Of a stretch of 64,000 nt of DNA, positions 1-64,000 are shown piece after piece; the stretch's first letter is position 1; each line of letters starts with the position of its first letter. Both the position numbers and the translations under genes were made by a program. Under the pieces are notes generated by a model. That model was given only the letters and a program-made list of their open reading frames with translations. It was not told the DNA's origin and searched no databases. The stretch is from Collimonas fungivorans Ter331 (GTDB lineage Bacteria > Pseudomonadota > Gammaproteobacteria > Burkholderiales > Burkholderiaceae_D): contig NC_015856.1 of assembly GCF_000221045.1 (NCBI RefSeq), forward strand, positions 2,052,687 to 2,116,686. Reading direction: 5' to 3'.

Positions 1-44
1 AGCGCGATCTTAAAGTCCTCCATGCGAAGCAAGAAGCACAAAAT

Positions 45-71
45 GAAAAAGGCCAATCAGAAGATTGGCCT
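45..71 (-). terminator. intrinsic terminator of tRNA-Pro
   Basis: An 8-bp perfect stem (GGCCAATC at 51-58 with GATTGGCC at 63-70, loop AGAA) is followed on the minus strand by a run of T (the A run at 46-50). It lies 17 nt downstream of the tRNA 3' end. Confidence 0.85.
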
Positions 72-87
72 AAGTCATTGATTCAAT

Positions 88-164
<77 letters not shown>

Positions 165-335
165 ACAAGCCTGATATTATATCAGGGCTAGTTGCTTTGT
201 TATTCACCGAAAACAGAGAAATTTCATAAAATTTTCCCACCGATTGCCGGGCGGATCGCGTGGCCCCTTGCCGGCCCCAGGGTTTTTGGCAGGCGCTGCG
301 TTCATCCGGGCGACAATCTTCACCAAAAAAATCCT

Positions 336-1457
336 ATGCCGATAAAAATCAGCCAGCAGTTTGACGCCGCCGCCATTGAAGTAGTGCGCGCGGACAGTCC
401 TCAGCAAATCGAATTGAACATCCGTAAAGATTCTCACGCGGATTTCACCCAATGGTTCTATTTCCGCATGCAGGGTGCGCGCGATGAGGATTGCACCATC
501 CGCTTCCTGAATGCCGGCGCCACCACCTACCCGAAGGGCTGGGAGAATTACCAGGCGGTGGCCAGCTACGACCGTGAGAACTGGTTCCGCGTGCCGACCA
601 GCTTTGACGGCCAGGTCATGACCATCAGCCATACGCCGGATTACGACAGCGTCTACTACGCCTACTTTGAACCGTACTCCTGGGAGCGCCACCTGGCGCT
701 GCTGGGGCAGGCCGAGCAGTCGCCGCTGGCGCGTGTGCTGGATATCGGCAGCACGGTCGACGGCCGCGACATGAACGTGCTGGTGATCGGCGATCCTGAC
801 GCTGCCAAGAAGGTATGGGTCATCGCGCGCCAGCACCCGGGCGAAACCATGGCGGAATGGTTTGTCGAAGGCATGGTCGACGCTTTGCTGGACAGCGCCA
901 ATCCGCTGGCGACCAAGGTATTGCAGCACGCGGTGTTCTACATCGTGCCGAACATGAATCCGGATGGCTCGGTGCGCGGCAACCTGCGCACCAATGCCGC
1001 CGGCGCTAACCTGAACCGCGAGTGGATGACGCCGACGCTGGAGCGCAGCCCTGAAGTGTTCGCGGTCAAGAACAAGATCCACGAAACCGGCTGCGACCTG
1101 TTCCTGGACGTGCACGGCGACGAGGCGTTGCCGTATGTGTTTGTGGCGGGCTCGGAGATGCTGGAGGATTTCAGTCCGCAGCAGGGCGTCGAGCAGCAGA
1201 AATTCATCGACGATTTCCTGCGCGCCAGCCCGGATTTCCAGACTGAATACGGCTACGCCGCGAGCAAGTACAGCAGCGACGTGCTGACCCTGGCGTCCAA
1301 GTATATCGGCCACACTTTCAAGTGCGTGTCGCTGACGCTGGAGCTGCCGTTCAAGGATAACGCCATCCTGCCGGATGCGCAGGTCGGCTGGGACGGCGCA
1401 CGCAGTGCGCGCCTGGGCGAGGTGGTGCTGCAGCCGATCTTGCGGGCGTTCGAATAA
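336..1457 (+). CDS. M14-family zinc carboxypeptidase (cytosolic carboxypeptidase-like)
   Basis: A 373-aa protein with an N-terminal beta-rich domain of about 120 residues followed by a metallocarboxypeptidase domain. Visible zinc ligands are H167 and E170 in RQHPGETMAE and H260 in LDVHGDE, and the catalytic Glu is probably in LTLELPFKD near the C-terminus. This pattern matches bacterial M14 peptidases related to eukaryotic cytosolic carboxypeptidases (AGBL type), which remove C-terminal residues from peptides; the substrate is unknown. There is no signal peptide, so it is presumably cytoplasmic. I chose the ATG at 336 because the longer upstream reading frame has no family character; the ribosome site is weak. 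A bidirectional terminator follows. Confidence 0.85.
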   Translation: MPIKISQQFDAAAIEVVRADSPQQIELNIRKDSHADFTQWFYFRMQGARDEDCTIRFLNAGATTYPKGWENYQAVASYDRENWFRVPTSFDGQVMTISHTPDYDSVYYAYFEPYSWERHLALLGQAEQSPLARVLDIGSTVDGRDMNVLVIGDPDAAKKVWVIARQHPGETMAEWFVEGMVDALLDSANPLATKVLQHAVFYIVPNMNPDGSVRGNLRTNAAGANLNREWMTPTLERSPEVFAVKNKIHETGCDLFLDVHGDEALPYVFVAGSEMLEDFSPQQGVEQQKFIDDFLRASPDFQTEYGYAASKYSSDVLTLASKYIGHTFKCVSLTLELPFKDNAILPDAQVGWDGARSARLGEVVLQPILRAFE

Positions 1458-1480
1458 CCCGCAGTCTCGATCTACATTGT

Positions 1481-1517
1481 AAAAAAGCCGGGCATGTCTG
1501 ACATGCCCGGCTTTTTT
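1481..1517. terminator. bidirectional intrinsic terminator
   Basis: A 17-bp perfect inverted repeat (arms 1481-1497 and 1501-1517, loop CTG) has an A run on one side and a T run on the other. It can end both the plus-strand peptidase gene and the minus-strand pirin gene that converge here. Confidence 0.9.
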
Positions 1518-1533
1518 CATGCTGCAACGGCGG

Positions 1534-2406
1534 TTATGCCGGTTCTGCGATCCGTGCAAAGCGGCCGCTGTTGAAGTCGGCGATCGCCTGCGCGATTTCT
1601 TCCTGGCTGTTCATGACGAACGGGCCATGGCCGACGATCGCTTCATCGATCGGCTCGCCGCTCAGCACCAGCACCACGGCGTCATTGTTGGCTTCGATAT
1701 CGACGCTGTTGCCATCGTTATCGAGCAACACCATTTGCGCTTCACGCGCCACGGTTTCACCGTTGACCAGCACGGTTCCGCGCAGCACCACCAGCGCCGA
1801 ATGCCAGCCGGTGGGCAGCGACAGCTTGGTGCTGGCGCCCTGGTTGAGGCGCATGTCCCACACGTTCATCGGCGTGAAGGTATGGGCCGGACCGGCATGG
1901 CCGTCGAACTCGCCGGCGATCACGCGCACGCTGCCGGCGCCGTCAGGCAGGGCCACGGCCAGGATGTCGCGGTCGACGATGGCTTGATAGCCAGGCGCCG
2001 TCATCTTGTCCTTGGCCGGCAGGTTCACCCACAGCTGCACCATTTCCAGCGTACCGCCGGAACGGGTGAAGGCTTCCGAGTGAAACTCCTGATGCAAGAT
2101 GCCGCTGCCTGCGGTCATCCATTGCACGTCGCCGGGGCCGATCACGCCACCGTTGCCGGTCGAGTCGCGGTGCTCCACTTCGCCCTTGTAGACGATGGTG
2201 ACGGTTTCGAAGCCGCGATGCGGATGCGAACCGACGCCGCGCGGGCGGGTAGTGGGGCTGAACTCAGCCGGACCGGCGTAATCGAGCAGCAGGAACGGGC
2301 TCAGTTGCTTGCCGTGGCTGGTGTACGAAAACATCGAGCGTGCAGGAAAACCGTCACCGACCCAATGTTGGCGAGGTGCGCTGTAGACGCCGAGGACTTT
2401 TTTCAT
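1534..2406 (-). CDS. pirin family protein
   Basis: A 290-aa bicupin of the pirin family. The N-terminal cupin carries the metal-binding block HPHRGFETVT, then VEHRDS and the E/H pair in SGILHQEFHSE. Bacterial pirins bind iron and some (YhhW type) oxidise quercetin; the role here is unknown. Its start is well supported by AGGAG shortly before ATG 2406 on the minus strand. It is divergent from the adjacent LysR gene, which suggests that regulator controls it, as is common for LysR/target pairs (inference). Confidence 0.9.
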   Translation of the reverse strand: MKKVLGVYSAPRQHWVGDGFPARSMFSYTSHGKQLSPFLLLDYAGPAEFSPTTRPRGVGSHPHRGFETVTIVYKGEVEHRDSTGNGGVIGPGDVQWMTAGSGILHQEFHSEAFTRSGGTLEMVQLWVNLPAKDKMTAPGYQAIVDRDILAVALPDGAGSVRVIAGEFDGHAGPAHTFTPMNVWDMRLNQGASTKLSLPTGWHSALVVLRGTVLVNGETVAREAQMVLLDNDGNSVDIEANNDAVVLVLSGEPIDEAIVGHGPFVMNSQEEIAQAIADFNSGRFARIAEPA

Positions 2407-2540
2407 GACTGACTCCTTGTATGGGTTGCATTGTTGGTACAGGTAATAGATTAATCCGAGGACAATGCGAGCGGTAGTCTGTAAAATTGGCCATCAGTGT
2501 CCTATTTGGTGAACGATGAGGTGTTTATGCAAGACTTGTC

Positions 2541-3446
2541 ATGCAAGATTTAAACGATCTCTATTACTACGTCCAAGTGGTCGACCATGGCGGCTTTGCG
2601 CCGGCGGGACGCGCCCTGGGCATGCCGAAGTCCAAGCTGAGCCGGCGCCTGCAGCTGCTGGAGGAGCGCCTGGGCGTGCGGCTGGTCCAGCGCACCACGC
2701 GGCAGTTTTCGGTGACCGAAGTGGGGCAGTCCTATTACGAGCACTGCAAGGCGATGCTGGTCGAGGCGGACGCGGCGCAGGACGCCATCGAGCTGACCCG
2801 CGGCGAGCCGCGTGGCACCGTGCGTCTGACTTGCCCGGTGGCTTTGCTGCATGCGCATGTGGACGTGATGCTGGCCGATTTCATGGCGGCCAATCCGCGC
2901 GTGACAGTATTGCTGGAGGCGACCAACCGCCGGGTCGATGTGGTGGCGGAGGCGGTGGATATCGCGATCCGGGTGCGGCCGCCGCCGATCCCGGACAGCG
3001 ACCTGGTGCTGCGCATATTGGCGGACCGCAGCCAGTGCCTGGTCGCCAGCCCGCTACTACTGAAAGGGCAGCCGTTGCCGGCGTCGCCGGCGGATCTGAG
3101 CGACTGGCCGAGCCTGGGCCTGGGCACGGCGCAGCAAAACCATGTGTGGAACCTGTTCGGGCCGGACGGCGCCAAGGCGGCGATCCATCACACGCCGCGG
3201 TTTGTCACCGGCGACATGATGGCCTTGCTGCGGGCGGCGGTGGCCGGCGTCGGCATCGTGCAGCTGCCGACCATGATGATCCGCGAGCAGGTAGCGCAGG
3301 GCACGCTGGTGCATGTCTTGAACGACTGGCGGCCACGGCATGAAATCATCCACGTGGTATTCCCATCGCGGCGCGGTTTGCTGCCTTTGGTGCGGACTTT
3401 GATCGATTACCTGGTGCAGCGTTTCCAGGCTCTGGAAGAGGACTGA
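2541..3446 (+). CDS. LysR-family transcriptional regulator
   Basis: A 301-aa protein with a typical LysR N-terminal winged helix (residues about 1-60, with KSKLSRRLQLLEERLGVRLVQRTTRQ) and a substrate-binding domain from about 90 to the end. It belongs to the large group that resembles regulators next to pirin or quinone-related genes. It is divergent from the pirin gene with a 134-bp shared intergenic region. The effector cannot be told from sequence. A short GC hairpin without a T run follows the stop codon (3447-3465). Confidence 0.92.
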   Translation: MQDLNDLYYYVQVVDHGGFAPAGRALGMPKSKLSRRLQLLEERLGVRLVQRTTRQFSVTEVGQSYYEHCKAMLVEADAAQDAIELTRGEPRGTVRLTCPVALLHAHVDVMLADFMAANPRVTVLLEATNRRVDVVAEAVDIAIRVRPPPIPDSDLVLRILADRSQCLVASPLLLKGQPLPASPADLSDWPSLGLGTAQQNHVWNLFGPDGAKAAIHHTPRFVTGDMMALLRAAVAGVGIVQLPTMMIREQVAQGTLVHVLNDWRPRHEIIHVVFPSRRGLLPLVRTLIDYLVQRFQALEED

Positions 3447-3489
3447 GCCGGCAATCTCTGCCGGCCCGGTAGTTCCTCGTACAGCTGCT

Positions 3490-4743
3490 TCAGTGGAAAT
3501 GCGCCGAGCCGGCAGGCGTATCGTCAGGCATTTCCGGATGCACCAGGTCGCCTTCGCGGTCCGGGTAGAGCGGGGTGCCGCAATCGTCGCAAAATTCCAT
3601 GGCAAACAATTCGGCGTGGCGCTGGATGTCGTCGATGCCGCATTCGCGCAGCAGGCTCAGGATCTGTTCCAGCGGGGTTTCCGGCTCGGCCGTGGCGGCC
3701 TCGCTGTCGCCGGCGCGGCTGACGATTTCTTCGTTGGCTTCTTCGGGGCCGTACAGCGGCCATACCACGCCGTAGATCACTTCGTTGGTCTGGCCCAGCG
3801 AAAAGCCGATGCGGTATTCGTCGACGCGGCCGCTTTCCGGCTGTTCGCTGAAACGGCCGATGCTGGCGTGCAGGTCTTTCGAGGCGATGTCCAGCGTGTG
3901 CGACAGGTAGTAGCTGGCGGCGCGCAGGGAAGCAGGGCGGATCTGCAGGTCAGCCTCGCGGCAGGCAGCGAAATACGCTTCCGGCAGCAGCAGCTGGATG
4001 CCGCAACCCGGCAGCAGGCGCGTCATGTTGGGCGTGACCTGGTTGCGCCATTGCTCCAGCGCCTGTTCCTTGTCGGCGGCGATGTGGCCGGGCTGGCCAT
4101 GCATCATCTGCCAGCGGAACAGCGGCATGCCGCTGGGCGCCACCAGGGCTGCCAGCAGGTAGCGGGTGTCGGCCAGGAACGGCGCGGTCTGCGGCTGGTC
4201 GGCCGGGCTGCGCACCGGCGCCGCGGTCAGCGCCGCATGCGACAGCTGCTGCAGCAGGGCGTAGGTTTCGCTGTGGCTGCGCGGCAGCTGGTCGATCGCA
4301 TACAGCGACGGCACCATGGCGGTCATGACTTCCGGCGCCAGGATGTGGGCGTGCAGATGGGCGCCGAGGGTCAGCATGACGTCGCTCGGGATCGGTCCCG
4401 AGCCGATCGAAAAACGGGTCCATGCCAGCAGCGGGATGCCGACCAGCAGGCAGTCGTATTGCTGGCCCTGGTAGTCGATGGTGCTCGATTCGCTGCAGGC
4501 TTCGACTACGTCCATCAGGGCGTCGTAGGCGTCCGGCTCGACCGGGAACAGCTGCTCCAGCGCGCCGTCGATAGGCTCCTGGTGGCGCGCCTTGAAATGC
4601 TTGTTGAGCAAGGCTTCGATCTCGCGTTCCCATGCGCGCTCCTCAAGACGGCTGGAGGCTTGTATCAATGCCTGCGCCAGCTCGGCCAGGCGATGGCTGT
4701 CGGCGGATGATTTGCGGGAAGGTTTTTTTGACGGACGGCGCAT
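3490..4743 (-). CDS. DUF2863 family protein
   Basis: A 417-aa protein with a basic N-terminus (MRRPSKKPSRK) and a C-terminal Cys/His-containing tail (residues with CDDCGTP, then HPEMPDD). I recognise it as the DUF2863 family that is common in Burkholderiales and has no assigned function. The CxxC near the C-terminus could bind metal (inference). An upstream in-frame GTG at 4770 would add nine residues; I prefer ATG 4743 because the RRPSKK start is the family-like one. Confidence 0.75.
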   Translation of the reverse strand: MRRPSKKPSRKSSADSHRLAELAQALIQASSRLEERAWEREIEALLNKHFKARHQEPIDGALEQLFPVEPDAYDALMDVVEACSESSTIDYQGQQYDCLLVGIPLLAWTRFSIGSGPIPSDVMLTLGAHLHAHILAPEVMTAMVPSLYAIDQLPRSHSETYALLQQLSHAALTAAPVRSPADQPQTAPFLADTRYLLAALVAPSGMPLFRWQMMHGQPGHIAADKEQALEQWRNQVTPNMTRLLPGCGIQLLLPEAYFAACREADLQIRPASLRAASYYLSHTLDIASKDLHASIGRFSEQPESGRVDEYRIGFSLGQTNEVIYGVVWPLYGPEEANEEIVSRAGDSEAATAEPETPLEQILSLLRECGIDDIQRHAELFAMEFCDDCGTPLYPDREGDLVHPEMPDDTPAGSAHFH

Positions 4744-4955
4744 AGTGGATAGAGTAAGGGCTGACAACACATAGTCAATGTCTTACTGCGCGACCGTAGC
4801 GGATGCTTGCATCCGAGGAGCGGCAACCGAGATGCTCACATTATCCTTGTGGATATGCTCCGCTGTTCTGCGCTGCCTTCTGGCCTACGACCGCTTGCTG
4901 TGAGTTTTTATGGGACTCAGAGGCAGGAAGACTGCAAGCTTCTATTGTAGTGGAT

Positions 4956-5225
4956 TTGGGGCCTGTTATCACTTAATTTGGGAGATGCGTTCAAGCCAAA
5001 ACGTGCGGTGGCAAGGCGCGTGGCGTAGCAGGGGCAGGTCGCCCCTGCAAGCCATGCAACGCGGCCAGCACACGTTTTGGCTTGAACCCTCCGGGAACGG
5101 CTGCAGGCGTCGCATGCCGTCGTTACTCCTCCTTGCCGTAGCACCGCTACGTCGCGTCGTCGCGCCTAGGCCTGCAACGCCTGCCGCGCGTTCGCACTCC
5201 CAAATTAAGTGATAACAGGCCCCAA
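4956..5225. mobile_element. 270-bp MITE-like element with perfect 29-bp terminal inverted repeats
   Basis: The 29 bases at 4956-4984 (starting TTGGGGCCTGTTATCACTTA) are the exact reverse complement of 5197-5225. Inside are a second 16-bp perfect inverted pair (4990-5005 with 5071-5086, TTCAAGCCAAAACGTG) and a hairpin (GCAGGGGC 5028-5035 with GCCCCTGC 5041-5048). No convincing protein is encoded. It sits between the 5' end of the DUF2863 gene and the acnA terminator. It looks like a non-autonomous, highly structured transposable or palindromic repeat. No target-site duplication is obvious. The flanking 4744-4955 holds no gene. Confidence 0.75.
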
Positions 5226-5274
5226 CGGTATGTGGAATAACTACCGTAGATAAGCTGGTGTCTGGCCTGGAAAT

Positions 5275-5301
5275 GAAAAAACGCCGGGTTGGCCGGCGTT
5301 C
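5275..5301 (-). terminator. acnA terminator
   Basis: Perfect 8-bp stem AACGCCGG (5280-5287) with CCGGCGTT (5293-5300), followed by T residues on the minus strand. It lies about 60 nt after the acnA stop codon. Confidence 0.85.
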
Positions 5302-5358
5302 TTGGGTAGACCCGATTGCCCGTCCACCGCCCGTAAAAGGCAGCGGACCGGGCAATTG

Positions 5359-8070
<2,712 letters not shown>

Positions 8071-8095
8071 GATTTCTCCTGGGTTTTCAGTTTAA

Positions 8096-8581
8096 TTACA
8101 AGCTATGTGCCGGATCGACAGGCGCAGCGGCCGGCAGCAGTTCTTGCTCTGCCGATTTGCATTCGTTGGCCAGCTGATGTCCTGTTTTTGAATCAAGCAA
8201 AATGCCCTTGGCCGGGATGCCGATCCAGAGCAGGCCGTATTTGCGGTTTTCAAAGCGGTTGGCGCCGGTGGTGGTCGGCACGCGCGAAAGGCGGTGCAGG
8301 GCTTTGCCCCAGCGTAGTGCAATGTGCTTGTCGTCTTCGGCATTGGTGAAAATGGTCAGGCTGTTGCCGAGCTCGCATTTGTAATCGATGGAAACCGAAG
8401 TCTTGACGTCCGGCGTGCCTTCATCCTCGCCGTCGTCGACTTCCGCCGGCGCTGCCTTTGCAGCTGGCTTCTTGGCCGATTTCTTGACGGTTTTCTTGGC
8501 GCTGGTCTGGGCTTGCACCTGCGGTGCTGCAACTGCCAGGCCGGCGCACAGCAAAACTAAAATAGACAGACTCTTTCTCAT
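8096..8581 (-). CDS. MliC-like periplasmic protein (putative C-type lysozyme inhibitor family)
   Basis: A 161-aa protein. Residues 1-23 are a signal peptide (MRKSLSILVLLCAGLAVAA, then a QAQ cleavage region), followed by a Lys/Ala-rich linker (SAKKTVKKSAKK) and a C-terminal domain starting IDYKCELGNSLTIF and ending HQLANECKS. The two cysteines and the WIGIPAKG region resemble the MliC/PliC fold, whose members inhibit host lysozyme. I chose ATG 8581 because GGAG lies 8 nt before it; ATG 8587 is too close. There is no lipobox, so it is probably soluble. Function is inferred from fold only. Confidence 0.65.
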   Translation of the reverse strand: MRKSLSILVLLCAGLAVAAPQVQAQTSAKKTVKKSAKKPAAKAAPAEVDDGEDEGTPDVKTSVSIDYKCELGNSLTIFTNAEDDKHIALRWGKALHRLSRVPTTTGANRFENRKYGLLWIGIPAKGILLDSKTGHQLANECKSAEQELLPAAAPVDPAHSL

Positions 8582-8642
8582 TTCCATTGCTCCATAATAA
8601 ATTTCGTGTGCATCCCGCTTTTCTTGTAATTGCGGGGCGCTG

Positions 8643-9614
8643 TTATAACAAAGTTGCTGCGCCTTCAGGTAGTGCGACACCGTTGTTTTTTGCACGCTGC
8701 AGGACGCTCCAGTAGTAACGGTAACTGGCGCGGTCATGCAGCGTGCCCTCGTGTTGTATCGGCCCCCAGTCTGCCTGCCGGGCCGCAAGCAGGATCTGTG
8801 CCGCAGCGGCTATCTCGGACTGCGGCGGGGTGAATGCATTCAATATCGGCCTGATCTGCTGCGGATGGATGCTCCACATGCGGGTATAGCCGAATTCGCT
8901 GACTGCGCGACCGGCATCGGCAGCGACGCTGGCGCTGTCCTTGATGTCGGTGGTGACGTTATGCGACGGCACCTTGCCGTGCGCATGGCAGGCCGCGGCG
9001 ATTTCCAGCTTGGCGCGGGTGACCAGTGGATGGCTGAACTGCGCCGGCGAGCGCATCGCTGCGCTGGGAATGGCGCCGTAGTGCGCCGAAACAAAATCCA
9101 TGATGCCGAACGACAGCGACTGCACCTGCGGCAGGGCGGCGATGGCGAACACGTCGGCCAGCGCGCCATGGGTTTCTATCAGTACATGGACCGGCAAAGC
9201 CTGCCGTCCGGCCTGGCTGCTGTGGTGTTCTATCAGGGCGATGGCGGCGCTCACCTCGGCCAGGCTTTCGGCCTTGGGCAGCATCAGGTAAGCCAGCCGG
9301 CGCGCCGCGCCTTTGCAGATGATCTCTACGTCTTGTTCGAAAAAAGCGCTGCCGCTATCGTGCACGCGCGCCCCGATGCGCTCAAAGCGGTTGTCGGCGC
9401 CGCCGATGACGGCGGCCACCAGTTGAGCGTGTGCTGCTTCGTTGCCGGCGCTGGCGCCGTCTTCGCAGTCGAGCGTGATGTCGAATACCGGACCCAGCTC
9501 CTGCTGCAGCGCGACCGACTTACGCATGAGCTTTTCAGCGCCGGCGTAATGATCGCAGACCGGTAGCGAGACCGGCTGCTGCTTGCCTAGGAATAAGACC
9601 TGGGTAGGATGCAT
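8643..9614 (-). CDS. HpcH/HpaI aldolase / citrate lyase beta-like (CitE-like) protein
   Basis: A 323-aa TIM-barrel protein of the CitE-like CoA ester lyase family. The acidic metal-binding motif is in FDITLDCEDGA, and the HVLIETHGAL and SFGIMDFVSAHYG blocks provide further metal and CoA contacts. Relatives act as malyl-CoA/citramalyl-CoA lyases or thioesterases. There are no citD or citF genes beside it, so it is not part of a citrate lyase complex. Its place between mdh and acnA fits a role with C4/C5 CoA esters (inference). Exact substrate unknown. Confidence 0.82.
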   Translation of the reverse strand: MHPTQVLFLGKQQPVSLPVCDHYAGAEKLMRKSVALQQELGPVFDITLDCEDGASAGNEAAHAQLVAAVIGGADNRFERIGARVHDSGSAFFEQDVEIICKGAARRLAYLMLPKAESLAEVSAAIALIEHHSSQAGRQALPVHVLIETHGALADVFAIAALPQVQSLSFGIMDFVSAHYGAIPSAAMRSPAQFSHPLVTRAKLEIAAACHAHGKVPSHNVTTDIKDSASVAADAGRAVSEFGYTRMWSIHPQQIRPILNAFTPPQSEIAAAAQILLAARQADWGPIQHEGTLHDRASYRYYWSVLQRAKNNGVALPEGAATLL

Positions 9615-9661
9615 TGCGACTTTTTGTTGGGTGTGGCGGTAAAAAATTCTGTATTCAAGCG

Positions 9662-9691
9662 CTGCATGGCAATGGCTGTGTTGCCATGCAG
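9662..9691. other. perfect inverted repeat between mdh and the CitE-like gene
   Basis: The 11-bp arms CTGCATGGCAA (9662-9672) and TTGCCATGCAG (9681-9691) enclose an 8-nt loop. On the minus strand it lies about 30 nt after the mdh stop, with a T-rich stretch a dozen bases further on. It may act as a weak terminator or an RNA-stabilising hairpin that sets mdh apart from the downstream genes. Confidence 0.55.
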
Positions 9692-9719
9692 GTGCTGCGG
9701 GTGTACGTGCCTGAGGGGA

Positions 9720-10709
9720 TTAGCCGACCAGGTGTTTCACGCCGTCACGCTCTTCTTGCAGTTCTTTCAGCGTGATGTTGATGCGCTCTTGCGAGAAGGC
9801 GTCGATTTCCAGGCCCTGGACGATTTTGTATTCGCCGTTTTCAGTGGTGACAGGGAAACCGAACATGGTGCCTTCAGGAATGCCGTAGGAACCGTCCGAC
9901 GGCACGCCCATGGTGGTCCACTTGCCGTTGGTGCCGAGCACCCAGTCACGCACGTGGTCGATGGCAGCGTTGGCGGCCGAAGCAGCCGACGACAGGCCGC
10001 GCGCTTCGATGATGGCGGCACCGCGCTTGCCGACGGTCGGCAGGAACACGTCCTTGTTCCAGACCTGGTCGTTGATCAGGTCCTTGACCGATGCGCCGTC
10101 GGCTGTCGCGTAGCGATAGTCGGCGTACATGGTTGGCGAGTGGTTGCCCCAGACGAACAGTTTTTCGATGCTGGCGACCGGCTTGCCGATCTTGGCCGCG
10201 ACTTGCGACAGGGCGCGGTTGTGGTCCAGGCGCAGCATCGCGGTGAAGTTCTTGGCCGGCAGGTTAGGCGCCGATTTCATGGCGATGTAAGCATTGGTGT
10301 TGGCTGGATTGCCGACCACCAGCACCTTGACATTGCGCGAAGCGACAGCGTCCAGCGCCTTGCCTTGCACCGTGAAGATCTGGGCGTTGGCTTCCAGCAG
10401 GTCTTTGCGTTCCATGCCTGGGCCGCGCGGACGGGCGCCGACCAGCAGGGCGACGTCGACATCCTTGAATGCAGTCAGCGGATCGCTGTGGGCAGTGATG
10501 CCGGCCAGCAGCGGGAAGGCGCAATCGTCGACTTCCATGATCACACCCTTGAGCGCTTTTTGTGCTTTTTCGTCAGGGATTTCCAGCAGTTGCAAAATGA
10601 CTGGTTGATCTTTGCCGAGCAGGTCGCCGTTGGCGATGCGGAACAGGAGGGAATAACCGATTTGACCAGCGGCGCCGGTAACGGCAACGCGCAGAGGGGA
10701 CTTAGCCAT
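9720..10709 (-). CDS. mdh: malate dehydrogenase
   Basis: A 329-aa NAD-dependent malate dehydrogenase that oxidises malate to oxaloacetate. The Rossmann motif is [10 protein letters not shown] at residues 11-20. The substrate loop [15 protein letters not shown], the catalytic Asp in [11 protein letters not shown] and the His in [10 protein letters not shown] are intact. This form is the one typical of betaproteobacteria. It is transcribed away from the GntR regulator, with about 315 bp between their starts that contain a perfect palindrome. Confidence 0.97.
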
Positions 10710-10966
10710 GTTGAATCTCCAGAGAGGTGGTAGAAAAGCGATGTCTGTTGGTACGTTTGCGTAATATATCTATCGTAGCGATGCTGCGCAGCCTCTAATG
10801 ATACCGGCGAAAGCCGTGTGCGTCAGTTTGTTTCGCTTTGAGCGGGAGCCGGAATTCACGGCTTGCATCTCTTGCATGAAACGCGATCTGAGCGCGGCGC
10901 CAGCCGTCAATTAGTGCTTATGCCCGCGAGTTTAGGCTTGGCAACATGGTATGTCAATCAATATCT

Positions 10967-10986
10967 TATGTCTTATATAAGACATA
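10967..10986. promoter_or_regulatory. 20-bp perfect palindrome, candidate GntR/HutC-type operator
   Basis: TATGTCTTATATAAGACATA is its own reverse complement. It sits 38 bp before the likely start of the GntR gene in the mdh-gntR divergent region. HutC-subfamily regulators bind GT-N-TA-N-AC type palindromes, and the core GTCTTATATAAGAC fits that shape. Autoregulation and control of mdh or sdh is an inference. The rest of the 315-bp interval shows no gene. Confidence 0.6.
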
Positions 10987-11024
10987 TCATTGCGCATTTT
11001 TTGCTGGACGACAATGGGTGTTTT

Positions 11025-11837
11025 ATGGTGAAATCTGAGCTTATGAGTTCCATCCCGTCCAATGTGAGCAGTGACCCCGCCGGCCAGAGCGCTGCTGTTC
11101 CTGCATCTCCCTCGGCATCGTCCCCGACCTTCAGTCCCCTCTACCAGCAAATCAAGGCGCTGATCATGCAGCGCCTGCAATCCGGCGAATGGAAGCCGGG
11201 CGAACTGATCCCTAGCGAAGTCGAGCTCGGCAACCGTTTCAAGGTCAGCCAGGGCACGGTGCGCAAGGCGATCGACGAGCTGGCCGCGGAAAACCTGCTG
11301 GTCCGGCGCCAGGGCAAGGGCACGTTTGTCGCCACCCATCACGAAGCGCGTTCGCAGTTCCGCTTCCTGCGCCTGATGCCGGACAGCGACCAGCCGCAAG
11401 TTACCGATAAAAAAGTCATCGAACTGAAGCGCCTGCGCGCGCCGGCGGAAATTGCGCGCCTGCTGGGCATGAAATCGGGCGACTCGGCGGTGTATGTCAA
11501 GCGCGTCATGGCGTTCGACGGCGTGCCGACCATACTCGAAGAGCTGTGGCTGCCGGGCGCGCTGTTCAAGGCCCTGACGCTGGAGCGCCTGGTGGAATAC
11601 AAGGGGCCGATGTACGGCCTGTTTGAAACCGAATTCGGCACGCGCATGATCCGTGCCACCGAGCAGATCCGCGCCGCCAGCGCCGACGCCGATGCGGCGC
11701 AGTTGCTGGCGGTGGAAAAATCGTCGCCTTTGTTGTGCGTGGAGCGCGTCTCTTTCACCTATGGCGATAAGCCGGTAGAAGTGCGGCGCGGCTTGTATGT
11801 GACCAATCGTCATCACTACCAGAACGAGCTGAACTGA
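11025..11837 (+). CDS. GntR-family (HutC/UTRA) transcriptional regulator
   Basis: A 270-aa protein with a variable N-terminal tail (about 35 residues rich in Ser, Pro and Ala), a GntR winged helix (FSPLYQQIKALIMQRLQSGEWKPGELIPSE ending GQGTFVATHHE in form; motif split here by the alignment) and a UTRA ligand-binding domain with PTILEELWLPG. It lies directly upstream of sdhCDAB in the same direction, and in related genomes a GntR gene has the same position, so it probably controls TCA genes in response to a metabolite (inference). ATG 11043 is an alternative start; neither has a strong ribosome site. Confidence 0.88.
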   Translation: MVKSELMSSIPSNVSSDPAGQSAAVPASPSASSPTFSPLYQQIKALIMQRLQSGEWKPGELIPSEVELGNRFKVSQGTVRKAIDELAAENLLVRRQGKGTFVATHHEARSQFRFLRLMPDSDQPQVTDKKVIELKRLRAPAEIARLLGMKSGDSAVYVKRVMAFDGVPTILEELWLPGALFKALTLERLVEYKGPMYGLFETEFGTRMIRATEQIRAASADADAAQLLAVEKSSPLLCVERVSFTYGDKPVEVRRGLYVTNRHHYQNELN

Positions 11838-12035
11838 GCGAGCTGAGCTGAGTAAGAGTGACGCGCCAGCTCCCGGTCGATGCCGACGACTGGTGGCAAA
11901 ATGGCAAAGCACCAGGATGGCGCCGGTGATTATTTGCAGTATTGAATAATAACTATTGGTGTGCTGCACAAAAATCGGCGAAAATTGCGGGATTGCGCTT
12001 TAGTCGCAAATTTTTAAACTGAGGAGAACCCTGTT

Positions 12036-12446
12036 ATGTCCGAAGCCGCGAAACCCAATCGGCCACAGTTTCGTAATATAAACATTACTCAAATTGTCGG
12101 TTACCGCTTGCCGCTGGCAGGCATTATTTCGATTTTGCATCGCATTAGTGGCTTGTTGATGTTTTTGCTCTTGCCTTTTATCTTGTTCTTGCTGGATAAA
12201 AGCCTGGTATCTGAAAGTTCTTTCGAATACTTCAAAGGCTTTACGTCGAACTGGTTCGTAAAGCTTGTCATCCTGGCCCTGTCCTGGGCTTACCTGCACC
12301 ACTTCTGCGCCGGCATCCGCCACCTCGTCATGGATAACCACATCGGCCTGACCAAGGATAGCGCGCGCAAATCGGCTGCCGGTGTCCTGATCGTCAGCGT
12401 GCCGCTGGCGCTGATCGTTGCATTGAAACTGTTCGGAGCATTCTGA
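12036..12446 (+). CDS. sdhC: succinate dehydrogenase cytochrome b556 subunit
   Basis: A 136-aa membrane anchor with three hydrophobic segments (about 30-55, 72-95 and 108-132). The N-terminus has NRPQFRNINITQ and the HRISGLLMFLLLP quinone-site block; the haem-ligand His is in AYLHHFCAGIRHLVMD. GAGGAGAA precedes ATG 12036. It overlaps sdhD by one base, so the two are translationally coupled. The 198-bp region upstream has no other gene. Confidence 0.95.
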   Translation: MSEAAKPNRPQFRNINITQIVGYRLPLAGIISILHRISGLLMFLLLPFILFLLDKSLVSESSFEYFKGFTSNWFVKLVILALSWAYLHHFCAGIRHLVMDNHIGLTKDSARKSAAGVLIVSVPLALIVALKLFGAF

Positions 12447-12823
12447 TGGCTGACAACAATATTGGCGCGAATATCGGTCCTAAGCGCCTGGTAGTAGGGG
12501 CCCATTACGGTTTGCGCGACTGGCTGGCGCAGCGCGTTACAGCAGTGGTCATGGCGGTCTACACCGTCATCCTCCTGGTTTCTTTCCTCACAGCCAGCAA
12601 CTTCAGCTATGACGGCTGGGCTGGGCTGTTTTCGCATCAGTGGTTCAAGCTCGCGACATTCGTGACGCTGATGGCGCTGTTTTTCCACGCCTGGATCGGC
12701 GTGCGTGATGTCTGGATGGATTATGTCAAGCCGGTTGCCGTGCGCCTGGTCTTGCAAGTTGCCACAATCCTGTGGTTGGTCGGTTGTGCCGGATGGGCGG
12801 CGCAGATTTTGTGGAGAGTGTAA
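12446..12823 (+). CDS. sdhD: succinate dehydrogenase membrane anchor subunit
   Basis: A 125-aa protein with three predicted transmembrane helices (about 27-50, 63-85 and 98-122). The RVTAVVMAVYT region and HAWIGVRDVWMDYVKP are typical of SdhD in betaproteobacteria and help form the haem and ubiquinone site of complex II. The start codon overlaps the sdhC stop (TGATG). Confidence 0.94.
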   Translation: MADNNIGANIGPKRLVVGAHYGLRDWLAQRVTAVVMAVYTVILLVSFLTASNFSYDGWAGLFSHQWFKLATFVTLMALFFHAWIGVRDVWMDYVKPVAVRLVLQVATILWLVGCAGWAAQILWRV

Positions 12824-12825
12824 TC

Positions 12826-14604
12826 GTGTCAGCAATCAAATCCACAATTCCTACACGCCGCTTTGATGCGGTAATCGTTGGGGCCGGTGGTTCCGGTATG
12901 CGTGCTTCGCTGCAGTTGGCGGAAGCTGGTTTGAACGTTGCAGTATTGTCGAAAGTGTTTCCTACCCGTTCGCACACCGTGGCGGCGCAGGGCGGCATCG
13001 GCGCTTCGCTGGGCAACATGTCCGAGGACAGCTGGTACTGGCACATGTTTGACACCGTCAAGGGCTCCGATTACCTGGGCGACCAGGATGCAATCGAGTT
13101 CATGTGCCGTGAAGCACCAAAGGCCGTGTATGAGCTGGAGCACTTCGGCATGCCGTTCGACCGTAACGCCGACGGCACCATTTACCAGCGTCCGTTCGGC
13201 GGCCACTCGGCCAACTTCGGCGAAAAGCCGGTAGCGCGCGCCTGCGCCGCTGCCGACCGTACCGGCCATGCGCTGCTGCATACGCTGTATCAGCGCAACG
13301 TGCGCGCCAAGACCCACTTCTTCGTCGAGTGGATGGCGATCGACCTGGTGCGCGATGCTGAAGGCGATGTCATCGGCGTCGTGGCGCTGGAAATGGAAAC
13401 CGGCGAAGTCATGATCCTGGAAGCCAAGACCACGGTCATGGCAACCGGCGGTGCAGGGCGCATCTGGGCGGCTTCGACCAATGCCTTCATCAATACCGGC
13501 GACGGCATGGGCATGGCGGCGCGCGCAGGTTTGCCGCTGGAAGACATGGAATTCTGGCAGTTCCACCCGACCGGCGTGGCCGGCGCGGGCGTGCTGATCA
13601 CCGAAGGCGTGCGCGGCGAGGGCGGTATCCTGATCAACGCCAACGGCGAACGTTTCATGGAACGCTATGCGCCGACCTTGAAGGATCTGGCCCCGCGCGA
13701 CTTCGTATCGCGTTCGATGGACCAGGAAATCAAGGAAGGCCGCGGCTGCGGTCCGCACAAGGATCACGTGATGCTGGACCTGCGCCACATCGGCGCCGAA
13801 ACCATCATGAAGCGCCTGCCTTCGATCCTGGAAATCGGCCACAAGTTCGCTAACGTTGACGCTCTGAAAGAGCCGATCCCGGTCGTGCCTACCATCCATT
13901 ATCAAATGGGCGGTATTCCTACCAACGTCTATGGCCAAGTTGTGGTGCCGAAGAACGGCATCCCGAACGCAGTGGTCAACGGCTTGTACGCGATCGGCGA
14001 ATGCGCCTGCGTCTCGGTGCACGGCGCCAACCGCCTCGGCACCAACTCGCTGTTGGACCTGGTGGTGTTCGGCCGTGCGGCCGGTAACCACATCGTCGAC
14101 AGCAAGCTCAAGGAGCGCAGCAACAAGGCCTTGCCGGCAGATGCGGCCGACGTCGCCCTGGCGCGTCTGGCCAAGCTGGAAACCAGCACCGGTTCCGAGC
14201 GCGTGCAAGACGTGGCCGGCGATATCCGCAAGACCATGCAGCACTATTGCGGCGTGTTCCGTACCGACGAGCTGCTGCAGCAAGGCTACAAGGAAATCAT
14301 GGTGCTGGACGAGCGGCGCAAGCATGTATCGTTCAAGGACAAGTCCAAGGTCTTCAACACCGCACGTGTCGAAGCGCTGGAACTGGACAACCTGATCGAA
14401 ACCGCCAAGGCCACCATTACCTCGGCTGCAGCTCGTAAAGAATCGCGCGGCGCACATGCGCATCGCGATTATGAAAAGCGTGATGACGAAAACTGGATGA
14501 AGCATACCTTGTGGTACTCCGAAGGTAATCGTCTCGACTACAAGCCAGTGATCACCAAACCGCTGACAGTTGATACGTTCAAGCCAAAGCCACGCACATT
14601 CTGA
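12826..14604 (+). CDS. sdhA: succinate dehydrogenase flavoprotein subunit
   Basis: A 592-aa catalytic subunit that oxidises succinate to fumarate. The FAD-binding motif is VIVGAGGSGMRAS, the covalent-FAD His is in KVFPTRSHTVAAQGG, and the active-site blocks QFHPTGVAGAG and HGANRLGTNSLLD are intact. I chose GTG 12826 because GGAGAG lies 9 nt before it and the length then equals the usual one; the upstream ATG would extend into sdhD. Confidence 0.97.
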   Translation: MSAIKSTIPTRRFDAVIVGAGGSGMRASLQLAEAGLNVAVLSKVFPTRSHTVAAQGGIGASLGNMSEDSWYWHMFDTVKGSDYLGDQDAIEFMCREAPKAVYELEHFGMPFDRNADGTIYQRPFGGHSANFGEKPVARACAAADRTGHALLHTLYQRNVRAKTHFFVEWMAIDLVRDAEGDVIGVVALEMETGEVMILEAKTTVMATGGAGRIWAASTNAFINTGDGMGMAARAGLPLEDMEFWQFHPTGVAGAGVLITEGVRGEGGILINANGERFMERYAPTLKDLAPRDFVSRSMDQEIKEGRGCGPHKDHVMLDLRHIGAETIMKRLPSILEIGHKFANVDALKEPIPVVPTIHYQMGGIPTNVYGQVVVPKNGIPNAVVNGLYAIGECACVSVHGANRLGTNSLLDLVVFGRAAGNHIVDSKLKERSNKALPADAADVALARLAKLETSTGSERVQDVAGDIRKTMQHYCGVFRTDELLQQGYKEIMVLDERRKHVSFKDKSKVFNTARVEALELDNLIETAKATITSAAARKESRGAHAHRDYEKRDDENWMKHTLWYSEGNRLDYKPVITKPLTVDTFKPKPRTF

Positions 14605-14664
14605 TTTGCCGCGGCAGGGCGGTGCTCGATAACCCTGCCGCGCAATTAATAAAAAGGTATAGCC

Positions 14665-15378
14665 ATGTCATCACGTACTTTGAAATTCAAAATCTACCGT
14701 TACGATCCCGATAAGGACGCCAAGCCTTACATGCAGGACCTGACAGTGGAGCTGCTGCCGACCGACAAGATGCTGCTGGATGCTCTGCAGCGCATCAAGG
14801 CCGACGTCGACGATTCGCTGGCGCTGCGACGCTCCTGCCGCGAAGGCGTGTGCGGTTCCGACGCCATGAACATCAACGGCAAGAACGGCCTGGCCTGCAC
14901 CACCAACCTCAACGAGCTGACCGAGCCTATCGTCCTCAAGCCGCTGCCAGGCTTGCCGGTGATCCGCGACCTGATCGTCGACATGACGCAGTTCTTCAAG
15001 CAGTACGAGTCGATCAAGCCGTTCCTGATCAACGACAACATCCCGCCGGAAAAAGAACGCCTGCAAACGCCGGAACAGCGCGAAGAGCTCGATGGCCTGT
15101 ACGAGTGCATCCTGTGCGCATGCTGTTCGACTTCCTGCCCGTCGTTCTGGTGGAATCCGGACAAGTTCGTCGGCCCGGCCGGCCTGCTGCAAGCCTACCG
15201 CTTCATCGCCGACAGCCGCGACGAAGCCACCGGCGCGCGCCTGGACAACCTGGAAGATCCGTATCGCCTGTTCCGCTGCCGTTCGATCATGAACTGCGTC
15301 GACGTCTGTCCGAAGGGCCTGAACCCTAATGCAGCGATCGGCAAGATCAAAGAGCTGATGGTTCGCCGCGCGGTATAA
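14665..15378 (+). CDS. sdhB: succinate dehydrogenase iron-sulfur subunit
   Basis: A 237-aa protein with all three iron-sulfur sites: [2Fe-2S] in CREGVCGSDA with a later C, [4Fe-4S] in CILCACCSTSCPSFWW, and [3Fe-4S] in CRSIMNCVDVCPKGLNP. It carries electrons from SdhA to the membrane quinone. It follows sdhA after 60 bp. Confidence 0.97.
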   Translation: MSSRTLKFKIYRYDPDKDAKPYMQDLTVELLPTDKMLLDALQRIKADVDDSLALRRSCREGVCGSDAMNINGKNGLACTTNLNELTEPIVLKPLPGLPVIRDLIVDMTQFFKQYESIKPFLINDNIPPEKERLQTPEQREELDGLYECILCACCSTSCPSFWWNPDKFVGPAGLLQAYRFIADSRDEATGARLDNLEDPYRLFRCRSIMNCVDVCPKGLNPNAAIGKIKELMVRRAV

Positions 15379-15389
15379 AAGCGAGTAAG

Positions 15390-15422
15390 CAGGGCGGCGA
15401 GACTCCCGAGTTTCCCGCCCTG
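15390..15422 (+). other. hairpin between sdhB and sdhE
   Basis: CAGGGCGG (15390-15397) pairs with CCGCCCTG (15415-15422). There is no T run, so it is more likely an RNA-processing or stabilising hairpin within the operon than a terminator. Confidence 0.4.
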
Positions 15423-15494
15423 GCAGTTGCAGCAGTTTTAGAACTGTTCGTCGAAAGCGCCGAATGGCGATATCAAATAGAATAAGTGGTTTCC

Positions 15495-15764
15495 ATGTCC
15501 ATCATCCATCAAGCCGATCCTGCCAACCGAGCCCGCCTGCGCTGGCGTGCGCGCCGCGGACTGCTTGAAAACGACCTGATACTCACTCGTTTCCTGGATG
15601 CAAACGAAGCCAGCATGACGGACGACGATGTCGACGCTTTTTCGCGTTTGATGGACCTGTCCGACAATGAACTAATGGATTTGCTGCTGGTCCGTAAAGA
15701 ACCGGACGGCTTGCTGGATTTGCCGCAAGTGCATGCCCTGTTAGCCAGAATACGCACTGCCTAA
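15495..15764 (+). CDS. sdhE: FAD assembly factor SdhE
   Basis: An 89-aa all-alpha protein with the RGxxE motif (RRGLLEND) that defines the SdhE/YgfY family and promotes covalent flavinylation of SdhA. Its place right after sdhB supports this. ATG 15495 is preferred over the in-frame GTG at 15486. Confidence 0.93.
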   Translation: MSIIHQADPANRARLRWRARRGLLENDLILTRFLDANEASMTDDDVDAFSRLMDLSDNELMDLLLVRKEPDGLLDLPQVHALLARIRTA

Positions 15765-15870
15765 GACTATATCTTCGCTGGCGGCGACGGCCGCGGAAGA
15801 GGTTGGCCAGCTTGCAGGCGCGTCTTTTGTTTTTTTGATTTAGAGTCACCTTTTGATTGAGGGAAGAGCC

Positions 15871-17175
15871 ATGACCACCGCTGATACAAAAGCCACGCTA
15901 TCGTTTTCCGATGGCAGTCCATCCGTAGAATTTCCTATTTACAAGGGTACCGTCGGCCCTGAAGTCATCGATATCCGCAAGCTGTACGGCGCTACCGGCA
16001 AATTCACTTACGATCCGGGTTTCATGTCGACCGCGGCCTGCAATTCGTCGATCACCTACATCGACGGCGACAAGGGCGAACTGCTGTATCGCGGCTACCC
16101 GATCGAGCAGCTGGCAGTCAATTGCGACTTCCTGGAAACCTGCTACCTGCTGCTGAACGGCGAACTGCCTACCGCGGCCGAAAAGGAAAAATTCGACGCT
16201 ACCGTGACCCAGCACACCATGGTGCACGAGCAAATGCAATTCTTCTTCCGCGGTTTCCGCCGCGACGCACATCCGATGGCCGTGCTGGTCGGCACCGTCG
16301 GCGCCTTGTCGTCGTTCTACCATGACTCGCTGGACATCACCGACCCGCGCCACCGCGAAGTATCGGCTATCCGCCTGATCGCCAAACTGCCGACCCTGGT
16401 CGCCATGGCGTACAAGTACAACGTCGGCCAGCCGTTCGTCTACCCGCGCAACGAACTGTCGTACAGCGCCAACTTCATGCACATGATGTTCTCGACGCCA
16501 TGCGAAGAGTACAAGGTCAACGACGTGCTGGTGCGCGCTCTGGACCGCATCCTGACCCTGCACGCCGACCACGAGCAGAACGCGTCGACTTCGACCGTGC
16601 GCCTGGCCGGTTCCAGCGGCGCCAATCCGTTCGCCTGTATCGCCGCCGGCATCGCCTGCCTGTGGGGCCCTGCCCACGGCGGCGCCAACGAAGCAGCGCT
16701 CAACATGCTGAAGGAAATCGGCACGGTCGACAAGATCCCTGAGTTCATCGCCCAAGTGAAGGACAAGAACTCCGGCGTCAAGCTGATGGGCTTCGGTCAC
16801 CGCGTCTACAAGAATTTCGACCCGCGCGCCAAGCTGATGCGTGAAACCTGCTACGAAGTGCTGAACGAACTGGGCCTGCACGACGACCCATTGTTCAAGC
16901 TGGCGATGGCGCTGGAAAAAGTCGCGCTGGAAGACGAATACTTCGTTTCCCGCAAGCTCTATCCGAACGTCGACTTCTACTCCGGCATCGTGCAGTCGGC
17001 GCTGGGCATCCCGACTTCGCTGTTCACCGGTATCTTCGCCATGGCGCGCACCGTAGGCTGGATCGCGCAATGGAATGAAATGATTTCCGATCCAGAGCAG
17101 AAAATCGGCCGTCCGCGCCAGCTGTTCGTCGGTTCCAAGACCCGCGACGTGCCGCCGATCGAAAAGCGCGGCTAA
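15871..17175 (+). CDS. gltA: citrate synthase (type II)
   Basis: A 434-aa enzyme that condenses oxaloacetate and acetyl-CoA to citrate. Catalytic blocks [43 protein letters not shown] and the C-terminal GRPRQLFVG are intact. ATG 15871 is preceded by GGGAAGAG. It is the last gene of the sdh group and is followed by a terminator. Confidence 0.97.
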
Positions 17176-17205
17176 GCCGGGCATGAGCAGGTAATAGCAA
17201 CACAA

Positions 17206-17233
17206 AAACAGCGAATCCGAGGATTCGCTGTTT
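17206..17233 (+). terminator. gltA terminator
   Basis: AACAGCGAATCC and GATTCGCTGTT form a long near-perfect stem with a very short loop, followed by a short T run, 30-50 nt after the gltA stop. Confidence 0.8.
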
Positions 17234-17498
17234 GCATTTATGCAGGTTATGCTATGCTCTTGTTCTGTGCTGTGTTATGCGGCCAGAAGCAGTGAAAAAC
17301 GGTAGCAAAAACATGTGGTGAACGTGTTTTGAAGGGCAGGCAGCACCCGAATTTAGAAAAAAGCAGTTGTAGCAAAGAACACATAGCAATAGAGCCCTTC
17401 CCCACAACTTGATGTGCAATCCGCTAACCGGTCAGGCCGTGTCGCGGAAGGTTATGTTAACCCGCTAATCTCGCGAAACGCGAAGAAAGGTGAGCAAG
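17234..17498 (+). other. odhA upstream region without a gene
   Basis: I see no coding sequence here. It presumably holds the odhA promoter and a leader, but no promoter stands out clearly enough to place. The last bases carry the ribosome site AAAGGTGAG. Confidence 0.4.
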
Positions 17499-20354
17499 AT
17501 GATGCAACAATACCGCTCTAATTCTTATCTCTTCGGAGGTAATGCACCGTACATTGAAGAGCTGTACGAGTCTTACCTCGACAATCCCGGTTCAGTTGCC
17601 GACAACTGGCGTGCTTATTTCGACGCCATGCAGCACGTACCCGCCGTCGACGGCTCCGACAAGCCTGACGTAGGCCACGCTTCCGTCATCGCCTCGTTCG
17701 CCGAGCGCGCCAAACACGGTCCTATCCGCACCATCTCCGCTTCGGCCGACGCTGAAATGGGCCGCAAACGCGTTGCCGCAACGCAATTGATTGCTGCCTA
17801 CCGTTACCTCGGCTCACGCTGGGCCAACCTGGACCCGCTGCAACGCCAGGAACGCGCCGTACTGCCTGAACTGGAACCAAGTTTCTACGGTTTCACCGAT
17901 GCCGACATGGACATCGTGTTCAACATCAGCAACACCTACTTCGGTACCGAAACCGCTACGCTGCGCGACCTGCTGAATTCGCTGCGCGACACGTACTGCC
18001 GTTCCATCGGCACCGAATACATGTACATCAGCGACCCGACCGAAAAGCGCTGGATGCAAGAGCGCCTGGAGTCGACCCGTTCGGCGCCGGTGTTCACCGC
18101 CGAGAAGAAAAAGCACATCCTCGACCGCCTGACCGCGGCCGAAGGCCTGGAACGCTACCTGCATACCCGTTATGTCGGCCAGAAGCGTTTCTCGCTGGAA
18201 GGCGGCGAAAGCTTCATCGTGTCGCTGGATGAAACCATCCAGCGCGCCGGCGAAAAGGGCATCCAGGAAATCGTCATCGGCATGGCCCACCGCGGCCGCC
18301 TGAACGTGCTGGTCAACACCCTGGGCAAGATGCCGCAGGAACTGTTCGCCGAATTCGAAGGCAAGCACGCCGACGACCTGCCGGCCGGCGACGTCAAGTA
18401 CCACCAGGGTTTCTCGTCCGACATCACCAGCCCGGGCGGCCCGGTGCATCTGTCGCTGGCGTTCAACCCGTCGCACCTGGAAATCGTCAATCCGGTGGTC
18501 GAAGGTTCGGTCAAGGCCCGTATGGAACGCCGCGGCGACGCCGACGGTTCGCAAGTGCTGCCGATCCTGGTGCACGGCGACGCTGCATTCGCCGGCCAAG
18601 GCGTGGTGATGGAAACCCTGAACCTGGCGCAGACCCGCGGCTACGGTACAGGCGGCACGGTGCATATCGTGATCAACAACCAGATCGGCTTCACCACTTC
18701 CGATCCGCGCGATTCGCGTTCCACCCTGTACTGCTCGGACGTGGTCAAGATGATCGAAGCGCCGGTGCTGCACGTCAACGGCGACGATCCTGAAGCGGTG
18801 GTGTACGCGACCCAGATCGCGCTCGACTACCGCATCGAATTCAAGAAAGATATCGTGGTCGATATCATCTGCTTCCGCAAACTGGGCCACAACGAGCAAG
18901 ACACGCCGGCGCTGACCCAGCCGCTGATGTACAAGAAGATCGGCCAGCATCCAGGCACCCGCAAGCTGTACGCGGACAAGCTGGTGGCGCAAGGCACGAT
19001 CGGCACTGACGATGGCGACGCCATGGTCAAGGCCTTCCGCGATGCGATGGATGCCGGCAAGCACACCATCGATCCGGTCATCACCAACTTCAAGAGCAAA
19101 TACGCAGTCGACTGGCTGCCGTTCCTGAACCGCAAGTGGACCGACGCCGCCGACACTTCGGTGCCGGTGACTGAACTGAAGCGCCTGGCCGCACGCATCA
19201 CTACCGTGCCGGAAAACTTCAAGGTCCACGCGCTGGTCGAAAAGGTGCTGAACGACCGCGCCGCCATGGGCCGCGGCGAGCTCAACCTCGACTGGGGCAT
19301 GGGCGAGCACCTGGCCTACGCGTCGCTGGTATCGTCGGGTTATGCGATCCGCCTGACCGGCCAGGACGCCGGCCGCGGCACTTTCGTCCATCGCCACGCG
19401 GTGCTGCATGACCAGAACCGTGAGCGTTGGGATGCCGGCAGCTATATTCCGCTGCAAAACGTCTCCGACCAGCAAGCGCCGTTCAAGGTGATCGACTCGG
19501 TCTTGTCGGAAGAAGCGGTGCTTGGTTTCGAATACGGTTATTCCACCGCAGAGCCAAACACGCTGACCATCTGGGAAGCCCAGTTCGGCGACTTCGCCAA
19601 CGGCGCGCAAGTCGTGATCGACCAGTTCATCAGCTCCGGCGAAGTGAAATGGGGCCGTGCTTCCGGCCTGGTCATGATGCTGCCGCACGGTTACGAAGGC
19701 CAGGGCCCGGAACACTCGTCGGCCCGCCTGGAACGTTACCTGCAACTGTGCGCAGACAACAACATGCAAGTGGTGCAGCCGACTACCGCAGCGCAGATTT
19801 TCCATCTGCTGCGCCGCCAGATGATCCGCCTGTTCCGCAAGCCGCTGGTGATCATGACGCCGAAATCGCTGTTGCGTAACAAGGATGCCGGTTCGCCGTT
19901 GTCCGACTTCACCAAGGGCAGCTTCCAGACCGTGATCGGCGAAGTCGACGACAAGATCGATCCTAAAAAGGTCAAGCGCGTCATCGCCTGCTCCGGCAAG
20001 GTGTATTACGACCTGGTCAACGCCCGCAAGGAACGCGGCCAGACCGACGTTGCAATTATCCGCCTGGAGCAACTGTATCCATTCCCGCACAAGGCGTTTG
20101 CTGCCGAGTTGAAGCAGTTCCCTAACTTCAACGAGCTGGTATGGACCCAGGATGAGCCGCAGAACCAGGGCGCATGGCTGCAGATCCAGCACAACATTTT
20201 TGAAAACCTGGACGAAGGCCAGAAGCTTGCCTATGCAGGCCGTCCAGCCAGCGCATCGCCAGCGGTCGGTTACTACGACAAGCACTATGCGCAGCAAAAA
20301 GCGTTGCTGGATACGGCATTTTCCAAGCTCAAAGGCTTTGTTCTGACGAAATAA
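17499..20354 (+). CDS. odhA: 2-oxoglutarate dehydrogenase E1 component
   Basis: A 951-aa thiamine-diphosphate enzyme that decarboxylates 2-oxoglutarate. The N-terminal E2-binding segment ([22 protein letters not shown]), the HRGRLNVL and GHNEQDTPA ThDP blocks, and the transketolase-like [21 protein letters not shown]-type C-terminal block are present. ATG 17499 is chosen over GTG 17490 because AAAGGTGAG then has good spacing and the usual N-terminus begins with MMQQY. It leads the odhA-odhB-lpdA set. Confidence 0.97.
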   Translation: [951 protein letters not shown]

Positions 20355-20377
20355 TCGGCGTCTTATCTAATTAGTTG

Positions 20378-20424
20378 GGGACAGAGTAATTCGCCGCGCT
20401 ACGGCGGCTCTTAAACTCTGTCCC
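20378..20424. repeat. REP-like palindromic element in the odhA-odhB gap
   Basis: GGGACAGAGT (20378-20387) and ACTCTGTCCC (20415-20424) are perfect inverted arms, and CGCCG/CGGCG pair inside them. The GGGGACAGAGT sequence is familiar as an extragenic palindromic repeat in proteobacteria. Between cotranscribed genes it may stabilise mRNA or reduce readthrough. Confidence 0.65.
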
Positions 20425-20450
20425 GCAATACACATGAATCGGAGAATTAA

Positions 20451-21710
20451 ATGGCTCTTCTAGAAGTAAAAGTTCCGCAGCTGTCGGAATCGGTTGCTGA
20501 AGCGACCCTGTTGACATGGCATAAAAAAATCGGCGATGCTGTCAAGCGCGACGAGAACCTGATCGATATCGAAACAGATAAAGTGGTGCTCGAACTGCCG
20601 GCGCCGGCGGACGGCGTGATCGTCCAGCTGATCAAGGGCGACGGCAGCACCGTGGTGGCGGATGAAATCATCGCCGTGATCGATACCGATGCGTCGGCCA
20701 AGGTCAGCCCGATGGAAGTGGCAGCCGTGCCGGTGCCGCAAAGCGGCAACGCGCCGACGCCAGTCGCCGCGCCTGAACTGCAATCGAAATCGGCCGCCGG
20801 CATCGCCATGCCTGCCGCGGCAAAACTGCTGGCGGAAAACAACCTGTCGGCGGCGCAAGTCGACGGCAGCGGCAAGGACGGCCGTGTCACCAAGGGCGAC
20901 GCCCTGGGCGCCATCGCCAACAAGCCGGCCGCGCCGGCGCCGCTGGCAGCCGCTCCAGCCAAGCCGGCTCTGCAGCAAGTCGCAGCGCCGACCAAGGCCA
21001 ACCTGGACGACCGTCCGGAAGAGCGCGTGCCGATGAGCCGCCTGCGCGCACGGATCGCCGAGCGCCTGGTGCAGTCGCAATCGACCAACGCCATCCTGAC
21101 GACATTCAATGAAGTCAACATGCAGCCGGTGATGGACCTGCGCACCAAGTACAAGGACAAGTTCGAAAAAGAACACGGCGTCAAGCTGGGTTTCATGTCG
21201 TTCTTCGTCAAGGCTGCGGTTGCGGCGCTGAAGAAATACCCGATCGTCAATGCCTCGGTGGATGGCAACGACATCGTCTACCACGGTTATTTCGACATCG
21301 GCATCGCAGTCGGTTCACCACGCGGCCTGGTAGTGCCGGTATTGCGCGATGCCGACCAGATGTCGATCGCCGACATCGAAAAGAAAATCGGCGAATTCGG
21401 CGCCAAGGCCAAGGACGGCAAGCTGACGCTGGACGACCTGACCGGCGGTACTTTCTCGATCTCGAACGGCGGCACTTTCGGTTCCATGCTGTCGACGCCG
21501 ATCATCAACCCGCCGCAGTCGGCAATCCTGGGCGTGCATGCGACCAAGGACCGCGCGGTGGTTGAAAACGGCCAGATCGTGATCCGTCCGATGAACTACC
21601 TGGCAATGTCTTATGATCACCGTATCATCGATGGTCGTGAAGCGGTGCTGGCCCTGGTAGCGATGAAAGAAGCGCTGGAAGATCCGGCCCGTCTGTTGCT
21701 GGACCTGTAA
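20451..21710 (+). CDS. odhB: dihydrolipoyllysine-residue succinyltransferase (E2)
   Basis: A 419-aa E2 with a lipoyl domain at residues 1-78 (lipoyl Lys in [14 protein letters not shown]), an Ala/Pro linker, an E3-binding domain (about 118-155, [16 protein letters not shown]) and a catalytic core with [13 protein letters not shown], containing the active-site His and Asp. It transfers succinyl groups to CoA. GGAG precedes ATG 20451. Confidence 0.97.
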
Positions 21711-21733
21711 GTCTCAAACCTCGCCAGGCGAGA

Positions 21734-21778
21734 GCGCCCTGACTCTATTGTTTCCTAGGGAAAAATGGAGCAGGGCGC
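21734..21778 (+). other. hairpin between odhB and lpdA
   Basis: GCGCCCTG (21734-21741) pairs with CAGGGCGC (21771-21778), with a further CTC/GAG pairing and an inner TTTCC/GGAAA stem. There is no clear T run after it. It may partially separate lpdA expression or stabilise the upstream mRNA. Confidence 0.5.
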
Positions 21779-21896
21779 GTCGTTTAGGCGGCTAAGTAAA
21801 TGATGAGCGCCTTGTGACTGTGATTACTGCGGGCCGGCTGCCCGAATTGGCGGCAGGTGGCAATGAGTTGGCAAGGCAATAATTCGAAAGATGGAA

Positions 21897-23324
21897 ATGA
21901 GCAAACAATTTGATGTCGTCGTGATCGGTGGCGGTCCCGGCGGTTATATTGCAGCAATTCGCGCCGCGCAACTGGGTTTCAATACCGCCTGTATCGATGA
22001 ATGGAAAAATGCCAAGAACGGCCCTGCGCCGGGCGGCACCTGCACCAACGTCGGCTGCATTCCATCCAAGGCATTGCTGCAATCGTCCGAACACTACGAA
22101 CACGCCGGCCATGCGTTCGCCGACCACGGCATCGAAGTCAAAGGCCTGGGACTGAACCTGGGACAGATGCTGGCGCGCAAGGATAGCGTCGTCAAGCAGA
22201 ACAACGAAGGCATCCTGTACCTGTTCAAGAAGAACAAGGTCACCTTTTTCCATGGCCGCGGTTCTTTCGTCAAGGGCGATGCCAGCGCTTACGAAATCAA
22301 GGTCGCCGGCGCCGCCGAAGAAACCATTACCGCCAAGCACATCATCCTGGCTACCGGCTCCAATCCGCGCGCCTTGCCAGGCACCCCGTTTGACGAAAAA
22401 CTGATCCTGTCGAATACCGGCGCACTGGCAATTGACGCGGTTCCGGCTAAACTGGGTGTTATCGGCGCCGGTGTCATCGGCCTCGAAATGGGCAGCGTCT
22501 GGCGTCGCCTCGGTTCGGATGTGAGCGTTCTGGAAGCGTTGCCGACTTTCCTCGGCGCAGTGGACGAGCAGATCGCCAAGGAAGCCAGCAAGCTATTCAC
22601 CAAGCAAGGCTTGAAGGTCAGCCTGGGCGTCAAGATCGGCGCCATTACGGCCGGCAAGAATGATGTCACTGTTGAATATGTCGACGCCGCCGGCGCGGCG
22701 CAAAAAGCGGTGTACGACAAGCTGATCGTGTCGATCGGCCGTATTCCCAACACCATTGGCCTGAACGCCGAAGGCGTCGGCCTGCAGCTGGACGAGCGCG
22801 GTTTCATCGCCGTCGACGGCGACTGCAAGACCAACCTGCCGAACGTCTGGGCGGTGGGCGACGTGGTGCGCGGCCCGATGCTGGCGCACAAGGCTGAGGA
22901 AGAAGGCGTGGCGGTTGCCGAACGTATTGCCGGCCAGCACGGTCACGTGAATTTCAATACAATTCCATGGGTGATCTACACTTCGCCGGAAATCGCCTGG
23001 GTCGGCAAGACGGAACAACAGCTGAAGGCAGATGGAGTAGCATACAAGGCAGGCACCTTCCCGTTCCTGGCGAACGGACGGGCGCGTGCCTTGGGTGATA
23101 CCTCAGGCATGGTGAAGTTCCTGGCGGATGCCAAGACCGACGAAATCCTGGGTGTTCACATTGTTGGACCAATGGCGTCAGAACTGATTTCAGAAGCCGT
23201 GGTGGCGATGGAATTCCGTGCATCTGCGGAAGACATCGCCCGTATCTGCCACGCGCACCCGTCCTTGTCGGAAGCGACCAAGGAAGCGGCGCTGGCAGTC
23301 GACAAACGGTCCCTGAATTTCTAA
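21897..23324 (+). CDS. lpdA: dihydrolipoyl dehydrogenase (E3)
   Basis: A 475-aa flavoprotein that reoxidises lipoyl groups. The FAD motif [10 protein letters not shown], the redox-active pair in [16 protein letters not shown], the NAD motif [13 protein letters not shown] and the C-terminal HAHPSLSEA catalytic His are intact. ATG 21891 is two codons upstream; I prefer 21897 because GAAAG then has usable spacing and MSKQFD is the usual N-terminus. Confidence 0.96.
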
Positions 23325-23337
23325 GGGAGAAAAGCAT

Positions 23338-23766
23338 ATGCGCGATTCGTTATCACCGTTGATTCTGTCGTTAGGCCTTGCATTGTCCGGCTGCGCGACT
23401 ACAGCGTCGGATAACGGCCGCGTGCAGATCGAGGCGACATCCGACAGCCAGCAGCTTTCCGGCGCGCGCTGCGTGGTGAAAACCGACAGCAGCCGCTGGA
23501 ATGTGGTCACGCCCGGCAATGTCCTGATCGTTGAAGCCGACGGCGACCTGCATGTGGTTTGCAACAAGCCCGGCTATCGCACCTCGGAAGTGGTGTACCG
23601 CGCTCCTCCGGGGCTCAATTCTCCAAGCATCGGCATCGGCGCCACCGGCGGCAGCGGCGGCATAGGCGCGGTCGGCCTTGGATTGGGGGCGAACCTGCCG
23701 CTCAGTTTCGGCGGCAAGGAGAAAGCCTATCCTAGCCGGGTACAGGTAGAGATGGGACGGTCATAG
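23338..23766 (+). CDS. hypothetical lipoprotein
   Basis: A 142-aa protein with a lipoprotein signal peptide (lipobox LSGC, Cys at residue 19) and a C-terminal Gly-rich stretch (GIGATGGSGGIGAVGLGLG) that may insert in or lie on a membrane. AGGGAG precedes the ATG, 13 bases after the lpdA stop, so it probably shares that transcript. I do not recognise the family. A strong terminator follows. Confidence 0.75.
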   Translation: MRDSLSPLILSLGLALSGCATTASDNGRVQIEATSDSQQLSGARCVVKTDSSRWNVVTPGNVLIVEADGDLHVVCNKPGYRTSEVVYRAPPGLNSPSIGIGATGGSGGIGAVGLGLGANLPLSFGGKEKAYPSRVQVEMGRS

Positions 23767-23793
23767 TTGCTGGATGTACTGCCTGGTTTGATG

Positions 23794-23823
23794 TGGGTGA
23801 GCGAAAGCTCGCCCATTTTTATT
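23794..23823 (+). terminator. terminator after the odh/lipoprotein operon
   Basis: The stem TGGGTGAGC/GCTCGCCCA with loop GAAA is followed by ATTTTTATTTT. Confidence 0.9.
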
Positions 23824-23916
23824 TTCAGCGGCTTAATCAAAAAGCATGGTTGGTTTTTTGCCAAGCCGTGACGCCGGCAAGCCGGTTCTGGCTTTTCATC
23901 AAGAATTGAAAACACA

Positions 23917-25014
23917 ATGAACGTCTCAGAGTTTTACGAACAGGCGCTGACGCAGCGGGGTTTCCAGGCGGACGATGCGCAACGGCGCGCGGTCGACCGC
24001 CTGCAGCAGGCTTACGATGAATGGGTCGAGTACAAGGCGCAGCGTTCCAATTCCTTCAAGCGCCTGATCCTGCGGCCGGATGTGCCGCGCGGCGTGTACA
24101 TGTGGGGCGGGGTGGGGCGCGGCAAGTCGTTCCTGATGGACAGCTTTTATTCGGTAGTGCCGGTGGTGCGCAAGACGCGCCTGCATTTCCACGAATTCAT
24201 GCGCGCGGTGCATCGCCAGCTGGACGAGCTCAAGGGCGTCGCCGATCCGCTCGATGAAGTGGCGAAGCGGGTCGCCAGGAAATACCGGCTGATCTGTTTC
24301 GACGAATTCCATGTGTCCGACATCGCCGACGCCATGATTCTCTACAACCTGCTGAAGGCCTTGTTCGACAACGGCGTATCGTTCGTGATGACCTCCAACT
24401 ACGAGCCGAGCACGCTGTATCCGGACGGCTTGCACCGCGACCGCATGCTGCCCACCATCAAGCTGTTGCAAGACAATCTGGACGTGATGAACATCGACGC
24501 CGGCATCGATTACCGCAAGCGCGCCCTGGAGCAGGTCGAGAGTTATCATGCGCCGCTCAATGCCGATACCGACCGCGCCTTGCGCCGCGCCTTTGCCGGC
24601 GTTGCCGAGACTGCCGACGAAGATCCGATAGTCGACATCGAAGCGCGTAAAATAAAGGCCTTGCGCCGCGCCGGCGGGGTGATCTGGTTCGATTTCAACA
24701 CCTTGTGCGGCGGTCCGCGCTCGCAAAACGACTATCTCGAAATTGCCAGCCGCTTCCATACGGTGATATTGTCCGGTATCCCGCAGATGTCGGCGGCGAT
24801 GTCGTCCGAGGCGCGCCGGTTTACCTGGCTGATCGATGTGTTCTATGATCACAAGATCAAGCTGATCATGTCGGCCGCGGTGGCGCCGGACCAGTTGTAC
24901 ATGCAGGGCATGCTGGCCAACGAGTTCCATCGCACCGTGTCGCGTATCATGGAGATGCAGTCGCGCGAGTATATGGATAGCGAACGGCGTTCCGAGGCCG
25001 ACTCTATTGTATGA
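23917..25014 (+). CDS. zapE: cell division protein ZapE (AFG1-family ATPase)
   Basis: A 365-aa P-loop ATPase. Walker A is GGVGRGKSFLMD, Walker B is RLICFDEFHVSDIADAM, and the sensor block FVMTSNYEPSTLYPDGLHRDR is typical. ZapE acts at the Z-ring during stress in E. coli. In betaproteobacteria it commonly follows the odh genes, as here. Confidence 0.93.
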   Translation: MNVSEFYEQALTQRGFQADDAQRRAVDRLQQAYDEWVEYKAQRSNSFKRLILRPDVPRGVYMWGGVGRGKSFLMDSFYSVVPVVRKTRLHFHEFMRAVHRQLDELKGVADPLDEVAKRVARKYRLICFDEFHVSDIADAMILYNLLKALFDNGVSFVMTSNYEPSTLYPDGLHRDRMLPTIKLLQDNLDVMNIDAGIDYRKRALEQVESYHAPLNADTDRALRRAFAGVAETADEDPIVDIEARKIKALRRAGGVIWFDFNTLCGGPRSQNDYLEIASRFHTVILSGIPQMSAAMSSEARRFTWLIDVFYDHKIKLIMSAAVAPDQLYMQGMLANEFHRTVSRIMEMQSREYMDSERRSEADSIV

Positions 25015-25081
25015 GTCGGGTAACAAGTTGTGTAAGTAAGGCCGCTGTTTGAAAATAACGTATAGAAATGGATAGGTTTAC

Positions 25082-25897
25082 GTGGAATTTGCCTCTTTGA
25101 TCCTGGCCCCTTCGTCACCATCGCCAGCAGTGCAGCGGCGCCCGCTCTTGCTGGGTACGGCTGCGCTGCTGCTGGCGCTGTCCGCCGGCGCGCAAGCCGC
25201 GGACGCCGCGCTGAAGCCGGTAGACCAGCCGGCCGCCGAGCTGAGCGCGCGCTACCCGCTGGAAACCCTGACTTCGGTGGAAACCGCGAACAAGGCGCTG
25301 ACCGATGTCGCCGACGCCAAGGCGGAAGTCGAAGCGCGCGACCTCGAACAGCGGCGCGCCTGCTACCAGAAATTCTTCGTCAACCATTGCCTCGACATCG
25401 CCAAGGAACAGCGGCGCCAGGCCATGAAGACCATCCGTCCGGTAGACATCGTCGCCAATGCTTTCCTGCGCAAGGACCGCGCCGACGAGCGCGACAAGGC
25501 GCTGGAAGTGCACGATGCCGCGCAGCCGGCCGAAGCGGCGCAGAAAGCCCAGGACCAGCAGGCCAAAGAGCTGAGCAACGCTGAAAAGGTCAAGCAGGGC
25601 ACGGCAAAAGAGAAGGAAGTCGCCGCCAACACCCGCAAGCATATGGGCGAGGCCGACAAGCGGGTAGCCGAGCATAACGCCAAGCTGCAAAAAGCGCAGC
25701 AGGATGAGGCGGCAAAGGCGTCGGAGCGGGCAGCGAATGTCGCCGCTTTCGAGAAAAAAGCCAAGGAATCGGCTGCGCGCCAGAAGGAAGTCGCCGACAA
25801 CAAGGCCGCCAAGGCCAAGGATCTGGCCGCCAAGAAGGCTGCCGCCGCGCCAGCAGCGCCAGCAACAGCGACGCCGCCGCCGGCTTCCGCGCCGTAA
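25082..25897 (+). CDS. secreted coiled-coil protein, Ala/Lys-rich
   Basis: A 271-aa protein starting at GTG 25082. A signal peptide ends near AGAQAADA (about residue 40), then a conserved-looking region with two cysteines (RRACYQKFFVNHCLDIAKEQRRQ), then about 130 residues of charged heptad-like sequence that should form a coiled coil, and an Ala/Pro tail. It is probably periplasmic or envelope-linked. I do not recognise a function. The proteins with a similar Cys pair and coiled coil in related bacteria are uncharacterised. Confidence 0.7.
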   Translation: MEFASLILAPSSPSPAVQRRPLLLGTAALLLALSAGAQAADAALKPVDQPAAELSARYPLETLTSVETANKALTDVADAKAEVEARDLEQRRACYQKFFVNHCLDIAKEQRRQAMKTIRPVDIVANAFLRKDRADERDKALEVHDAAQPAEAAQKAQDQQAKELSNAEKVKQGTAKEKEVAANTRKHMGEADKRVAEHNAKLQKAQQDEAAKASERAANVAAFEKKAKESAARQKEVADNKAAKAKDLAAKKAAAAPAAPATATPPPASAP

Positions 25898-25927
25898 AGC
25901 GGTCAGCCGCGTGCGCGTAGCTTACAT

Positions 25928-26734
25928 CTACACCGCGCGGCGCATCTTCTTGACAGTATAGTTCTGCGCTTCCTTGGGTAGCGCCACCAGTTTGACGATC
26001 GCAAAAGTGCAATTGTCGGCAGCGTGGCCTTCGGACCGCTTGCGGGTCTTGGTGATCAGCATTTCGGCGGCATCGCGCGGTTTGTTCATGGCGATGGCGG
26101 CGCCCAGCTCATCTTCCGTGAAGTAGTGCCACAACCCGTCCGAACACAGCAGGAAAGCATCGCCGGCTTTGAGCCCGGTATGGCGGCTGATGCTGACCTG
26201 GGGTGTGTCGGTGCTGGAGCCTAGCGCGTTCAGCAAGATATTGGAGAGGTTGTGCGATTTCGCCTCGCTGCGCGACAGCTTGCCTTCGCTCACCAGTTTC
26301 TCGACATAGGAATGATCGATGGTGTGCTCGGCGAAATTGGGGCCGTCGAAGCGGTACAGGCGCGAATCGCCGACATGGCCCCAGGTGGCCGTGCCGTCCG
26401 GCGATAGCACCAGGATCACCATGGTGGTGTGCGGATCCTTGTCGTTGGAAAAGCCGCTCAGCTTGATGACGGTGTGGGTCTCCAGCGCGATGTTATGCAG
26501 CATGGTCTCGACATTGTCGATCAGGGGCGAGAAACCTTCGAATATCTGCTTGGCGGTGCAGATCACCTGCTCGGCAGCCAGTGCGCCGCCGCTGCGGCCG
26601 CCCATGCCGTCGGCAAGTACTGCCATCATGTAGCCCGGTGCTTTGGGGGCGGTGAATAGTGCGGCCCGGTCCTGTTGTTCCTGGCGGTCGCCGATGTGTT
26701 GGCCGGTGCCGGCTTCGATCTTGTATTGGCTCAT
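25928..26734 (-). CDS. PP2C-family serine/threonine protein phosphatase
   Basis: A 268-aa PP2C domain. Metal and catalytic motifs are visible: GDRQEQQDR, LADGMGGRSGG, TWGHVGDSRLYRF, LLCSDGLW and ADNCTFAIVKL. Such phosphatases reverse Hanks-type kinase phosphorylation; no kinase lies next to it. The start is uncertain: ATG 26758 would add eight residues, and neither has a clear ribosome site. It is convergent with the coiled-coil gene. Confidence 0.88.
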   Translation of the reverse strand: MSQYKIEAGTGQHIGDRQEQQDRAALFTAPKAPGYMMAVLADGMGGRSGGALAAEQVICTAKQIFEGFSPLIDNVETMLHNIALETHTVIKLSGFSNDKDPHTTMVILVLSPDGTATWGHVGDSRLYRFDGPNFAEHTIDHSYVEKLVSEGKLSRSEAKSHNLSNILLNALGSSTDTPQVSISRHTGLKAGDAFLLCSDGLWHYFTEDELGAAIAMNKPRDAAEMLITKTRKRSEGHAADNCTFAIVKLVALPKEAQNYTVKKMRRAV

Positions 26735-26896
26735 TCGTCTGGGTAGATTAAACTGCATCCTGTTCTAGGTAATTCTGGATCCGGCATTAAATCGCCACTC
26801 ATTCACAGTAATACAGTATGAAGTTAATGGGAAATATTATACGCAGGAATGATTTTCAACGTGTTTCCGTATGTTAACATTTTCCAACGCAAGAAT

Positions 26897-27103
26897 ATGA
26901 CCATGATCGATCGAGAAGAAATCCTGCGCCGCATTATAGAACTTGAAGTCGAACATCGCGACCTGGATGCCGCCATTCATACCATGACGAATCAGGTCCT
27001 GCACGAAGAATTGCAATTGCGCCGCCTGAAAAAGCGCAAATTGCAGCTGAAAGACCAGATCACGCTGTTAAGAATGCAATTAATTCCCGACATCCCTGCC
27101 TGA
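26897..27103 (+). CDS. YdcH-like small coiled-coil protein
   Basis: A 68-aa protein of two amphipathic helices (MIDREEILRRIIELEVEHRDLD and ELQLRRLKKRKLQLKDQI). The LKKRKLQLKDQI motif is the mark of the YdcH/DUF465 family, of unknown function. An ATG at 26903 is equally possible. Confidence 0.75.
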   Translation: MTMIDREEILRRIIELEVEHRDLDAAIHTMTNQVLHEELQLRRLKKRKLQLKDQITLLRMQLIPDIPA

Positions 27104-27184
27104 TAGCCCACCCCAAGGCTGGTAGGATAGCTATCCAGCCTCTGCGTCAGTTTTAATCTCAGTTTCAACTTTAAGTAAGTTACC

Positions 27185-29266
27185 TTGACCGAAGATACAT
27201 CCCCCCTTGCTGCGGAAGGCGCTGTTGCTGTTCCAGCTGCAGCCGCCGCTGTCGTCACCGCGCCCGCCGGCGCGCACGACGCCGACATCGACCGCCTGTT
27301 TGCCAGCACCGGCCCGCTGGGACAGGCGGTCGGCGGCTTTCGTCCGCGCCAGGCGCAGACCGAAATGGCGAAAGCCATCGCCGACGCCATCGCCCAGCAG
27401 CGCACCTTGATCGCCGAAGCCGGCACCGGCACCGGCAAGACTTTCGCCTATCTGGTGCCGGCCCTGCTGTGGGGCGGCAAGGTGATCGTCTCGACCGGCA
27501 CCAAGAACCTGCAGGACCAGCTGTTCTTGCGCGACATCCCGACCGTGCGCAAGGCGCTCAGCGCGCCGGTCTCGGTGGCGCTGCTGAAGGGGCGCGCCAA
27601 CTACGTCTGCCATTTCCACCTGGAGCGCACGCTGCAGAACGGCCGCATGACTTCGCGCGAGGATGTCGGCTATCTGCGCGAAATCTCCCGTTTCATGAAA
27701 ACCACCTCGTCCGGCGACAAGGCGGAGCTGTCCAAGGTGCCGGAAACCGCGCCGATCTGGAACCTGGTGACCTCGACCCGCGATACCTGCATGGGCGCCG
27801 AGTGCCAGTACTACCAGGACTGCTTCGTGATGAAGGCGCGCAAGGAAGCGCAGCAGGCTGACGTGGTGGTGGTCAACCATCACCTGTTCTTTGCCGACGT
27901 CGCCTTGAAGGATACCGGCGTCGCCGAACTGCTGCCGTCGGCCAACACGATCATCTTCGATGAAGCGCACCAGTTGCCCGAGGTCGCCACTTTATTTTTT
28001 GGCAATACCGTTTCCACCTCGCAGATCCTGGAGCTGTGCCGCGATGTGCTGGCGGAAGGCTTGTCGCATGCACGCGACGGCGCCGACTGGGCGCAGGTAG
28101 TGCTGCCGGTGGAAAAGGCCGCGCGCGACCTGCGCCTGGCTTTCCCGCAGGACGTAGTGCGGCTGGCGGTCAACCAGATCGCGGCGTCGAGCATATTTTT
28201 CCCGGCGCTGGAAACCATGCGCGCGCAGCTGCACGGCATGATCGCGGTCCTGGAAAAGCAGGCGGAGCGGGCCGAAACCATCGAGCAGTGCCGCAGCCGC
28301 GCGGTCGAGCTGGGCTACAAGCTGGACGGCTGGAACAGCGCCCCGGCGGCAGCCGGCAAGGCGCCGAAGAAAGCCAAGGCTGGCGAAGCAGAGGACGATG
28401 AAGGCAGCGTATTGTGGGTGGAAGCTTTTTCCTCGTCCTTGCAGCTGCACCAGACGCCGCTGTCGATCGCACCGATTTTCAACAAGCAGCGTGAAGGCGT
28501 AGCGCGTTCCTGGATCTTCACCTCGGCCACGCTGGCGGTGAAGAACGACTTCCAGCACTACGCTTCGCAAATGGGCCTGTGGGACGAGCCGGCCCAGTCC
28601 TGGCCCAGCCCCTTCGACTATGGCGAGCAAGGCCTGCTGTACGTGCCGCAGAACCTGCCGCAACCGAATTCGCCGGACTATACCGACGCTGTCATCGACG
28701 CCGCGCTGCCGGTGATCGAAGCTTCGGGCGGACGCGCATTCCTGCTGTGCACGACGATCCGCGCAGTCAACCGAGTGGCCGAGCGGCTGCGCGCCGAATT
28801 CGAAGCGCGCCACTTGGATTTCCCCCTGATGGTGCAGGGCGAAGCCGGCCGCACCGAACTGCTAGACCGTTTCCGCGCCGCCGGCAACGCCGTGCTGGTC
28901 GGCAGCCAGAGCTTCTGGGAAGGCGTCGACGTGCGCGGTGAGGCTTTGTCGCTGGTGATCATCGACAAGCTGCCGTTTTCGCCGCCCGATGACCCGGTGC
29001 TGGCGGCGCGCATAGATGCACTGGAATCCAAGGGCATGAACGGTTTCATGCACCACCAGTTGCCGGCGGCTATCATCAATCTGAAGCAGGGCGCCGGCCG
29101 CCTGATCCGCGACGAAACCGACCGCGGCGTCCTGATGATCTGCGATCCGCGCCTGATTTCCAAGGGCTACGGCCGCCGCATCTGGCAGAGCCTGCCGCCG
29201 TTCAAGCGCACCCGGGAACTGAGCGCGGTGCAGGCATTCTGGAGCGGCGCGGCGGTCGACGGCTAA
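27185..29266 (+). CDS. DinG/YoaA-type ATP-dependent DNA helicase
   Basis: A 693-aa superfamily 2 (Rad3/XPD-like) helicase. Walker A is EAGTGTGKTFAYL, the DEAH box is IIFDEAHQLPE, and the late motifs VGSQSFWEGVDVRGE and QGAGRLIRDETDRG are intact. Four cysteines (YVC, DTC, ECQYYQDC) probably hold an Fe-S cluster. The start is TTG 27185, with AAGTAAG upstream. It probably unwinds damaged or forked DNA. YoaA is the closest E. coli type in my judgement. Confidence 0.88.
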   Translation: MTEDTSPLAAEGAVAVPAAAAAVVTAPAGAHDADIDRLFASTGPLGQAVGGFRPRQAQTEMAKAIADAIAQQRTLIAEAGTGTGKTFAYLVPALLWGGKVIVSTGTKNLQDQLFLRDIPTVRKALSAPVSVALLKGRANYVCHFHLERTLQNGRMTSREDVGYLREISRFMKTTSSGDKAELSKVPETAPIWNLVTSTRDTCMGAECQYYQDCFVMKARKEAQQADVVVVNHHLFFADVALKDTGVAELLPSANTIIFDEAHQLPEVATLFFGNTVSTSQILELCRDVLAEGLSHARDGADWAQVVLPVEKAARDLRLAFPQDVVRLAVNQIAASSIFFPALETMRAQLHGMIAVLEKQAERAETIEQCRSRAVELGYKLDGWNSAPAAAGKAPKKAKAGEAEDDEGSVLWVEAFSSSLQLHQTPLSIAPIFNKQREGVARSWIFTSATLAVKNDFQHYASQMGLWDEPAQSWPSPFDYGEQGLLYVPQNLPQPNSPDYTDAVIDAALPVIEASGGRAFLLCTTIRAVNRVAERLRAEFEARHLDFPLMVQGEAGRTELLDRFRAAGNAVLVGSQSFWEGVDVRGEALSLVIIDKLPFSPPDDPVLAARIDALESKGMNGFMHHQLPAAIINLKQGAGRLIRDETDRGVLMICDPRLISKGYGRRIWQSLPPFKRTRELSAVQAFWSGAAVDG

Positions 29267-29476
29267 GCGCCTGCACCTTGTCCGCGCTTATGAGACGATG
29301 TGGTCCTCGGCGCGGCGATTTTGCTCTGGCGCGATCACTTGCGATCGGCTAAGCTGCCTCTGACTGCTTGTCATCAGCATGTAATAATCCGGCTCTATTG
29401 TCGCAATCGTCGCTGTATGTATTCTCAACCGGCCGCGCCGGTTTTTCTCGAACGCTCGTTTGGATAAAGGTAAGCA

Positions 29477-30931
29477 ATGTTTGCAGCAGTGGATTTGGGG
29501 TCCAACAGTTTCCGTTTGCATATAGGCAAATACAATGGCGACGCGATCCGCGTCATCAAGAGTGCGCGCGACCCGATCCGACTGGCTGCCGGCCTTGATG
29601 CCAAAGGTTACCTGACCGAACAGGCGATGCAGGTCGCGCTGGATTCGCTGTCGCGCTTCCGCAGCATCCTCGCCGACTACCAGCTGGAAGCGGTGCGGGT
29701 GGTGGCTACCAATACCTTGCGCGTGGCCAAGAACGCAGCGGAATTCCTGCCTATCGCCGAACAGGTGATCGGCTATCCGATCGAAATCATTTCGGGCGAA
29801 GAAGAAGGCCGGCTGATCTACATGGGCGTCGCCAGCATGCTGCGCCTGCCGAACGAAAAGCGGCTGGTGCTGGACATAGGCGGCGGCTCCACCGAACTGA
29901 TCCTGGGGCGCGGCCAGCAGATCGAACGGGTGGAATCGTTCGGCATCGGTACTGTCAACCAGAGCCTGGCGTTTTTCGCCGACGGCCAGATCACCGCGGA
30001 AGCCTACGATGCCGCGGTATTGTCCGCCCGCAGTCATTTCGAAGATGCGGCGCCGCCGTACCGGCCGCAAAACTGGAGCCATGCCTACGGTTCTTCCGGC
30101 ACCATCCGCGCGATTGCCGAGACTATCGAAAAAAACGGCCTGGGCGACCATCGCCTGTCGTATACCAGCCTGGAAGCCCTGCGCACACGCTTCGTCGAGT
30201 TCGGCCACGTCAGCCGCATCGACTTGCTGGGCATGAAGCCGGAGCGCGCCGCGGTGATGGTTGGCGGCCTGGCGGTGCTGATCGGCCTGATGCAGGAACT
30301 CGGCATCGAAGTGATCCAGCCGATCGAAGCCGGCCTGCGCATGGGCGTGATGTGGGACCTGCAGCTGCGCGGCACGCGCCTGGACCGGCGCGACCAGTCG
30401 GTGCACGATTTTTCCCAGCGCTTCCACGTAGACCAGCTGCGCGCCAGCCGCGTGGCCGAAACCGCGACTTCGCTGTTCGACATGCTCAAGCCCAGCAGCG
30501 ACGGCCTCAGCCAGTACCTGCACTGGAGCGCCTTGCTGCATGAAGTAGGGTTGGTGGTGTCGCAGAGCGGTTATCACAAGCATGCGGCCTACCTGATCGA
30601 GAACGCCGACCTGTCGGGCTTCACCACTCGCGAACAGCGCGCCATGAGCATGCTGATCCTCGGCCAGAAAGGCAACCTGCGCAAGATCAGCGATGCGCTG
30701 CTGGATCCGGATTTTTCCAAGGCGGTGCTGGCCCTGCGCCTGGCGGTCATGTTCCTGCACTCGCGCATCGAGATCGACCTCGACGAGCTGCGCCTGAAGA
30801 TGAAGAGCAAGATCGAACTCGATATCAAGCGCGACTGGATTGAAGACCATCCCACCGCCACCTACTGGATGACCAAGGAGCAGGACTGGTGGCGCGAGAT
30901 CGGCGTCGAATTCGCCATCCGCCGGACCTGA
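29477..30931 (+). CDS. ppx: exopolyphosphatase (Ppx/GppA family)
   Basis: A 484-aa protein of the actin-like ASKHA fold. N-terminal AAVDLGSNSFRLHIG and VLDIGGGSTELILG are the phosphate-binding loops, and a C-terminal HD-type helical domain holds the LHWSALLHEVGLVVSQSGYHKH region. It hydrolyses polyphosphate or pppGpp. The 210 bp before it contain only its promoter region. Confidence 0.93.
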   Translation: MFAAVDLGSNSFRLHIGKYNGDAIRVIKSARDPIRLAAGLDAKGYLTEQAMQVALDSLSRFRSILADYQLEAVRVVATNTLRVAKNAAEFLPIAEQVIGYPIEIISGEEEGRLIYMGVASMLRLPNEKRLVLDIGGGSTELILGRGQQIERVESFGIGTVNQSLAFFADGQITAEAYDAAVLSARSHFEDAAPPYRPQNWSHAYGSSGTIRAIAETIEKNGLGDHRLSYTSLEALRTRFVEFGHVSRIDLLGMKPERAAVMVGGLAVLIGLMQELGIEVIQPIEAGLRMGVMWDLQLRGTRLDRRDQSVHDFSQRFHVDQLRASRVAETATSLFDMLKPSSDGLSQYLHWSALLHEVGLVVSQSGYHKHAAYLIENADLSGFTTREQRAMSMLILGQKGNLRKISDALLDPDFSKAVLALRLAVMFLHSRIEIDLDELRLKMKSKIELDIKRDWIEDHPTATYWMTKEQDWWREIGVEFAIRRT

Positions 30932-30960
30932 GCGGCCGGCGCCGCCCATCCTTCAATACC

Positions 30961-30994
30961 GAGCCGGCCTGGCGCAGGCCGGCTCTTCTCTTTT
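30961..30994 (+). terminator. ppx terminator
   Basis: Perfect 11-bp stem GAGCCGGCCTG (30961-30971) with CAGGCCGGCTC (30975-30985), followed by TTCTCTTTT. Confidence 0.9.
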
Positions 30995-31123
30995 CCCCCA
31001 TCCTGATCGTGAGCGGCGCTCATCCCGGCCCTTGCTGCTATCCTATTGTGATTGATCTGCCGGCACCGCTCAAGCTGTTGCGCAAGCCGGTTGCTGATAA
31101 CACACCAGGAGACTGAGCCAGCC

Positions 31124-32668
31124 ATGAAATATGTGATCGGCGTCGACATCGGCACGCAAAGCAGCAAGGCCTTGCTGGTCGACGCAAACGGACGGATTGT
31201 CGCGCAGCACAGCCGCAGCTATCAGGTTGATACGCCCAGGCCGCTATGGGCCGAGCAATGGCCGCAGGTCTGGTTCGATGCGGTACGCGCGTGTATCGGC
31301 GAATGCGTGCGGCAGGCGCAAGCCGCGCCCGGTTTCGATCCGGCACAGGTCGCCGCGATCTGTATCAGCAGCTTGTACGGCGGCTCCGGCATTCCGGTGG
31401 ACGCCGAGATGCAGCCTTTGCATCCTTGCCTGATCTGGATGGACCGGCGCGCCAACGACGAGGTTGCCTGGATCAGGAAAACGCTGGATGTCGACCGTCT
31501 GCGCACGCTCACCGGCAACGGCATCGACAGCTACTACGGCTACACCAAGATGCTCTGGATCAAAAACCAGCGGCCCGAGATATGGGAGAAAACACGGTAT
31601 TTCCTGCCTCCCAACAGCTACATCAATTATCTGCTGACGGGAGAACTTGCGGTTGACCACAGTTCCGCCGGCAACATCGGCGGCGTCTACGATATCGTCG
31701 GGCGCAACTGGTGCCCGGAGACCATGGCCATGCTGGGAATCCCATTGCAGATGATGCCGTCGCGCTTGCTGCAATCGAGCGATGCGGTCGGCGGTTTGCT
31801 GCCGCAGTGGGCGCAGGAATTCGGCCTGCCGGCCGGAATCCCGCTGATGGCGGGCGGCGTCGACGCGGCGGTAGCGACCCTTGCCGCCGGCGCGGTCAAG
31901 GAGGGCAACCATGTGGCCATGATAGGCACCAGCATGTGCTGGGGTTACCTCAACCAGAACACCGACGCCAGCCATGGGCTGATCAGCATGCCGCATGTCT
32001 TCAACGGCTTGCAGGACAATTATATTTTTGGCGGGGCGATTACCGCCGGGGCGTCGGTCAGCTGGTTCCGCGAGCAGTTTTGCCAGGCCGAGATCGCCGA
32101 GGCGAAACAGCAGCAGGTCGATCCGCATCACTTGCTGGAGGTGCGCGCTGCCGCCATTGCGCCGGGTTGCGACGGCGTCCTGTTCCTGCCTTACCTGATG
32201 GGCGAACGCAGCCCGGTGTGGGACGCCGGCGCCAGCGGCGCCTTTGTCGGCCTGAGCCTGTATCACAGCCGGGCGCACATGTACCGGGCGGTATTGGAAG
32301 GCGTCAGTTTTGCGCTGAAACACAATATGGATGCCGGCGCCAAAGGCGCGCTGTTTCTGGACGAACGGCTGGTGGTGGTGGGCGGCGCCAGCCATTCCGA
32401 CCTCTGGATGCAGATTATCGCGGACATCACCGGCTATGCAGTTTACACCATCAAGGAAAACGTCGAAGCCGCCTTGGGCGCCGCCTTGCTGGCAGCCTAT
32501 GGCGCCGGCCTGGTCAGCCGAGAGGACGTGAAGCAGGGCTGGGTGAGCCTGGAGCAGCGCGCCAGCCCCGATGCGGCGAGACACCGGATGTATGCCGCGC
32601 GCTTCGAGGTCTACCGCGAACTTTACCCGGCGCTAAAGCCGATCATGCATAAATTGCAAACGGCCTGA
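31124..32668 (+). CDS. FGGY-family carbohydrate kinase
   Basis: A 514-aa sugar kinase with the ASKHA phosphate loop GVDIGTQSSKALLVD, the PYLMGERSPVWD block and the C-terminal GGASHSDLWMQIIADITG. It resembles xylulokinase-like enzymes, but the substrate cannot be fixed. There is no sugar isomerase or transporter next to it, so it looks like an orphan. ATG 31124 is chosen because the conserved N-terminus begins there, with AGGAG 12 nt upstream. It converges on the next gene with only 13 bp between. Confidence 0.88.
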   Translation: MKYVIGVDIGTQSSKALLVDANGRIVAQHSRSYQVDTPRPLWAEQWPQVWFDAVRACIGECVRQAQAAPGFDPAQVAAICISSLYGGSGIPVDAEMQPLHPCLIWMDRRANDEVAWIRKTLDVDRLRTLTGNGIDSYYGYTKMLWIKNQRPEIWEKTRYFLPPNSYINYLLTGELAVDHSSAGNIGGVYDIVGRNWCPETMAMLGIPLQMMPSRLLQSSDAVGGLLPQWAQEFGLPAGIPLMAGGVDAAVATLAAGAVKEGNHVAMIGTSMCWGYLNQNTDASHGLISMPHVFNGLQDNYIFGGAITAGASVSWFREQFCQAEIAEAKQQQVDPHHLLEVRAAAIAPGCDGVLFLPYLMGERSPVWDAGASGAFVGLSLYHSRAHMYRAVLEGVSFALKHNMDAGAKGALFLDERLVVVGGASHSDLWMQIIADITGYAVYTIKENVEAALGAALLAAYGAGLVSREDVKQGWVSLEQRASPDAARHRMYAARFEVYRELYPALKPIMHKLQTA

Positions 32669-32681
32669 TGGCAAGATCAGC

Positions 32682-33806
32682 TCAGTAGGTCAGTCCGCTG
32701 GCCTTGTTGAACAGCGCCATGTCGACATAGCTCGACAGATGGTTGCTGTCGGCGACGTCGCCCACCGTATACCCGCCGATGTCAAAACCGCCGTCGGGAA
32801 TGGCGTATTCCGCCTGGCCGCTGGTGCGTTTGCCGGCCGCCAGCAGGCGCTGCCATGACTTGGCCGCGGTGAAACCTTCCAGCGTCAGCGCCGATACCGG
32901 CTCGTCGCGGTATTTCCGCATCATGTTCAAATGTTCGAGCTGTATCGAAGAGCTGCCGATGCTGGGATTCGGGACGACTTGCGAAAACACCGTCCACTCC
33001 ACGGCTTTGCCGCCGGCCAGCTGGCGCAGCGTGGTCAGGTTGGTAAGGGAAGAGCCGGCGACGAAGGTTTGCGGCGCCAGTTTGCGGAATTCTTTCAGGA
33101 ATACGCCGGCATTCACGGTGTCGGCAATCATGATCACGAAACCCGGCTTGGCGCTGGCCAGCTGCGCCGTTTCGCTGCGCATCTTGGCCGGGTCGCTGCC
33201 CAGGTGGACCGTGCCGCTGAGCCTGATGCCGCTTTCCTTCATCCGCTCGGCCAGGCGGCGGTAGGCGTCGGCGGTGGCGGCCGATTCCTGGTACACCACG
33301 CCGACATCCTTGATGCCCAGCTTGTCGAAATGGGAAAATATATGGCGGATTTCCTGCTGGTAGCTGGGCCGCCAGAACAGGACTTTGGCGTCTTTGCGGT
33401 AATCGGCGCCGGCCAGCGGTGCGTACAGCGTCAGGCCGCTGCGCTTGAATTCGGCCGAATCCAGCACGGCGCGGGTGACATCGTCGCCGACGCCGCCGAA
33501 CAGGTAGGAAACGCGGGCCTGGGTGATCAGTTCGGCCACCGCCTTGATCGCCAGGTCGGCCTGGCCGTGGTCGTCGCGCACCAGGTACTGGACGCGTCGG
33601 CCGTTGATGCCGCCCTTGGCGTTGAGCACGTCAAAATAGGTCTTGATGCCAGCCACATAGTCGCGCCCCAGGTCGGCGTTCGGACCCGACAGATCGATGG
33701 CCTGGCCTACCACCACGGTGTCGGTCGCTGCATTTGCCAGCAGCGGCAGGCACAAGGCGATAGCAGCCAGATACTTGCACAAAAAGCGTTTCAAGTTTAA
33801 GTTCAT
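32682..33806 (-). CDS. ABC transporter substrate-binding protein (branched-chain amino acid type)
   Basis: A 374-aa protein with a signal peptide (residues 1-26, ending LLANAATD) and a type I periplasmic-binding fold of the LivJ/LivK kind (VVVGQAIDLSGPNADLG, YVAGIKTYFDVLNAKGGINGR). No permease or ATPase gene is beside it, so it is an orphan binding protein, either for an unlinked transporter or a sensor. Ligand unknown. Confidence 0.85.
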   Translation of the reverse strand: MNLNLKRFLCKYLAAIALCLPLLANAATDTVVVGQAIDLSGPNADLGRDYVAGIKTYFDVLNAKGGINGRRVQYLVRDDHGQADLAIKAVAELITQARVSYLFGGVGDDVTRAVLDSAEFKRSGLTLYAPLAGADYRKDAKVLFWRPSYQQEIRHIFSHFDKLGIKDVGVVYQESAATADAYRRLAERMKESGIRLSGTVHLGSDPAKMRSETAQLASAKPGFVIMIADTVNAGVFLKEFRKLAPQTFVAGSSLTNLTTLRQLAGGKAVEWTVFSQVVPNPSIGSSSIQLEHLNMMRKYRDEPVSALTLEGFTAAKSWQRLLAAGKRTSGQAEYAIPDGGFDIGGYTVGDVADSNHLSSYVDMALFNKASGLTY

Positions 33807-33955
33807 CGGAAAGTCAAAATATGGCGTGGGAGGAGTCGCGATTCTGGTTGCAAATTGTGACGGCTTGATGAATTTGTTGTCTTTGTTGAAGCGGTCCTTG
33901 CTGATAATAGAATAATTGTATATATTATTTATACGATTTAAATATGGAGAGTTGA

Positions 33956-34429
33956 ATGGTTACCAGTAAAATTGTGAAACCTGTTGTCAAGAAGCCGATT
34001 GCAGTGAAAAAACCCGTTGCCAAAGCCAAGCCTGCAGCGCGTCCTTCTGCCAAGCCGGTAGCAAAGCCAGCTGCCAAGCCTGCAGTAAAAACAGTCGCAA
34101 AACCTTTGCCCAAGCCGCTGCCGAAACCTTTGCCGGTCGCCAAGCCAGCGGTTCCAAAACCGGCGCCAAGCATCAAGGCGCTGCCGGATTTAAAGGGTAA
34201 GGTAAAGAAAGCCAAGCTGGTGCGCGACAGTTTCACCATGCCGGCCGATGAATACCAGGTCTTGGGCGACGTCAAGAAAACCTTCTTGAAAGCCGGCCTG
34301 GAAGTTAAAAAGAGCGAGCTGCTGCGGGTCGGTGTTGCCTTGATCCGCGAACTGGACCTGGCCAACCTGAAACTGGCCGTGGCCAGCCTGCCGCCGGTGA
34401 AAGCGGGCCGTCCGAAGAAAGAGAAATAA
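33956..34429 (+). CDS. Lys/Pro/Ala-rich basic protein with a C-terminal RHH-like domain
   Basis: A 157-aa protein. Residues 1-80 are a low-complexity, histone H1-like tail built from AKP, VKKP and KPLP repeats. Residues 85-150 are an ordered region (LVRDSFTMPADEYQVLGDVKKTFLK and ELLRVGVALIRELD) that resembles a ribbon-helix-helix DNA-binding fold. The C-terminus GRPKKEK is AT-hook-like. GGAGAG precedes the ATG, after an AT-rich stretch. I infer a nucleoid-associated or DNA-binding role. A very strong terminator follows. Confidence 0.72.
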   Translation: MVTSKIVKPVVKKPIAVKKPVAKAKPAARPSAKPVAKPAAKPAVKTVAKPLPKPLPKPLPVAKPAVPKPAPSIKALPDLKGKVKKAKLVRDSFTMPADEYQVLGDVKKTFLKAGLEVKKSELLRVGVALIRELDLANLKLAVASLPPVKAGRPKKEK

Positions 34430-34459
34430 GACAGACAGCTTGTACTGCGCAGTGTGCTG

Positions 34460-34521
34460 AACAGGGCCCGGATCTGTGCGTTGGCGAAAGCCGCCGCACA
34501 GATCCGGGCCCTGTTTTTTTG
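34460..34521 (+). terminator. strong terminator, 21-bp stem
   Basis: AACAGGGCCCGGATCTGTGCG (34460-34480) pairs perfectly with 34494-34514, followed by a run of seven T. The stem is unusually long. Confidence 0.92.
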
Positions 34522-34596
34522 TGCAGGCAGGGGCTCCGCATTATCGGAAAACCGCAGGATTCATGTTCCTGGAATTATATTTTTGACACTGTTGCT

Positions 34597-34662
34597 ATGT
34601 CACAAAACCGAAATAAACTTGTCATTTTCTTGAAGTAATCGGTAGTTAGGCTTGTCATCGTC
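34597..34662 (+). promoter_or_regulatory. Pho-box-like array upstream of the lipid operon
   Basis: Three 7-mers close to the Pho-box half site CTGTCAT lie in 11-bp phase: ATGTCAC at 34597, TTGTCAT at 34619 and TTGTCAT at 34652, separated by 22 and 33 bp. The in-phase positions between (34608, 34630, 34641) match poorly. PhoB boxes are direct 7-mers repeated every 11 bp, so the phasing is what one expects of a PhoB array. It ends 20 bp before the first gene. Confidence 0.55.
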
Positions 34663-34682
34663 ACAATCAGAAAGGACGATGA

Positions 34683-35450
34683 ATGCAACTGCTAACGAAT
34701 CCTGGCGAAGCAAGTACTAGTGTTTCCAAGTTGACGGTTAGTCTTGCCAGTACGCCGGAAGAGGTACGTGAAGTGCAGCGTTTGCGCTACAAGGTGTTTA
34801 TCGAGACGATGGGTCTTTCCGCGCTGGCCAATGCGGACGGCCTGGACAGCGATGAATTCGATTCCTATTGCGATCACCTGATCGTCCGCGACACCAATAC
34901 CTTGCGCGTGGTCGGCACTTATCGGGTCATGAGCCCGCACGCGGCAAGAAGCATGGGCCGTTATTATTCGGAACAGGAATTCGACCTCGGGCGCCTCGAT
35001 AACCTGCGCAGCAGCATCGCCGAAGCAGGGCGCGCCTGCATCGATCCCGAATACCGCAGCGGCAGCGTCATCATGCTGCTGTGGGCCGGCCTGGCAGCCT
35101 TCATGCGGCGCGAACGCTGCGACTACCTGATGGGCTGCGCCAGCGTCAGCCTGGCCGATGGCGGCCATAACGCCGCGGCCTTGTACCACGGCTTGGACCA
35201 GAATAACTTTGCGCCGGCCGAATACCGCGTCACGCCGCATGTGCCGTTTCCGGTGCATGAGCGCGAAACCGGCCATGTGGCGCAGATGCCGCCGCTGCTG
35301 AAAGGCTACCTGCGCAGCGGCGCCTGGGTCTGTGGCGATCCGGCCTGGGATCCCGATTTCCACTCCGCCGATTTTTTCCTGCTGCTGCCTCTATCCAAGC
35401 TGGACCAGCGCTATGCGCGTCACTATCTTAAAGAAACGAGGACGACATGA
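34683..35450 (+). CDS. OlsB-like acyl-ACP-dependent N-acyltransferase (ornithine-lipid type)
   Basis: A 255-aa GNAT-fold acyltransferase. RLRYKVFIETMG, the DSYCDHLIVRD block and GRACIDPEYRSGSVIMLLWAGLAAFM match the OlsB family that attaches a 3-hydroxyacyl chain to the alpha-amine of ornithine. No olsA gene lies beside it. The stop overlaps the next start (ATGA at 35447), so the operon is translationally coupled. AAAGGACG precedes ATG 34683. The acyl acceptor is inferred, since related enzymes use other amines. Confidence 0.78.
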   Translation: MQLLTNPGEASTSVSKLTVSLASTPEEVREVQRLRYKVFIETMGLSALANADGLDSDEFDSYCDHLIVRDTNTLRVVGTYRVMSPHAARSMGRYYSEQEFDLGRLDNLRSSIAEAGRACIDPEYRSGSVIMLLWAGLAAFMRRERCDYLMGCASVSLADGGHNAAALYHGLDQNNFAPAEYRVTPHVPFPVHERETGHVAQMPPLLKGYLRSGAWVCGDPAWDPDFHSADFFLLLPLSKLDQRYARHYLKETRTT

Positions 35451-36325
35451 AACCAGGCGAACAGTTTCTGGAAGCTGCGTTGTTTGGCGCCAATGCCGGT
35501 AACGGCGTCGGCGCCGGGACGAAGCGCGATCCGATCCGCTTCCGCACCATCTGGATTTCCGATGTGCACCTGGGAACCACCGGCTGCCAGGCTGCTCGCC
35601 TGCTTGAGTTCTTGCGCGCGACCGAATCGGATACCTTGTACCTGGTCGGCGACATCATCGACGGCTGGCAGCTCAAGCGCCGCTGGTACTGGGACCAGGT
35701 CCACAACAATGTAGTGCAAACGGTGCTGAAAAAGGCGCGCAAGGGAACCGAGGTGATTTTTGTGCCCGGCAACCATGACGAGGCTGTGCGCCAATTCATC
35801 GATCTGGACTTTGGCGGTATCCGGATCCGCGATGAATTGGTGCATACCACCGCGCAGGGAAAACGCATGCTGGTGCTGCACGGCGACCGTTTCGACGGCG
35901 TCATCGCCTGCGCCAAATGGCTGGCGTATGTAGGCGACAGCCTGTACACCGTGATCCTGAAATTCAACCAGTGGTTCAACGGCTGGCGCGCGCGCGCCGG
36001 CTTGCCTTACTGGTCGCTCTCGCAGTACCTGAAGCTGAAAGTGAAAAACGCCGTCAACTACATCTCTTCGTTTGAAGATGCGCTGGCGGCGGAAGCGCAG
36101 AAAAAGGGCCTGGACGGCGTCATTTGCGGCCATATCCACAAGCCGGAAATCCGCGACATCAACGGCATCAAGTATTGCAACGACGGCGACTGGGTAGAAA
36201 GCCTGTCGGCGCTGGTGGAAGAGGCCAGCGGCGAATTGCGCCTGGTGACCTGGCAGGAAATCATGCAGCAAAAGAATGCCGTGTCCGGCAAGAAGGTTGG
36301 CGAGTTATGCGCATTGCCATCGTAA
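35447..36325 (+). CDS. PlcP-like metallophosphoesterase (phospholipase C type)
   Basis: A 292-aa calcineurin-like phosphoesterase. Metal-binding motifs are SDVHLGTTGCQA, GDIIDGWQLKRRWYWDQ, PGNHDE, LHGDRFDG and CGHIHKPE. It is often annotated as UDP-2,3-diacylglucosamine diphosphatase (LpxH-like), but GTTGCQAARLLEFLR and the WYWDQVHNN block are those of PlcP of alpha- and betaproteobacteria, which removes phospho-headgroups from phospholipids under phosphate limitation. Its coupling to an OlsB-like gene and a glycosyltransferase supports that role. Confidence 0.8.
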   Translation: MKPGEQFLEAALFGANAGNGVGAGTKRDPIRFRTIWISDVHLGTTGCQAARLLEFLRATESDTLYLVGDIIDGWQLKRRWYWDQVHNNVVQTVLKKARKGTEVIFVPGNHDEAVRQFIDLDFGGIRIRDELVHTTAQGKRMLVLHGDRFDGVIACAKWLAYVGDSLYTVILKFNQWFNGWRARAGLPYWSLSQYLKLKVKNAVNYISSFEDALAAEAQKKGLDGVICGHIHKPEIRDINGIKYCNDGDWVESLSALVEEASGELRLVTWQEIMQQKNAVSGKKVGELCALPS

Positions 36326-37365
36326 CTGACGCCGGGCAAACGCTGATCAACGGAGTAGTCAATACCTTGCGCGCCACCAGCGCTTGCCTGCGCCATAACG
36401 GCCACGAAGTATTGCTGCTCAGTCCCGACGATTTCCCGACTTTCGCCTGTCCCACTTATCCCGAAATCCGCCTGGCCCACAAGCCTTACGCCAGGATCGC
36501 GGCCAGCCTGAAGGCGTTTGCGCCAGACTGCATCCATATCTCGACCGAAGGTCCGATGGGCCTGGCCGCCAGGCGTTTCTGCCTGCGCCAGGGCATAGGT
36601 TTCACCAGCGCCTACCACACGCGTTTTCCGGAGTACCTGAGCGCACGTTCGATCTTGCCCAAGGCACTGACTTACCGCTGGCTACGCTGGTTCCACGGCC
36701 CCTCGAAAGCGGTGATGGTGCCGACGCCGCACGTGCTCAAGGAGCTGGAGCAGCGCGGCTTCCGCCACCTGGTGTTATGGGGCCGGGGAGTGGATACCGA
36801 GCGTTTCAAGCCGGTGGACGAGGACCATGCTTGCATCGCTCGCCCTTTGTATCTGTATGTCGGCAGGGTGGCGGTGGAAAAGAATATCGAATCCTTCCTG
36901 CAGGTCGACCTGCCGGGCAGCAAGTGGGTGATAGGCGACGGCCCGTTGCGGGAAGAGCTGCAGCAGCGTTATCCGGATGTGCAATTCCTGGGCGCCAAAC
37001 CGCACCATGAGCTCACTTCCTATTACAATTGCGCCGATGTGATGGTGTTCCCCAGCCATACCGATACGTTCGGGCTGGTCATGGTCGAAGCCATGGCTTG
37101 CGGGGTGCCGGTCGCCGCTTATCCGGTCGCCGGCCCGCTCGATGTAGTGGCGCAGGGACGCTCAGGGATACTCGACGAGGACCTGTCTTCGGCCTGCCTG
37201 CGAGCCCTGGCGCTGGACCGGCGCGAGGTGCGGGCGCATGCGCTGGAATACTCCTGGGAACTGGCTACCCAGCAGTTCCAGCAGCATCTGTTCCCGATCC
37301 AGGGCGTGAAAAAACGCCCCGCGAACCTGCTGGCCGGCCGGTCGCGGCCGGCTTCGGGCCTGTAA
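36307..37365 (+). CDS. Agt-like GT4 glycosyltransferase (diacylglycerol glucosyl/glucuronosyltransferase type)
   Basis: A 352-aa GT-B glycosyltransferase. The N-terminus MRIAIVTDAGQTLINGVVNTL begins at ATG 36307, which overlaps the plcP-like gene by 19 bases. The nucleotide-sugar site is in DTFGLVMVEAMACGVPVAAYPV (the E-x7-E motif). Agt enzymes add sugar to the diacylglycerol released by PlcP, giving a phosphorus-free glycolipid. The sugar and acceptor are inferred from gene order. Confidence 0.78.
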   Translation: MRIAIVTDAGQTLINGVVNTLRATSACLRHNGHEVLLLSPDDFPTFACPTYPEIRLAHKPYARIAASLKAFAPDCIHISTEGPMGLAARRFCLRQGIGFTSAYHTRFPEYLSARSILPKALTYRWLRWFHGPSKAVMVPTPHVLKELEQRGFRHLVLWGRGVDTERFKPVDEDHACIARPLYLYVGRVAVEKNIESFLQVDLPGSKWVIGDGPLREELQQRYPDVQFLGAKPHHELTSYYNCADVMVFPSHTDTFGLVMVEAMACGVPVAAYPVAGPLDVVAQGRSGILDEDLSSACLRALALDRREVRAHALEYSWELATQQFQQHLFPIQGVKKRPANLLAGRSRPASGL

Positions 37366-37594
37366 CGGGCCATGACAGGCTATCCGAATCAGAAAGAGTG
37401 TTAGTCACCGCACATACATGCCCCGGCTTCGGGAGCATGATTGTTCCAGTTCCACTCATGCTGTTTGCATGAGGACTGCCAGCCGGCAGGCGGCTCGCTG
37501 ATCAGATTTGCCATGCATTTGCATGCCTCTGCTTGCGGAAGTGTCCCATCCCTTTGATCCAGTCGCCGCTCCCGCATCCATACAGGAGATCACA

Positions 37595-38665
37595 GTGACT
37601 GAGCCACGCAAAGGGCAAGCGCCAGCGGTATTGAAAAGAGATGAATTCCACTTCGAATTCCGACGCTCTTTTATCGACCCCACGTTTGCCGCGGTCGAAG
37701 CCGATATCGCCAGGGTGGAGCAGGTCGCCTGGGAAAACTACATCAACGGCAACAAGTCTCCCGTCACGGCAAAAGCCGGGCCGGAATTCGAGGACCCCGA
37801 TTACGATCTGTCGACTGAATGGAAAGCTACCCGCGACAGCTTGCTTGCGGCGGAAACGGTCCAGAAAAATCCCGCCACCAAGTCCAGGGTCTTGCTGATC
37901 TGCGGCTCCGCCCGCAATGACGGCAGCTGTCCCGGCGAAATGTCCAAGACTTACCGCATGGTCAAGCTTGCTGCGGCAACGCTGGCGGCCAGCGATGTGG
38001 AAGTCGATTTGCTGGACCTGAGCCTGCTTACCTCAGGCTACGACCAGCACATCTATCCCTGCAAGGGCTGCGTCTCCACCGCGATGCCGTTATGCCACTG
38101 GCCGTGCAGTTGCTACCCGAACCACGGCCAGCGCCAGACCAACGACTGGATGGCGGAAATTTACGAGAAATGGGTCGCTGCGCACGCTGTCATCATCATG
38201 ACGCCGGTCTACTGGTACCAGACGCCCGGAGTGTTGAAACTGATGATAGATCGGCTGGTGTGCGCCGACGGCGGCAATCCCGATCCGTCCAGCACCCATG
38301 GCAAGGATGCGGAAAAAGCCAAACAGCTGGAGTTGCAAGGATGGCCCTATCCCAAGCACCTGGCCGGCCGCGCCTACGGCCTGGTGGTGCATGGCGATGT
38401 CGCCGGCGTCGAAGGGGTGCGCAGGGGGCTGTCGGACTGGCTCGACTGGATGGGGCTGGTCGATGCCGGCGCCTTGTCGCGGCTGGACCGCTTCGTCGGT
38501 TATTACGAGTCGTATGCGGAGAGCCATCTCGCGCTGGACAAGGACCTGGCGCTGCAGCAGGAAGTGCGCAATGTCGCCAGCGCCGTGGTCAATGCCGTGG
38601 CCGAGATCCGCGCCGGGAATTTTGAGCCGCCGGATGCCGAGCTGCATCGGCCGCGGCCTAAATAG
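37595..38665 (+). CDS. flavodoxin-fold NAD(P)H-dependent oxidoreductase
   Basis: A 356-aa protein starting at GTG 37595, chosen because AGGAG lies 6 nt before it; an ATG at 37508 is less likely. An N-terminal region of about 100 residues precedes a flavodoxin-like FMN domain (VLLICGSARNDGSCPGEMS, MTPVYWYQTPGVLKLMIDRLVC). A Cys cluster (CKGCVSTAMPLCHWPCSCYP) is unusual for the family and could bind metal or act in redox. It precedes an SDR gene by 47 bp and probably shares its transcript. Substrate unknown. Confidence 0.8.
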   Translation: MTEPRKGQAPAVLKRDEFHFEFRRSFIDPTFAAVEADIARVEQVAWENYINGNKSPVTAKAGPEFEDPDYDLSTEWKATRDSLLAAETVQKNPATKSRVLLICGSARNDGSCPGEMSKTYRMVKLAAATLAASDVEVDLLDLSLLTSGYDQHIYPCKGCVSTAMPLCHWPCSCYPNHGQRQTNDWMAEIYEKWVAAHAVIIMTPVYWYQTPGVLKLMIDRLVCADGGNPDPSSTHGKDAEKAKQLELQGWPYPKHLAGRAYGLVVHGDVAGVEGVRRGLSDWLDWMGLVDAGALSRLDRFVGYYESYAESHLALDKDLALQQEVRNVASAVVNAVAEIRAGNFEPPDAELHRPRPK

Positions 38666-38712
38666 GCCGTGCGCCGAAATCCCGCCCAACCCTATCGCCA
38701 GGAGGAAAACCC

Positions 38713-39465
38713 ATGCTTGAATTTTCAGGGAAAGTGGCCATCGTGACCGGCGCCGGTTCCGGCCTGGGCGAGGCCATCGCCACCATTCTGTACCAGGGCG
38801 GCGCCAGCGTCGTCCTCGCCGATATCGATCAGCAGCGCTGCATCGATGTAGCCGGCCGGCTGGACCCCGAAGGCGCGCATACCTTGCCGCTGCAGACCGA
38901 TGTTTCCGATCATCGCGCGGTGGAAGCGATGGTGGCGGCGACCATGGCGCGCTTCGACGGCCTGCACCTGGCGGTCAACAACGCCGGCATTACCGGACCG
39001 CGCGAGACGCCCACGGCCGAATATGACATCGAGACCTGGCAACGGGTGATTGCGACCGATCTCGGCGGCGTGTTTTTTTGCATGAAATACCAGATCCCGG
39101 CGCTGCTGGCGAGCGGCGGCGGCGCCATTGTCAACATGTCGTCGGCGGCCGGGATTGTCGCGGTGGCCGGCGAGGCGCCGTATGTGGCGGCCAAACACGG
39201 CATCATCGGATTAAGCAAAAGCGTGGCGCTGGAATATGCCGGCCGCAATATCAGGGTTAACGCGGTCGGCCCTGGCTTCATCGACACGCCCGAGATCAGG
39301 AAGCTGCCGCAAGAAGAACATGATGCGCTGGCGGCGCTGCATCCGATGGGCCGCCTGGGGCAGGCCGAGGAAGTCGGGCAGCTGGTCGCTTATCTGCTGT
39401 CCGAACAGGCTTCCTTCATTACCGGCAGCTTCCATTCGATAGACGGCGGTTACACCGCGCGCTGA
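38713..39465 (+). CDS. short-chain dehydrogenase/reductase (SDR)
   Basis: A 250-aa classical SDR. The cofactor motif is TGAGSGLGEAIA, NNAGIT is intact, and the catalytic Ser-Tyr-Lys set is in MSSAAGI...YVAAKHG. The cofactor acid (LADID) suggests NAD(H). AGGAGGAA precedes ATG 38713. It is next to a flavodoxin-like reductase; together they may handle a small organic substrate, but nothing fixes it. Confidence 0.88.
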   Translation: MLEFSGKVAIVTGAGSGLGEAIATILYQGGASVVLADIDQQRCIDVAGRLDPEGAHTLPLQTDVSDHRAVEAMVAATMARFDGLHLAVNNAGITGPRETPTAEYDIETWQRVIATDLGGVFFCMKYQIPALLASGGGAIVNMSSAAGIVAVAGEAPYVAAKHGIIGLSKSVALEYAGRNIRVNAVGPGFIDTPEIRKLPQEEHDALAALHPMGRLGQAEEVGQLVAYLLSEQASFITGSFHSIDGGYTAR

Positions 39466-39484
39466 AAACGTTGCCGGAAAATAA

Positions 39485-39509
39485 AATGCCCCGTATGGAA
39501 CGGGGCATT
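39485..39509. terminator. bidirectional terminator between the SDR and bamD genes
   Basis: AATGCCCCGT (39485-39494) pairs with ACGGGGCATT (39500-39509). On the minus strand it is followed by TTATTTT, the better T run, so it serves bamD chiefly. Confidence 0.8.
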
Positions 39510-39531
39510 GTCAGTCAGTGCGGCTTGTCTG

Positions 39532-40344
39532 TTACCAGAATTTCCACCAAGGCGCTTTGACGACCTTGTTGCTGTCGGTGCCGGTGCCGCCGACATACTT
39601 GCTGTTCGGGTAGGTCTTTTTCAGCACACGCTCAGCGTCATCGCGCAATTGCGGGAGGCCCAGGGCTTCATACGACTGCACCATGATATGCAGCGCTTCT
39701 TCCACCGCAGGCGCATCGCGATATTGCTGGATGGCGCTTTGCGCACGGTCGGCTGCGGCTACATACGCGCCGCGGCGGTAGTAGTAGCTGGCGACGTGGA
39801 CGTCATACTGCGCCAGCGCATTCACCAGGTATTTCATGCGCGCCAGCGAATCCGGGGCGTAGGTGCTGTCCGGGAAGCGGACTACCACTTGCTTGAAGGC
39901 GTCGAATGCATCGCGCGCCGCTTTCGGGTCGCGCTCGGTAGCGTCTTCGCTCGACAGGAAATCGAAAATGCTGATCTTGTCGTTGAAGTTGACCAGGCCG
40001 CGCAGGTAGTACATGTAGTCTACGTTAGGGTGGTTCGGATGCAGCTTGATGAAGCGGTCGATCGCCGCCAGCGCCTCGGGCTGCTCGCCTTGCCGGTAAT
40101 GGGCATAAGCGATATCCATCTGCGCCTGTTGCGCGTAAGTGCCGAACGGATAACGCGATTCCAGCTTTTCAAAGTACTTAATTGCCTTATCGTAGCCGCC
40201 GCTGTTCATTTCATCCTTGGCCTCCGAGTATAATCGGGGGGCGGACCAGTTTGCGGTTTCATCGACTTTGTCTGGCAATAAGCCACACGCAGATAAGGAT
40301 AGAGCGAATGCGACGGCAGCTAGTTTTAAGAGTCTTTTTTGCAT
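39532..40344 (-). CDS. bamD: outer membrane assembly lipoprotein BamD
   Basis: A 270-aa lipoprotein. A signal peptide ends in the lipobox LSAC, followed by TPR-like repeats (YSEAKDEMNSGGYDKAIKYFEKLESRYPFG, then AQQAQMDIAYAHYRQGEQPEA). BamD works with BamA to insert beta-barrel proteins. It is divergent from rluD, the usual arrangement. The ATG at 40344 is preferred over an upstream TTG. Confidence 0.95.
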   Translation of the reverse strand: MQKRLLKLAAVAFALSLSACGLLPDKVDETANWSAPRLYSEAKDEMNSGGYDKAIKYFEKLESRYPFGTYAQQAQMDIAYAHYRQGEQPEALAAIDRFIKLHPNHPNVDYMYYLRGLVNFNDKISIFDFLSSEDATERDPKAARDAFDAFKQVVVRFPDSTYAPDSLARMKYLVNALAQYDVHVASYYYRRGAYVAAADRAQSAIQQYRDAPAVEEALHIMVQSYEALGLPQLRDDAERVLKKTYPNSKYVGGTGTDSNKVVKAPWWKFW

Positions 40345-40400
40345 AGTGGTTTGCAAGATTGCGCGTGTTCTAGTGTATTAACAACGATTGATTATAGCTG

Positions 40401-41453
40401 ATGGGACTTCAAGTGATGTCATTTACCAAGCCAAATTTGGCTGAAAGTCTGCCTGACGCTGATTTAGAGGCCGATATCGACTACGTCGATGACGGCGTCG
40501 ACGATGGCGACGCGGCTACCGCCAGCGCGCCGATAGTACTGCAATTGACTCCGGATGTCTGCGGTACGCGTCTGGATAAAGTGGTTTCGACCCTGGTGCC
40601 GCAATATTCGCGCAGCCGCATCCAGCAGTGGATAGAAGCCGGCCACGTCACCGTCGACGGCAAGCCGGGCACCACCAAAATGACCACCTACGGCGATGAA
40701 ACCGTGGTGGTGCTGCCGCAGCCGGCGCCCGATGAAAAGGCGTTCACGCCGGAAGACATGGCGCTGGACGTGGTCTACGAAGATGCGGCAATCATTGTCA
40801 TCAACAAGCCGGCCGGGCTGGTGGTGCATCCGGCCGCCGGCAACTGGTCGGGCACCCTGCTCAACGGCCTGCTGTTTCGCTGGCCGGCATTGGCCGGGGT
40901 GCCGCGCGCCGGCATCGTGCATCGCCTGGACAAGGATACCAGCGGCCTGATGGTGGTCGCCAAGACGCTCGAAGCGCAGACCGATCTGGTGCGCCAGCTG
41001 CAGGCCCGCACCGTCAAGCGCCAGTACCTGGCGCTGGTGTGGGGCACGCCGCAGCTGAACGGCACCGTCGACAGCCCGATGGCGCGCCATCCGCGCGACC
41101 GCATCAAGATGGCGGTATCGGAAAGCCTGATCGCCAAGCCGGCCATCACCCACTACCAGCGGCTGGCGACCGGCTTGCTGGAGCGGCGTCCGGTCAGCCT
41201 CATGAGTTGTCGCCTGGAAACTGGGCGTACCCACCAGATTCGCGTCCACATGCAGTCGCTCGGCTTTTCGCTGGTGGGCGACGCCTTGTACGGCAAGCAA
41301 CATCTGATGCCGGCTTTCCCGCGCCAGGCCCTGCAGGCATCGCGCCTGGGCCTGATCCATCCGAGCAGCGGCAAGGCTTGCGAATGGTATGCGCCGCTGC
41401 CTGAGGATTTCGCCGCGCTGCTGGTGCGTGCGGGCATGAGCGTGCCGGAATAA
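40401..41453 (+). CDS. rluD: 23S rRNA pseudouridine synthase RluD
   Basis: A 350-aa protein with an S4-like domain (TRLDKVVSTLVPQYSRSRIQQWIEAGHVTVDG) and a pseudouridine synthase domain holding the catalytic Asp in HRLDKDTSGLMVVAKT. It modifies helix 69 of 23S rRNA. ATG 40416 is an alternative start. It precedes pgeF by 62 bp, a conserved order. Confidence 0.94.
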   Translation: MGLQVMSFTKPNLAESLPDADLEADIDYVDDGVDDGDAATASAPIVLQLTPDVCGTRLDKVVSTLVPQYSRSRIQQWIEAGHVTVDGKPGTTKMTTYGDETVVVLPQPAPDEKAFTPEDMALDVVYEDAAIIVINKPAGLVVHPAAGNWSGTLLNGLLFRWPALAGVPRAGIVHRLDKDTSGLMVVAKTLEAQTDLVRQLQARTVKRQYLALVWGTPQLNGTVDSPMARHPRDRIKMAVSESLIAKPAITHYQRLATGLLERRPVSLMSCRLETGRTHQIRVHMQSLGFSLVGDALYGKQHLMPAFPRQALQASRLGLIHPSSGKACEWYAPLPEDFAALLVRAGMSVPE

Positions 41454-41515
41454 ATTGTAGACCAGGGTTATCGGCGGTTTTGTGAATTAAATGGAAAGAA
41501 GGGAAGATTCGGCGC

Positions 41516-42289
41516 ATGCAATTGATTATTCCGGACTGGCCTGGATTGCCGCCCAATATTGGCGCTTGCGCCACCCTGCGCGGCGGCGGCGCCAGCCAGG
41601 GGCCGTATGACGACGGCAACGGCGGCGGCGGCCTGAATCTCGGCAGCCACGTCGGCGACCAGCCGGCGGCGGTCGAATCCAACCGTGCGCGGCTGGATAT
41701 CCTGCTGCCGGCGTCGCCGCTGTGGCTGACGCAGGTCCATGGCCATCAGGTGGTTGACGCTGGCGCCGGAGCCAGTGCCGGCGGCGTCGAAGCGGATGCT
41801 GCCATCGCCACCCGGCCAGGCGTGGTGTGTGCGATCCAGACCGCCGATTGCCTGCCGGTCTTGTTTGCCGATGTGAACGGCGCCGTGGTCGGCGCTGCGC
41901 ATGCCGGCTGGCGCGGCTTGCAGGGCGGCGTGCTGCAAAATACCGTGGCCCGCATGCGCGCTGCCGGCGCTGGGCCGATTTCAGCCTGGCTGGGGGCCGC
42001 CATCGGCCCCGAAAGATTCGAGGTTGGCGCCGACGTGCTGGCGGCATTCGCCGAGGTTGCGGAAGCCGGCCGGGAAAGGCTGGAAACCGAAGCCTGCTTT
42101 ACGCCGATCGCACAGCGGTCCGGTAAATATCTGGCGGACATTTATCAACTGGCGCGGCTTGCGCTGCGCCAGGCGGATGTGCAGAATATCCATGGCGGCG
42201 GATTATGTACGGTCAGCGACAGGAATTTTTACTCCTACCGCCGCGACCATGTGACTGGTCGCATGGCTTCGCTGATCTGGCTGAAATAA
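41516..42289 (+). CDS. pgeF: peptidoglycan editing factor PgeF (YfiH/laccase-domain family)
   Basis: A 257-aa protein of the multicopper-polyphenol-oxidase-like (DUF152) family. LTQVHGHQVVDAG, the Cys/His block AIQTADCLPVLFADVNG and GAAHAGWRGLQGGVL hold the metal ligands. In E. coli it removes wrongly incorporated residues from the murein precursor. It follows rluD, the common order. Confidence 0.9.
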   Translation: MQLIIPDWPGLPPNIGACATLRGGGASQGPYDDGNGGGGLNLGSHVGDQPAAVESNRARLDILLPASPLWLTQVHGHQVVDAGAGASAGGVEADAAIATRPGVVCAIQTADCLPVLFADVNGAVVGAAHAGWRGLQGGVLQNTVARMRAAGAGPISAWLGAAIGPERFEVGADVLAAFAEVAEAGRERLETEACFTPIAQRSGKYLADIYQLARLALRQADVQNIHGGGLCTVSDRNFYSYRRDHVTGRMASLIWLK

Positions 42290-42313
42290 GCTGGTTGAAA
42301 TGGACGGGGCTGC

Positions 42314-42574
42314 TTATTGTTTCTTTGCTTCCGTATTTTCTTGCGGGACGGATGCAGGAACAGTCGGGGCAGCTTTTTGCTGTGCTGCCAGCCTGTCAGA
42401 ATTTTCAGCACGCTGACGATTTCTCTTGCGCTTCGGCGTGCCCATCAGGTATAAAACAATTGTCAAAGGAAAAACACCGTACAGCAAAAACGTCATCACA
42501 CCGGCAACTGGAGTAGCCTCTGTAATTGCCATCATGAAGACGACGTAAATCCAGGCGATGGCGACGATGTACAT
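42314..42574 (-). CDS. small two-helix membrane protein
   Basis: An 86-aa protein with two hydrophobic segments (about 3-20 and 25-43, AGVMTFLLYGVFPLTIVLYLMG) and a basic, then Gln/Ala-rich cytoplasmic tail. AGGAAG lies before ATG 42574. I infer a real gene since it fills the gap between pgeF and phaC on the minus strand with a good ribosome site. Function unknown. Confidence 0.7.
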   Translation of the reverse strand: MYIVAIAWIYVVFMMAITEATPVAGVMTFLLYGVFPLTIVLYLMGTPKRKRNRQRAENSDRLAAQQKAAPTVPASVPQENTEAKKQ

Positions 42575-42642
42575 TTTGCTTCCTGCTTTAGAGTCAATCC
42601 GATAAAAGATACACGAAAATAAGCCAAAACAACGGTCACAGC

Positions 42643-44418
42643 ATGAATTCGCCTAATATCACGCCTAATTTTTCCGTCTTCGATCCTGCCGCATTGTCGC
42701 AACTCTCGCAGCAGTTCAGCCAAGCATTCAATCCCCAATTCTTGCAGCAGCTCAGCCACATCGCCGACCCCGGCATGTTCCTGGGTTTCAATCCGTCGGC
42801 GCAAAACCAAAGCGGCGCGGCAGGTTTCGGCGAGCTCGGCATTTCGCTCGACCCGGCGGTGCTGGAAAAGCTGCAGGCGGAATACACGCAGCAGCTGTCT
42901 GCGCTGTGGAAGGACATGCTGGCGGCGCGCATTCCCGCCATCGCCGACCGTCGCTTCAGCGCAGCAGCCTGGCATGGCAATCCGGTGTATGCCTTCAATG
43001 CCGCGGCCTACCTGCTGAACGCCCATTTCCTGACGGCGATGGTCGAGGCGCTGGAGGCACCGCCCAAGATCAAGCGCAAGATCGGCTTCACCGTGCAGCA
43101 GATGATAGACGCCATGGCGCCGTCCAATTTCCTGGCGACCAATCCGGCGGCGCAGCAGAAAATTGTCGAAACCAATGGCGAAAGCCTGACCAAAGGCATT
43201 GCCCAGATGATCGCGGACATGCACAAGGGCCGGGTGTCGCAGACCGACGAGTCGGCGTTCGAGGTCGGCAAGGACGTGGCGACCACCGAAGGCGCCGTGG
43301 TATTCGAGAACGAGCTGTTCCAGCTGATCCAGTACACGCCGCTGACCGCCAAGGTGTACCAGCGGCCGTTGCTGATCGTGCCGCCGTGCATCAACAAGTT
43401 CTACATCCTTGACCTGCAGCCGCAGAACTCGCTGGTGCGCTACGCGGTGGAGCAGGGACATAGCGTATTCCTGGTTTCCTGGCGCAACGCCGACGAGTCG
43501 CTGGCGCAGGCCACCTGGGACCAGTACGTGGTCGACGGCGCCATCCGTGCGATCCAGGCGGTGCAAGACATATCCGGCCAGGACAAGATCAATACGCTGG
43601 GTTTCTGCGTCGGCGGCACGATCCTCTCTACCGCGCTGGCAAAGCTGGCGGCGGAAAAGAACAACCCGATCGCCAGCCTGACCCTGCTCACCGCCTTCCT
43701 CGATTTCAGCGATACCGGCATCCTCGACGTCTACATCGACGACATGCAGATCCGCATGCGGGAACAGGCCATCGGCCAGGGTGGCCTGATGCCGGGGCGT
43801 GAATTCGGCTCGGCGTTTTCCAGCTTGCGTCCCAATGACCTGCTGTGGAATTATGTCGAATCGAATTACCTCAAGGGCGAGCAGCCGACGCCTTTCGATC
43901 TGTTGTACTGGAACGCCGACAGCACCAACCTGCCGGGCCCGATGTTTTGTTATTACCTGCGCCACATGTACCTGGACAATTCGCTCAAGGATGCCAGGCT
44001 GACGGTAGGCGGACAAAAGATCGACCTCGGCAAGATCGATGCGCCGGCTTTCATCTATGCTTCGCGCGAAGACCACATCGTGCCCTGGGCTTCGGCCTAT
44101 GCCTCGGTGTCCTTGCTGAATCCTAAAAAGCCGAAGCAGAACCGTTTTGTGCTGGGCGCTTCCGGCCATATCGCCGGCGTGATCAATCCGCCGGCAAAGA
44201 AGAAACGAAGTTATTGGACGAACAAGGCAGTCGCCGCCGATGCCGATACCTGGCTGGCGGCAGCGGTTGAACATCCCGGCAGCTGGTGGACCGAATGGGC
44301 GGAATTTTTATCCGAACATGCAGGAAAACAAGTGGCCGCGCCGCGCAAATTAGGAAATACTAAGTACGGCATCATCGAGCCGGCGCCGGGCCGGTATGTC
44401 AAAGTCAGGGCAGAATAA
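42643..44418 (+). CDS. phaC: class I polyhydroxyalkanoate synthase
   Basis: A 591-aa PHA synthase that polymerises 3-hydroxyacyl-CoA. The lipase-like box GFCVGGT holds the catalytic C322, and the Asp and His partners lie in ASREDHIVPW and SGHIAGVINPP. The length and the intact box fit class I. It lies ahead of phaB and phaR, though without phaA in this window. Confidence 0.96.
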   Translation: MNSPNITPNFSVFDPAALSQLSQQFSQAFNPQFLQQLSHIADPGMFLGFNPSAQNQSGAAGFGELGISLDPAVLEKLQAEYTQQLSALWKDMLAARIPAIADRRFSAAAWHGNPVYAFNAAAYLLNAHFLTAMVEALEAPPKIKRKIGFTVQQMIDAMAPSNFLATNPAAQQKIVETNGESLTKGIAQMIADMHKGRVSQTDESAFEVGKDVATTEGAVVFENELFQLIQYTPLTAKVYQRPLLIVPPCINKFYILDLQPQNSLVRYAVEQGHSVFLVSWRNADESLAQATWDQYVVDGAIRAIQAVQDISGQDKINTLGFCVGGTILSTALAKLAAEKNNPIASLTLLTAFLDFSDTGILDVYIDDMQIRMREQAIGQGGLMPGREFGSAFSSLRPNDLLWNYVESNYLKGEQPTPFDLLYWNADSTNLPGPMFCYYLRHMYLDNSLKDARLTVGGQKIDLGKIDAPAFIYASREDHIVPWASAYASVSLLNPKKPKQNRFVLGASGHIAGVINPPAKKKRSYWTNKAVAADADTWLAAAVEHPGSWWTEWAEFLSEHAGKQVAAPRKLGNTKYGIIEPAPGRYVKVRAE

Positions 44419-44500
44419 AACGCAGCGCGAAGACTGTCGGGGAAGCGGTAGCCAGTAAGCAGATGGATTTTTTGAATTGTTTTTTTGAAGGAGACAAAAG

Positions 44501-45241
44501 ATGGCAAAGCGAATCGTTTATGTGACAGGGGGAATGGGCGGCATCGGTACCCCAATTTGTACTCGTCTTTGCACGGATGGCTACACCGTGGTTGCCGGCT
44601 GCGGGCCGAATTCCACGCGCAAGGATAAATGGCTGGCCGACATGCGCGCCAAGGGTTTCGATATCCACGCCTCGGAAGGCAATGTCTCCAACTGGGAATC
44701 GACCAAGGCGGCGTTCGAAAAGGTCAAGGCGGAAGTCGGCGAGGTCGACATCCTGATCAATAACGCGGGCATTACCCGCGACGGCCAGTTCCGCAAGATG
44801 TCCAAGGCTGACTGGGATGCTGTCATCGACACCAACCTGAATTCGCTGTTCAACGTCACCAAGCAGGTCATCGACGGCATGGCAGACCGCGGCTGGGGAC
44901 GGATTGTCAATATTTCATCGGTCAACGGCCAGAAGGGGCAGTTCGGCCAGACCAACTACTCGACCGCAAAAGCCGGCATCCACGGCTTCACGATGGCGCT
45001 GGCGCAGGAAGTGGCGACCAAGGGCGTTACCGTCAATACCGTATCGCCAGGTTATGTCGGCACCGACATGGTGCGCTCGATCCGGCCGGATGTGCTGGAA
45101 AAGATCGTCGCCGGCATCCCGGTGAAACGCCTGGGCGAACCGGAAGAAATCGCTTCCATCATCTCCTGGATCGTGTCGGAAGAGGGTGGTTACGCCACCG
45201 GTTCCGACTTCTCCCTGAACGGCGGCCTGCACATGGGCTGA
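44501..45241 (+). CDS. phaB: acetoacetyl-CoA reductase
   Basis: A 246-aa SDR that reduces acetoacetyl-CoA to (R)-3-hydroxybutyryl-CoA for PhaC. YVTGGMGGIG is the cofactor motif, and NISSVNGQKGQFGQTNYSTAKAG holds the Ser-Tyr-Lys catalytic set typical of PhaB. A GGAG site precedes ATG 44501. Confidence 0.95.
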   Translation: MAKRIVYVTGGMGGIGTPICTRLCTDGYTVVAGCGPNSTRKDKWLADMRAKGFDIHASEGNVSNWESTKAAFEKVKAEVGEVDILINNAGITRDGQFRKMSKADWDAVIDTNLNSLFNVTKQVIDGMADRGWGRIVNISSVNGQKGQFGQTNYSTAKAGIHGFTMALAQEVATKGVTVNTVSPGYVGTDMVRSIRPDVLEKIVAGIPVKRLGEPEEIASIISWIVSEEGGYATGSDFSLNGGLHMG

Positions 45242-45262
45242 TGCCCCTGTCGGTGTCAGCTC

Positions 45263-45296
45263 CCGTGTGGATTGTCTTGCAATCCACACGGTTTAT
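45263..45296 (+). terminator. phaB terminator
   Basis: A 12-bp perfect stem CCGTGTGGATTG (45263-45274) with CAATCCACACGG (45280-45291), followed by TTTATT. Confidence 0.88.
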
Positions 45297-45312
45297 TGCG
45301 TATGCTTGCTTG

Positions 45313-45362
45313 TATTGCAATGCAATAAAACTCCCTGCACTGTCTTGGCACGTGCATATAAT
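45313..45362 (+). promoter_or_regulatory. phaR promoter region with a candidate PhaR operator
   Basis: TATTGCA (45313-45319) and TGCAATA (45321-45327) form perfect inverted arms around one base. A consensus -10 box TATAAT lies at 45357-45362; no good -35 is evident. PhaR proteins repress their own genes and phasins at TTGCA-type sequences, so the palindrome is a reasonable operator; this is inference. Confidence 0.5.
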
Positions 45363-45441
45363 AGAGATGTACTGTAGCAAATGTCGATTGCTAAAGTAAC
45401 AAATATAAAATGCGTTATGGGCGCAGCAACCTGGGACTGAA

Positions 45442-46005
45442 ATGACTACACCAAAAAAAATGTCTGAACGTTTGATCAAGAAGTATCCGAATCGTCGCCT
45501 GTACGATACACAAACCAGTTCATACATTACCCTGACCGACGTCAAGCAGCTGGTGCTGGACAACGAGGAATTCGTTGTGCTGGACGCCAAGACCGAGGAT
45601 GACCTGACGCGCAGCATCCTGTTGCAGATCATCCTGGAAGAAGAGTCGAACGGCACACCCATGTTTTCCAGCGCGGCGCTGTCGCAGATCATCCGCTACT
45701 ACGGCCACGCCATGCAGGGGATGATGGGTTCTTACCTGGAAAAGAACATCCAGGCTTTCATCGATATCCAGAACAAGCTCACTGAAAATTCCAAGGGTTT
45801 CTACGAAGGCAAGCCCTTCAGCCCGGAAATGTGGGCGCAGTTCATGAATGTCCAGGGGCCGATGATGCAGGGCATGATGAGCAACTACATCGAGCAAAGC
45901 AAAGGCCTGTTCATCCAGATGCAGGAACAGATGCAAAACCAGACCAAGAACATGTTCGGCACTTTCCCGTTTGCACCGCCGCCGCCCGACAAGACAAAAA
46001 AATAA
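45442..46005 (+). CDS. phaR: polyhydroxyalkanoate synthesis repressor PhaR
   Basis: A 187-aa protein. The N-terminal DNA-binding domain begins MSERLIKKYPNRRLYDTQTSSYITLTD in form (read as two blocks, IKKYPNRRLYDT and SYITLTDVKQLVL), and the C-terminal half is helical with a Pro-rich tail that binds PHA granules. PhaR represses phasin and phaR expression until granules titrate it. It follows phaB in the usual phaC-phaB-phaR order. Confidence 0.94.
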   Translation: MTTPKKMSERLIKKYPNRRLYDTQTSSYITLTDVKQLVLDNEEFVVLDAKTEDDLTRSILLQIILEEESNGTPMFSSAALSQIIRYYGHAMQGMMGSYLEKNIQAFIDIQNKLTENSKGFYEGKPFSPEMWAQFMNVQGPMMQGMMSNYIEQSKGLFIQMQEQMQNQTKNMFGTFPFAPPPPDKTKK

Positions 46006-46105
46006 TCATTCGCTCACACCTCGCACGGTTTTTAGAGGCCGTGCAGGGTAACCATGGCGGTGGAAGGGGTACAATAGCGACTTTGCTTTGACCCCACCTC
46101 ACGCC

Positions 46106-47488
46106 ATGTCCAACGTCATTTCCGCAGCGCCTGCCGTACCTGTTGCCGCCCCCAAGGTCGGTTTCGTCTCCCTTGGTTGCCCCAAGGCACTAGTCGACTC
46201 CGAACAAATCCTCACCCAGTTGCGCGCGGAAGGTTATGAAACTGCCAAGTCTTATCAAGGCGCGGACCTGGTGATCGTTAACACCTGCGGTTTTATCGAC
46301 GCCGCGGTGCAAGAGTCGCTGGACGCCATCGGCGAAGCCCTGAGCGAAAACGGCAAGGTCATCGTGACCGGCTGCCTGGGTGCCAAGAAAGATGCCGACG
46401 GCGACGACATCATCCAGAAGATCCACCCGAAAGTACTGGAAGTGACCGGCCCGCATGCGGTCGGCGAAGTCATGTTTGCCGTGCACAAGCATCTGCCCAA
46501 GCCGCACGCGCCGTTCTTTGACCTGCTGCCGCCGCAGGGCGTCAAGCTGACGCCCAAGCATTTCGCCTACCTGAAAATCTCGGAAGGCTGTAACCACCGT
46601 TGCAGTTTTTGCATCATCCCGTCGATGCGCGGCGACCTGGTCTCGCGCCCGATCGCCGATGTCATGCTGGAAGCGGAAAACCTGTTCAAGGCCGGCGTCA
46701 AAGAGCTGCTGGTGATTTCGCAAGACACCAGCGCCTACGGCGTCGACGTCAAGTTCCGCATGGGCTTCTGGAACGGCAAGCCGGTCAAGACCCACATGAC
46801 GCAGCTGGTCACCGCGCTCGGCGAACTGGCCGCGCAATACGGCGCCTGGGTGCGCCTGCACTACGTTTATCCGTATCCGCACGTCGACCACATCATCCCG
46901 CTGATGGCCGAAGGCAAGGTGCTGCCATACCTGGACGTGCCGCTGCAGCACGCCCATCCCGATGTGCTGAAGCGCATGAAGCGCCCGGCCAGCGGCGAAA
47001 AGAATATCGAGCGGATCCAAGCCTGGCGCGCGATGTGCCCGGACCTCACTATCCGCTCCACCTTCATCGCCGGCTTCCCCGGCGAAACCGAGGCCGAATT
47101 CGAATACCTGCTGGATTTCCTGAAAGAGGCTGAAATCGACCGCCTCGGCTGTTTCGCCTATTCGCCGGTGGAAGGCGCCACCGCCAACGCCCTGGACAAT
47201 CCGGTGCCGGAAGAATTGCGCGAAGAGCGCCGCGGCCGCGTGATGCAGCTGCAGGAAGAAATTTCCAAGAAACGCCTGCAAGCCAAGGTCGGCAAGACCA
47301 TGCGCGTGCTGATCGATTCGGTCGACCGTAACGGCGGCGTCGGCCGTTCCAGCGCCGATGCGCCGGAAATCGACGGCGTGGTGTACGTCAAGCCGCCGTA
47401 TGAACCGCACAAGAAACTGGTGGTCGGCGAATTTGTCGACGTCACCATCACCGCCTCCGACGCGCATGATCTGTGGGCTGCTGCATGA
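46106..47488 (+). CDS. rimO: ribosomal protein S12 methylthiotransferase RimO
   Basis: A 460-aa radical SAM enzyme. The UPF0004 domain starts [14 protein letters not shown] with three cysteines (CPKA, NTCGF, TGCLG), the radical SAM motif is [11 protein letters not shown], and a C-terminal TRAM domain ends near [13 protein letters not shown]. It adds a methylthio group to Asp of S12. I chose ATG 46106; an upstream TTG is unlikely. Confidence 0.95.
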
Positions 47489-47931
47489 TGGCAGGGAAGT
47501 TTGTGGTGATGCTGGCGTTGTCCCTGGGCCTGGCTTCAGGCATGGCGCTGGCGCAGAGCGATGTCGGCGCGCCGGCAGTTGCGGCTACGGCGGCGCCGAA
47601 CCTGTTCGCCAAGCCGCTGACCTTGCGTGGCACGCTGGGCGACGCCAAGATCGAAATGCATCTGCAGCTGAAGCCGGATCCTACCGAAGGCATCCAGGGC
47701 ACCTACGTGGTGGCCGGGCAGGGCGGCAAGATACTGCTGGCCGGCGAATCCGAGAATACCGATGTCATCATGGAAGAGTCAGTCAACGGCAAGGATGTCT
47801 CCGGCGAGTGGGCCGGCACCTTGGTCGGTGACACTTTCCGCGGCACCTGGTCGACCACCGACGATGCGGTCACCAAGCCGTTCGTGCTGGTAGTGCAGCA
47901 GCCGGCGCAAACAGCCCGTTCAGGTAAATAA
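47485..47931 (+). CDS. hypothetical secreted protein
   Basis: A 148-aa protein whose ATG 47485 overlaps the rimO stop (ATGA). Residues 1-24 are a signal peptide ending GMALAQ. The rest is beta-rich ([37 protein letters not shown]). I do not recognise the family. Coupling to rimO suggests joint expression. It precedes metC by 26 bp. Confidence 0.75.
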
Positions 47932-47957
47932 TTCTTCAAAAAATTCTTCCCAGGCAT

Positions 47958-49121
47958 ATGGCAAAAAAGAATTTTCAAACCGCGCTGATCCACAGCGCGT
48001 ACCAGGCGCCAGAAGGTTTTGACGCCTTCCCGGTCGGCATCCACCACGCCTCCACGGTGCTGTTCAAGAACGTCGCCGCGATGCGGGCCCGCAACTGGCA
48101 AGAAAAGAGCGGCTATACATACGGCTTGCACGGCACCCCGACTTCCTTCACGTTGGAAGCGCGCCTGGCGGAAATCGAAGGCGGCCGGCATTGCTTGCTT
48201 GCCCCTAGCGGCCTGGCGGCGATCACCATGGTCGACCTGGCCCTGCTGAAGAGCGGCGACGATGTGCTGCTGCCGGATAATGTGTACAACCCGAACCGCG
48301 ACCTCGGCAACTGGCTGGCGCGCGATTTCGGCATCAGTGCGCGCTATTACGACCCCTTGATCGGCGCCGGCATCGCCGCCCTGATCCAGCCGAATACGCG
48401 CCTGATCTGGACCGAGGCGCCGGGTTCGGTGTCGATGGAAATGCCGGATATTCCAGCCATCTGCCAGGCTGCCCACGCCAGGAACGTACTGGTGGCGATC
48501 GACAACACCTGGTCGGCCGGCCTGGCCTTGCGCGCTTTCGATCTCGGCGCCGATATTATCATGCATGCCCTCACCAAATACCAGTCAGGCGGCTCGGACG
48601 TGCTGATGGGAGCGGTGATCACGCGCGACGACGCCTTGAACCAGCGCCTCCAGACCGCCCACATGCGCCTGGGCCTGGGCGTCGGCATGGACGACGTCTA
48701 CCTTGTGCTGCGCAGCCTGCCGACCATGCAGATGCGCTTCGCAGCGCATGACGCCGCGGCGCGCCAGGTTGCCGCCTGGCTCAAGCAGCGTCCCGAGATT
48801 AGCCTGGTGCTGCATCCGGCCTTCCCGGATTGTCCCGGACACGAGATCTGGCAGCGCGATTGCAACGGCGCCGCCGGCTTGTTCTCGGTGGTGTTCGACG
48901 AACGCTACAGCGAAGAGCAGACCGACCGTTTCGTCGACAGCCTGCAGCTGTTCAAGATCGGCTACAGCTGGGGCGGCGCCAACAGCCTGTGCGTACCTTA
49001 CCGGATCCAGGGCATGCGCCAGAACTGGCAAGGCAAGGGCATCCTGGTGCGCTTCAATATCGGACTGGAAGATGTGCAGGATCTGATTGCGGATATCGAA
49101 CAAGCCTTGGCTGTCATGTAG
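47958..49121 (+). CDS. metC: cystathionine beta-lyase
   Basis: A 387-aa PLP-dependent Cys/Met metabolism enzyme. The PLP Lys is in MHALTKYQSGGSDVLMG, and the N-terminal ALIHSAYQAPEGFDAFPVG and ASTVLF blocks are typical. It cleaves cystathionine to homocysteine, pyruvate and ammonia. The accessory island begins after it. Confidence 0.9.
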   Translation: MAKKNFQTALIHSAYQAPEGFDAFPVGIHHASTVLFKNVAAMRARNWQEKSGYTYGLHGTPTSFTLEARLAEIEGGRHCLLAPSGLAAITMVDLALLKSGDDVLLPDNVYNPNRDLGNWLARDFGISARYYDPLIGAGIAALIQPNTRLIWTEAPGSVSMEMPDIPAICQAAHARNVLVAIDNTWSAGLALRAFDLGADIIMHALTKYQSGGSDVLMGAVITRDDALNQRLQTAHMRLGLGVGMDDVYLVLRSLPTMQMRFAAHDAAARQVAAWLKQRPEISLVLHPAFPDCPGHEIWQRDCNGAAGLFSVVFDERYSEEQTDRFVDSLQLFKIGYSWGGANSLCVPYRIQGMRQNWQGKGILVRFNIGLEDVQDLIADIEQALAVM

Positions 49122-49214
49122 TACGTTATCAAGCTACGTCTTCCCCTAGTGCCCGCCGACACCGTGCTATCCACATTTACTGCGGTGTGCACTGCCAGGA
49201 TATGGTGTCCCGTG

Positions 49215-49665
49215 AAAGCGTAGCGGATCGGTGCTGGTGCCGACGGCCAGCGCGCCGTAGCTATCGATAAATTTCCTCGGATTGATGGTTGCCATATGTA
49301 GTGTCTGGCCGAAGCGAAGCTGAGGCCGATTTTTCCTCTCTCATGCGCGACGCCGACAATCAATGCTGTGGTCACCACCTACCAAATACTGTGCACCCGC
49401 CACATTCAAACGGGCAGCTGCCGCCAAATGCACCTTGCAGCTGATCGGACTCTCATATTCTCCAAGTACCAGGCCCTAGCGCGATGCTATCCGACACCAA
49501 GATGCTGTGCTCGATATCCTTGGCGCGGAACATGGTCTTCAACATGTTTGCCTGCAGGTGATGGTCATCGGCGATGAGCGGGGCGTACAGGCGATTTTCG
49601 ATCAACCGGTCCACAGGTAGTTGGGATGGCGCGCCCGGGTCAGGGGCGCCGCGCTAAAGATGATC
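49215..49665 (-). pseudogene. decayed amidohydrolase (NagA-like) gene, C-terminal part
   Basis: Read on the minus strand, pieces of one protein appear in different frames: RHPNYLW (about 49615), ENRLYAPLIADDHHLQANML, FRAKDIEHSILVSDSIAL, a short VAGAQYL block, and ATINPRKFIDSYGALAVGT (about 49232-49288). These match successive blocks of N-acetylglucosamine-6-phosphate deacetylase-like amidohydrolases (DGHHL, LVSDA, NPARFLG-type motifs). At least three frameshifts and a stop interrupt it and the N-terminal half is missing, so it is a relic. The rest of 49122-49838 holds no other gene that I can see. Confidence 0.6.
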
Positions 49666-49781
49666 ATTGACTTGAAGGGCTGGGACGACAGCTTGCAAAA
49701 TAGAAAATGGCTCCTAGGAAATTCATAACATTACTCCAATTGCTTATTGTATAACCATGTCGTTTTATTAAACTTGGGACT

Positions 49782-49798
49782 GAGCGGATTGACCGCTC
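49782..49798. promoter_or_regulatory. inverted repeat upstream of the precursor-peptide gene
   Basis: GAGCGG (49782-49787) and CCGCTC (49793-49798) are perfect arms around ATTGA, 40 bp before the peptide start and just before TACAAT (49801-49806). It could be an operator, or the TACAAT a -10 box. I find no -35 at proper spacing, so the promoter is not settled. Confidence 0.35.
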
Positions 49799-49838
49799 GT
49801 TACAATCTCAACCGTTTAATTAGCATAGGAGAATTATT

Positions 49839-50000
49839 ATGCAAGAAAATAAAACCGCTGTGGCCGACTGTAAAGCCACAGTCGACAGCGAAGCCATCGT
49901 CCAACGAGAAGCCTCGATTGAGGACTTGGGTCTGGAAGTCGTGGAAGACACGCCACAGATCGCCTTAGGTCGCCCGGTTCGTCACATCCGCGCTCAGTAA
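49839..50000 (+). CDS. putative RiPP precursor peptide, 53 aa
   Basis: ATG 49839 follows AGGAG (49827-49831) at 7 nt. The peptide starts MQENKTAVADCKATVDSEA, has an acidic middle (EASIEDLGLEVVEDTPQ, residues 24-40), and ends IALGRPVRHIRAQ. The acidic, helix-prone part looks like a leader, and the C-terminus, with Arg at 45, 48 and 51 and Pro46 and His49, like a core. No Cys or Ser/Thr cluster suits lanthionine or azole formation. The modifying genes and exporter lie right downstream, after a terminator. Precursor status is inferred from size, position and context; it may be cut after LG44 (speculation). Confidence 0.72.
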   Translation: MQENKTAVADCKATVDSEAIVQREASIEDLGLEVVEDTPQIALGRPVRHIRAQ

Positions 50001-50020
50001 GGCTCTAAGTAGAGCAAGCA

Positions 50021-50042
50021 AGGGCGGGTCTCCGCCCTTTTC
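50021..50042 (+). terminator. terminator/attenuator between precursor and enzymes
   Basis: AGGGCGG (50021-50027) pairs with CCGCCCT (50032-50038), loop GTCT, followed by TTTT. It lies about 20 nt after the precursor stop and 50 nt before the next gene. Partial termination here would give more precursor mRNA than enzyme mRNA, an arrangement common in RiPP operons. Confidence 0.78.
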
Positions 50043-50091
50043 CATTCTCCAGCTATCGTCTCGACTAGCCATCACCTAGGAGTGCTTGGGC

Positions 50092-52572
50092 ATGCCACAG
50101 ATCCCTATTGAACGCGGATTTTTCGACCCTGATTCAATTAAGAATCTGGCCCGCTTGTATGAGCACGTTAGCGCGCACGAGCGAGCCGTGGCTGAGTACG
50201 AGTACGATCCGGTTAAATCGCCGCGGCTGATGGAACCACTGCTCCTCAAGCGCTCCTTTGAACCAAAACTGTTCGACGACCACCTGTTCCTCAAGTTGTT
50301 CGAGTGTATTTCGGCCGACGCAGAACGTGCGATCAGCGGACTGTTCCGGGTCTATATCGATGGCATGCTGAGTCCGCAATATGAGAACGAAGTGTTGTCT
50401 ACGAAGCCGCTGCCAGGCGAAGGATTCGAGGCTTATGTCAGCCGAGCAACCGGTGGGCGCAAGTTCGGCATTGTAGTCAACGGGGTCGAGCAATGGTCCG
50501 ACACGCTAGCACGCTTGGCGGCGCGCTTGTTTGCACCGATCGTGGAGGCCCAGGGTGCAGCACGCAGCACGATCGAGGTTACGCTGTTCATCGGCAACTA
50601 CGGCTACACCCCTTTCGGCATTCATATCGACGATCCCTACACCTCGGTGGTGCATTTTCATGCTGGACCGACCACGAAGGAAATGACTCTCTTCGGCATC
50701 AAAGAATTTCATCTTCTGAATGGAGTAACTAAGAATTGCTTTCAGCCGCAGAAGTTGATTCCGCATGGTCGCACCTTCGCAATCGAGTCGGGCGACGTGT
50801 TTCTGCTGCCCCCGCACTGCTATCACATCGGCAGCACTGAAGGCTTCTCGATCGGTGTGGCATTTGCGCTGTCGAAATACTCCGGTGCGACGATGACCAA
50901 ACAAATCTTGCAGCGTGCAGTCGGTGAAAAACATATGACTGGCTCGCTAGATGACGTGATCGGCCGGGCGCAGGCAGATGGTGTGTCGCTGTCCGACTGG
51001 TTGCGGCGTATGGGCAACGAATATGTTGTCCAGGCGCGCAGCAGGCGGAATTTGCGGTATTCATTTCTGTGTTCTACCGAGCCAGAGGCGACTCCGTGGC
51101 AGCTGTGGGAGCGCGATCCGGACTTTCCGTTGTCTCAGCTAGAAGAGGGTGACGACCTACTGTTGTTTGCGCGCGGTAACCGCGTGCGTCTGGCGCGCAA
51201 CGAGTTAACGCTACGCTTGGTGGCGGCACTACCGTACACGGCATTCAGTATCGAGCAGCTTTACAGCGCACTGCACGGCGATGTATCGCGCGATGCACTT
51301 TCGACGTTGGTGCATCAGCTGGTTCGTGTGGGTGGCGTGCGTCGCATAACCGCAGCAGAGGAGGATTGCCAGCTGCTTCATGCGCCTCATTGTCACTCAT
51401 TGGTATCGAATAGCATGGACATCGATCCATCCTGGGCGCGACGACTCGTTGTCATGTCGGAGCAATTGAGCGTGTGTGCGCATCTGCCCGGCGTGATGCC
51501 CGGATACGACCAGGTACGCGAGATCATCGCTGAGATGTTCACTCGCTTCACGCCACAAGAGCTGCCGCGCTCGCGTGCCTGGGTCGATGGCGGCCAGCTC
51601 TACACAATTACCGATGCCCTCGTCGAGTTAGCCGATAAACCCGGCCTGACGCTGGCACAGCGACTTGCCAAGGCGTGTCGGTCGCTGCACTATTGTGTGA
51701 CTGTCAATGGCCTGTCAGCGTGGCACGAGCCCTTCGCGCAGCACATGCAGATACGCATGCTGGATCCGCTGTTCGCCGAATTGAACGGTGCACCAGCCTG
51801 TGGCACTGATTTCTATACGTTCATCGGCAACTATGGCTACACACCCTTTGGTGTGCACGATGACACAGATCAGTCACTGCTGTGGCATCTGGGGCCGGCA
51901 TCGAAGGTGGCCTATATTTGGCCGCGTGCGCGCTACGTTGAACTGACCGGTGGTACGCTGGCGACCGTGGATTACGAGGCGCTGTTGCCTTATGCGCAAC
52001 GTTACGAGTTGCGGCCCGGAGATCTGTTGTTTATCCCGATGGGTGACTTCCATGTCCTCGAAACGCGCAAGTTTTCGTGCACCATGGGGCTGACGCTGTT
52101 TCCGGAGGACGTGCGACTCGAGTGCGCCGAGGCGTTGCGCCTATTGGCGCCGGACGAGCGCGCGTTGCAGGCGATGGCACAAGCGCCGGTCACGCTCGAT
52201 CAATGGGCCAGCTTGCGTCGCATGGCAGTGCAGAGCAATGGTTACATGATCACGCCGCCGCAATTGGACTCCATGTGGGGTGTCGTTCCAGACGCGGCAT
52301 CACTGCGCCGCTGCACGCTGCGCATCCGGCCGTCGTGTCCATTGCGCACTGCCGAGGTCGCCGGCCGCCAGGTATTGTTTGTGCGTGGCCGCGTGATCTG
52401 GGGGCGGCCGAACGCCTTATTCGGCCATCTCTGCGAGGCGCTCGCCAGTGGCGAACAGATACCGTTTGAGGTGCTGGAACAGCAGTTGTCTGGCACGGTG
52501 CAGGCAGAGGCCGTGGTCGATCTGGTACGCAAGATTGCGACATTAGGTGGGGTGTTAATTGAGCAGCATTGA
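50092..52572 (+). CDS. double JmjC/cupin protein with two winged-helix-like modules (putative peptide hydroxylase)
   Basis: An 826-aa protein with an internal duplication. JmjC domain 1 (about 70-262) has the Fe(II) triad H178-x-D180 and H245. JmjC domain 2 (about 458-672) has H589-x-D591 and H654. Both share the identical block FIGNYGYTPFG before the HxD. After each comes a short winged-helix-like module (about 355-420 and 757-822: a beta strand, helices, then LVRVGGVRRI or IATLGGVLIEQ), resembling the wHTH of YcfD-type oxygenases and also the PqqD-like RRE of RiPP enzymes. ATG 50092 has AGGAG 9 nt upstream, better than TTG 50086. Likely hydroxylates the precursor; whether both active sites work is unknown. 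Confidence 0.78.
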   Translation: MPQIPIERGFFDPDSIKNLARLYEHVSAHERAVAEYEYDPVKSPRLMEPLLLKRSFEPKLFDDHLFLKLFECISADAERAISGLFRVYIDGMLSPQYENEVLSTKPLPGEGFEAYVSRATGGRKFGIVVNGVEQWSDTLARLAARLFAPIVEAQGAARSTIEVTLFIGNYGYTPFGIHIDDPYTSVVHFHAGPTTKEMTLFGIKEFHLLNGVTKNCFQPQKLIPHGRTFAIESGDVFLLPPHCYHIGSTEGFSIGVAFALSKYSGATMTKQILQRAVGEKHMTGSLDDVIGRAQADGVSLSDWLRRMGNEYVVQARSRRNLRYSFLCSTEPEATPWQLWERDPDFPLSQLEEGDDLLLFARGNRVRLARNELTLRLVAALPYTAFSIEQLYSALHGDVSRDALSTLVHQLVRVGGVRRITAAEEDCQLLHAPHCHSLVSNSMDIDPSWARRLVVMSEQLSVCAHLPGVMPGYDQVREIIAEMFTRFTPQELPRSRAWVDGGQLYTITDALVELADKPGLTLAQRLAKACRSLHYCVTVNGLSAWHEPFAQHMQIRMLDPLFAELNGAPACGTDFYTFIGNYGYTPFGVHDDTDQSLLWHLGPASKVAYIWPRARYVELTGGTLATVDYEALLPYAQRYELRPGDLLFIPMGDFHVLETRKFSCTMGLTLFPEDVRLECAEALRLLAPDERALQAMAQAPVTLDQWASLRRMAVQSNGYMITPPQLDSMWGVVPDAASLRRCTLRIRPSCPLRTAEVAGRQVLFVRGRVIWGRPNALFGHLCEALASGEQIPFEVLEQQLSGTVQAEAVVDLVRKIATLGGVLIEQH

Positions 52573-55147
52573 TCTGCGCTTCCGCTCGGCTCTACAATCG
52601 GTGTGGCAGCGCAGCGTAGCTGGCTTTGCCGAGCTGGGTATCGCGGTGCCAAAGCCGATCGCACTCGCAGAGCGCGGCGAGAACGTTGGTCGCTATCTAT
52701 GGGCTGCGATTTGCGCAGGTGCGCCTTGGAGTACTGTCGGCATGGTGATCGCTACGCTGCTGGGGACGGCCGGCAACCTCGGTCAGTCCTTCGTGCTCGG
52801 GCAGGTTGCTGAGCAGGCGCTGGGCGGACAGCGCCTGCTGGTCACTTGGCTATTGTTGGCGCTGATGACGCTGTGGCTAGCGGGGCCGTTGCTGCAAGTA
52901 CTGCATAGCTTGGCGCGTCTGTATGCGAGCCAAAACCTGCGCATCGTCGTGACTGACCATCTTACCGCACGGCTGATGCACGCGCGACCGCGACAGGTGG
53001 CCGATAATGCCGTGGGCAATCTGGTCGAGCGCATCGAACTTGCGTCGACTAGCCTTCCAGGTGTGGTCTGCACGGCTGCCGACACACTGGTCAAACTCTT
53101 GTCGGTGACGGTATTGGCGAGTCTCGTGTTGGCGGGCGTGTCGCCCTCGATGGCGCTGCTGGCTGGAGCATGGATGTTGACGGCGCTGCTGCTGTCGAGC
53201 TATCTGGCTTATACCGGAATGAACATCGTCGAGAACGCAAGCGACGCGCACGCTAAGGTGATCGCAGACCTCGCCGAGATCATCACCAACGTTCCTCTGA
53301 TCCGCAGTTTCACTGCGCAGGCGATGGAGCGCCGCCGTTTCGGCACAGTGCTGCGGGCTGACCTCTACGCTTGCCGTCGCGTGCGTAGCTATTGGGTCTT
53401 CGTTCTGTTGATTGAAGCCGCGTACAAGTGGCTATTTGGTTTAACCGTCGCGATCTATACAGTGCAGCAGTACGGTGCGGGCATTTTGCCCCTGCCGCAG
53501 TTGATCACGATCTGCTCGCTGATCATCGCACTGAGCTGGCATTTTGAATCTGTTGCCTTCCATTTTGTGGATCTTTTCGATGCACTGGGCGTGCTGCGGT
53601 CGGGATTGCGTGAGCTGTCTGTGATCGAAGTTGATCTTGGTCTCGATAGCCAGCCGCTGCCTAAGCCCGGTCACGTTGTGCTGGAGAACGTGACCGCGTC
53701 GTACAATCACGTCGAGATGCTGCGCGATGTGAGCCTGCGGATCGAGCCGGGTAGCAAGGTCGGTATCGTCGGGCCGTCGGGTTCTGGTAAGTCAACGCTG
53801 CTGGCGGTGTTACGTGGCGATCTGAAGCCGGATCTAGGGCGCGTCGAACTGCATGGCGCGCCACTGGCGGACTGCTCGGCCGGACAGCTGGCTCGTGCAT
53901 CGAGTGAGGCGGTGCAGAACGCACTGATGTTCAATCGCAGTGTGCGCGAAAACATTGCCTACGGGGCGTCAGAGTCGGCGATGAAGACGATCGAACATGC
54001 CCTGTCGGCGGCGCAGGCGCTGCAATTAGTGCAGGGCCTCTCGAGGGGCATAGAGACCGAGGTCGGTGAGCGCGGCGCGTCGTTGTCCACCGGTGAACGG
54101 CAGCGGCTAAGCATCGCACGCGCGCTGCTCAAGCACGCGCCGCTAGTTGTATTCGATGAGGCCACCTCATCCATCGACACGATCTCCGAAACGCGTATCA
54201 TCGACTACTTGGTCGACGACACACCTGGGCGCACCGTCATCGTCGTCACGCACCGTGTGGCTACGCTCGAACGCTTCGACCAGATTGTGGTGATGAACCA
54301 GGGCCGCATCGTCGACGCCGGCTCGCCGCAGGAGCTGCTTGCCCGCAATACGCTGTTCCAGCAGCTACTGCGCCACGAAGACGATAGCCGCGGCATCCGC
54401 CATCCGCACATGTCTCAGACCTCATTTCCCACCGAACCCACGCTACTGAAGGGTGCGACATACCACTGGCAAGCGCATCGCCGTTGGACTTGGGACTTCA
54501 TCTCCAGCAGGGGTGGTGACCTGCTGACGCTGACCGATACACAGGGCGAGCCGGCCGGCGAAGTACGGTTGGCCGATTACATGCGGGCGATACGTTATGG
54601 TAAGAAACCTTTGGCGTCGCTTTATGCCTCCGGTTGGCGTTTCTTCGAGCAGCACCCAGACATGCTGGCTGACTTCAGTGAGCCGTCCGAAGCACAGCCC
54701 GATGTGCTGCAGCGTATTCCGCAGCGCTTGTTCAAGCCGTTGCTATGGATCTTCATCGGACCAGAAGGGTCAGGCACAAGCTTGCACTACGATGTGCTTG
54801 ACACCCATGCCTGGCTGGCAGTGATTCGTGGTCGTAAGCGGATCGCATTGCATCCGCCAGCATTACTCGTTGCCGACTACAACAAGCACCGTGCCGACGC
54901 TGTTGTCGTGTTGCGCGAGCGCCGTGATCAGGGACATTGGCGTTACTTCGAGCAGGAACCGGGTGACCTGCTATTGATCCCGGCTGGCTGGTGGCACGAG
55001 GTCGTTAACGAAGGCTTGACGTTGGGCTTGACCCGTAATTTCGCGACGCCCGACATATGCAACCGCGTGGTGCAGGCCGCGCACGCGCAAGGATTGGCGT
55101 CGCTACAGCCTTGGATGGAAGAAATGCGAGAGGAGGCGCTACCGTGA
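52559..55147 (+). CDS. ABC exporter fused to a C-terminal JmjC/cupin domain
   Basis: An 862-aa fusion starting at TTG 52559 (AGGTGGGG 6 nt before it), overlapping the previous gene by 14 bases. Residues about 55-340 are an ABC transmembrane domain with six helices. Residues 370-605 are the ATPase: Walker A GPSGSGKST (405-413), signature LSTGE (509-513), Walker B VVFDEATS and H565. Residues about 625-845 are a JmjC domain with H743-x-D745, and H813 in AGWWHEVVNEG. There is no N-terminal C39 peptidase domain. I infer an exporter of the modified peptide that carries an oxygenase at the cytoplasmic side; I know of no such fusion. Confidence 0.85.
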   Translation: MSSIDLRFRSALQSVWQRSVAGFAELGIAVPKPIALAERGENVGRYLWAAICAGAPWSTVGMVIATLLGTAGNLGQSFVLGQVAEQALGGQRLLVTWLLLALMTLWLAGPLLQVLHSLARLYASQNLRIVVTDHLTARLMHARPRQVADNAVGNLVERIELASTSLPGVVCTAADTLVKLLSVTVLASLVLAGVSPSMALLAGAWMLTALLLSSYLAYTGMNIVENASDAHAKVIADLAEIITNVPLIRSFTAQAMERRRFGTVLRADLYACRRVRSYWVFVLLIEAAYKWLFGLTVAIYTVQQYGAGILPLPQLITICSLIIALSWHFESVAFHFVDLFDALGVLRSGLRELSVIEVDLGLDSQPLPKPGHVVLENVTASYNHVEMLRDVSLRIEPGSKVGIVGPSGSGKSTLLAVLRGDLKPDLGRVELHGAPLADCSAGQLARASSEAVQNALMFNRSVRENIAYGASESAMKTIEHALSAAQALQLVQGLSRGIETEVGERGASLSTGERQRLSIARALLKHAPLVVFDEATSSIDTISETRIIDYLVDDTPGRTVIVVTHRVATLERFDQIVVMNQGRIVDAGSPQELLARNTLFQQLLRHEDDSRGIRHPHMSQTSFPTEPTLLKGATYHWQAHRRWTWDFISSRGGDLLTLTDTQGEPAGEVRLADYMRAIRYGKKPLASLYASGWRFFEQHPDMLADFSEPSEAQPDVLQRIPQRLFKPLLWIFIGPEGSGTSLHYDVLDTHAWLAVIRGRKRIALHPPALLVADYNKHRADAVVVLRERRDQGHWRYFEQEPGDLLLIPAGWWHEVVNEGLTLGLTRNFATPDICNRVVQAAHAQGLASLQPWMEEMREEALP

Positions 55148-56400
55148 CGACCGACTACGCTAATCACTATCGCGTACACCCGCGGCTGCGCTGGGAGCTC
55201 GCTGGCGATGGGCGGGTCGAGATGCGTCTGCCGTTCGGCAGCAAGCGTCTACGTGCAGCTGAATCCATCGCGACACTGCTGAAACGCGCTGCAGAAGAAC
55301 CGCCGAAAACTGGCGATGTGCTGGCTCAGTGCCTGGGCACCAGTGTGTTCGAGACACTGGTGAAGTACCTCTTCTTGTTGCCAGAGAGCCAAGCAGACGC
55401 GCTTGGCGGCGGATTGTGCATACCGGCTGCACGGCCCGCCGGATGCGCGTTGCCAGTGTACGATCTCGATATGCTCATCGAAGACGATCTGGTGTTGCTA
55501 CACGTGCCAATCGCTACAACGGCCGAGGGAAAAGTCTCGGTGGCTAGTGGAGGCCGCTGGGTACGCACGCACTTGGCTCAGTCGATTGAGTCGCCGCTTG
55601 GGGCATCGGCTCGGCAAGGAGTATTGTTAGACCTCGATTTTGGTTGTCAACTCGATACTGCGTCAATGCGCCTGTTCGATGTGGGTGATGTGGTTCACCA
55701 GCCGCTCCAGGATCGAGCGAGCGACATCGGCGAACGCGCTGCTTATGTGTGTCGGACGATCGTCACCCGCGGAGCGCGGCCGTTGATCTTAGGTGGTGAC
55801 CACGCGCTAGCCTACTACAGCGTCGGCGCGCTGGCTCAGCGCTACCCGAGGCTGGGGGTGCTGCAGATCGATGCGCACCCGGATCTATATACGGTCGGCG
55901 CAGTCTGCGATGAACGGCTCAATCACGCCAACGTGATGCATTGGGTGCGCCGCATGCCGCACGTGCTGGCGCTGTGGCAGGTAGGGGTGCGCGACTTCTT
56001 CCATCAGCCGACCGAACGAGTTGCCTGCGTGCACGATCCGAAGGTGCAAGTACTGTCAGCTTTCGAGGCCGAGACCAGCGGCTACCAGCGACTTCTCGAC
56101 GGCATGGATCCGTCCTTGCCCTGGTTTGTTACGTTCGACGTCGATGCGCTCGCGCTCGCCGATTATCCGCAGACCGCTACACCTGTGCTCGGCGGGCTCA
56201 GCCTTTATCCGTTGCTAGCTTGTTTCGAGCGGCTGTTTCATGAGTTTCACATCGTCGGCATGGAGTTCGTCGAGATCGGTGATGCGCCACCAGAGGCGCA
56301 TGGCACCGCGGCGATCGCGGCTCGCCTAGCCAGCCGTTACCTCTTTCACCTGCGTAAAGTCACGCCTACGCGGGATCTGCTGTATTCAACGATCGTCTAG
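55144..56400 (+). CDS. arginase/ureohydrolase-family enzyme (putative peptide arginase)
   Basis: A 418-aa protein starting at GTG 55144 (AGGAGG 7 nt before it; GTGA overlap with the exporter stop). An N-terminal region of about 150 residues, with a winged-helix-like stretch around 22-80, precedes a ureohydrolase domain. All six Mn ligands are visible: H220 in ILGGDHA, D243, H245 and D247 in DAHPD, and D332 and D334 in FDVDALALADYP. The domain order differs from free arginases and agmatinases, which lack such an N-terminus. With the Arg-rich peptide upstream I infer Arg-to-ornithine conversion on the peptide, as done by RiPP peptide arginases such as OspR. Hydrolysis of a small guanidine compound is the alternative. 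Confidence 0.8.
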   Translation: MTTDYANHYRVHPRLRWELAGDGRVEMRLPFGSKRLRAAESIATLLKRAAEEPPKTGDVLAQCLGTSVFETLVKYLFLLPESQADALGGGLCIPAARPAGCALPVYDLDMLIEDDLVLLHVPIATTAEGKVSVASGGRWVRTHLAQSIESPLGASARQGVLLDLDFGCQLDTASMRLFDVGDVVHQPLQDRASDIGERAAYVCRTIVTRGARPLILGGDHALAYYSVGALAQRYPRLGVLQIDAHPDLYTVGAVCDERLNHANVMHWVRRMPHVLALWQVGVRDFFHQPTERVACVHDPKVQVLSAFEAETSGYQRLLDGMDPSLPWFVTFDVDALALADYPQTATPVLGGLSLYPLLACFERLFHEFHIVGMEFVEIGDAPPEAHGTAAIAARLASRYLFHLRKVTPTRDLLYSTIV

Positions 56401-56410
56401 GAACACTGTG

Positions 56411-57073
56411 ATGCCCGATCTCTATGACCTGCTGCTGCACTTGCCAGGCGTTGTGCCAGCCGAGGAGTGTGACATCATCATACGCAGTTTCGACGAGTTG
56501 CAGCAACGGGGCGGTGCCTATCGCGAGTCGTCGATGGATGCGAGCTCTGGCCGGCGTGTCGAATCGACCTTCAACGCAGTGTCACTGCCGCCCGGTTCCA
56601 TGGCGTTTGAGGCGGCGCACCGGCGCACTTGGACTGCGCTAAAGGCCTGGCTCGACTATCTCGAGGCACAAGGGCGCTACAACACCAAACTACTTCGTAG
56701 GTCGCTGCGCTATTCGCACGACTACCGCGTGCTGCGTTACGCCATGGGCGCGCAAATCCATCCACACACCGACTGGGATGAGTTCACGCTCGCTAGCTGC
56801 ACGCTCGCACTGAACGACGACTACACCGGCGGTGAGTTCGGCTTCTTCAACGATGACCGGCGCATCCGCTTGAACCGGGGCGACGCACTGATCTGGCCCG
56901 CCGACTGCTTCTGGGTGCACAGAGTGACGCCAGTTAAATCAGGTATACGCTATGGCGTCAACAGCTTCATCACGTCAATGCCTGAGGTGATGAAGTCGAA
57001 GGTGGCTGACGAACTCAACGCGCGACCGAAGCAGGAATGGGACTCGGTCTATCGTCACCACTTCGTCGAATGA
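56411..57073 (+). CDS. 2OG/Fe(II) dioxygenase, prolyl-4-hydroxylase type
   Basis: A 220-aa protein starting at ATG 56411 (AGGAA 7 nt upstream; a GTG lies just before). The double-stranded beta-helix core has H119-x-D121 in HPHTDWDE, distal H170 in DCFWVHRVTP, and the 2-oxoglutarate-binding R180. YTGGEFGFF and RGDALIWPA are typical of P4H-like oxygenases. It follows the arginase gene by 10 bp. It may hydroxylate the peptide, for example Pro46 (inference). The following 57074-57270 is AT-rich and holds no gene. Confidence 0.85.
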   Translation: MPDLYDLLLHLPGVVPAEECDIIIRSFDELQQRGGAYRESSMDASSGRRVESTFNAVSLPPGSMAFEAAHRRTWTALKAWLDYLEAQGRYNTKLLRRSLRYSHDYRVLRYAMGAQIHPHTDWDEFTLASCTLALNDDYTGGEFGFFNDDRRIRLNRGDALIWPADCFWVHRVTPVKSGIRYGVNSFITSMPEVMKSKVADELNARPKQEWDSVYRHHFVE

Positions 57074-57270
57074 ATTGGTGACGACGAATGTTTTTGCCAA
57101 GTACCGCCAAGTAACTGACTTATTTTCTCGCCCGAGATTCAGTGTCGCCAAGCTGAGGAATACGGTAGTTAAAATAGTTCCGTTTTCGCGGGAATAACGA
57201 TGGCGCATGGACGACAGCGGAAATTCTTGTCACTAATAAAAGGTTAGTGGTGCTGGTTGGATGCATTTTC

Positions 57271-58053
57271 CTAGGCTCTAGAGATGCGCGGCTTTTCCAG
57301 AAGATAGTGGCCAAAGCCAAGCGTCGATCTGCCAAACGCAAGGTAGTTCTGATACCAGCGCCTGGCGCGCTCACCAAAGGCTACGGTGTCGGGGTCGTGC
57401 GGATGAGATGCCGCATATTGCATGACCGCCTGGCAGTACATGTGTTCGTACCGGTCCCATTCCTCGTCGCTGCTAGCCATCGCCAGGCGCAACTTGAAAC
57501 CCTGCGCAAGTGCACGCGCAATGTTTTCGGCATGGCTGCTCAGCTCGTCTTCCGTGGCGCCGAGCGTCAGCAGATACTCATTCGACGGCGGCCGTTTCCA
57601 ATAGCCTTCACCCACCAGCAGCACGCCGCCGGGTTTCAGCCATTGACGGCAGAGCGCAAGGCTGGGCTCGAATCCCCCTAGTGCATGGGTGGAGCCCACG
57701 CACAGAATCGCATCGTAGCCGCCGGCCGGCAGCGGATGTTGTTCAAGCTGGCTGGCGATCAGCGTCAGCCGGCCATCGCCCGGGTTGCTGGCATCCCAGG
57801 CGTTGGCGGCTTCAGCCAGGAAAGCCGGATTGATGTCGACGCCGACACCGCACACCGGCTGCGACGCCAGCAAATCGCGCAGCAGCCCCGCTTTGCCGCA
57901 GCCGGCATCCAATACTAAAGAACCGGCCTGCAGTTGCAGCGCGGCCAGCAGGGTGGCGGCAATGCCTGCAGAAAGCGGGCTGCAGTAATGGTGGCCGCTA
58001 TGGGCGATGGTGGTGTATTTGAAGGGATTTTGCGCAGAAACAGAAGTGGCCAT
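57271..58053 (-). CDS. SAM-dependent methyltransferase
   Basis: A 260-aa class I methyltransferase. Motif I is LVLDAGCGKAG, VGVDINPAFL is the acidic SAM site, and YDAILCVGSTHALGG follows. ATG 58053 has AAAGGAA 9 nt upstream and is preferred over the upstream ATG at 58092. Substrate unknown. It is convergent with the RiPP-like operon and, by its GC-rich codon style, belongs to the core chromosome. Confidence 0.87.
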   Translation of the reverse strand: MATSVSAQNPFKYTTIAHSGHHYCSPLSAGIAATLLAALQLQAGSLVLDAGCGKAGLLRDLLASQPVCGVGVDINPAFLAEAANAWDASNPGDGRLTLIASQLEQHPLPAGGYDAILCVGSTHALGGFEPSLALCRQWLKPGGVLLVGEGYWKRPPSNEYLLTLGATEDELSSHAENIARALAQGFKLRLAMASSDEEWDRYEHMYCQAVMQYAASHPHDPDTVAFGERARRWYQNYLAFGRSTLGFGHYLLEKPRISRA

Positions 58054-58192
58054 GGCGGCGCGTTCCTTTAAAGTGGTTGATGTTTTTTTCACTCTTAAAA
58101 GAAACGCAAGCTTTCATACCCAACCTCCAGTCTGTCATGTCCACAGTGGTTTGCGGCTTATGCCGCAGCTCATGTTATCGCTGCAGTGGGGC

Positions 58193-58729
58193 TCAGGTCA
58201 ATTGTTGCAGCATATAGACCGCGGCATGCAGGCTGCCTACAACTTGATAGCTATCGAGATTTTCCCTGGCCGGCAAGTGCCTGACTTCGGCCGCGGCAAA
58301 GCCAAGGCTGCCCCAGAATGCCTGTGAATGCTGCACCGATACCAGGGCGCTCCAGCCAAGGTTTGCTGCACGCGCATGGCCTAGTGCAGCCGTTACCAGC
58401 AGATTCGCCGCCCGCTGGCCGCGCGCGGCAGGGGCGACCGCCAGGTCGTGCAGGTACAGACAATCCGGCGCCGAGGCCAGCTTGAAGCGGGCGCCGAGCG
58501 GGGTGATGACGTCCGTGCTGGTGGGATAGCTGAACAGATAAGCGGCGGCGTTATCCAGCCCCGGCTCCCAGATCCAACAAGTGGCCGGGGTCAGCGCCAG
58601 GCGGGCGCGGAAAACTTCTTCGGATTCCAGCATCGCCGGCGGATAGCACTCGGCCTGGATCCGCATGACGGTCGGGATATCGCTTGCCAGCATGGGCCGG
58701 ACCACGGGCGCTATGAGATTGTTACGCAT
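58193..58729 (-). CDS. GNAT-family N-acetyltransferase
   Basis: A 178-aa GNAT. The acetyl-CoA loop is in AVAPAARGQRAANLLV and the C-terminal FWGSLGFAAAEVRHL block is typical. Substrate unknown. A seven-copy heptanucleotide tract ends 30 bp upstream of its start. Confidence 0.87.
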   Translation of the reverse strand: MRNNLIAPVVRPMLASDIPTVMRIQAECYPPAMLESEEVFRARLALTPATCWIWEPGLDNAAAYLFSYPTSTDVITPLGARFKLASAPDCLYLHDLAVAPAARGQRAANLLVTAALGHARAANLGWSALVSVQHSQAFWGSLGFAAAEVRHLPARENLDSYQVVGSLHAAVYMLQQLT

Positions 58730-58758
58730 GGATTGAAACAGCTTGGTAGATGGATGAT

Positions 58759-58807
58759 GCTGCCCGCTGCCCGCTGCCCGCTGCCCGCTGCCCGCTGCCC
58801 GCTGCCC
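58759..58807. repeat. heptanucleotide tandem repeat (GCTGCCC)x7
   Basis: Seven exact copies of GCTGCCC run without a break. The last copy is followed by GCGGCGGCGGGCAGC, so the final unit can also fold back into a hairpin. It lies between the start of the GNAT gene and the 3' end of the small membrane-protein gene. Confidence 0.95.
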
Positions 58808-58834
58808 GCGGCGGCGGGCAGCGTTGCGGGGAAA

Positions 58835-59197
58835 TCAGGCAGGCATGGCCTTGTTGTCATTCAGGTCGACCAGGCCCCTGATCAGGCGGTAAGCCTTCCA
58901 CAGCCAGGCCACGCCCCACACCACGAACGCCACCGGAATCCCGATCACGGTCATGCACAGGGCGACGCCGACCACCACCCACAGCAGGTACCACCAGAAC
59001 GAGCGGATCTGCCAGTTATGGTGGCTATATACAAAAGAGTCCGCTGCATCCTGGCGCTTGACGTAGTTAATGATCAAGGGAATCCAGGAAAAGGCTCCGA
59101 GCGAGAACAACAGGCTGGCGGCGTGGCCCAGATAGAGCCACCAGGCAAGATTTTTCTCGGAGTGCAGCTTACTATCGAAAACCAGTTCGTTGGCCAT
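58835..59197 (-). CDS. DUF4870-like membrane protein
   Basis: A 120-aa protein with about three hydrophobic segments (22-45, 66-90 and 83-105 overlapping, with WWYLLWVVVGVALCM) and a cytoplasmic C-terminus. AAGGAA precedes the ATG. It resembles DUF4870/Tic20-like small membrane proteins of unknown function. Confidence 0.75.
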   Translation of the reverse strand: MANELVFDSKLHSEKNLAWWLYLGHAASLLFSLGAFSWIPLIINYVKRQDAADSFVYSHHNWQIRSFWWYLLWVVVGVALCMTVIGIPVAFVVWGVAWLWKAYRLIRGLVDLNDNKAMPA

Positions 59198-59253
59198 GTT
59201 TTTCCTTCAAGGTTAGGGAATACCGTCTCCGTAGGCGCTGCTTCCGTCAGGAA

Positions 59254-60102
59254 TTACGCCAATATAGGCAAGATGCCATCCAAACCGACAAAATTCAAGG
59301 CCACGCTGGCTTGTGCCCGTACCACCGGCTTGGCGCGGAAGGCGACCGACAGGCCAGCGATCTTCATCATGGCGAGGTCGTTGGCGCCGTCGCCCATCAC
59401 AATCGCCTGGCTGGGAGCGATATTCAGCCCGGCGCAGACGCGTTCGACCGTCAGTTTTTTCTCCTCGGCATTGACGATGCCGCCCAGCACCTTGCCGGTC
59501 AGCTTGCCATCGACGATTTCCAGCACGTTGGAATGGGCGTAATCGAGTCCGAGGGCGGCTTTCATATGGTCGGTGAAGAAGGTGAAGCCGCCCGACACCA
59601 GCAAGGTCTTGAGACCGGCCGCCTTGACCGCCGTCAGCATGGTTTCCGCGCCCGGCGACAACTGCAGCCGTTCGTCCAGCACCCGCTGCAGCGCCGTCGC
59701 ATCCAGGCCCTGGAGCAAGGCTACGCGCCGGGTCAGGCTTTCATTGAACTCCAGTTCGCCGCGCATCGCCGCTTCGGTAATCGCCGAGACTTGCGGCTTC
59801 AAGCCCTGCATGTCGGCGATTTCATCGATGCATTCGATCGTGATCAGGGTCGAATCCATGTCCATCGCCAGCAATTTGAAATCACCGAGTTTCAGCGCCG
59901 CCGGCAGCCAGGCGCAATCGATCCGGGCGCCGTAGCCGGCGGCGTCGATCAGCGTTTTCAGGCTTTCCGAATAGTCGACGCCGTCGCAACGCCAGGCATG
60001 GCGGCCGCCGTTGCTGATGTCGACAGCGGCGACGCCGGCCAGGTTGGCGATACGGTCAATGGCGCCGCGGTCCGCGTTCAGGCTTTGTAAAATAAGGTTC
60101 AT
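59254..60102 (-). CDS. serB: phosphoserine phosphatase
   Basis: A 282-aa HAD-family enzyme that forms serine from phosphoserine. The N-terminal ACT-like region is followed by the nucleophile motif LLAMDMDSTLITIECIDE, then LLVSGGFTFF and GDGANDLAMM. It is followed by mfd in the opposite transcription order on the minus strand (mfd lies upstream). Confidence 0.95.
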   Translation of the reverse strand: MNLILQSLNADRGAIDRIANLAGVAAVDISNGGRHAWRCDGVDYSESLKTLIDAAGYGARIDCAWLPAALKLGDFKLLAMDMDSTLITIECIDEIADMQGLKPQVSAITEAAMRGELEFNESLTRRVALLQGLDATALQRVLDERLQLSPGAETMLTAVKAAGLKTLLVSGGFTFFTDHMKAALGLDYAHSNVLEIVDGKLTGKVLGGIVNAEEKKLTVERVCAGLNIAPSQAIVMGDGANDLAMMKIAGLSVAFRAKPVVRAQASVALNFVGLDGILPILA

Positions 60103-60139
60103 GTGTCTATGGTTCTACAAAAATCAAATAATCGGAACG

Positions 60140-63100
60140 TCATCCGGCTAAGGCCTTGATGGTCGCCTTGACCTGGGTCAGGCGCGCCGCCAGGTCCGGC
60201 ATGTTGACGGTGATGCGCAATTTGTCCTGGCCGTTCAGCTTGATGTGGCGGTTTTTCTGGATCAGTTCAATGATGCGCATGGCGTCGATCGGCGGATTCG
60301 GCACGAACTGCAACAGGGCGGAGTCGGTATGGGCATCGATCTTGACGATACCTATCGACTTGGCGGCGATCCGCAGCCGATGCGTTTCGATCAGGGCCTT
60401 GGCCGGGTCCGGCAGCTTGCCGAAGCGGTCGATCAATTCTTCCTGCAGGTCGTCGATCTTGTCCTGGGCGTTGCAATTGGCCAGCCGCTTGTAGATCGAC
60501 AGCCGTTCGTGCACGTCGCCGCAATAGTCGTTGGGCAGCAGGGCCGGCACGTGCAGGTTGATTTCGGTGGTAGTCGACAGCGGCGCCGCCAGGTCTGGCT
60601 CCTTGCCGTTCTTCAGGGAGCGCACCGCTTCGTTGAGCATGTCGGAATACAGCTGGAAGCCGATCTCGTGCATTTCGCCCGACTGGTTATCGCCCAGCAC
60701 CTCGCCAGCGCCGCGGATTTCCAGGTCGTGCATGGCCAGGTAGAAACCGCTGCCGAGTTCTTCCATCTGCTGGATCGCATCCAGCCGGCGCTGCGCCAGC
60801 TTGGTCAGGCCTTGGACGTCATGCACCAGCAGGTAAGCGTAAGCCTGGTGGTGGGAACGGCCGACGCGGCCGCGCAGCTGGTGCAATTGCGCCAGGCCGA
60901 ACTTGTCGGCGCGGTGCATGATGATGGTGTTGGCGGTCGGCACGTCGATGCCGGTTTCGATAATGGTGGTGCACAGCAGGATGTTGAAGCGCTGGGCGAC
61001 AAAATCGCGCATGACTTTTTCCAGGTCGCGCTCGTGCATCTGGCCGTGGGCGATGGCGATGCGCGCTTCCGGCAGCAGCGCTTCCAGCATCGCCTTGCGG
61101 TTCTGGATCGTCTCCACTTCATTATGTAGAAAGTAGACCTGGCCGCCGCGCTTCAGTTCGCGCAGGCAGGCTTCGCGGATGGTCGATTCGCCTTCGCTGC
61201 GTACAAAAGTCTTGATCGCCAGGCGTTTTTGCGGCGCAGTGGCGATGATGGAAAATTCGCGCAAGCCCTCCAGCGCCATGCCCAGGGTGCGCGGGATAGG
61301 CGTTGCCGTGAGCGTCAAGACGTCGACTTCGGCCCGTAGCGCCTTCAGCGTTTCTTTCTGGCGCACGCCAAAGCGATGCTCTTCGTCGATGATCACCAGT
61401 CCCAGGCGTGAAAACTTGATATCGTCGGACAGCAGTTTATGGGTGCCGATCACGATATCCAGCGTGCCGTCGGCCATGCCCTTGATCGCTTGCGTGACTT
61501 CCTTGCCGCTGCGGAAACGCGACAGTTCCGCGATCTTTACCGGCCAGTCGGCAAAACGGTCGGCGAAGGTTTGCGCGTGCTGTTCCGCCAGCAAGGTGGT
61601 CGGCGCCAGGATCGCGACCTGCTTGCCGCCAAGCACGGCGACAAAGGCGGCGCGCAGCGCGACCTCGGTCTTGCCGAAACCGACGTCGCCGCAGATGAGG
61701 CGGTCCATCGGCTTGCCGCTGGTCATGTCCTGGATCACGGCATTGATCGCGGCGGCCTGGTCGGCGGTTTCCTCAAAGCCGAAACTCTCGGAGAAAGCTT
61801 CGTAATCGTGTGCCGAATATTCGAAAGCGTGGCCCTGGCGCAGGGCACGCCGTGCGTACAGGTTCAACAGTTCCGCGGCGGTGTCGCGCACTTGTTGCGC
61901 AGCTTTGCGCTTGGCCTTTTCCCACTGGCCGGAACCGAGCGCGTGCAGCGGCGCATCTTCCGGCGAAGCGCCGGAGTAGCGTGAAATCACATGCAGCTGC
62001 GATACCGGTACGTAAAGCTTGGTGTCCTTGGCGTATTCCAAGTGCAGGAATTCGGTTTCGCCTTCGCCCAGGTCCATGCTGAGCAGGCCCATGTAGCGGC
62101 CGATGCCATGGTTGATATGCACCACCGGATCGCCGATCTTGAGCTCGGACAGGTCGCGCACCATGGATTCGACCTGGGTTGCGCCTTCCTGTTTTTTCTT
62201 GCCGATGCGGCGCCCGGAACCGGCGTACAGCTCGGTTTCGGTAATGAAGGCGAATTGCTGCAGCTCAAAGCCGGCATGCAAGGGCGCCACGCCCAGCATC
62301 AGTTTTTTATCCGAGGTGATGAAATCGGCGTAACCGTCGCACAGCGCCAGCGGCAGATCGTATTCGTTGAAATACTGCTGCAAGGTTTCGCGGCGGCCGT
62401 TCGATTCGGCGCAGATCAGCACGCGCCGGTCGCTTTGCAGCAGGTAGGCGCGCAGGTTGGTCAGCGGGTCGTCGATGCGGCGGTTGACGGCGATATTCGG
62501 GATCGGCGCCGACAACTCGGAGGCGGCGTCGCTGTGCTGGACCACCCAGCGGCCGAACGGTTTGGCCAGGCTGAAGAAATTCTCGCCGGTCAGGAACAGG
62601 GCTTCCGGCGCCAGCAACGGGCGCTCGCGGTCCGATTTCAGGAATCTGTAGCGTGACTGGGTGTCGCTCCAGAAGCGCTGGATGGCGCTATCGATATCGC
62701 CCACCAGGGCAAACATCGCAGTCGCCGGCAGGTACTCGAACAAGGTCGCCGTGTCTTCAAAAAATAGCGGCAGGTAATACTCGATGCCGGCCGAGGCGAT
62801 GCCGTTGCCGATATCCTTGTAGATCGCCGAGCGCGACGGGTCGCCTTCGAACACTTCGCGCCAGCGGCTGCGGAAAGCCGAGCGCGCCGTTTCGTCCATC
62901 GGGAATTCGCGGCCCGGCAGCAGCCGGACTTCCTTCACCGGATACATCGAGCGCTGGGTGTCGGCGTCGAACGTGCGTATGGTTTCGATGGCGTCGCCGA
63001 ACAGGTCCAGCCGGTACGGCAGCACCGAACCCATCGGGAAAATGTCGATCAGGCCGCCGCGCACTGAATACTCGCCGGGCGACATGACCTGGTTGACATG

Positions 63101-63580
63101 GCTGTAGCCGGCCAGCGTCAGCTGCGATTTCAGGCGCGCTTCATCCAGCGTCTCGCCTTGCTTGAAAAAGAAGGTGTAGCCGGCCAGGAAGGATGGCGGC
63201 GCCATCTTGACCAGGGCGGTGGTGGCGGGCACCAGCAGCACGTCGCATTGGCCGCTCTGCACCTCGTACAAGGTCGCCAGCCGCTCCGAGACCAGGTCCT
63301 GGTGCGGCGAGAAGGCGTCGTAGGGCAGGGTTTCCCAGTCCGGCAGCAAATGGCAGCGCAGGCCGTTGTTCTGGCCGCCGCCAGCCTGGAACCAGGGGAT
63401 TTCGGTGCGCAGCCGCTGGCCGTCGGTGGCGTCGGCCACGATCACCACCAGCATCCTTTGCTGCGGCTTGAGCGCCAGCGCGGCTTGCGCCAATGCAAAC
63501 GCATCGGCCGAACCATGCAGCGCCGGCAAAACAAAACGGGATGCCGGCTTGGGCAGCAATTTTTCTAGATCAAAGGACAT
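60140..63580 (-). CDS. mfd: transcription-repair coupling factor Mfd
   Basis: A 1146-aa protein, the usual length. The UvrB-like N-terminus, the RNA-polymerase interaction region (around 480-570, VVHINHGIGRYMGL) and the SF2 translocase with GDVGFGKTEVALRAA, DEEHRFG and the TRG-like QLRGRVGRSHHQAYAYLL are all present. It removes stalled RNA polymerase and recruits UvrA. ATG 63580 is 37 bp beyond serB-side gene spacing and divergent from ispD. Confidence 0.97.
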   Translation of the reverse strand: MSFDLEKLLPKPASRFVLPALHGSADAFALAQAALALKPQQRMLVVIVADATDGQRLRTEIPWFQAGGGQNNGLRCHLLPDWETLPYDAFSPHQDLVSERLATLYEVQSGQCDVLLVPATTALVKMAPPSFLAGYTFFFKQGETLDEARLKSQLTLAGYSHVNQVMSPGEYSVRGGLIDIFPMGSVLPYRLDLFGDAIETIRTFDADTQRSMYPVKEVRLLPGREFPMDETARSAFRSRWREVFEGDPSRSAIYKDIGNGIASAGIEYYLPLFFEDTATLFEYLPATAMFALVGDIDSAIQRFWSDTQSRYRFLKSDRERPLLAPEALFLTGENFFSLAKPFGRWVVQHSDAASELSAPIPNIAVNRRIDDPLTNLRAYLLQSDRRVLICAESNGRRETLQQYFNEYDLPLALCDGYADFITSDKKLMLGVAPLHAGFELQQFAFITETELYAGSGRRIGKKKQEGATQVESMVRDLSELKIGDPVVHINHGIGRYMGLLSMDLGEGETEFLHLEYAKDTKLYVPVSQLHVISRYSGASPEDAPLHALGSGQWEKAKRKAAQQVRDTAAELLNLYARRALRQGHAFEYSAHDYEAFSESFGFEETADQAAAINAVIQDMTSGKPMDRLICGDVGFGKTEVALRAAFVAVLGGKQVAILAPTTLLAEQHAQTFADRFADWPVKIAELSRFRSGKEVTQAIKGMADGTLDIVIGTHKLLSDDIKFSRLGLVIIDEEHRFGVRQKETLKALRAEVDVLTLTATPIPRTLGMALEGLREFSIIATAPQKRLAIKTFVRSEGESTIREACLRELKRGGQVYFLHNEVETIQNRKAMLEALLPEARIAIAHGQMHERDLEKVMRDFVAQRFNILLCTTIIETGIDVPTANTIIMHRADKFGLAQLHQLRGRVGRSHHQAYAYLLVHDVQGLTKLAQRRLDAIQQMEELGSGFYLAMHDLEIRGAGEVLGDNQSGEMHEIGFQLYSDMLNEAVRSLKNGKEPDLAAPLSTTTEINLHVPALLPNDYCGDVHERLSIYKRLANCNAQDKIDDLQEELIDRFGKLPDPAKALIETHRLRIAAKSIGIVKIDAHTDSALLQFVPNPPIDAMRIIELIQKNRHIKLNGQDKLRITVNMPDLAARLTQVKATIKALAG

Positions 63581-63724
63581 CGGGGCCTATTTTGCAATAT
63601 TACGCAAGCCTGCAAGCGCGTCAATCGGGGCCCAATCGCGGCCAAAAAAAGCCACAATACGCCTGATTTGACAGTTAAAATTCAGAGCCGCATTATAAAC
63701 CACTCGATTCCATTGAGATTGTGC

Positions 63725-64000
63725 ATGAATCCATCCCGCTATTTTGCCCTGATTCCCGCTGCCGGCGTCGGTGCCCGCATAGGGGCGGATATCCCCAAGC
63801 AATATATGCAGCTGGCCGGCGAGCCGATGCTGATGCATGTCCTGGATACCTTTGCCGAGGCCAGCGCGATCAGCCATGTGTATGTGGTGGTCAGCGCCGA
63901 TGACGGTTATATCGCCGACCTGATGGCGGCCGCGCCGCACCTGCAGGGACGGGTGACGGTGCTGTTCGACGGCGGCCCCAACCGCCGGGATTCCGTGCTG
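63725..64000 (+). CDS. ispD: 2-C-methyl-D-erythritol 4-phosphate cytidylyltransferase, partial
   Basis: The first 92 codons run off the window end. The CTP-binding block PAAGVGARIGADIPKQYMQL, with Gly-rich loop and KQY, and the late NRRDSVL fit IspD of the non-mevalonate isoprenoid pathway. Divergent from mfd. The 3' part lies outside. Confidence 0.92.
   Translation, partial: MNPSRYFALIPAAGVGARIGADIPKQYMQLAGEPMLMHVLDTFAEASAISHVYVVVSADDGYIADLMAAAPHLQGRVTVLFDGGPNRRDSVL

What the first reader, a model, noticed from the sequence alone, without database searches (positions are those of the whole stretch)
49839..57073. Putative new RiPP-type pathway: Arg-patterned peptide, three JmjC domains, peptide arginase, P4H-type oxygenase and exporter
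The sequence shows a 53-aa ORF, then four tightly packed genes (gaps of 14-bp overlap, GTGA overlap and 10 bp). They encode a double JmjC protein, an ABC exporter-JmjC fusion, an arginase-like protein with complete Mn ligands, and a P4H-like dioxygenase. From known chemistry, JmjC oxygenases hydroxylate Arg, His, Asn or Asp, peptide arginases make ornithine in RiPPs, and P4H enzymes hydroxylate Pro. The core ...GRPVRHIRAQ has Arg, His and Pro targets. I infer a hydroxylated/ornithine-containing peptide that is exported. I cannot name an existing RiPP class with this set.
Basis: partly seen in the sequence, partly recalled or inferred. Interest (0 to 1): 0.92.

Follow-up and report, generated by a model that had tools for sequence, protein, structure and literature searches.

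The report
New oxygenase-arginase peptide-modifying gene cluster
A mobile block of bacterial genes appears to make a small peptide ending in a strictly conserved Arg-Pro-Val/Ile-Arg-His-Ile-Arg stretch and to decorate it with several oxygenases and an arginase before export, a combination for which we found no described example.

Summary
In detail: a 53-aa ORF (49839-50000) precedes four packed genes with three JmjC domains, an ABC exporter, a PF00491 arginase and a 2OG oxygenase. Comparison strongly supports a RiPP pathway. The cluster occurs in eight further genomes (four Photorhabdus, one Sodalis, three unnamed); in 9 of 9 loci a 46-53 aa ORF lies directly upstream of the first JmjC gene, with a conserved leader and core RP(V/I)RHIR whose codons change mainly synonymously. 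Intact clusters keep the core (8/8); broken or truncated Photorhabdus loci do not (0/3). The modelled first JmjC half resembles YcfD/NO66 ribosomal oxygenases; the third JmjC is JMJD6-like, as would suit an ornithine hydroxylase. The block is an 8.2-kb insertion, missing at this site in 11 of 11 congener loci compared. Corrections: the ABC-JmjC fusion is unique to this genome; the 'P4H' gene is optional (3/9) and not evidently prolyl-specific; no leader protease is among the cluster genes. All chemistry (which Arg becomes Orn, where OH is added) is inferred, not shown. No description was seen in the open-licence papers searched. New variant of a known kind.

The parts
49121..57292 (.). 8.2-kb acquired block between the metC-like gene (47958-49121) and a methyltransferase gene (57271-58092, - strand)
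   Evidence: 11 of the 13 congeners with a metC match gave a locus; in 11 of 11 the left flank aligns to 49109-49121 and the block is missing; the right flank resumes at 57292-57293 in 7 and at 58199-58206 in 4; in L043 the flanks lie 93 bases apart. GC3 67-74% in the four enzyme genes and 57% in the precursor ORF versus 79-82% in metC, rimO, serB and mfd, but 69% in the adjacent methyltransferase.
49827..49832 (+). Shine-Dalgarno-like site AGGAGA of the precursor gene
   Evidence: read from sequence
49839..50000 (+). precursor peptide gene (53 aa)
   Evidence: homologue at the same place in 9 of 9 cluster loci; one copy in each of 9 genomes
49971..49991 (+). conserved core RPVRHIR (residues 45-51)
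   Evidence: RP(V/I)RHIR in 8 of 9 precursors; of the 7 pairs compared, 5 have no amino-acid change in the core despite 1-4 synonymous ones, and 2 have the V/I change only
50020..50039 (+). hairpin AAGGGCGG/CCGCCCTT between precursor and first enzyme gene, possible attenuator
   Evidence: 61-nt fold -21.1 kcal/mol, z -2.7, 0 of 200 shuffles as stable; a similar hairpin is visible by eye after the G365 precursor (sequence, not folded); NOT reported by the terminator scan
50092..51375 (+). dJ1: YcfD/NO66-like JmjC oxygenase half with C-terminal winged-helix-like domain (half boundary is approximate)
   Evidence: HxD...H conserved; model best matches YcfD, NO66, MINA53
51376..52572 (+). dJ2: second JmjC half, homologous to dJ1 (not modelled), a separate gene in 7 of 9 loci
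52559..54427 (+). ABC exporter half-transporter (membrane and ATPase domains); no C39 peptidase domain hit
   Evidence: Walker A/B and LSTGERQ
54428..55147 (+). J3: JMJD6-like JmjC domain, fused to the ABC protein only in this genome
   Evidence: Cupin_8 2e-15; profile hits JMJD6 at 1.5e-26; separate gene in 7 loci, not found in the 21-kb Sodalis locus
55144..56400 (+). arginase of PF00491 with roughly 115 residues before the family match; [quoted passage not shown]
   Evidence: extent of the PF00491 match
56411..57073 (+). optional 2OG-Fe(II) oxygenase (2OG-FeII_Oxy_3)
   Evidence: present in 3 of 9 loci

Best explanation
A horizontally acquired RiPP biosynthetic cluster. The 53-aa precursor has a leader recognised through its EDLGLEVVED region and a core RPVRHIR. 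Two YcfD/NO66-like JmjC domains (dJ1, dJ2) hydroxylate Arg and/or His side chains of the core; the PF00491 arginase, probably holding the leader through its N-terminal domain, converts at least one core Arg to ornithine; the JMJD6-like domain J3 hydroxylates the ornithine (or another basic residue); in this strain a further enzyme, a 2OG oxygenase, adds another hydroxyl. The leader is cut, probably just before the core at a small residue (G/A/S-Arg) by a protease encoded elsewhere, and the ABC exporter secretes the product. SHOWN by computation: precursor, its conservation and selection, co-occurrence, intact active-site residues, acquisition. INFERRED: every modification, its site and order, the cleavage site, export of this peptide, leader recognition, and the product's activity (I guess an antimicrobial or translation-targeting basic peptide).
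For: Conserved precursor in 9/9 loci across Photorhabdus, Sodalis and the window's order; protein-level selection; 8/8 intact clusters keep RP(V/I)RHIR while 0/3 broken or truncated Photorhabdus loci do, two of these lacking the cluster arginase genome-wide; active-site ligands intact; dJ1 model matches YcfD (Arg hydroxylase) and NO66/MINA53 (His hydroxylases) first; J3 nearest JMJD6; BipG/PbsQ JmjC enzymes hydroxylate Orn in a RiPP and KgrD is reported as a PF00491 arginase acting in a RiPP.
Against: No product or modification has been observed. dJ1 matches have TM-scores of only 0.37-0.49 in the first 32 rows, and by sequence dJ has just one PDB hit at E <= 0.01, TYW5 at 0.002; dJ2 was not modelled. 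The arginase model is poor overall (mean pLDDT 58; 74), its N-terminal domain has no credible Pfam or PDB hit, and it does not match the dJ winged helix by profile, so leader recognition rests on predicted secondary-structure order only. No leader protease or immunity gene is among the cluster genes; flanking genes of the other loci were not scanned by profile. No sigma-70 promoter was found on the + strand in 49600-50150. The Sodalis locus lacks J3 although its core is of the same type, and the optional oxygenase does not track any core residue (G275 has the core without it). The three altered-core loci are few, two share the RQIC form, and the P. tasmaniensis stop could be a sequencing error.
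Confidence: 0.85

Rival explanations
1. RiPP cluster, but the arginase is not a core-modifying enzyme: it supplies ornithine/urea from free arginine or agmatine, or acts as a scaffold, and only oxygenases modify the peptide.
For: NCBIfam places it nearest to agmatinases (88.7 bits, far below cut-offs of 174-302); no PF12640 (OspR-type) hit.
Against: The 8 cluster genomes checked each have at least one separate, better-scoring PF00491 ureohydrolase (own 318.7 bits vs 131.7). The cluster arginase has extra N-terminal sequence, lies in the operon in 9/9 loci, and is missing in the two truncated Photorhabdus genomes whose core is degraded (61, 95).
Confidence: 0.08
2. The small protein is not a precursor of a secreted product but an intracellular regulator or oxygenase substrate (like a ribosomal protein or a sensor) whose tail is hydroxylated as a signal.
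For: dJ1 resembles ribosomal oxygenases, which modify cellular proteins; no leader protease among the cluster genes.
Against: ABC exporter in the operon in 9/9 loci; RiPP-like leader/core conservation pattern; arginase plus JmjC as in biphenomycin clusters.
Confidence: 0.06
3. Chance ORF: the enzymes modify some other substrate and the small ORF is coincidental.
For: No family hit for the 53-aa ORF in Pfam or NCBIfam at E <= 0.1.
Against: 9/9 conservation, core residues kept under synonymous codon change, one copy per genome at the cluster (49, 55, 72).
Confidence: 0.01

Closest known systems
Biphenomycin clusters (bip/bpm/pbs)
   Same: RiPP with a peptide arginase making Orn from a core Arg and a JmjC/cupin-type enzyme hydroxylating that Orn (passages of PMC12707348 and PMC12257519; BipG section of PMC12707348)
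   Different: their arginase is of the UPF0489/PF12640 kind; their clusters also encode an MNIO, a B12 radical SAM enzyme and a TldD-type protease, and the precursor motif is FHAFRF; none of these is among the window's five cluster genes
Enteropeptin KgrD
   Same: a PF00491 arginase acting in RiPP maturation (statement in the introduction of PMC12703449)
   Different: acts next to a thiomorpholine made from Cys; the conserved core here has no Cys; KgrD sequence not compared
OspR-type peptide arginases (PF12640)
   Same: Arg-to-Orn is the predicted reaction
   Different: different family; no PF12640 hit
Ribosomal oxygenases YcfD/RoxA, NO66, MINA53
   Same: JmjC followed by winged-helix-like domain; the first 32 Foldseek rows of the dJ1 model are YcfD, NO66 or MINA53
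   Different: paired dJ1-dJ2, low TM (0.37-0.49), in a peptide operon; the substrate is predicted to be a short peptide
JMJD6
   Same: nearest solved relative of J3 by sequence (1.5e-26)
   Different: bacterial, small, in a peptide cluster

Membership tests
RiPP | gene-encoded precursor with N-terminal leader and C-terminal core beside maturase genes | tested here: met
   9 of 9 loci, protein-level selection
RiPP | post-translational modification of the core by those enzymes | not testable with these tools
   needs mass spectrometry
RiPP | leader recognition element (RRE, order beta3-alpha3; common, not obligatory) | tested here: inconclusive
   [quoted passage not shown] no sequence support
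RiPP | leader protease in the cluster (common, not obligatory) | tested here: not met
   none among the window's cluster genes; ABC protein has no peptidase domain hit
Peptide arginase PF12640 (OspR type) | PF12640 match | tested here: not met
   only PF00491 matched at E <= 0.1
Ureohydrolase PF00491 | six Mn ligands in GGDH, DxHxD, DxD | tested here: met
   conserved in 9 of 9 (8; G365)
Biphenomycin-type cluster | MNIO, B12 radical SAM, FHAFRF precursor | tested here: not met
   none among the window's cluster genes by Pfam; core is RP(V/I)RHIR
Ribosomal oxygenase (YcfD/NO66/MINA53) | JmjC with HxD...H followed by winged-helix domain | tested here: met
   for dJ1 (low TM); dJ2 by homology only
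Ribosomal oxygenase (YcfD/NO66/MINA53) | acts on a ribosomal protein | not testable with these tools
   needs an enzyme assay
Prolyl 4-hydroxylase | closest relation to prolyl 4-hydroxylases | tested here: not met
   the 9 PDB sequences matched at E <= 0.01 are PKHD-type hydroxylases (best 1.2e-4) and lysyl hydroxylases

The most novel reading that the evidence does not exclude
A new RiPP class in which ribosomal-oxygenase-type JmjC enzymes (the YcfD/NO66 kind) have become peptide maturases: dJ1 and dJ2 hydroxylate Arg and His of RP(V/I)RHIR, a PF00491 arginase with its own leader-binding domain makes ornithine, and a JMJD6-like enzyme hydroxylates it. This would give a hyper-hydroxylated basic heptapeptide, and would tie the winged helix of ribosomal oxygenases to the RiPP recognition element by common descent.
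Probability: 0.4. Interest if true: 0.88.

Novelty: new variant of a known kind. Interest (0 to 1): 0.78.

Why it matters
It would add a compact RiPP family that uses four or five oxidative/hydrolytic active sites on a seven-residue, Arg/His-rich core, with no crosslinking, heterocycle-forming or radical SAM enzyme among the cluster genes. It offers candidate peptide Arg/His/Orn hydroxylases and a further PF00491 peptide arginase. It also makes an evolutionary question testable: whether ribosomal oxygenases and RiPP maturases share their peptide-binding winged helix.

Tried and rejected
Rejected: (1) 'ABC-JmjC fusion' as a defining feature; it occurs in 1 of 9 loci. (2) Prolyl hydroxylation by the last gene; the gene is present in 3 of 9 loci while Pro is kept in all nine A8 precursors, and its relatives are PKHD/lysyl hydroxylases. 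(3) A plasmid home: arginase tblastn against 72,556 plasmids, no match at 1e-20. (4) Sequence proof of an RRE in the arginase N-terminus: no usable Pfam, PDB or profile match. (5) Defence-system reading: the PADLOC hits of the ABC protein (mad3, mad8) fall around its ATPase domain and that of the oxygenase is to a generic 2OG model; I judge them uninformative. (6) Weak JmjC hits in G197, G153 and G237 and in G440, G807 and G933: tblastn of the window's proteins on the stretches held for them found no precursor or arginase, so they were not counted as cluster loci; for G807 and G933 only about 3.7 kb was seen.

Limits: genome samples were partial (294 family, 399 order, 369 class, 398 phylum, 295 and 12 around Photorhabdus); the 84,980-species scan used six 8-residue arginase patterns and finds close relatives only. 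Flanking genes of the other loci were viewed as ORFs, mostly without profile scans. Paper searches: only listings were seen, in part capped (20 of 119, 20 of 21, 10 of 15, 15 of 35).

Full report
OBSERVATION. The 53-aa ORF has an AGGAGA site 6 bases upstream of ATG and no Pfam or NCBIfam match at E <= 0.1. The first enzyme has two JmjC halves (JmjC_2 1.7e-5), the second an ABC exporter plus Cupin_8/JmjC (2e-15), the third is PF00491 (1.3e-37) and the last 2OG-FeII_Oxy_3 (4.8e-11). NCBIfam scores for the arginase stay far below the curated cut-offs (best 88.7 bits).

RELATIVES. A double-JmjC search of 294 genomes of the same family gave 6 with a match, of which own, G275 (74%) and G001 (about 50%, split into two genes) are full-length. 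An arginase scan of the 84,980-species collection gave 5 loci: four Photorhabdus and one Sodalis. A profile of the dJ halves found G365 among 399 genomes of the order; in 369 genomes of the class it found, own apart, only single-domain matches in G807 and G933. That makes nine cluster loci, window included. Order in all: precursor, dJ1, dJ2, ABC, [J3], arginase, [2OG oxygenase]. J3 is missing from the Sodalis locus; the 2OG oxygenase is present in the window, G001 and G365 only. dJ1-dJ2 are fused in the window and G275 only; ABC-J3 only in the window.

PRECURSOR. Each of the nine loci has a 46-53 aa ORF directly upstream of dJ1. The region (I/V/L)(E/D)(D/S)LxLE(V/I)(V/L) and the core RP(V/I)RHIR are conserved; the N-terminus and the 1-6 residue tail vary. 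The core is exact in 8 of 9; P. tasmaniensis has RPVRQIC, and there the dJ1 frame carries an early in-frame stop. Core codons differ between window and G275 by 4 synonymous and 0 non-synonymous changes; for residues 26-52 dS is 1.88 and dN 0.05; in the N-terminus (1-25) dS 0.55 and dN 0.24. Of seven pairs compared, five have no amino-acid change in the core and two only V/I; some dS values are saturated, and between two Photorhabdus the N-terminus looks nearly neutral (dS 0.14, dN 0.12). A profile of the nine finds exactly one copy in each of the nine genomes (self-hits by construction, the point is that there is no second copy).

NATURAL DELETIONS. Of 12 Photorhabdus genomes 6 have a precursor-like ORF: the four above and G1053 and G1055. 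These two keep precursor and dJ1 but not dJ2, ABC, J3 or arginase in the 16-kb stretches read, and their genomes hold only two PF00491 genes each, both scoring like housekeeping ones. Their leaders are kept, but the cores read ACPVRQICHA and SRSVQPIR followed by a stop. So RP(V/I)RHIR is present in 8 of 8 loci with intact dJ1, dJ2, ABC and arginase, and in 0 of 3 broken or truncated ones. G1053 and P. tasmaniensis share the RQIC form, so these are probably not three independent events. In G1053 a HipA gene and a HipB-like gene (by eye) lie where the enzymes would be. A 295-genome sample of Photorhabdus's family gave 2 hits, both in Photorhabdus; 398 genomes of the window's phylum gave only the own one.

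MOBILITY. Eleven congener loci were compared (of 13 congeners with a metC match). In 11 of 11 the left flank aligns to 49109-49121 and the 8.2-kb block is missing; the right flank resumes at 57292-57293 in 7, and near 58200 in 4, where the methyltransferase gene is missing too; in L043 the flanks lie 93 bases apart. GC3 of the four enzyme genes is 67-74% against 79-82% for metC, rimO, serB and mfd (69% for the methyltransferase). The arginase of the window is 79% identical to G275 of its own family, but closer to Photorhabdus (59-60%) than to G001 of its own family (47%) (the node placing G001 has support 47 only). This fits horizontal spread.

ENZYMES. dJ1: AlphaFold2 on 11 sequences, mean pLDDT 73; the first 32 Foldseek rows are YcfD, NO66 or MINA53 (best YcfD 7.1e-14, TM 0.41/0.47). 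[quoted passage not shown] dJ2 was not modelled; it is homologous to dJ1. By sequence the only PDB hit of the dJ profile is TYW5 at 0.002. J3: nearest JMJD6, 1.5e-26. Arginase: nearest agmatinases and arginases over residues ~173-401 only; [quoted passage not shown] Foldseek best E. coli agmatinase 1.2e-11. Sequence support for an RRE is missing. The last enzyme is closest to PKHD hydroxylases (1.2e-4) and then lysyl hydroxylases. Metal ligands are kept: arginase 9 of 9; dJ1 8 of 8 plus one broken; dJ2 9 of 9; J3 8 of 8; 2OG oxygenase 3 of 3.

MECHANISM. By analogy with biphenomycin, where an arginase makes Orn and a JmjC enzyme then hydroxylates it (PMC12707348: passages and the BipG section; PMC12257519: passages), and with enteropeptin, where a PF00491 arginase is reported to act on a peptide (PMC12703449: parts 1 and 2 of 5 read), I propose: leader-guided hydroxylation of Arg/His by dJ1-dJ2, Arg-to-Orn by the arginase, Orn hydroxylation by J3, optional further hydroxylation, cleavage before the core, export. 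That YcfD hydroxylates an Arg of ribosomal protein L16 and NO66/MINA53 hydroxylate His is recalled knowledge, consistent with the PDB titles. A hairpin after the precursor (-21.1 kcal/mol, z -2.7) may raise the precursor-to-enzyme ratio; the terminator scan did not list it and no + strand promoter was found.

KNOWN OR NOT. Ten paper searches over open-licence PMC papers showed no description of this cluster in the rows listed, and none held the string RPVRHIR. Subscription papers are not covered. PMC12710340 (passages only) reports RRE-like folds fused to PF08007 JmjC domains in fish and algae, and says their closest bacterial homologues appear in RiPP-like contexts, which fits and partly anticipates the JmjC-winged-helix idea.

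Noticed in passing
L030 (G440), genes within 7001-11651, - strand: A distant dJ-like JmjC protein (408 aa) lies beside YcaO (8.3e-48) and TfuA (1.7e-30) genes: another possible RiPP context for this JmjC type.
   Followed up: partly
L016 (G237), about 8969-11394, - strand: Fragmented dJ-like JmjC pieces next to what looks by eye like a TonB-dependent receptor gene; genome reported 48% complete.
   Followed up: no
L019 (P. thracensis) 3246-3641: A second, fragmentary dJ1 copy somewhat over 1 kb upstream of the main precursor gene, preceded by a short piece resembling a precursor start.
   Followed up: partly
L039 (G1053) 6759-8337: HipA (1.4e-50) and a HipB-like gene (by eye) sit where dJ2 to arginase would be, downstream of precursor and dJ1.
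   Followed up: partly
G1047, G1048, G1049: An additional weak PF00491 match (47-66 bits, open frames of 302-307 codons) apart from the housekeeping and cluster arginases.
   Followed up: no
G000:C1:1933557-1934760: Two neighbouring 2OG-FeII_Oxy_3 matches elsewhere in the window's own genome.
   Followed up: no
window 49122-49838: About 700 bp inside the acquired block upstream of the precursor with lower GC (52%) and no clear gene; one small ORF there gave no Pfam hit.
   Followed up: partly
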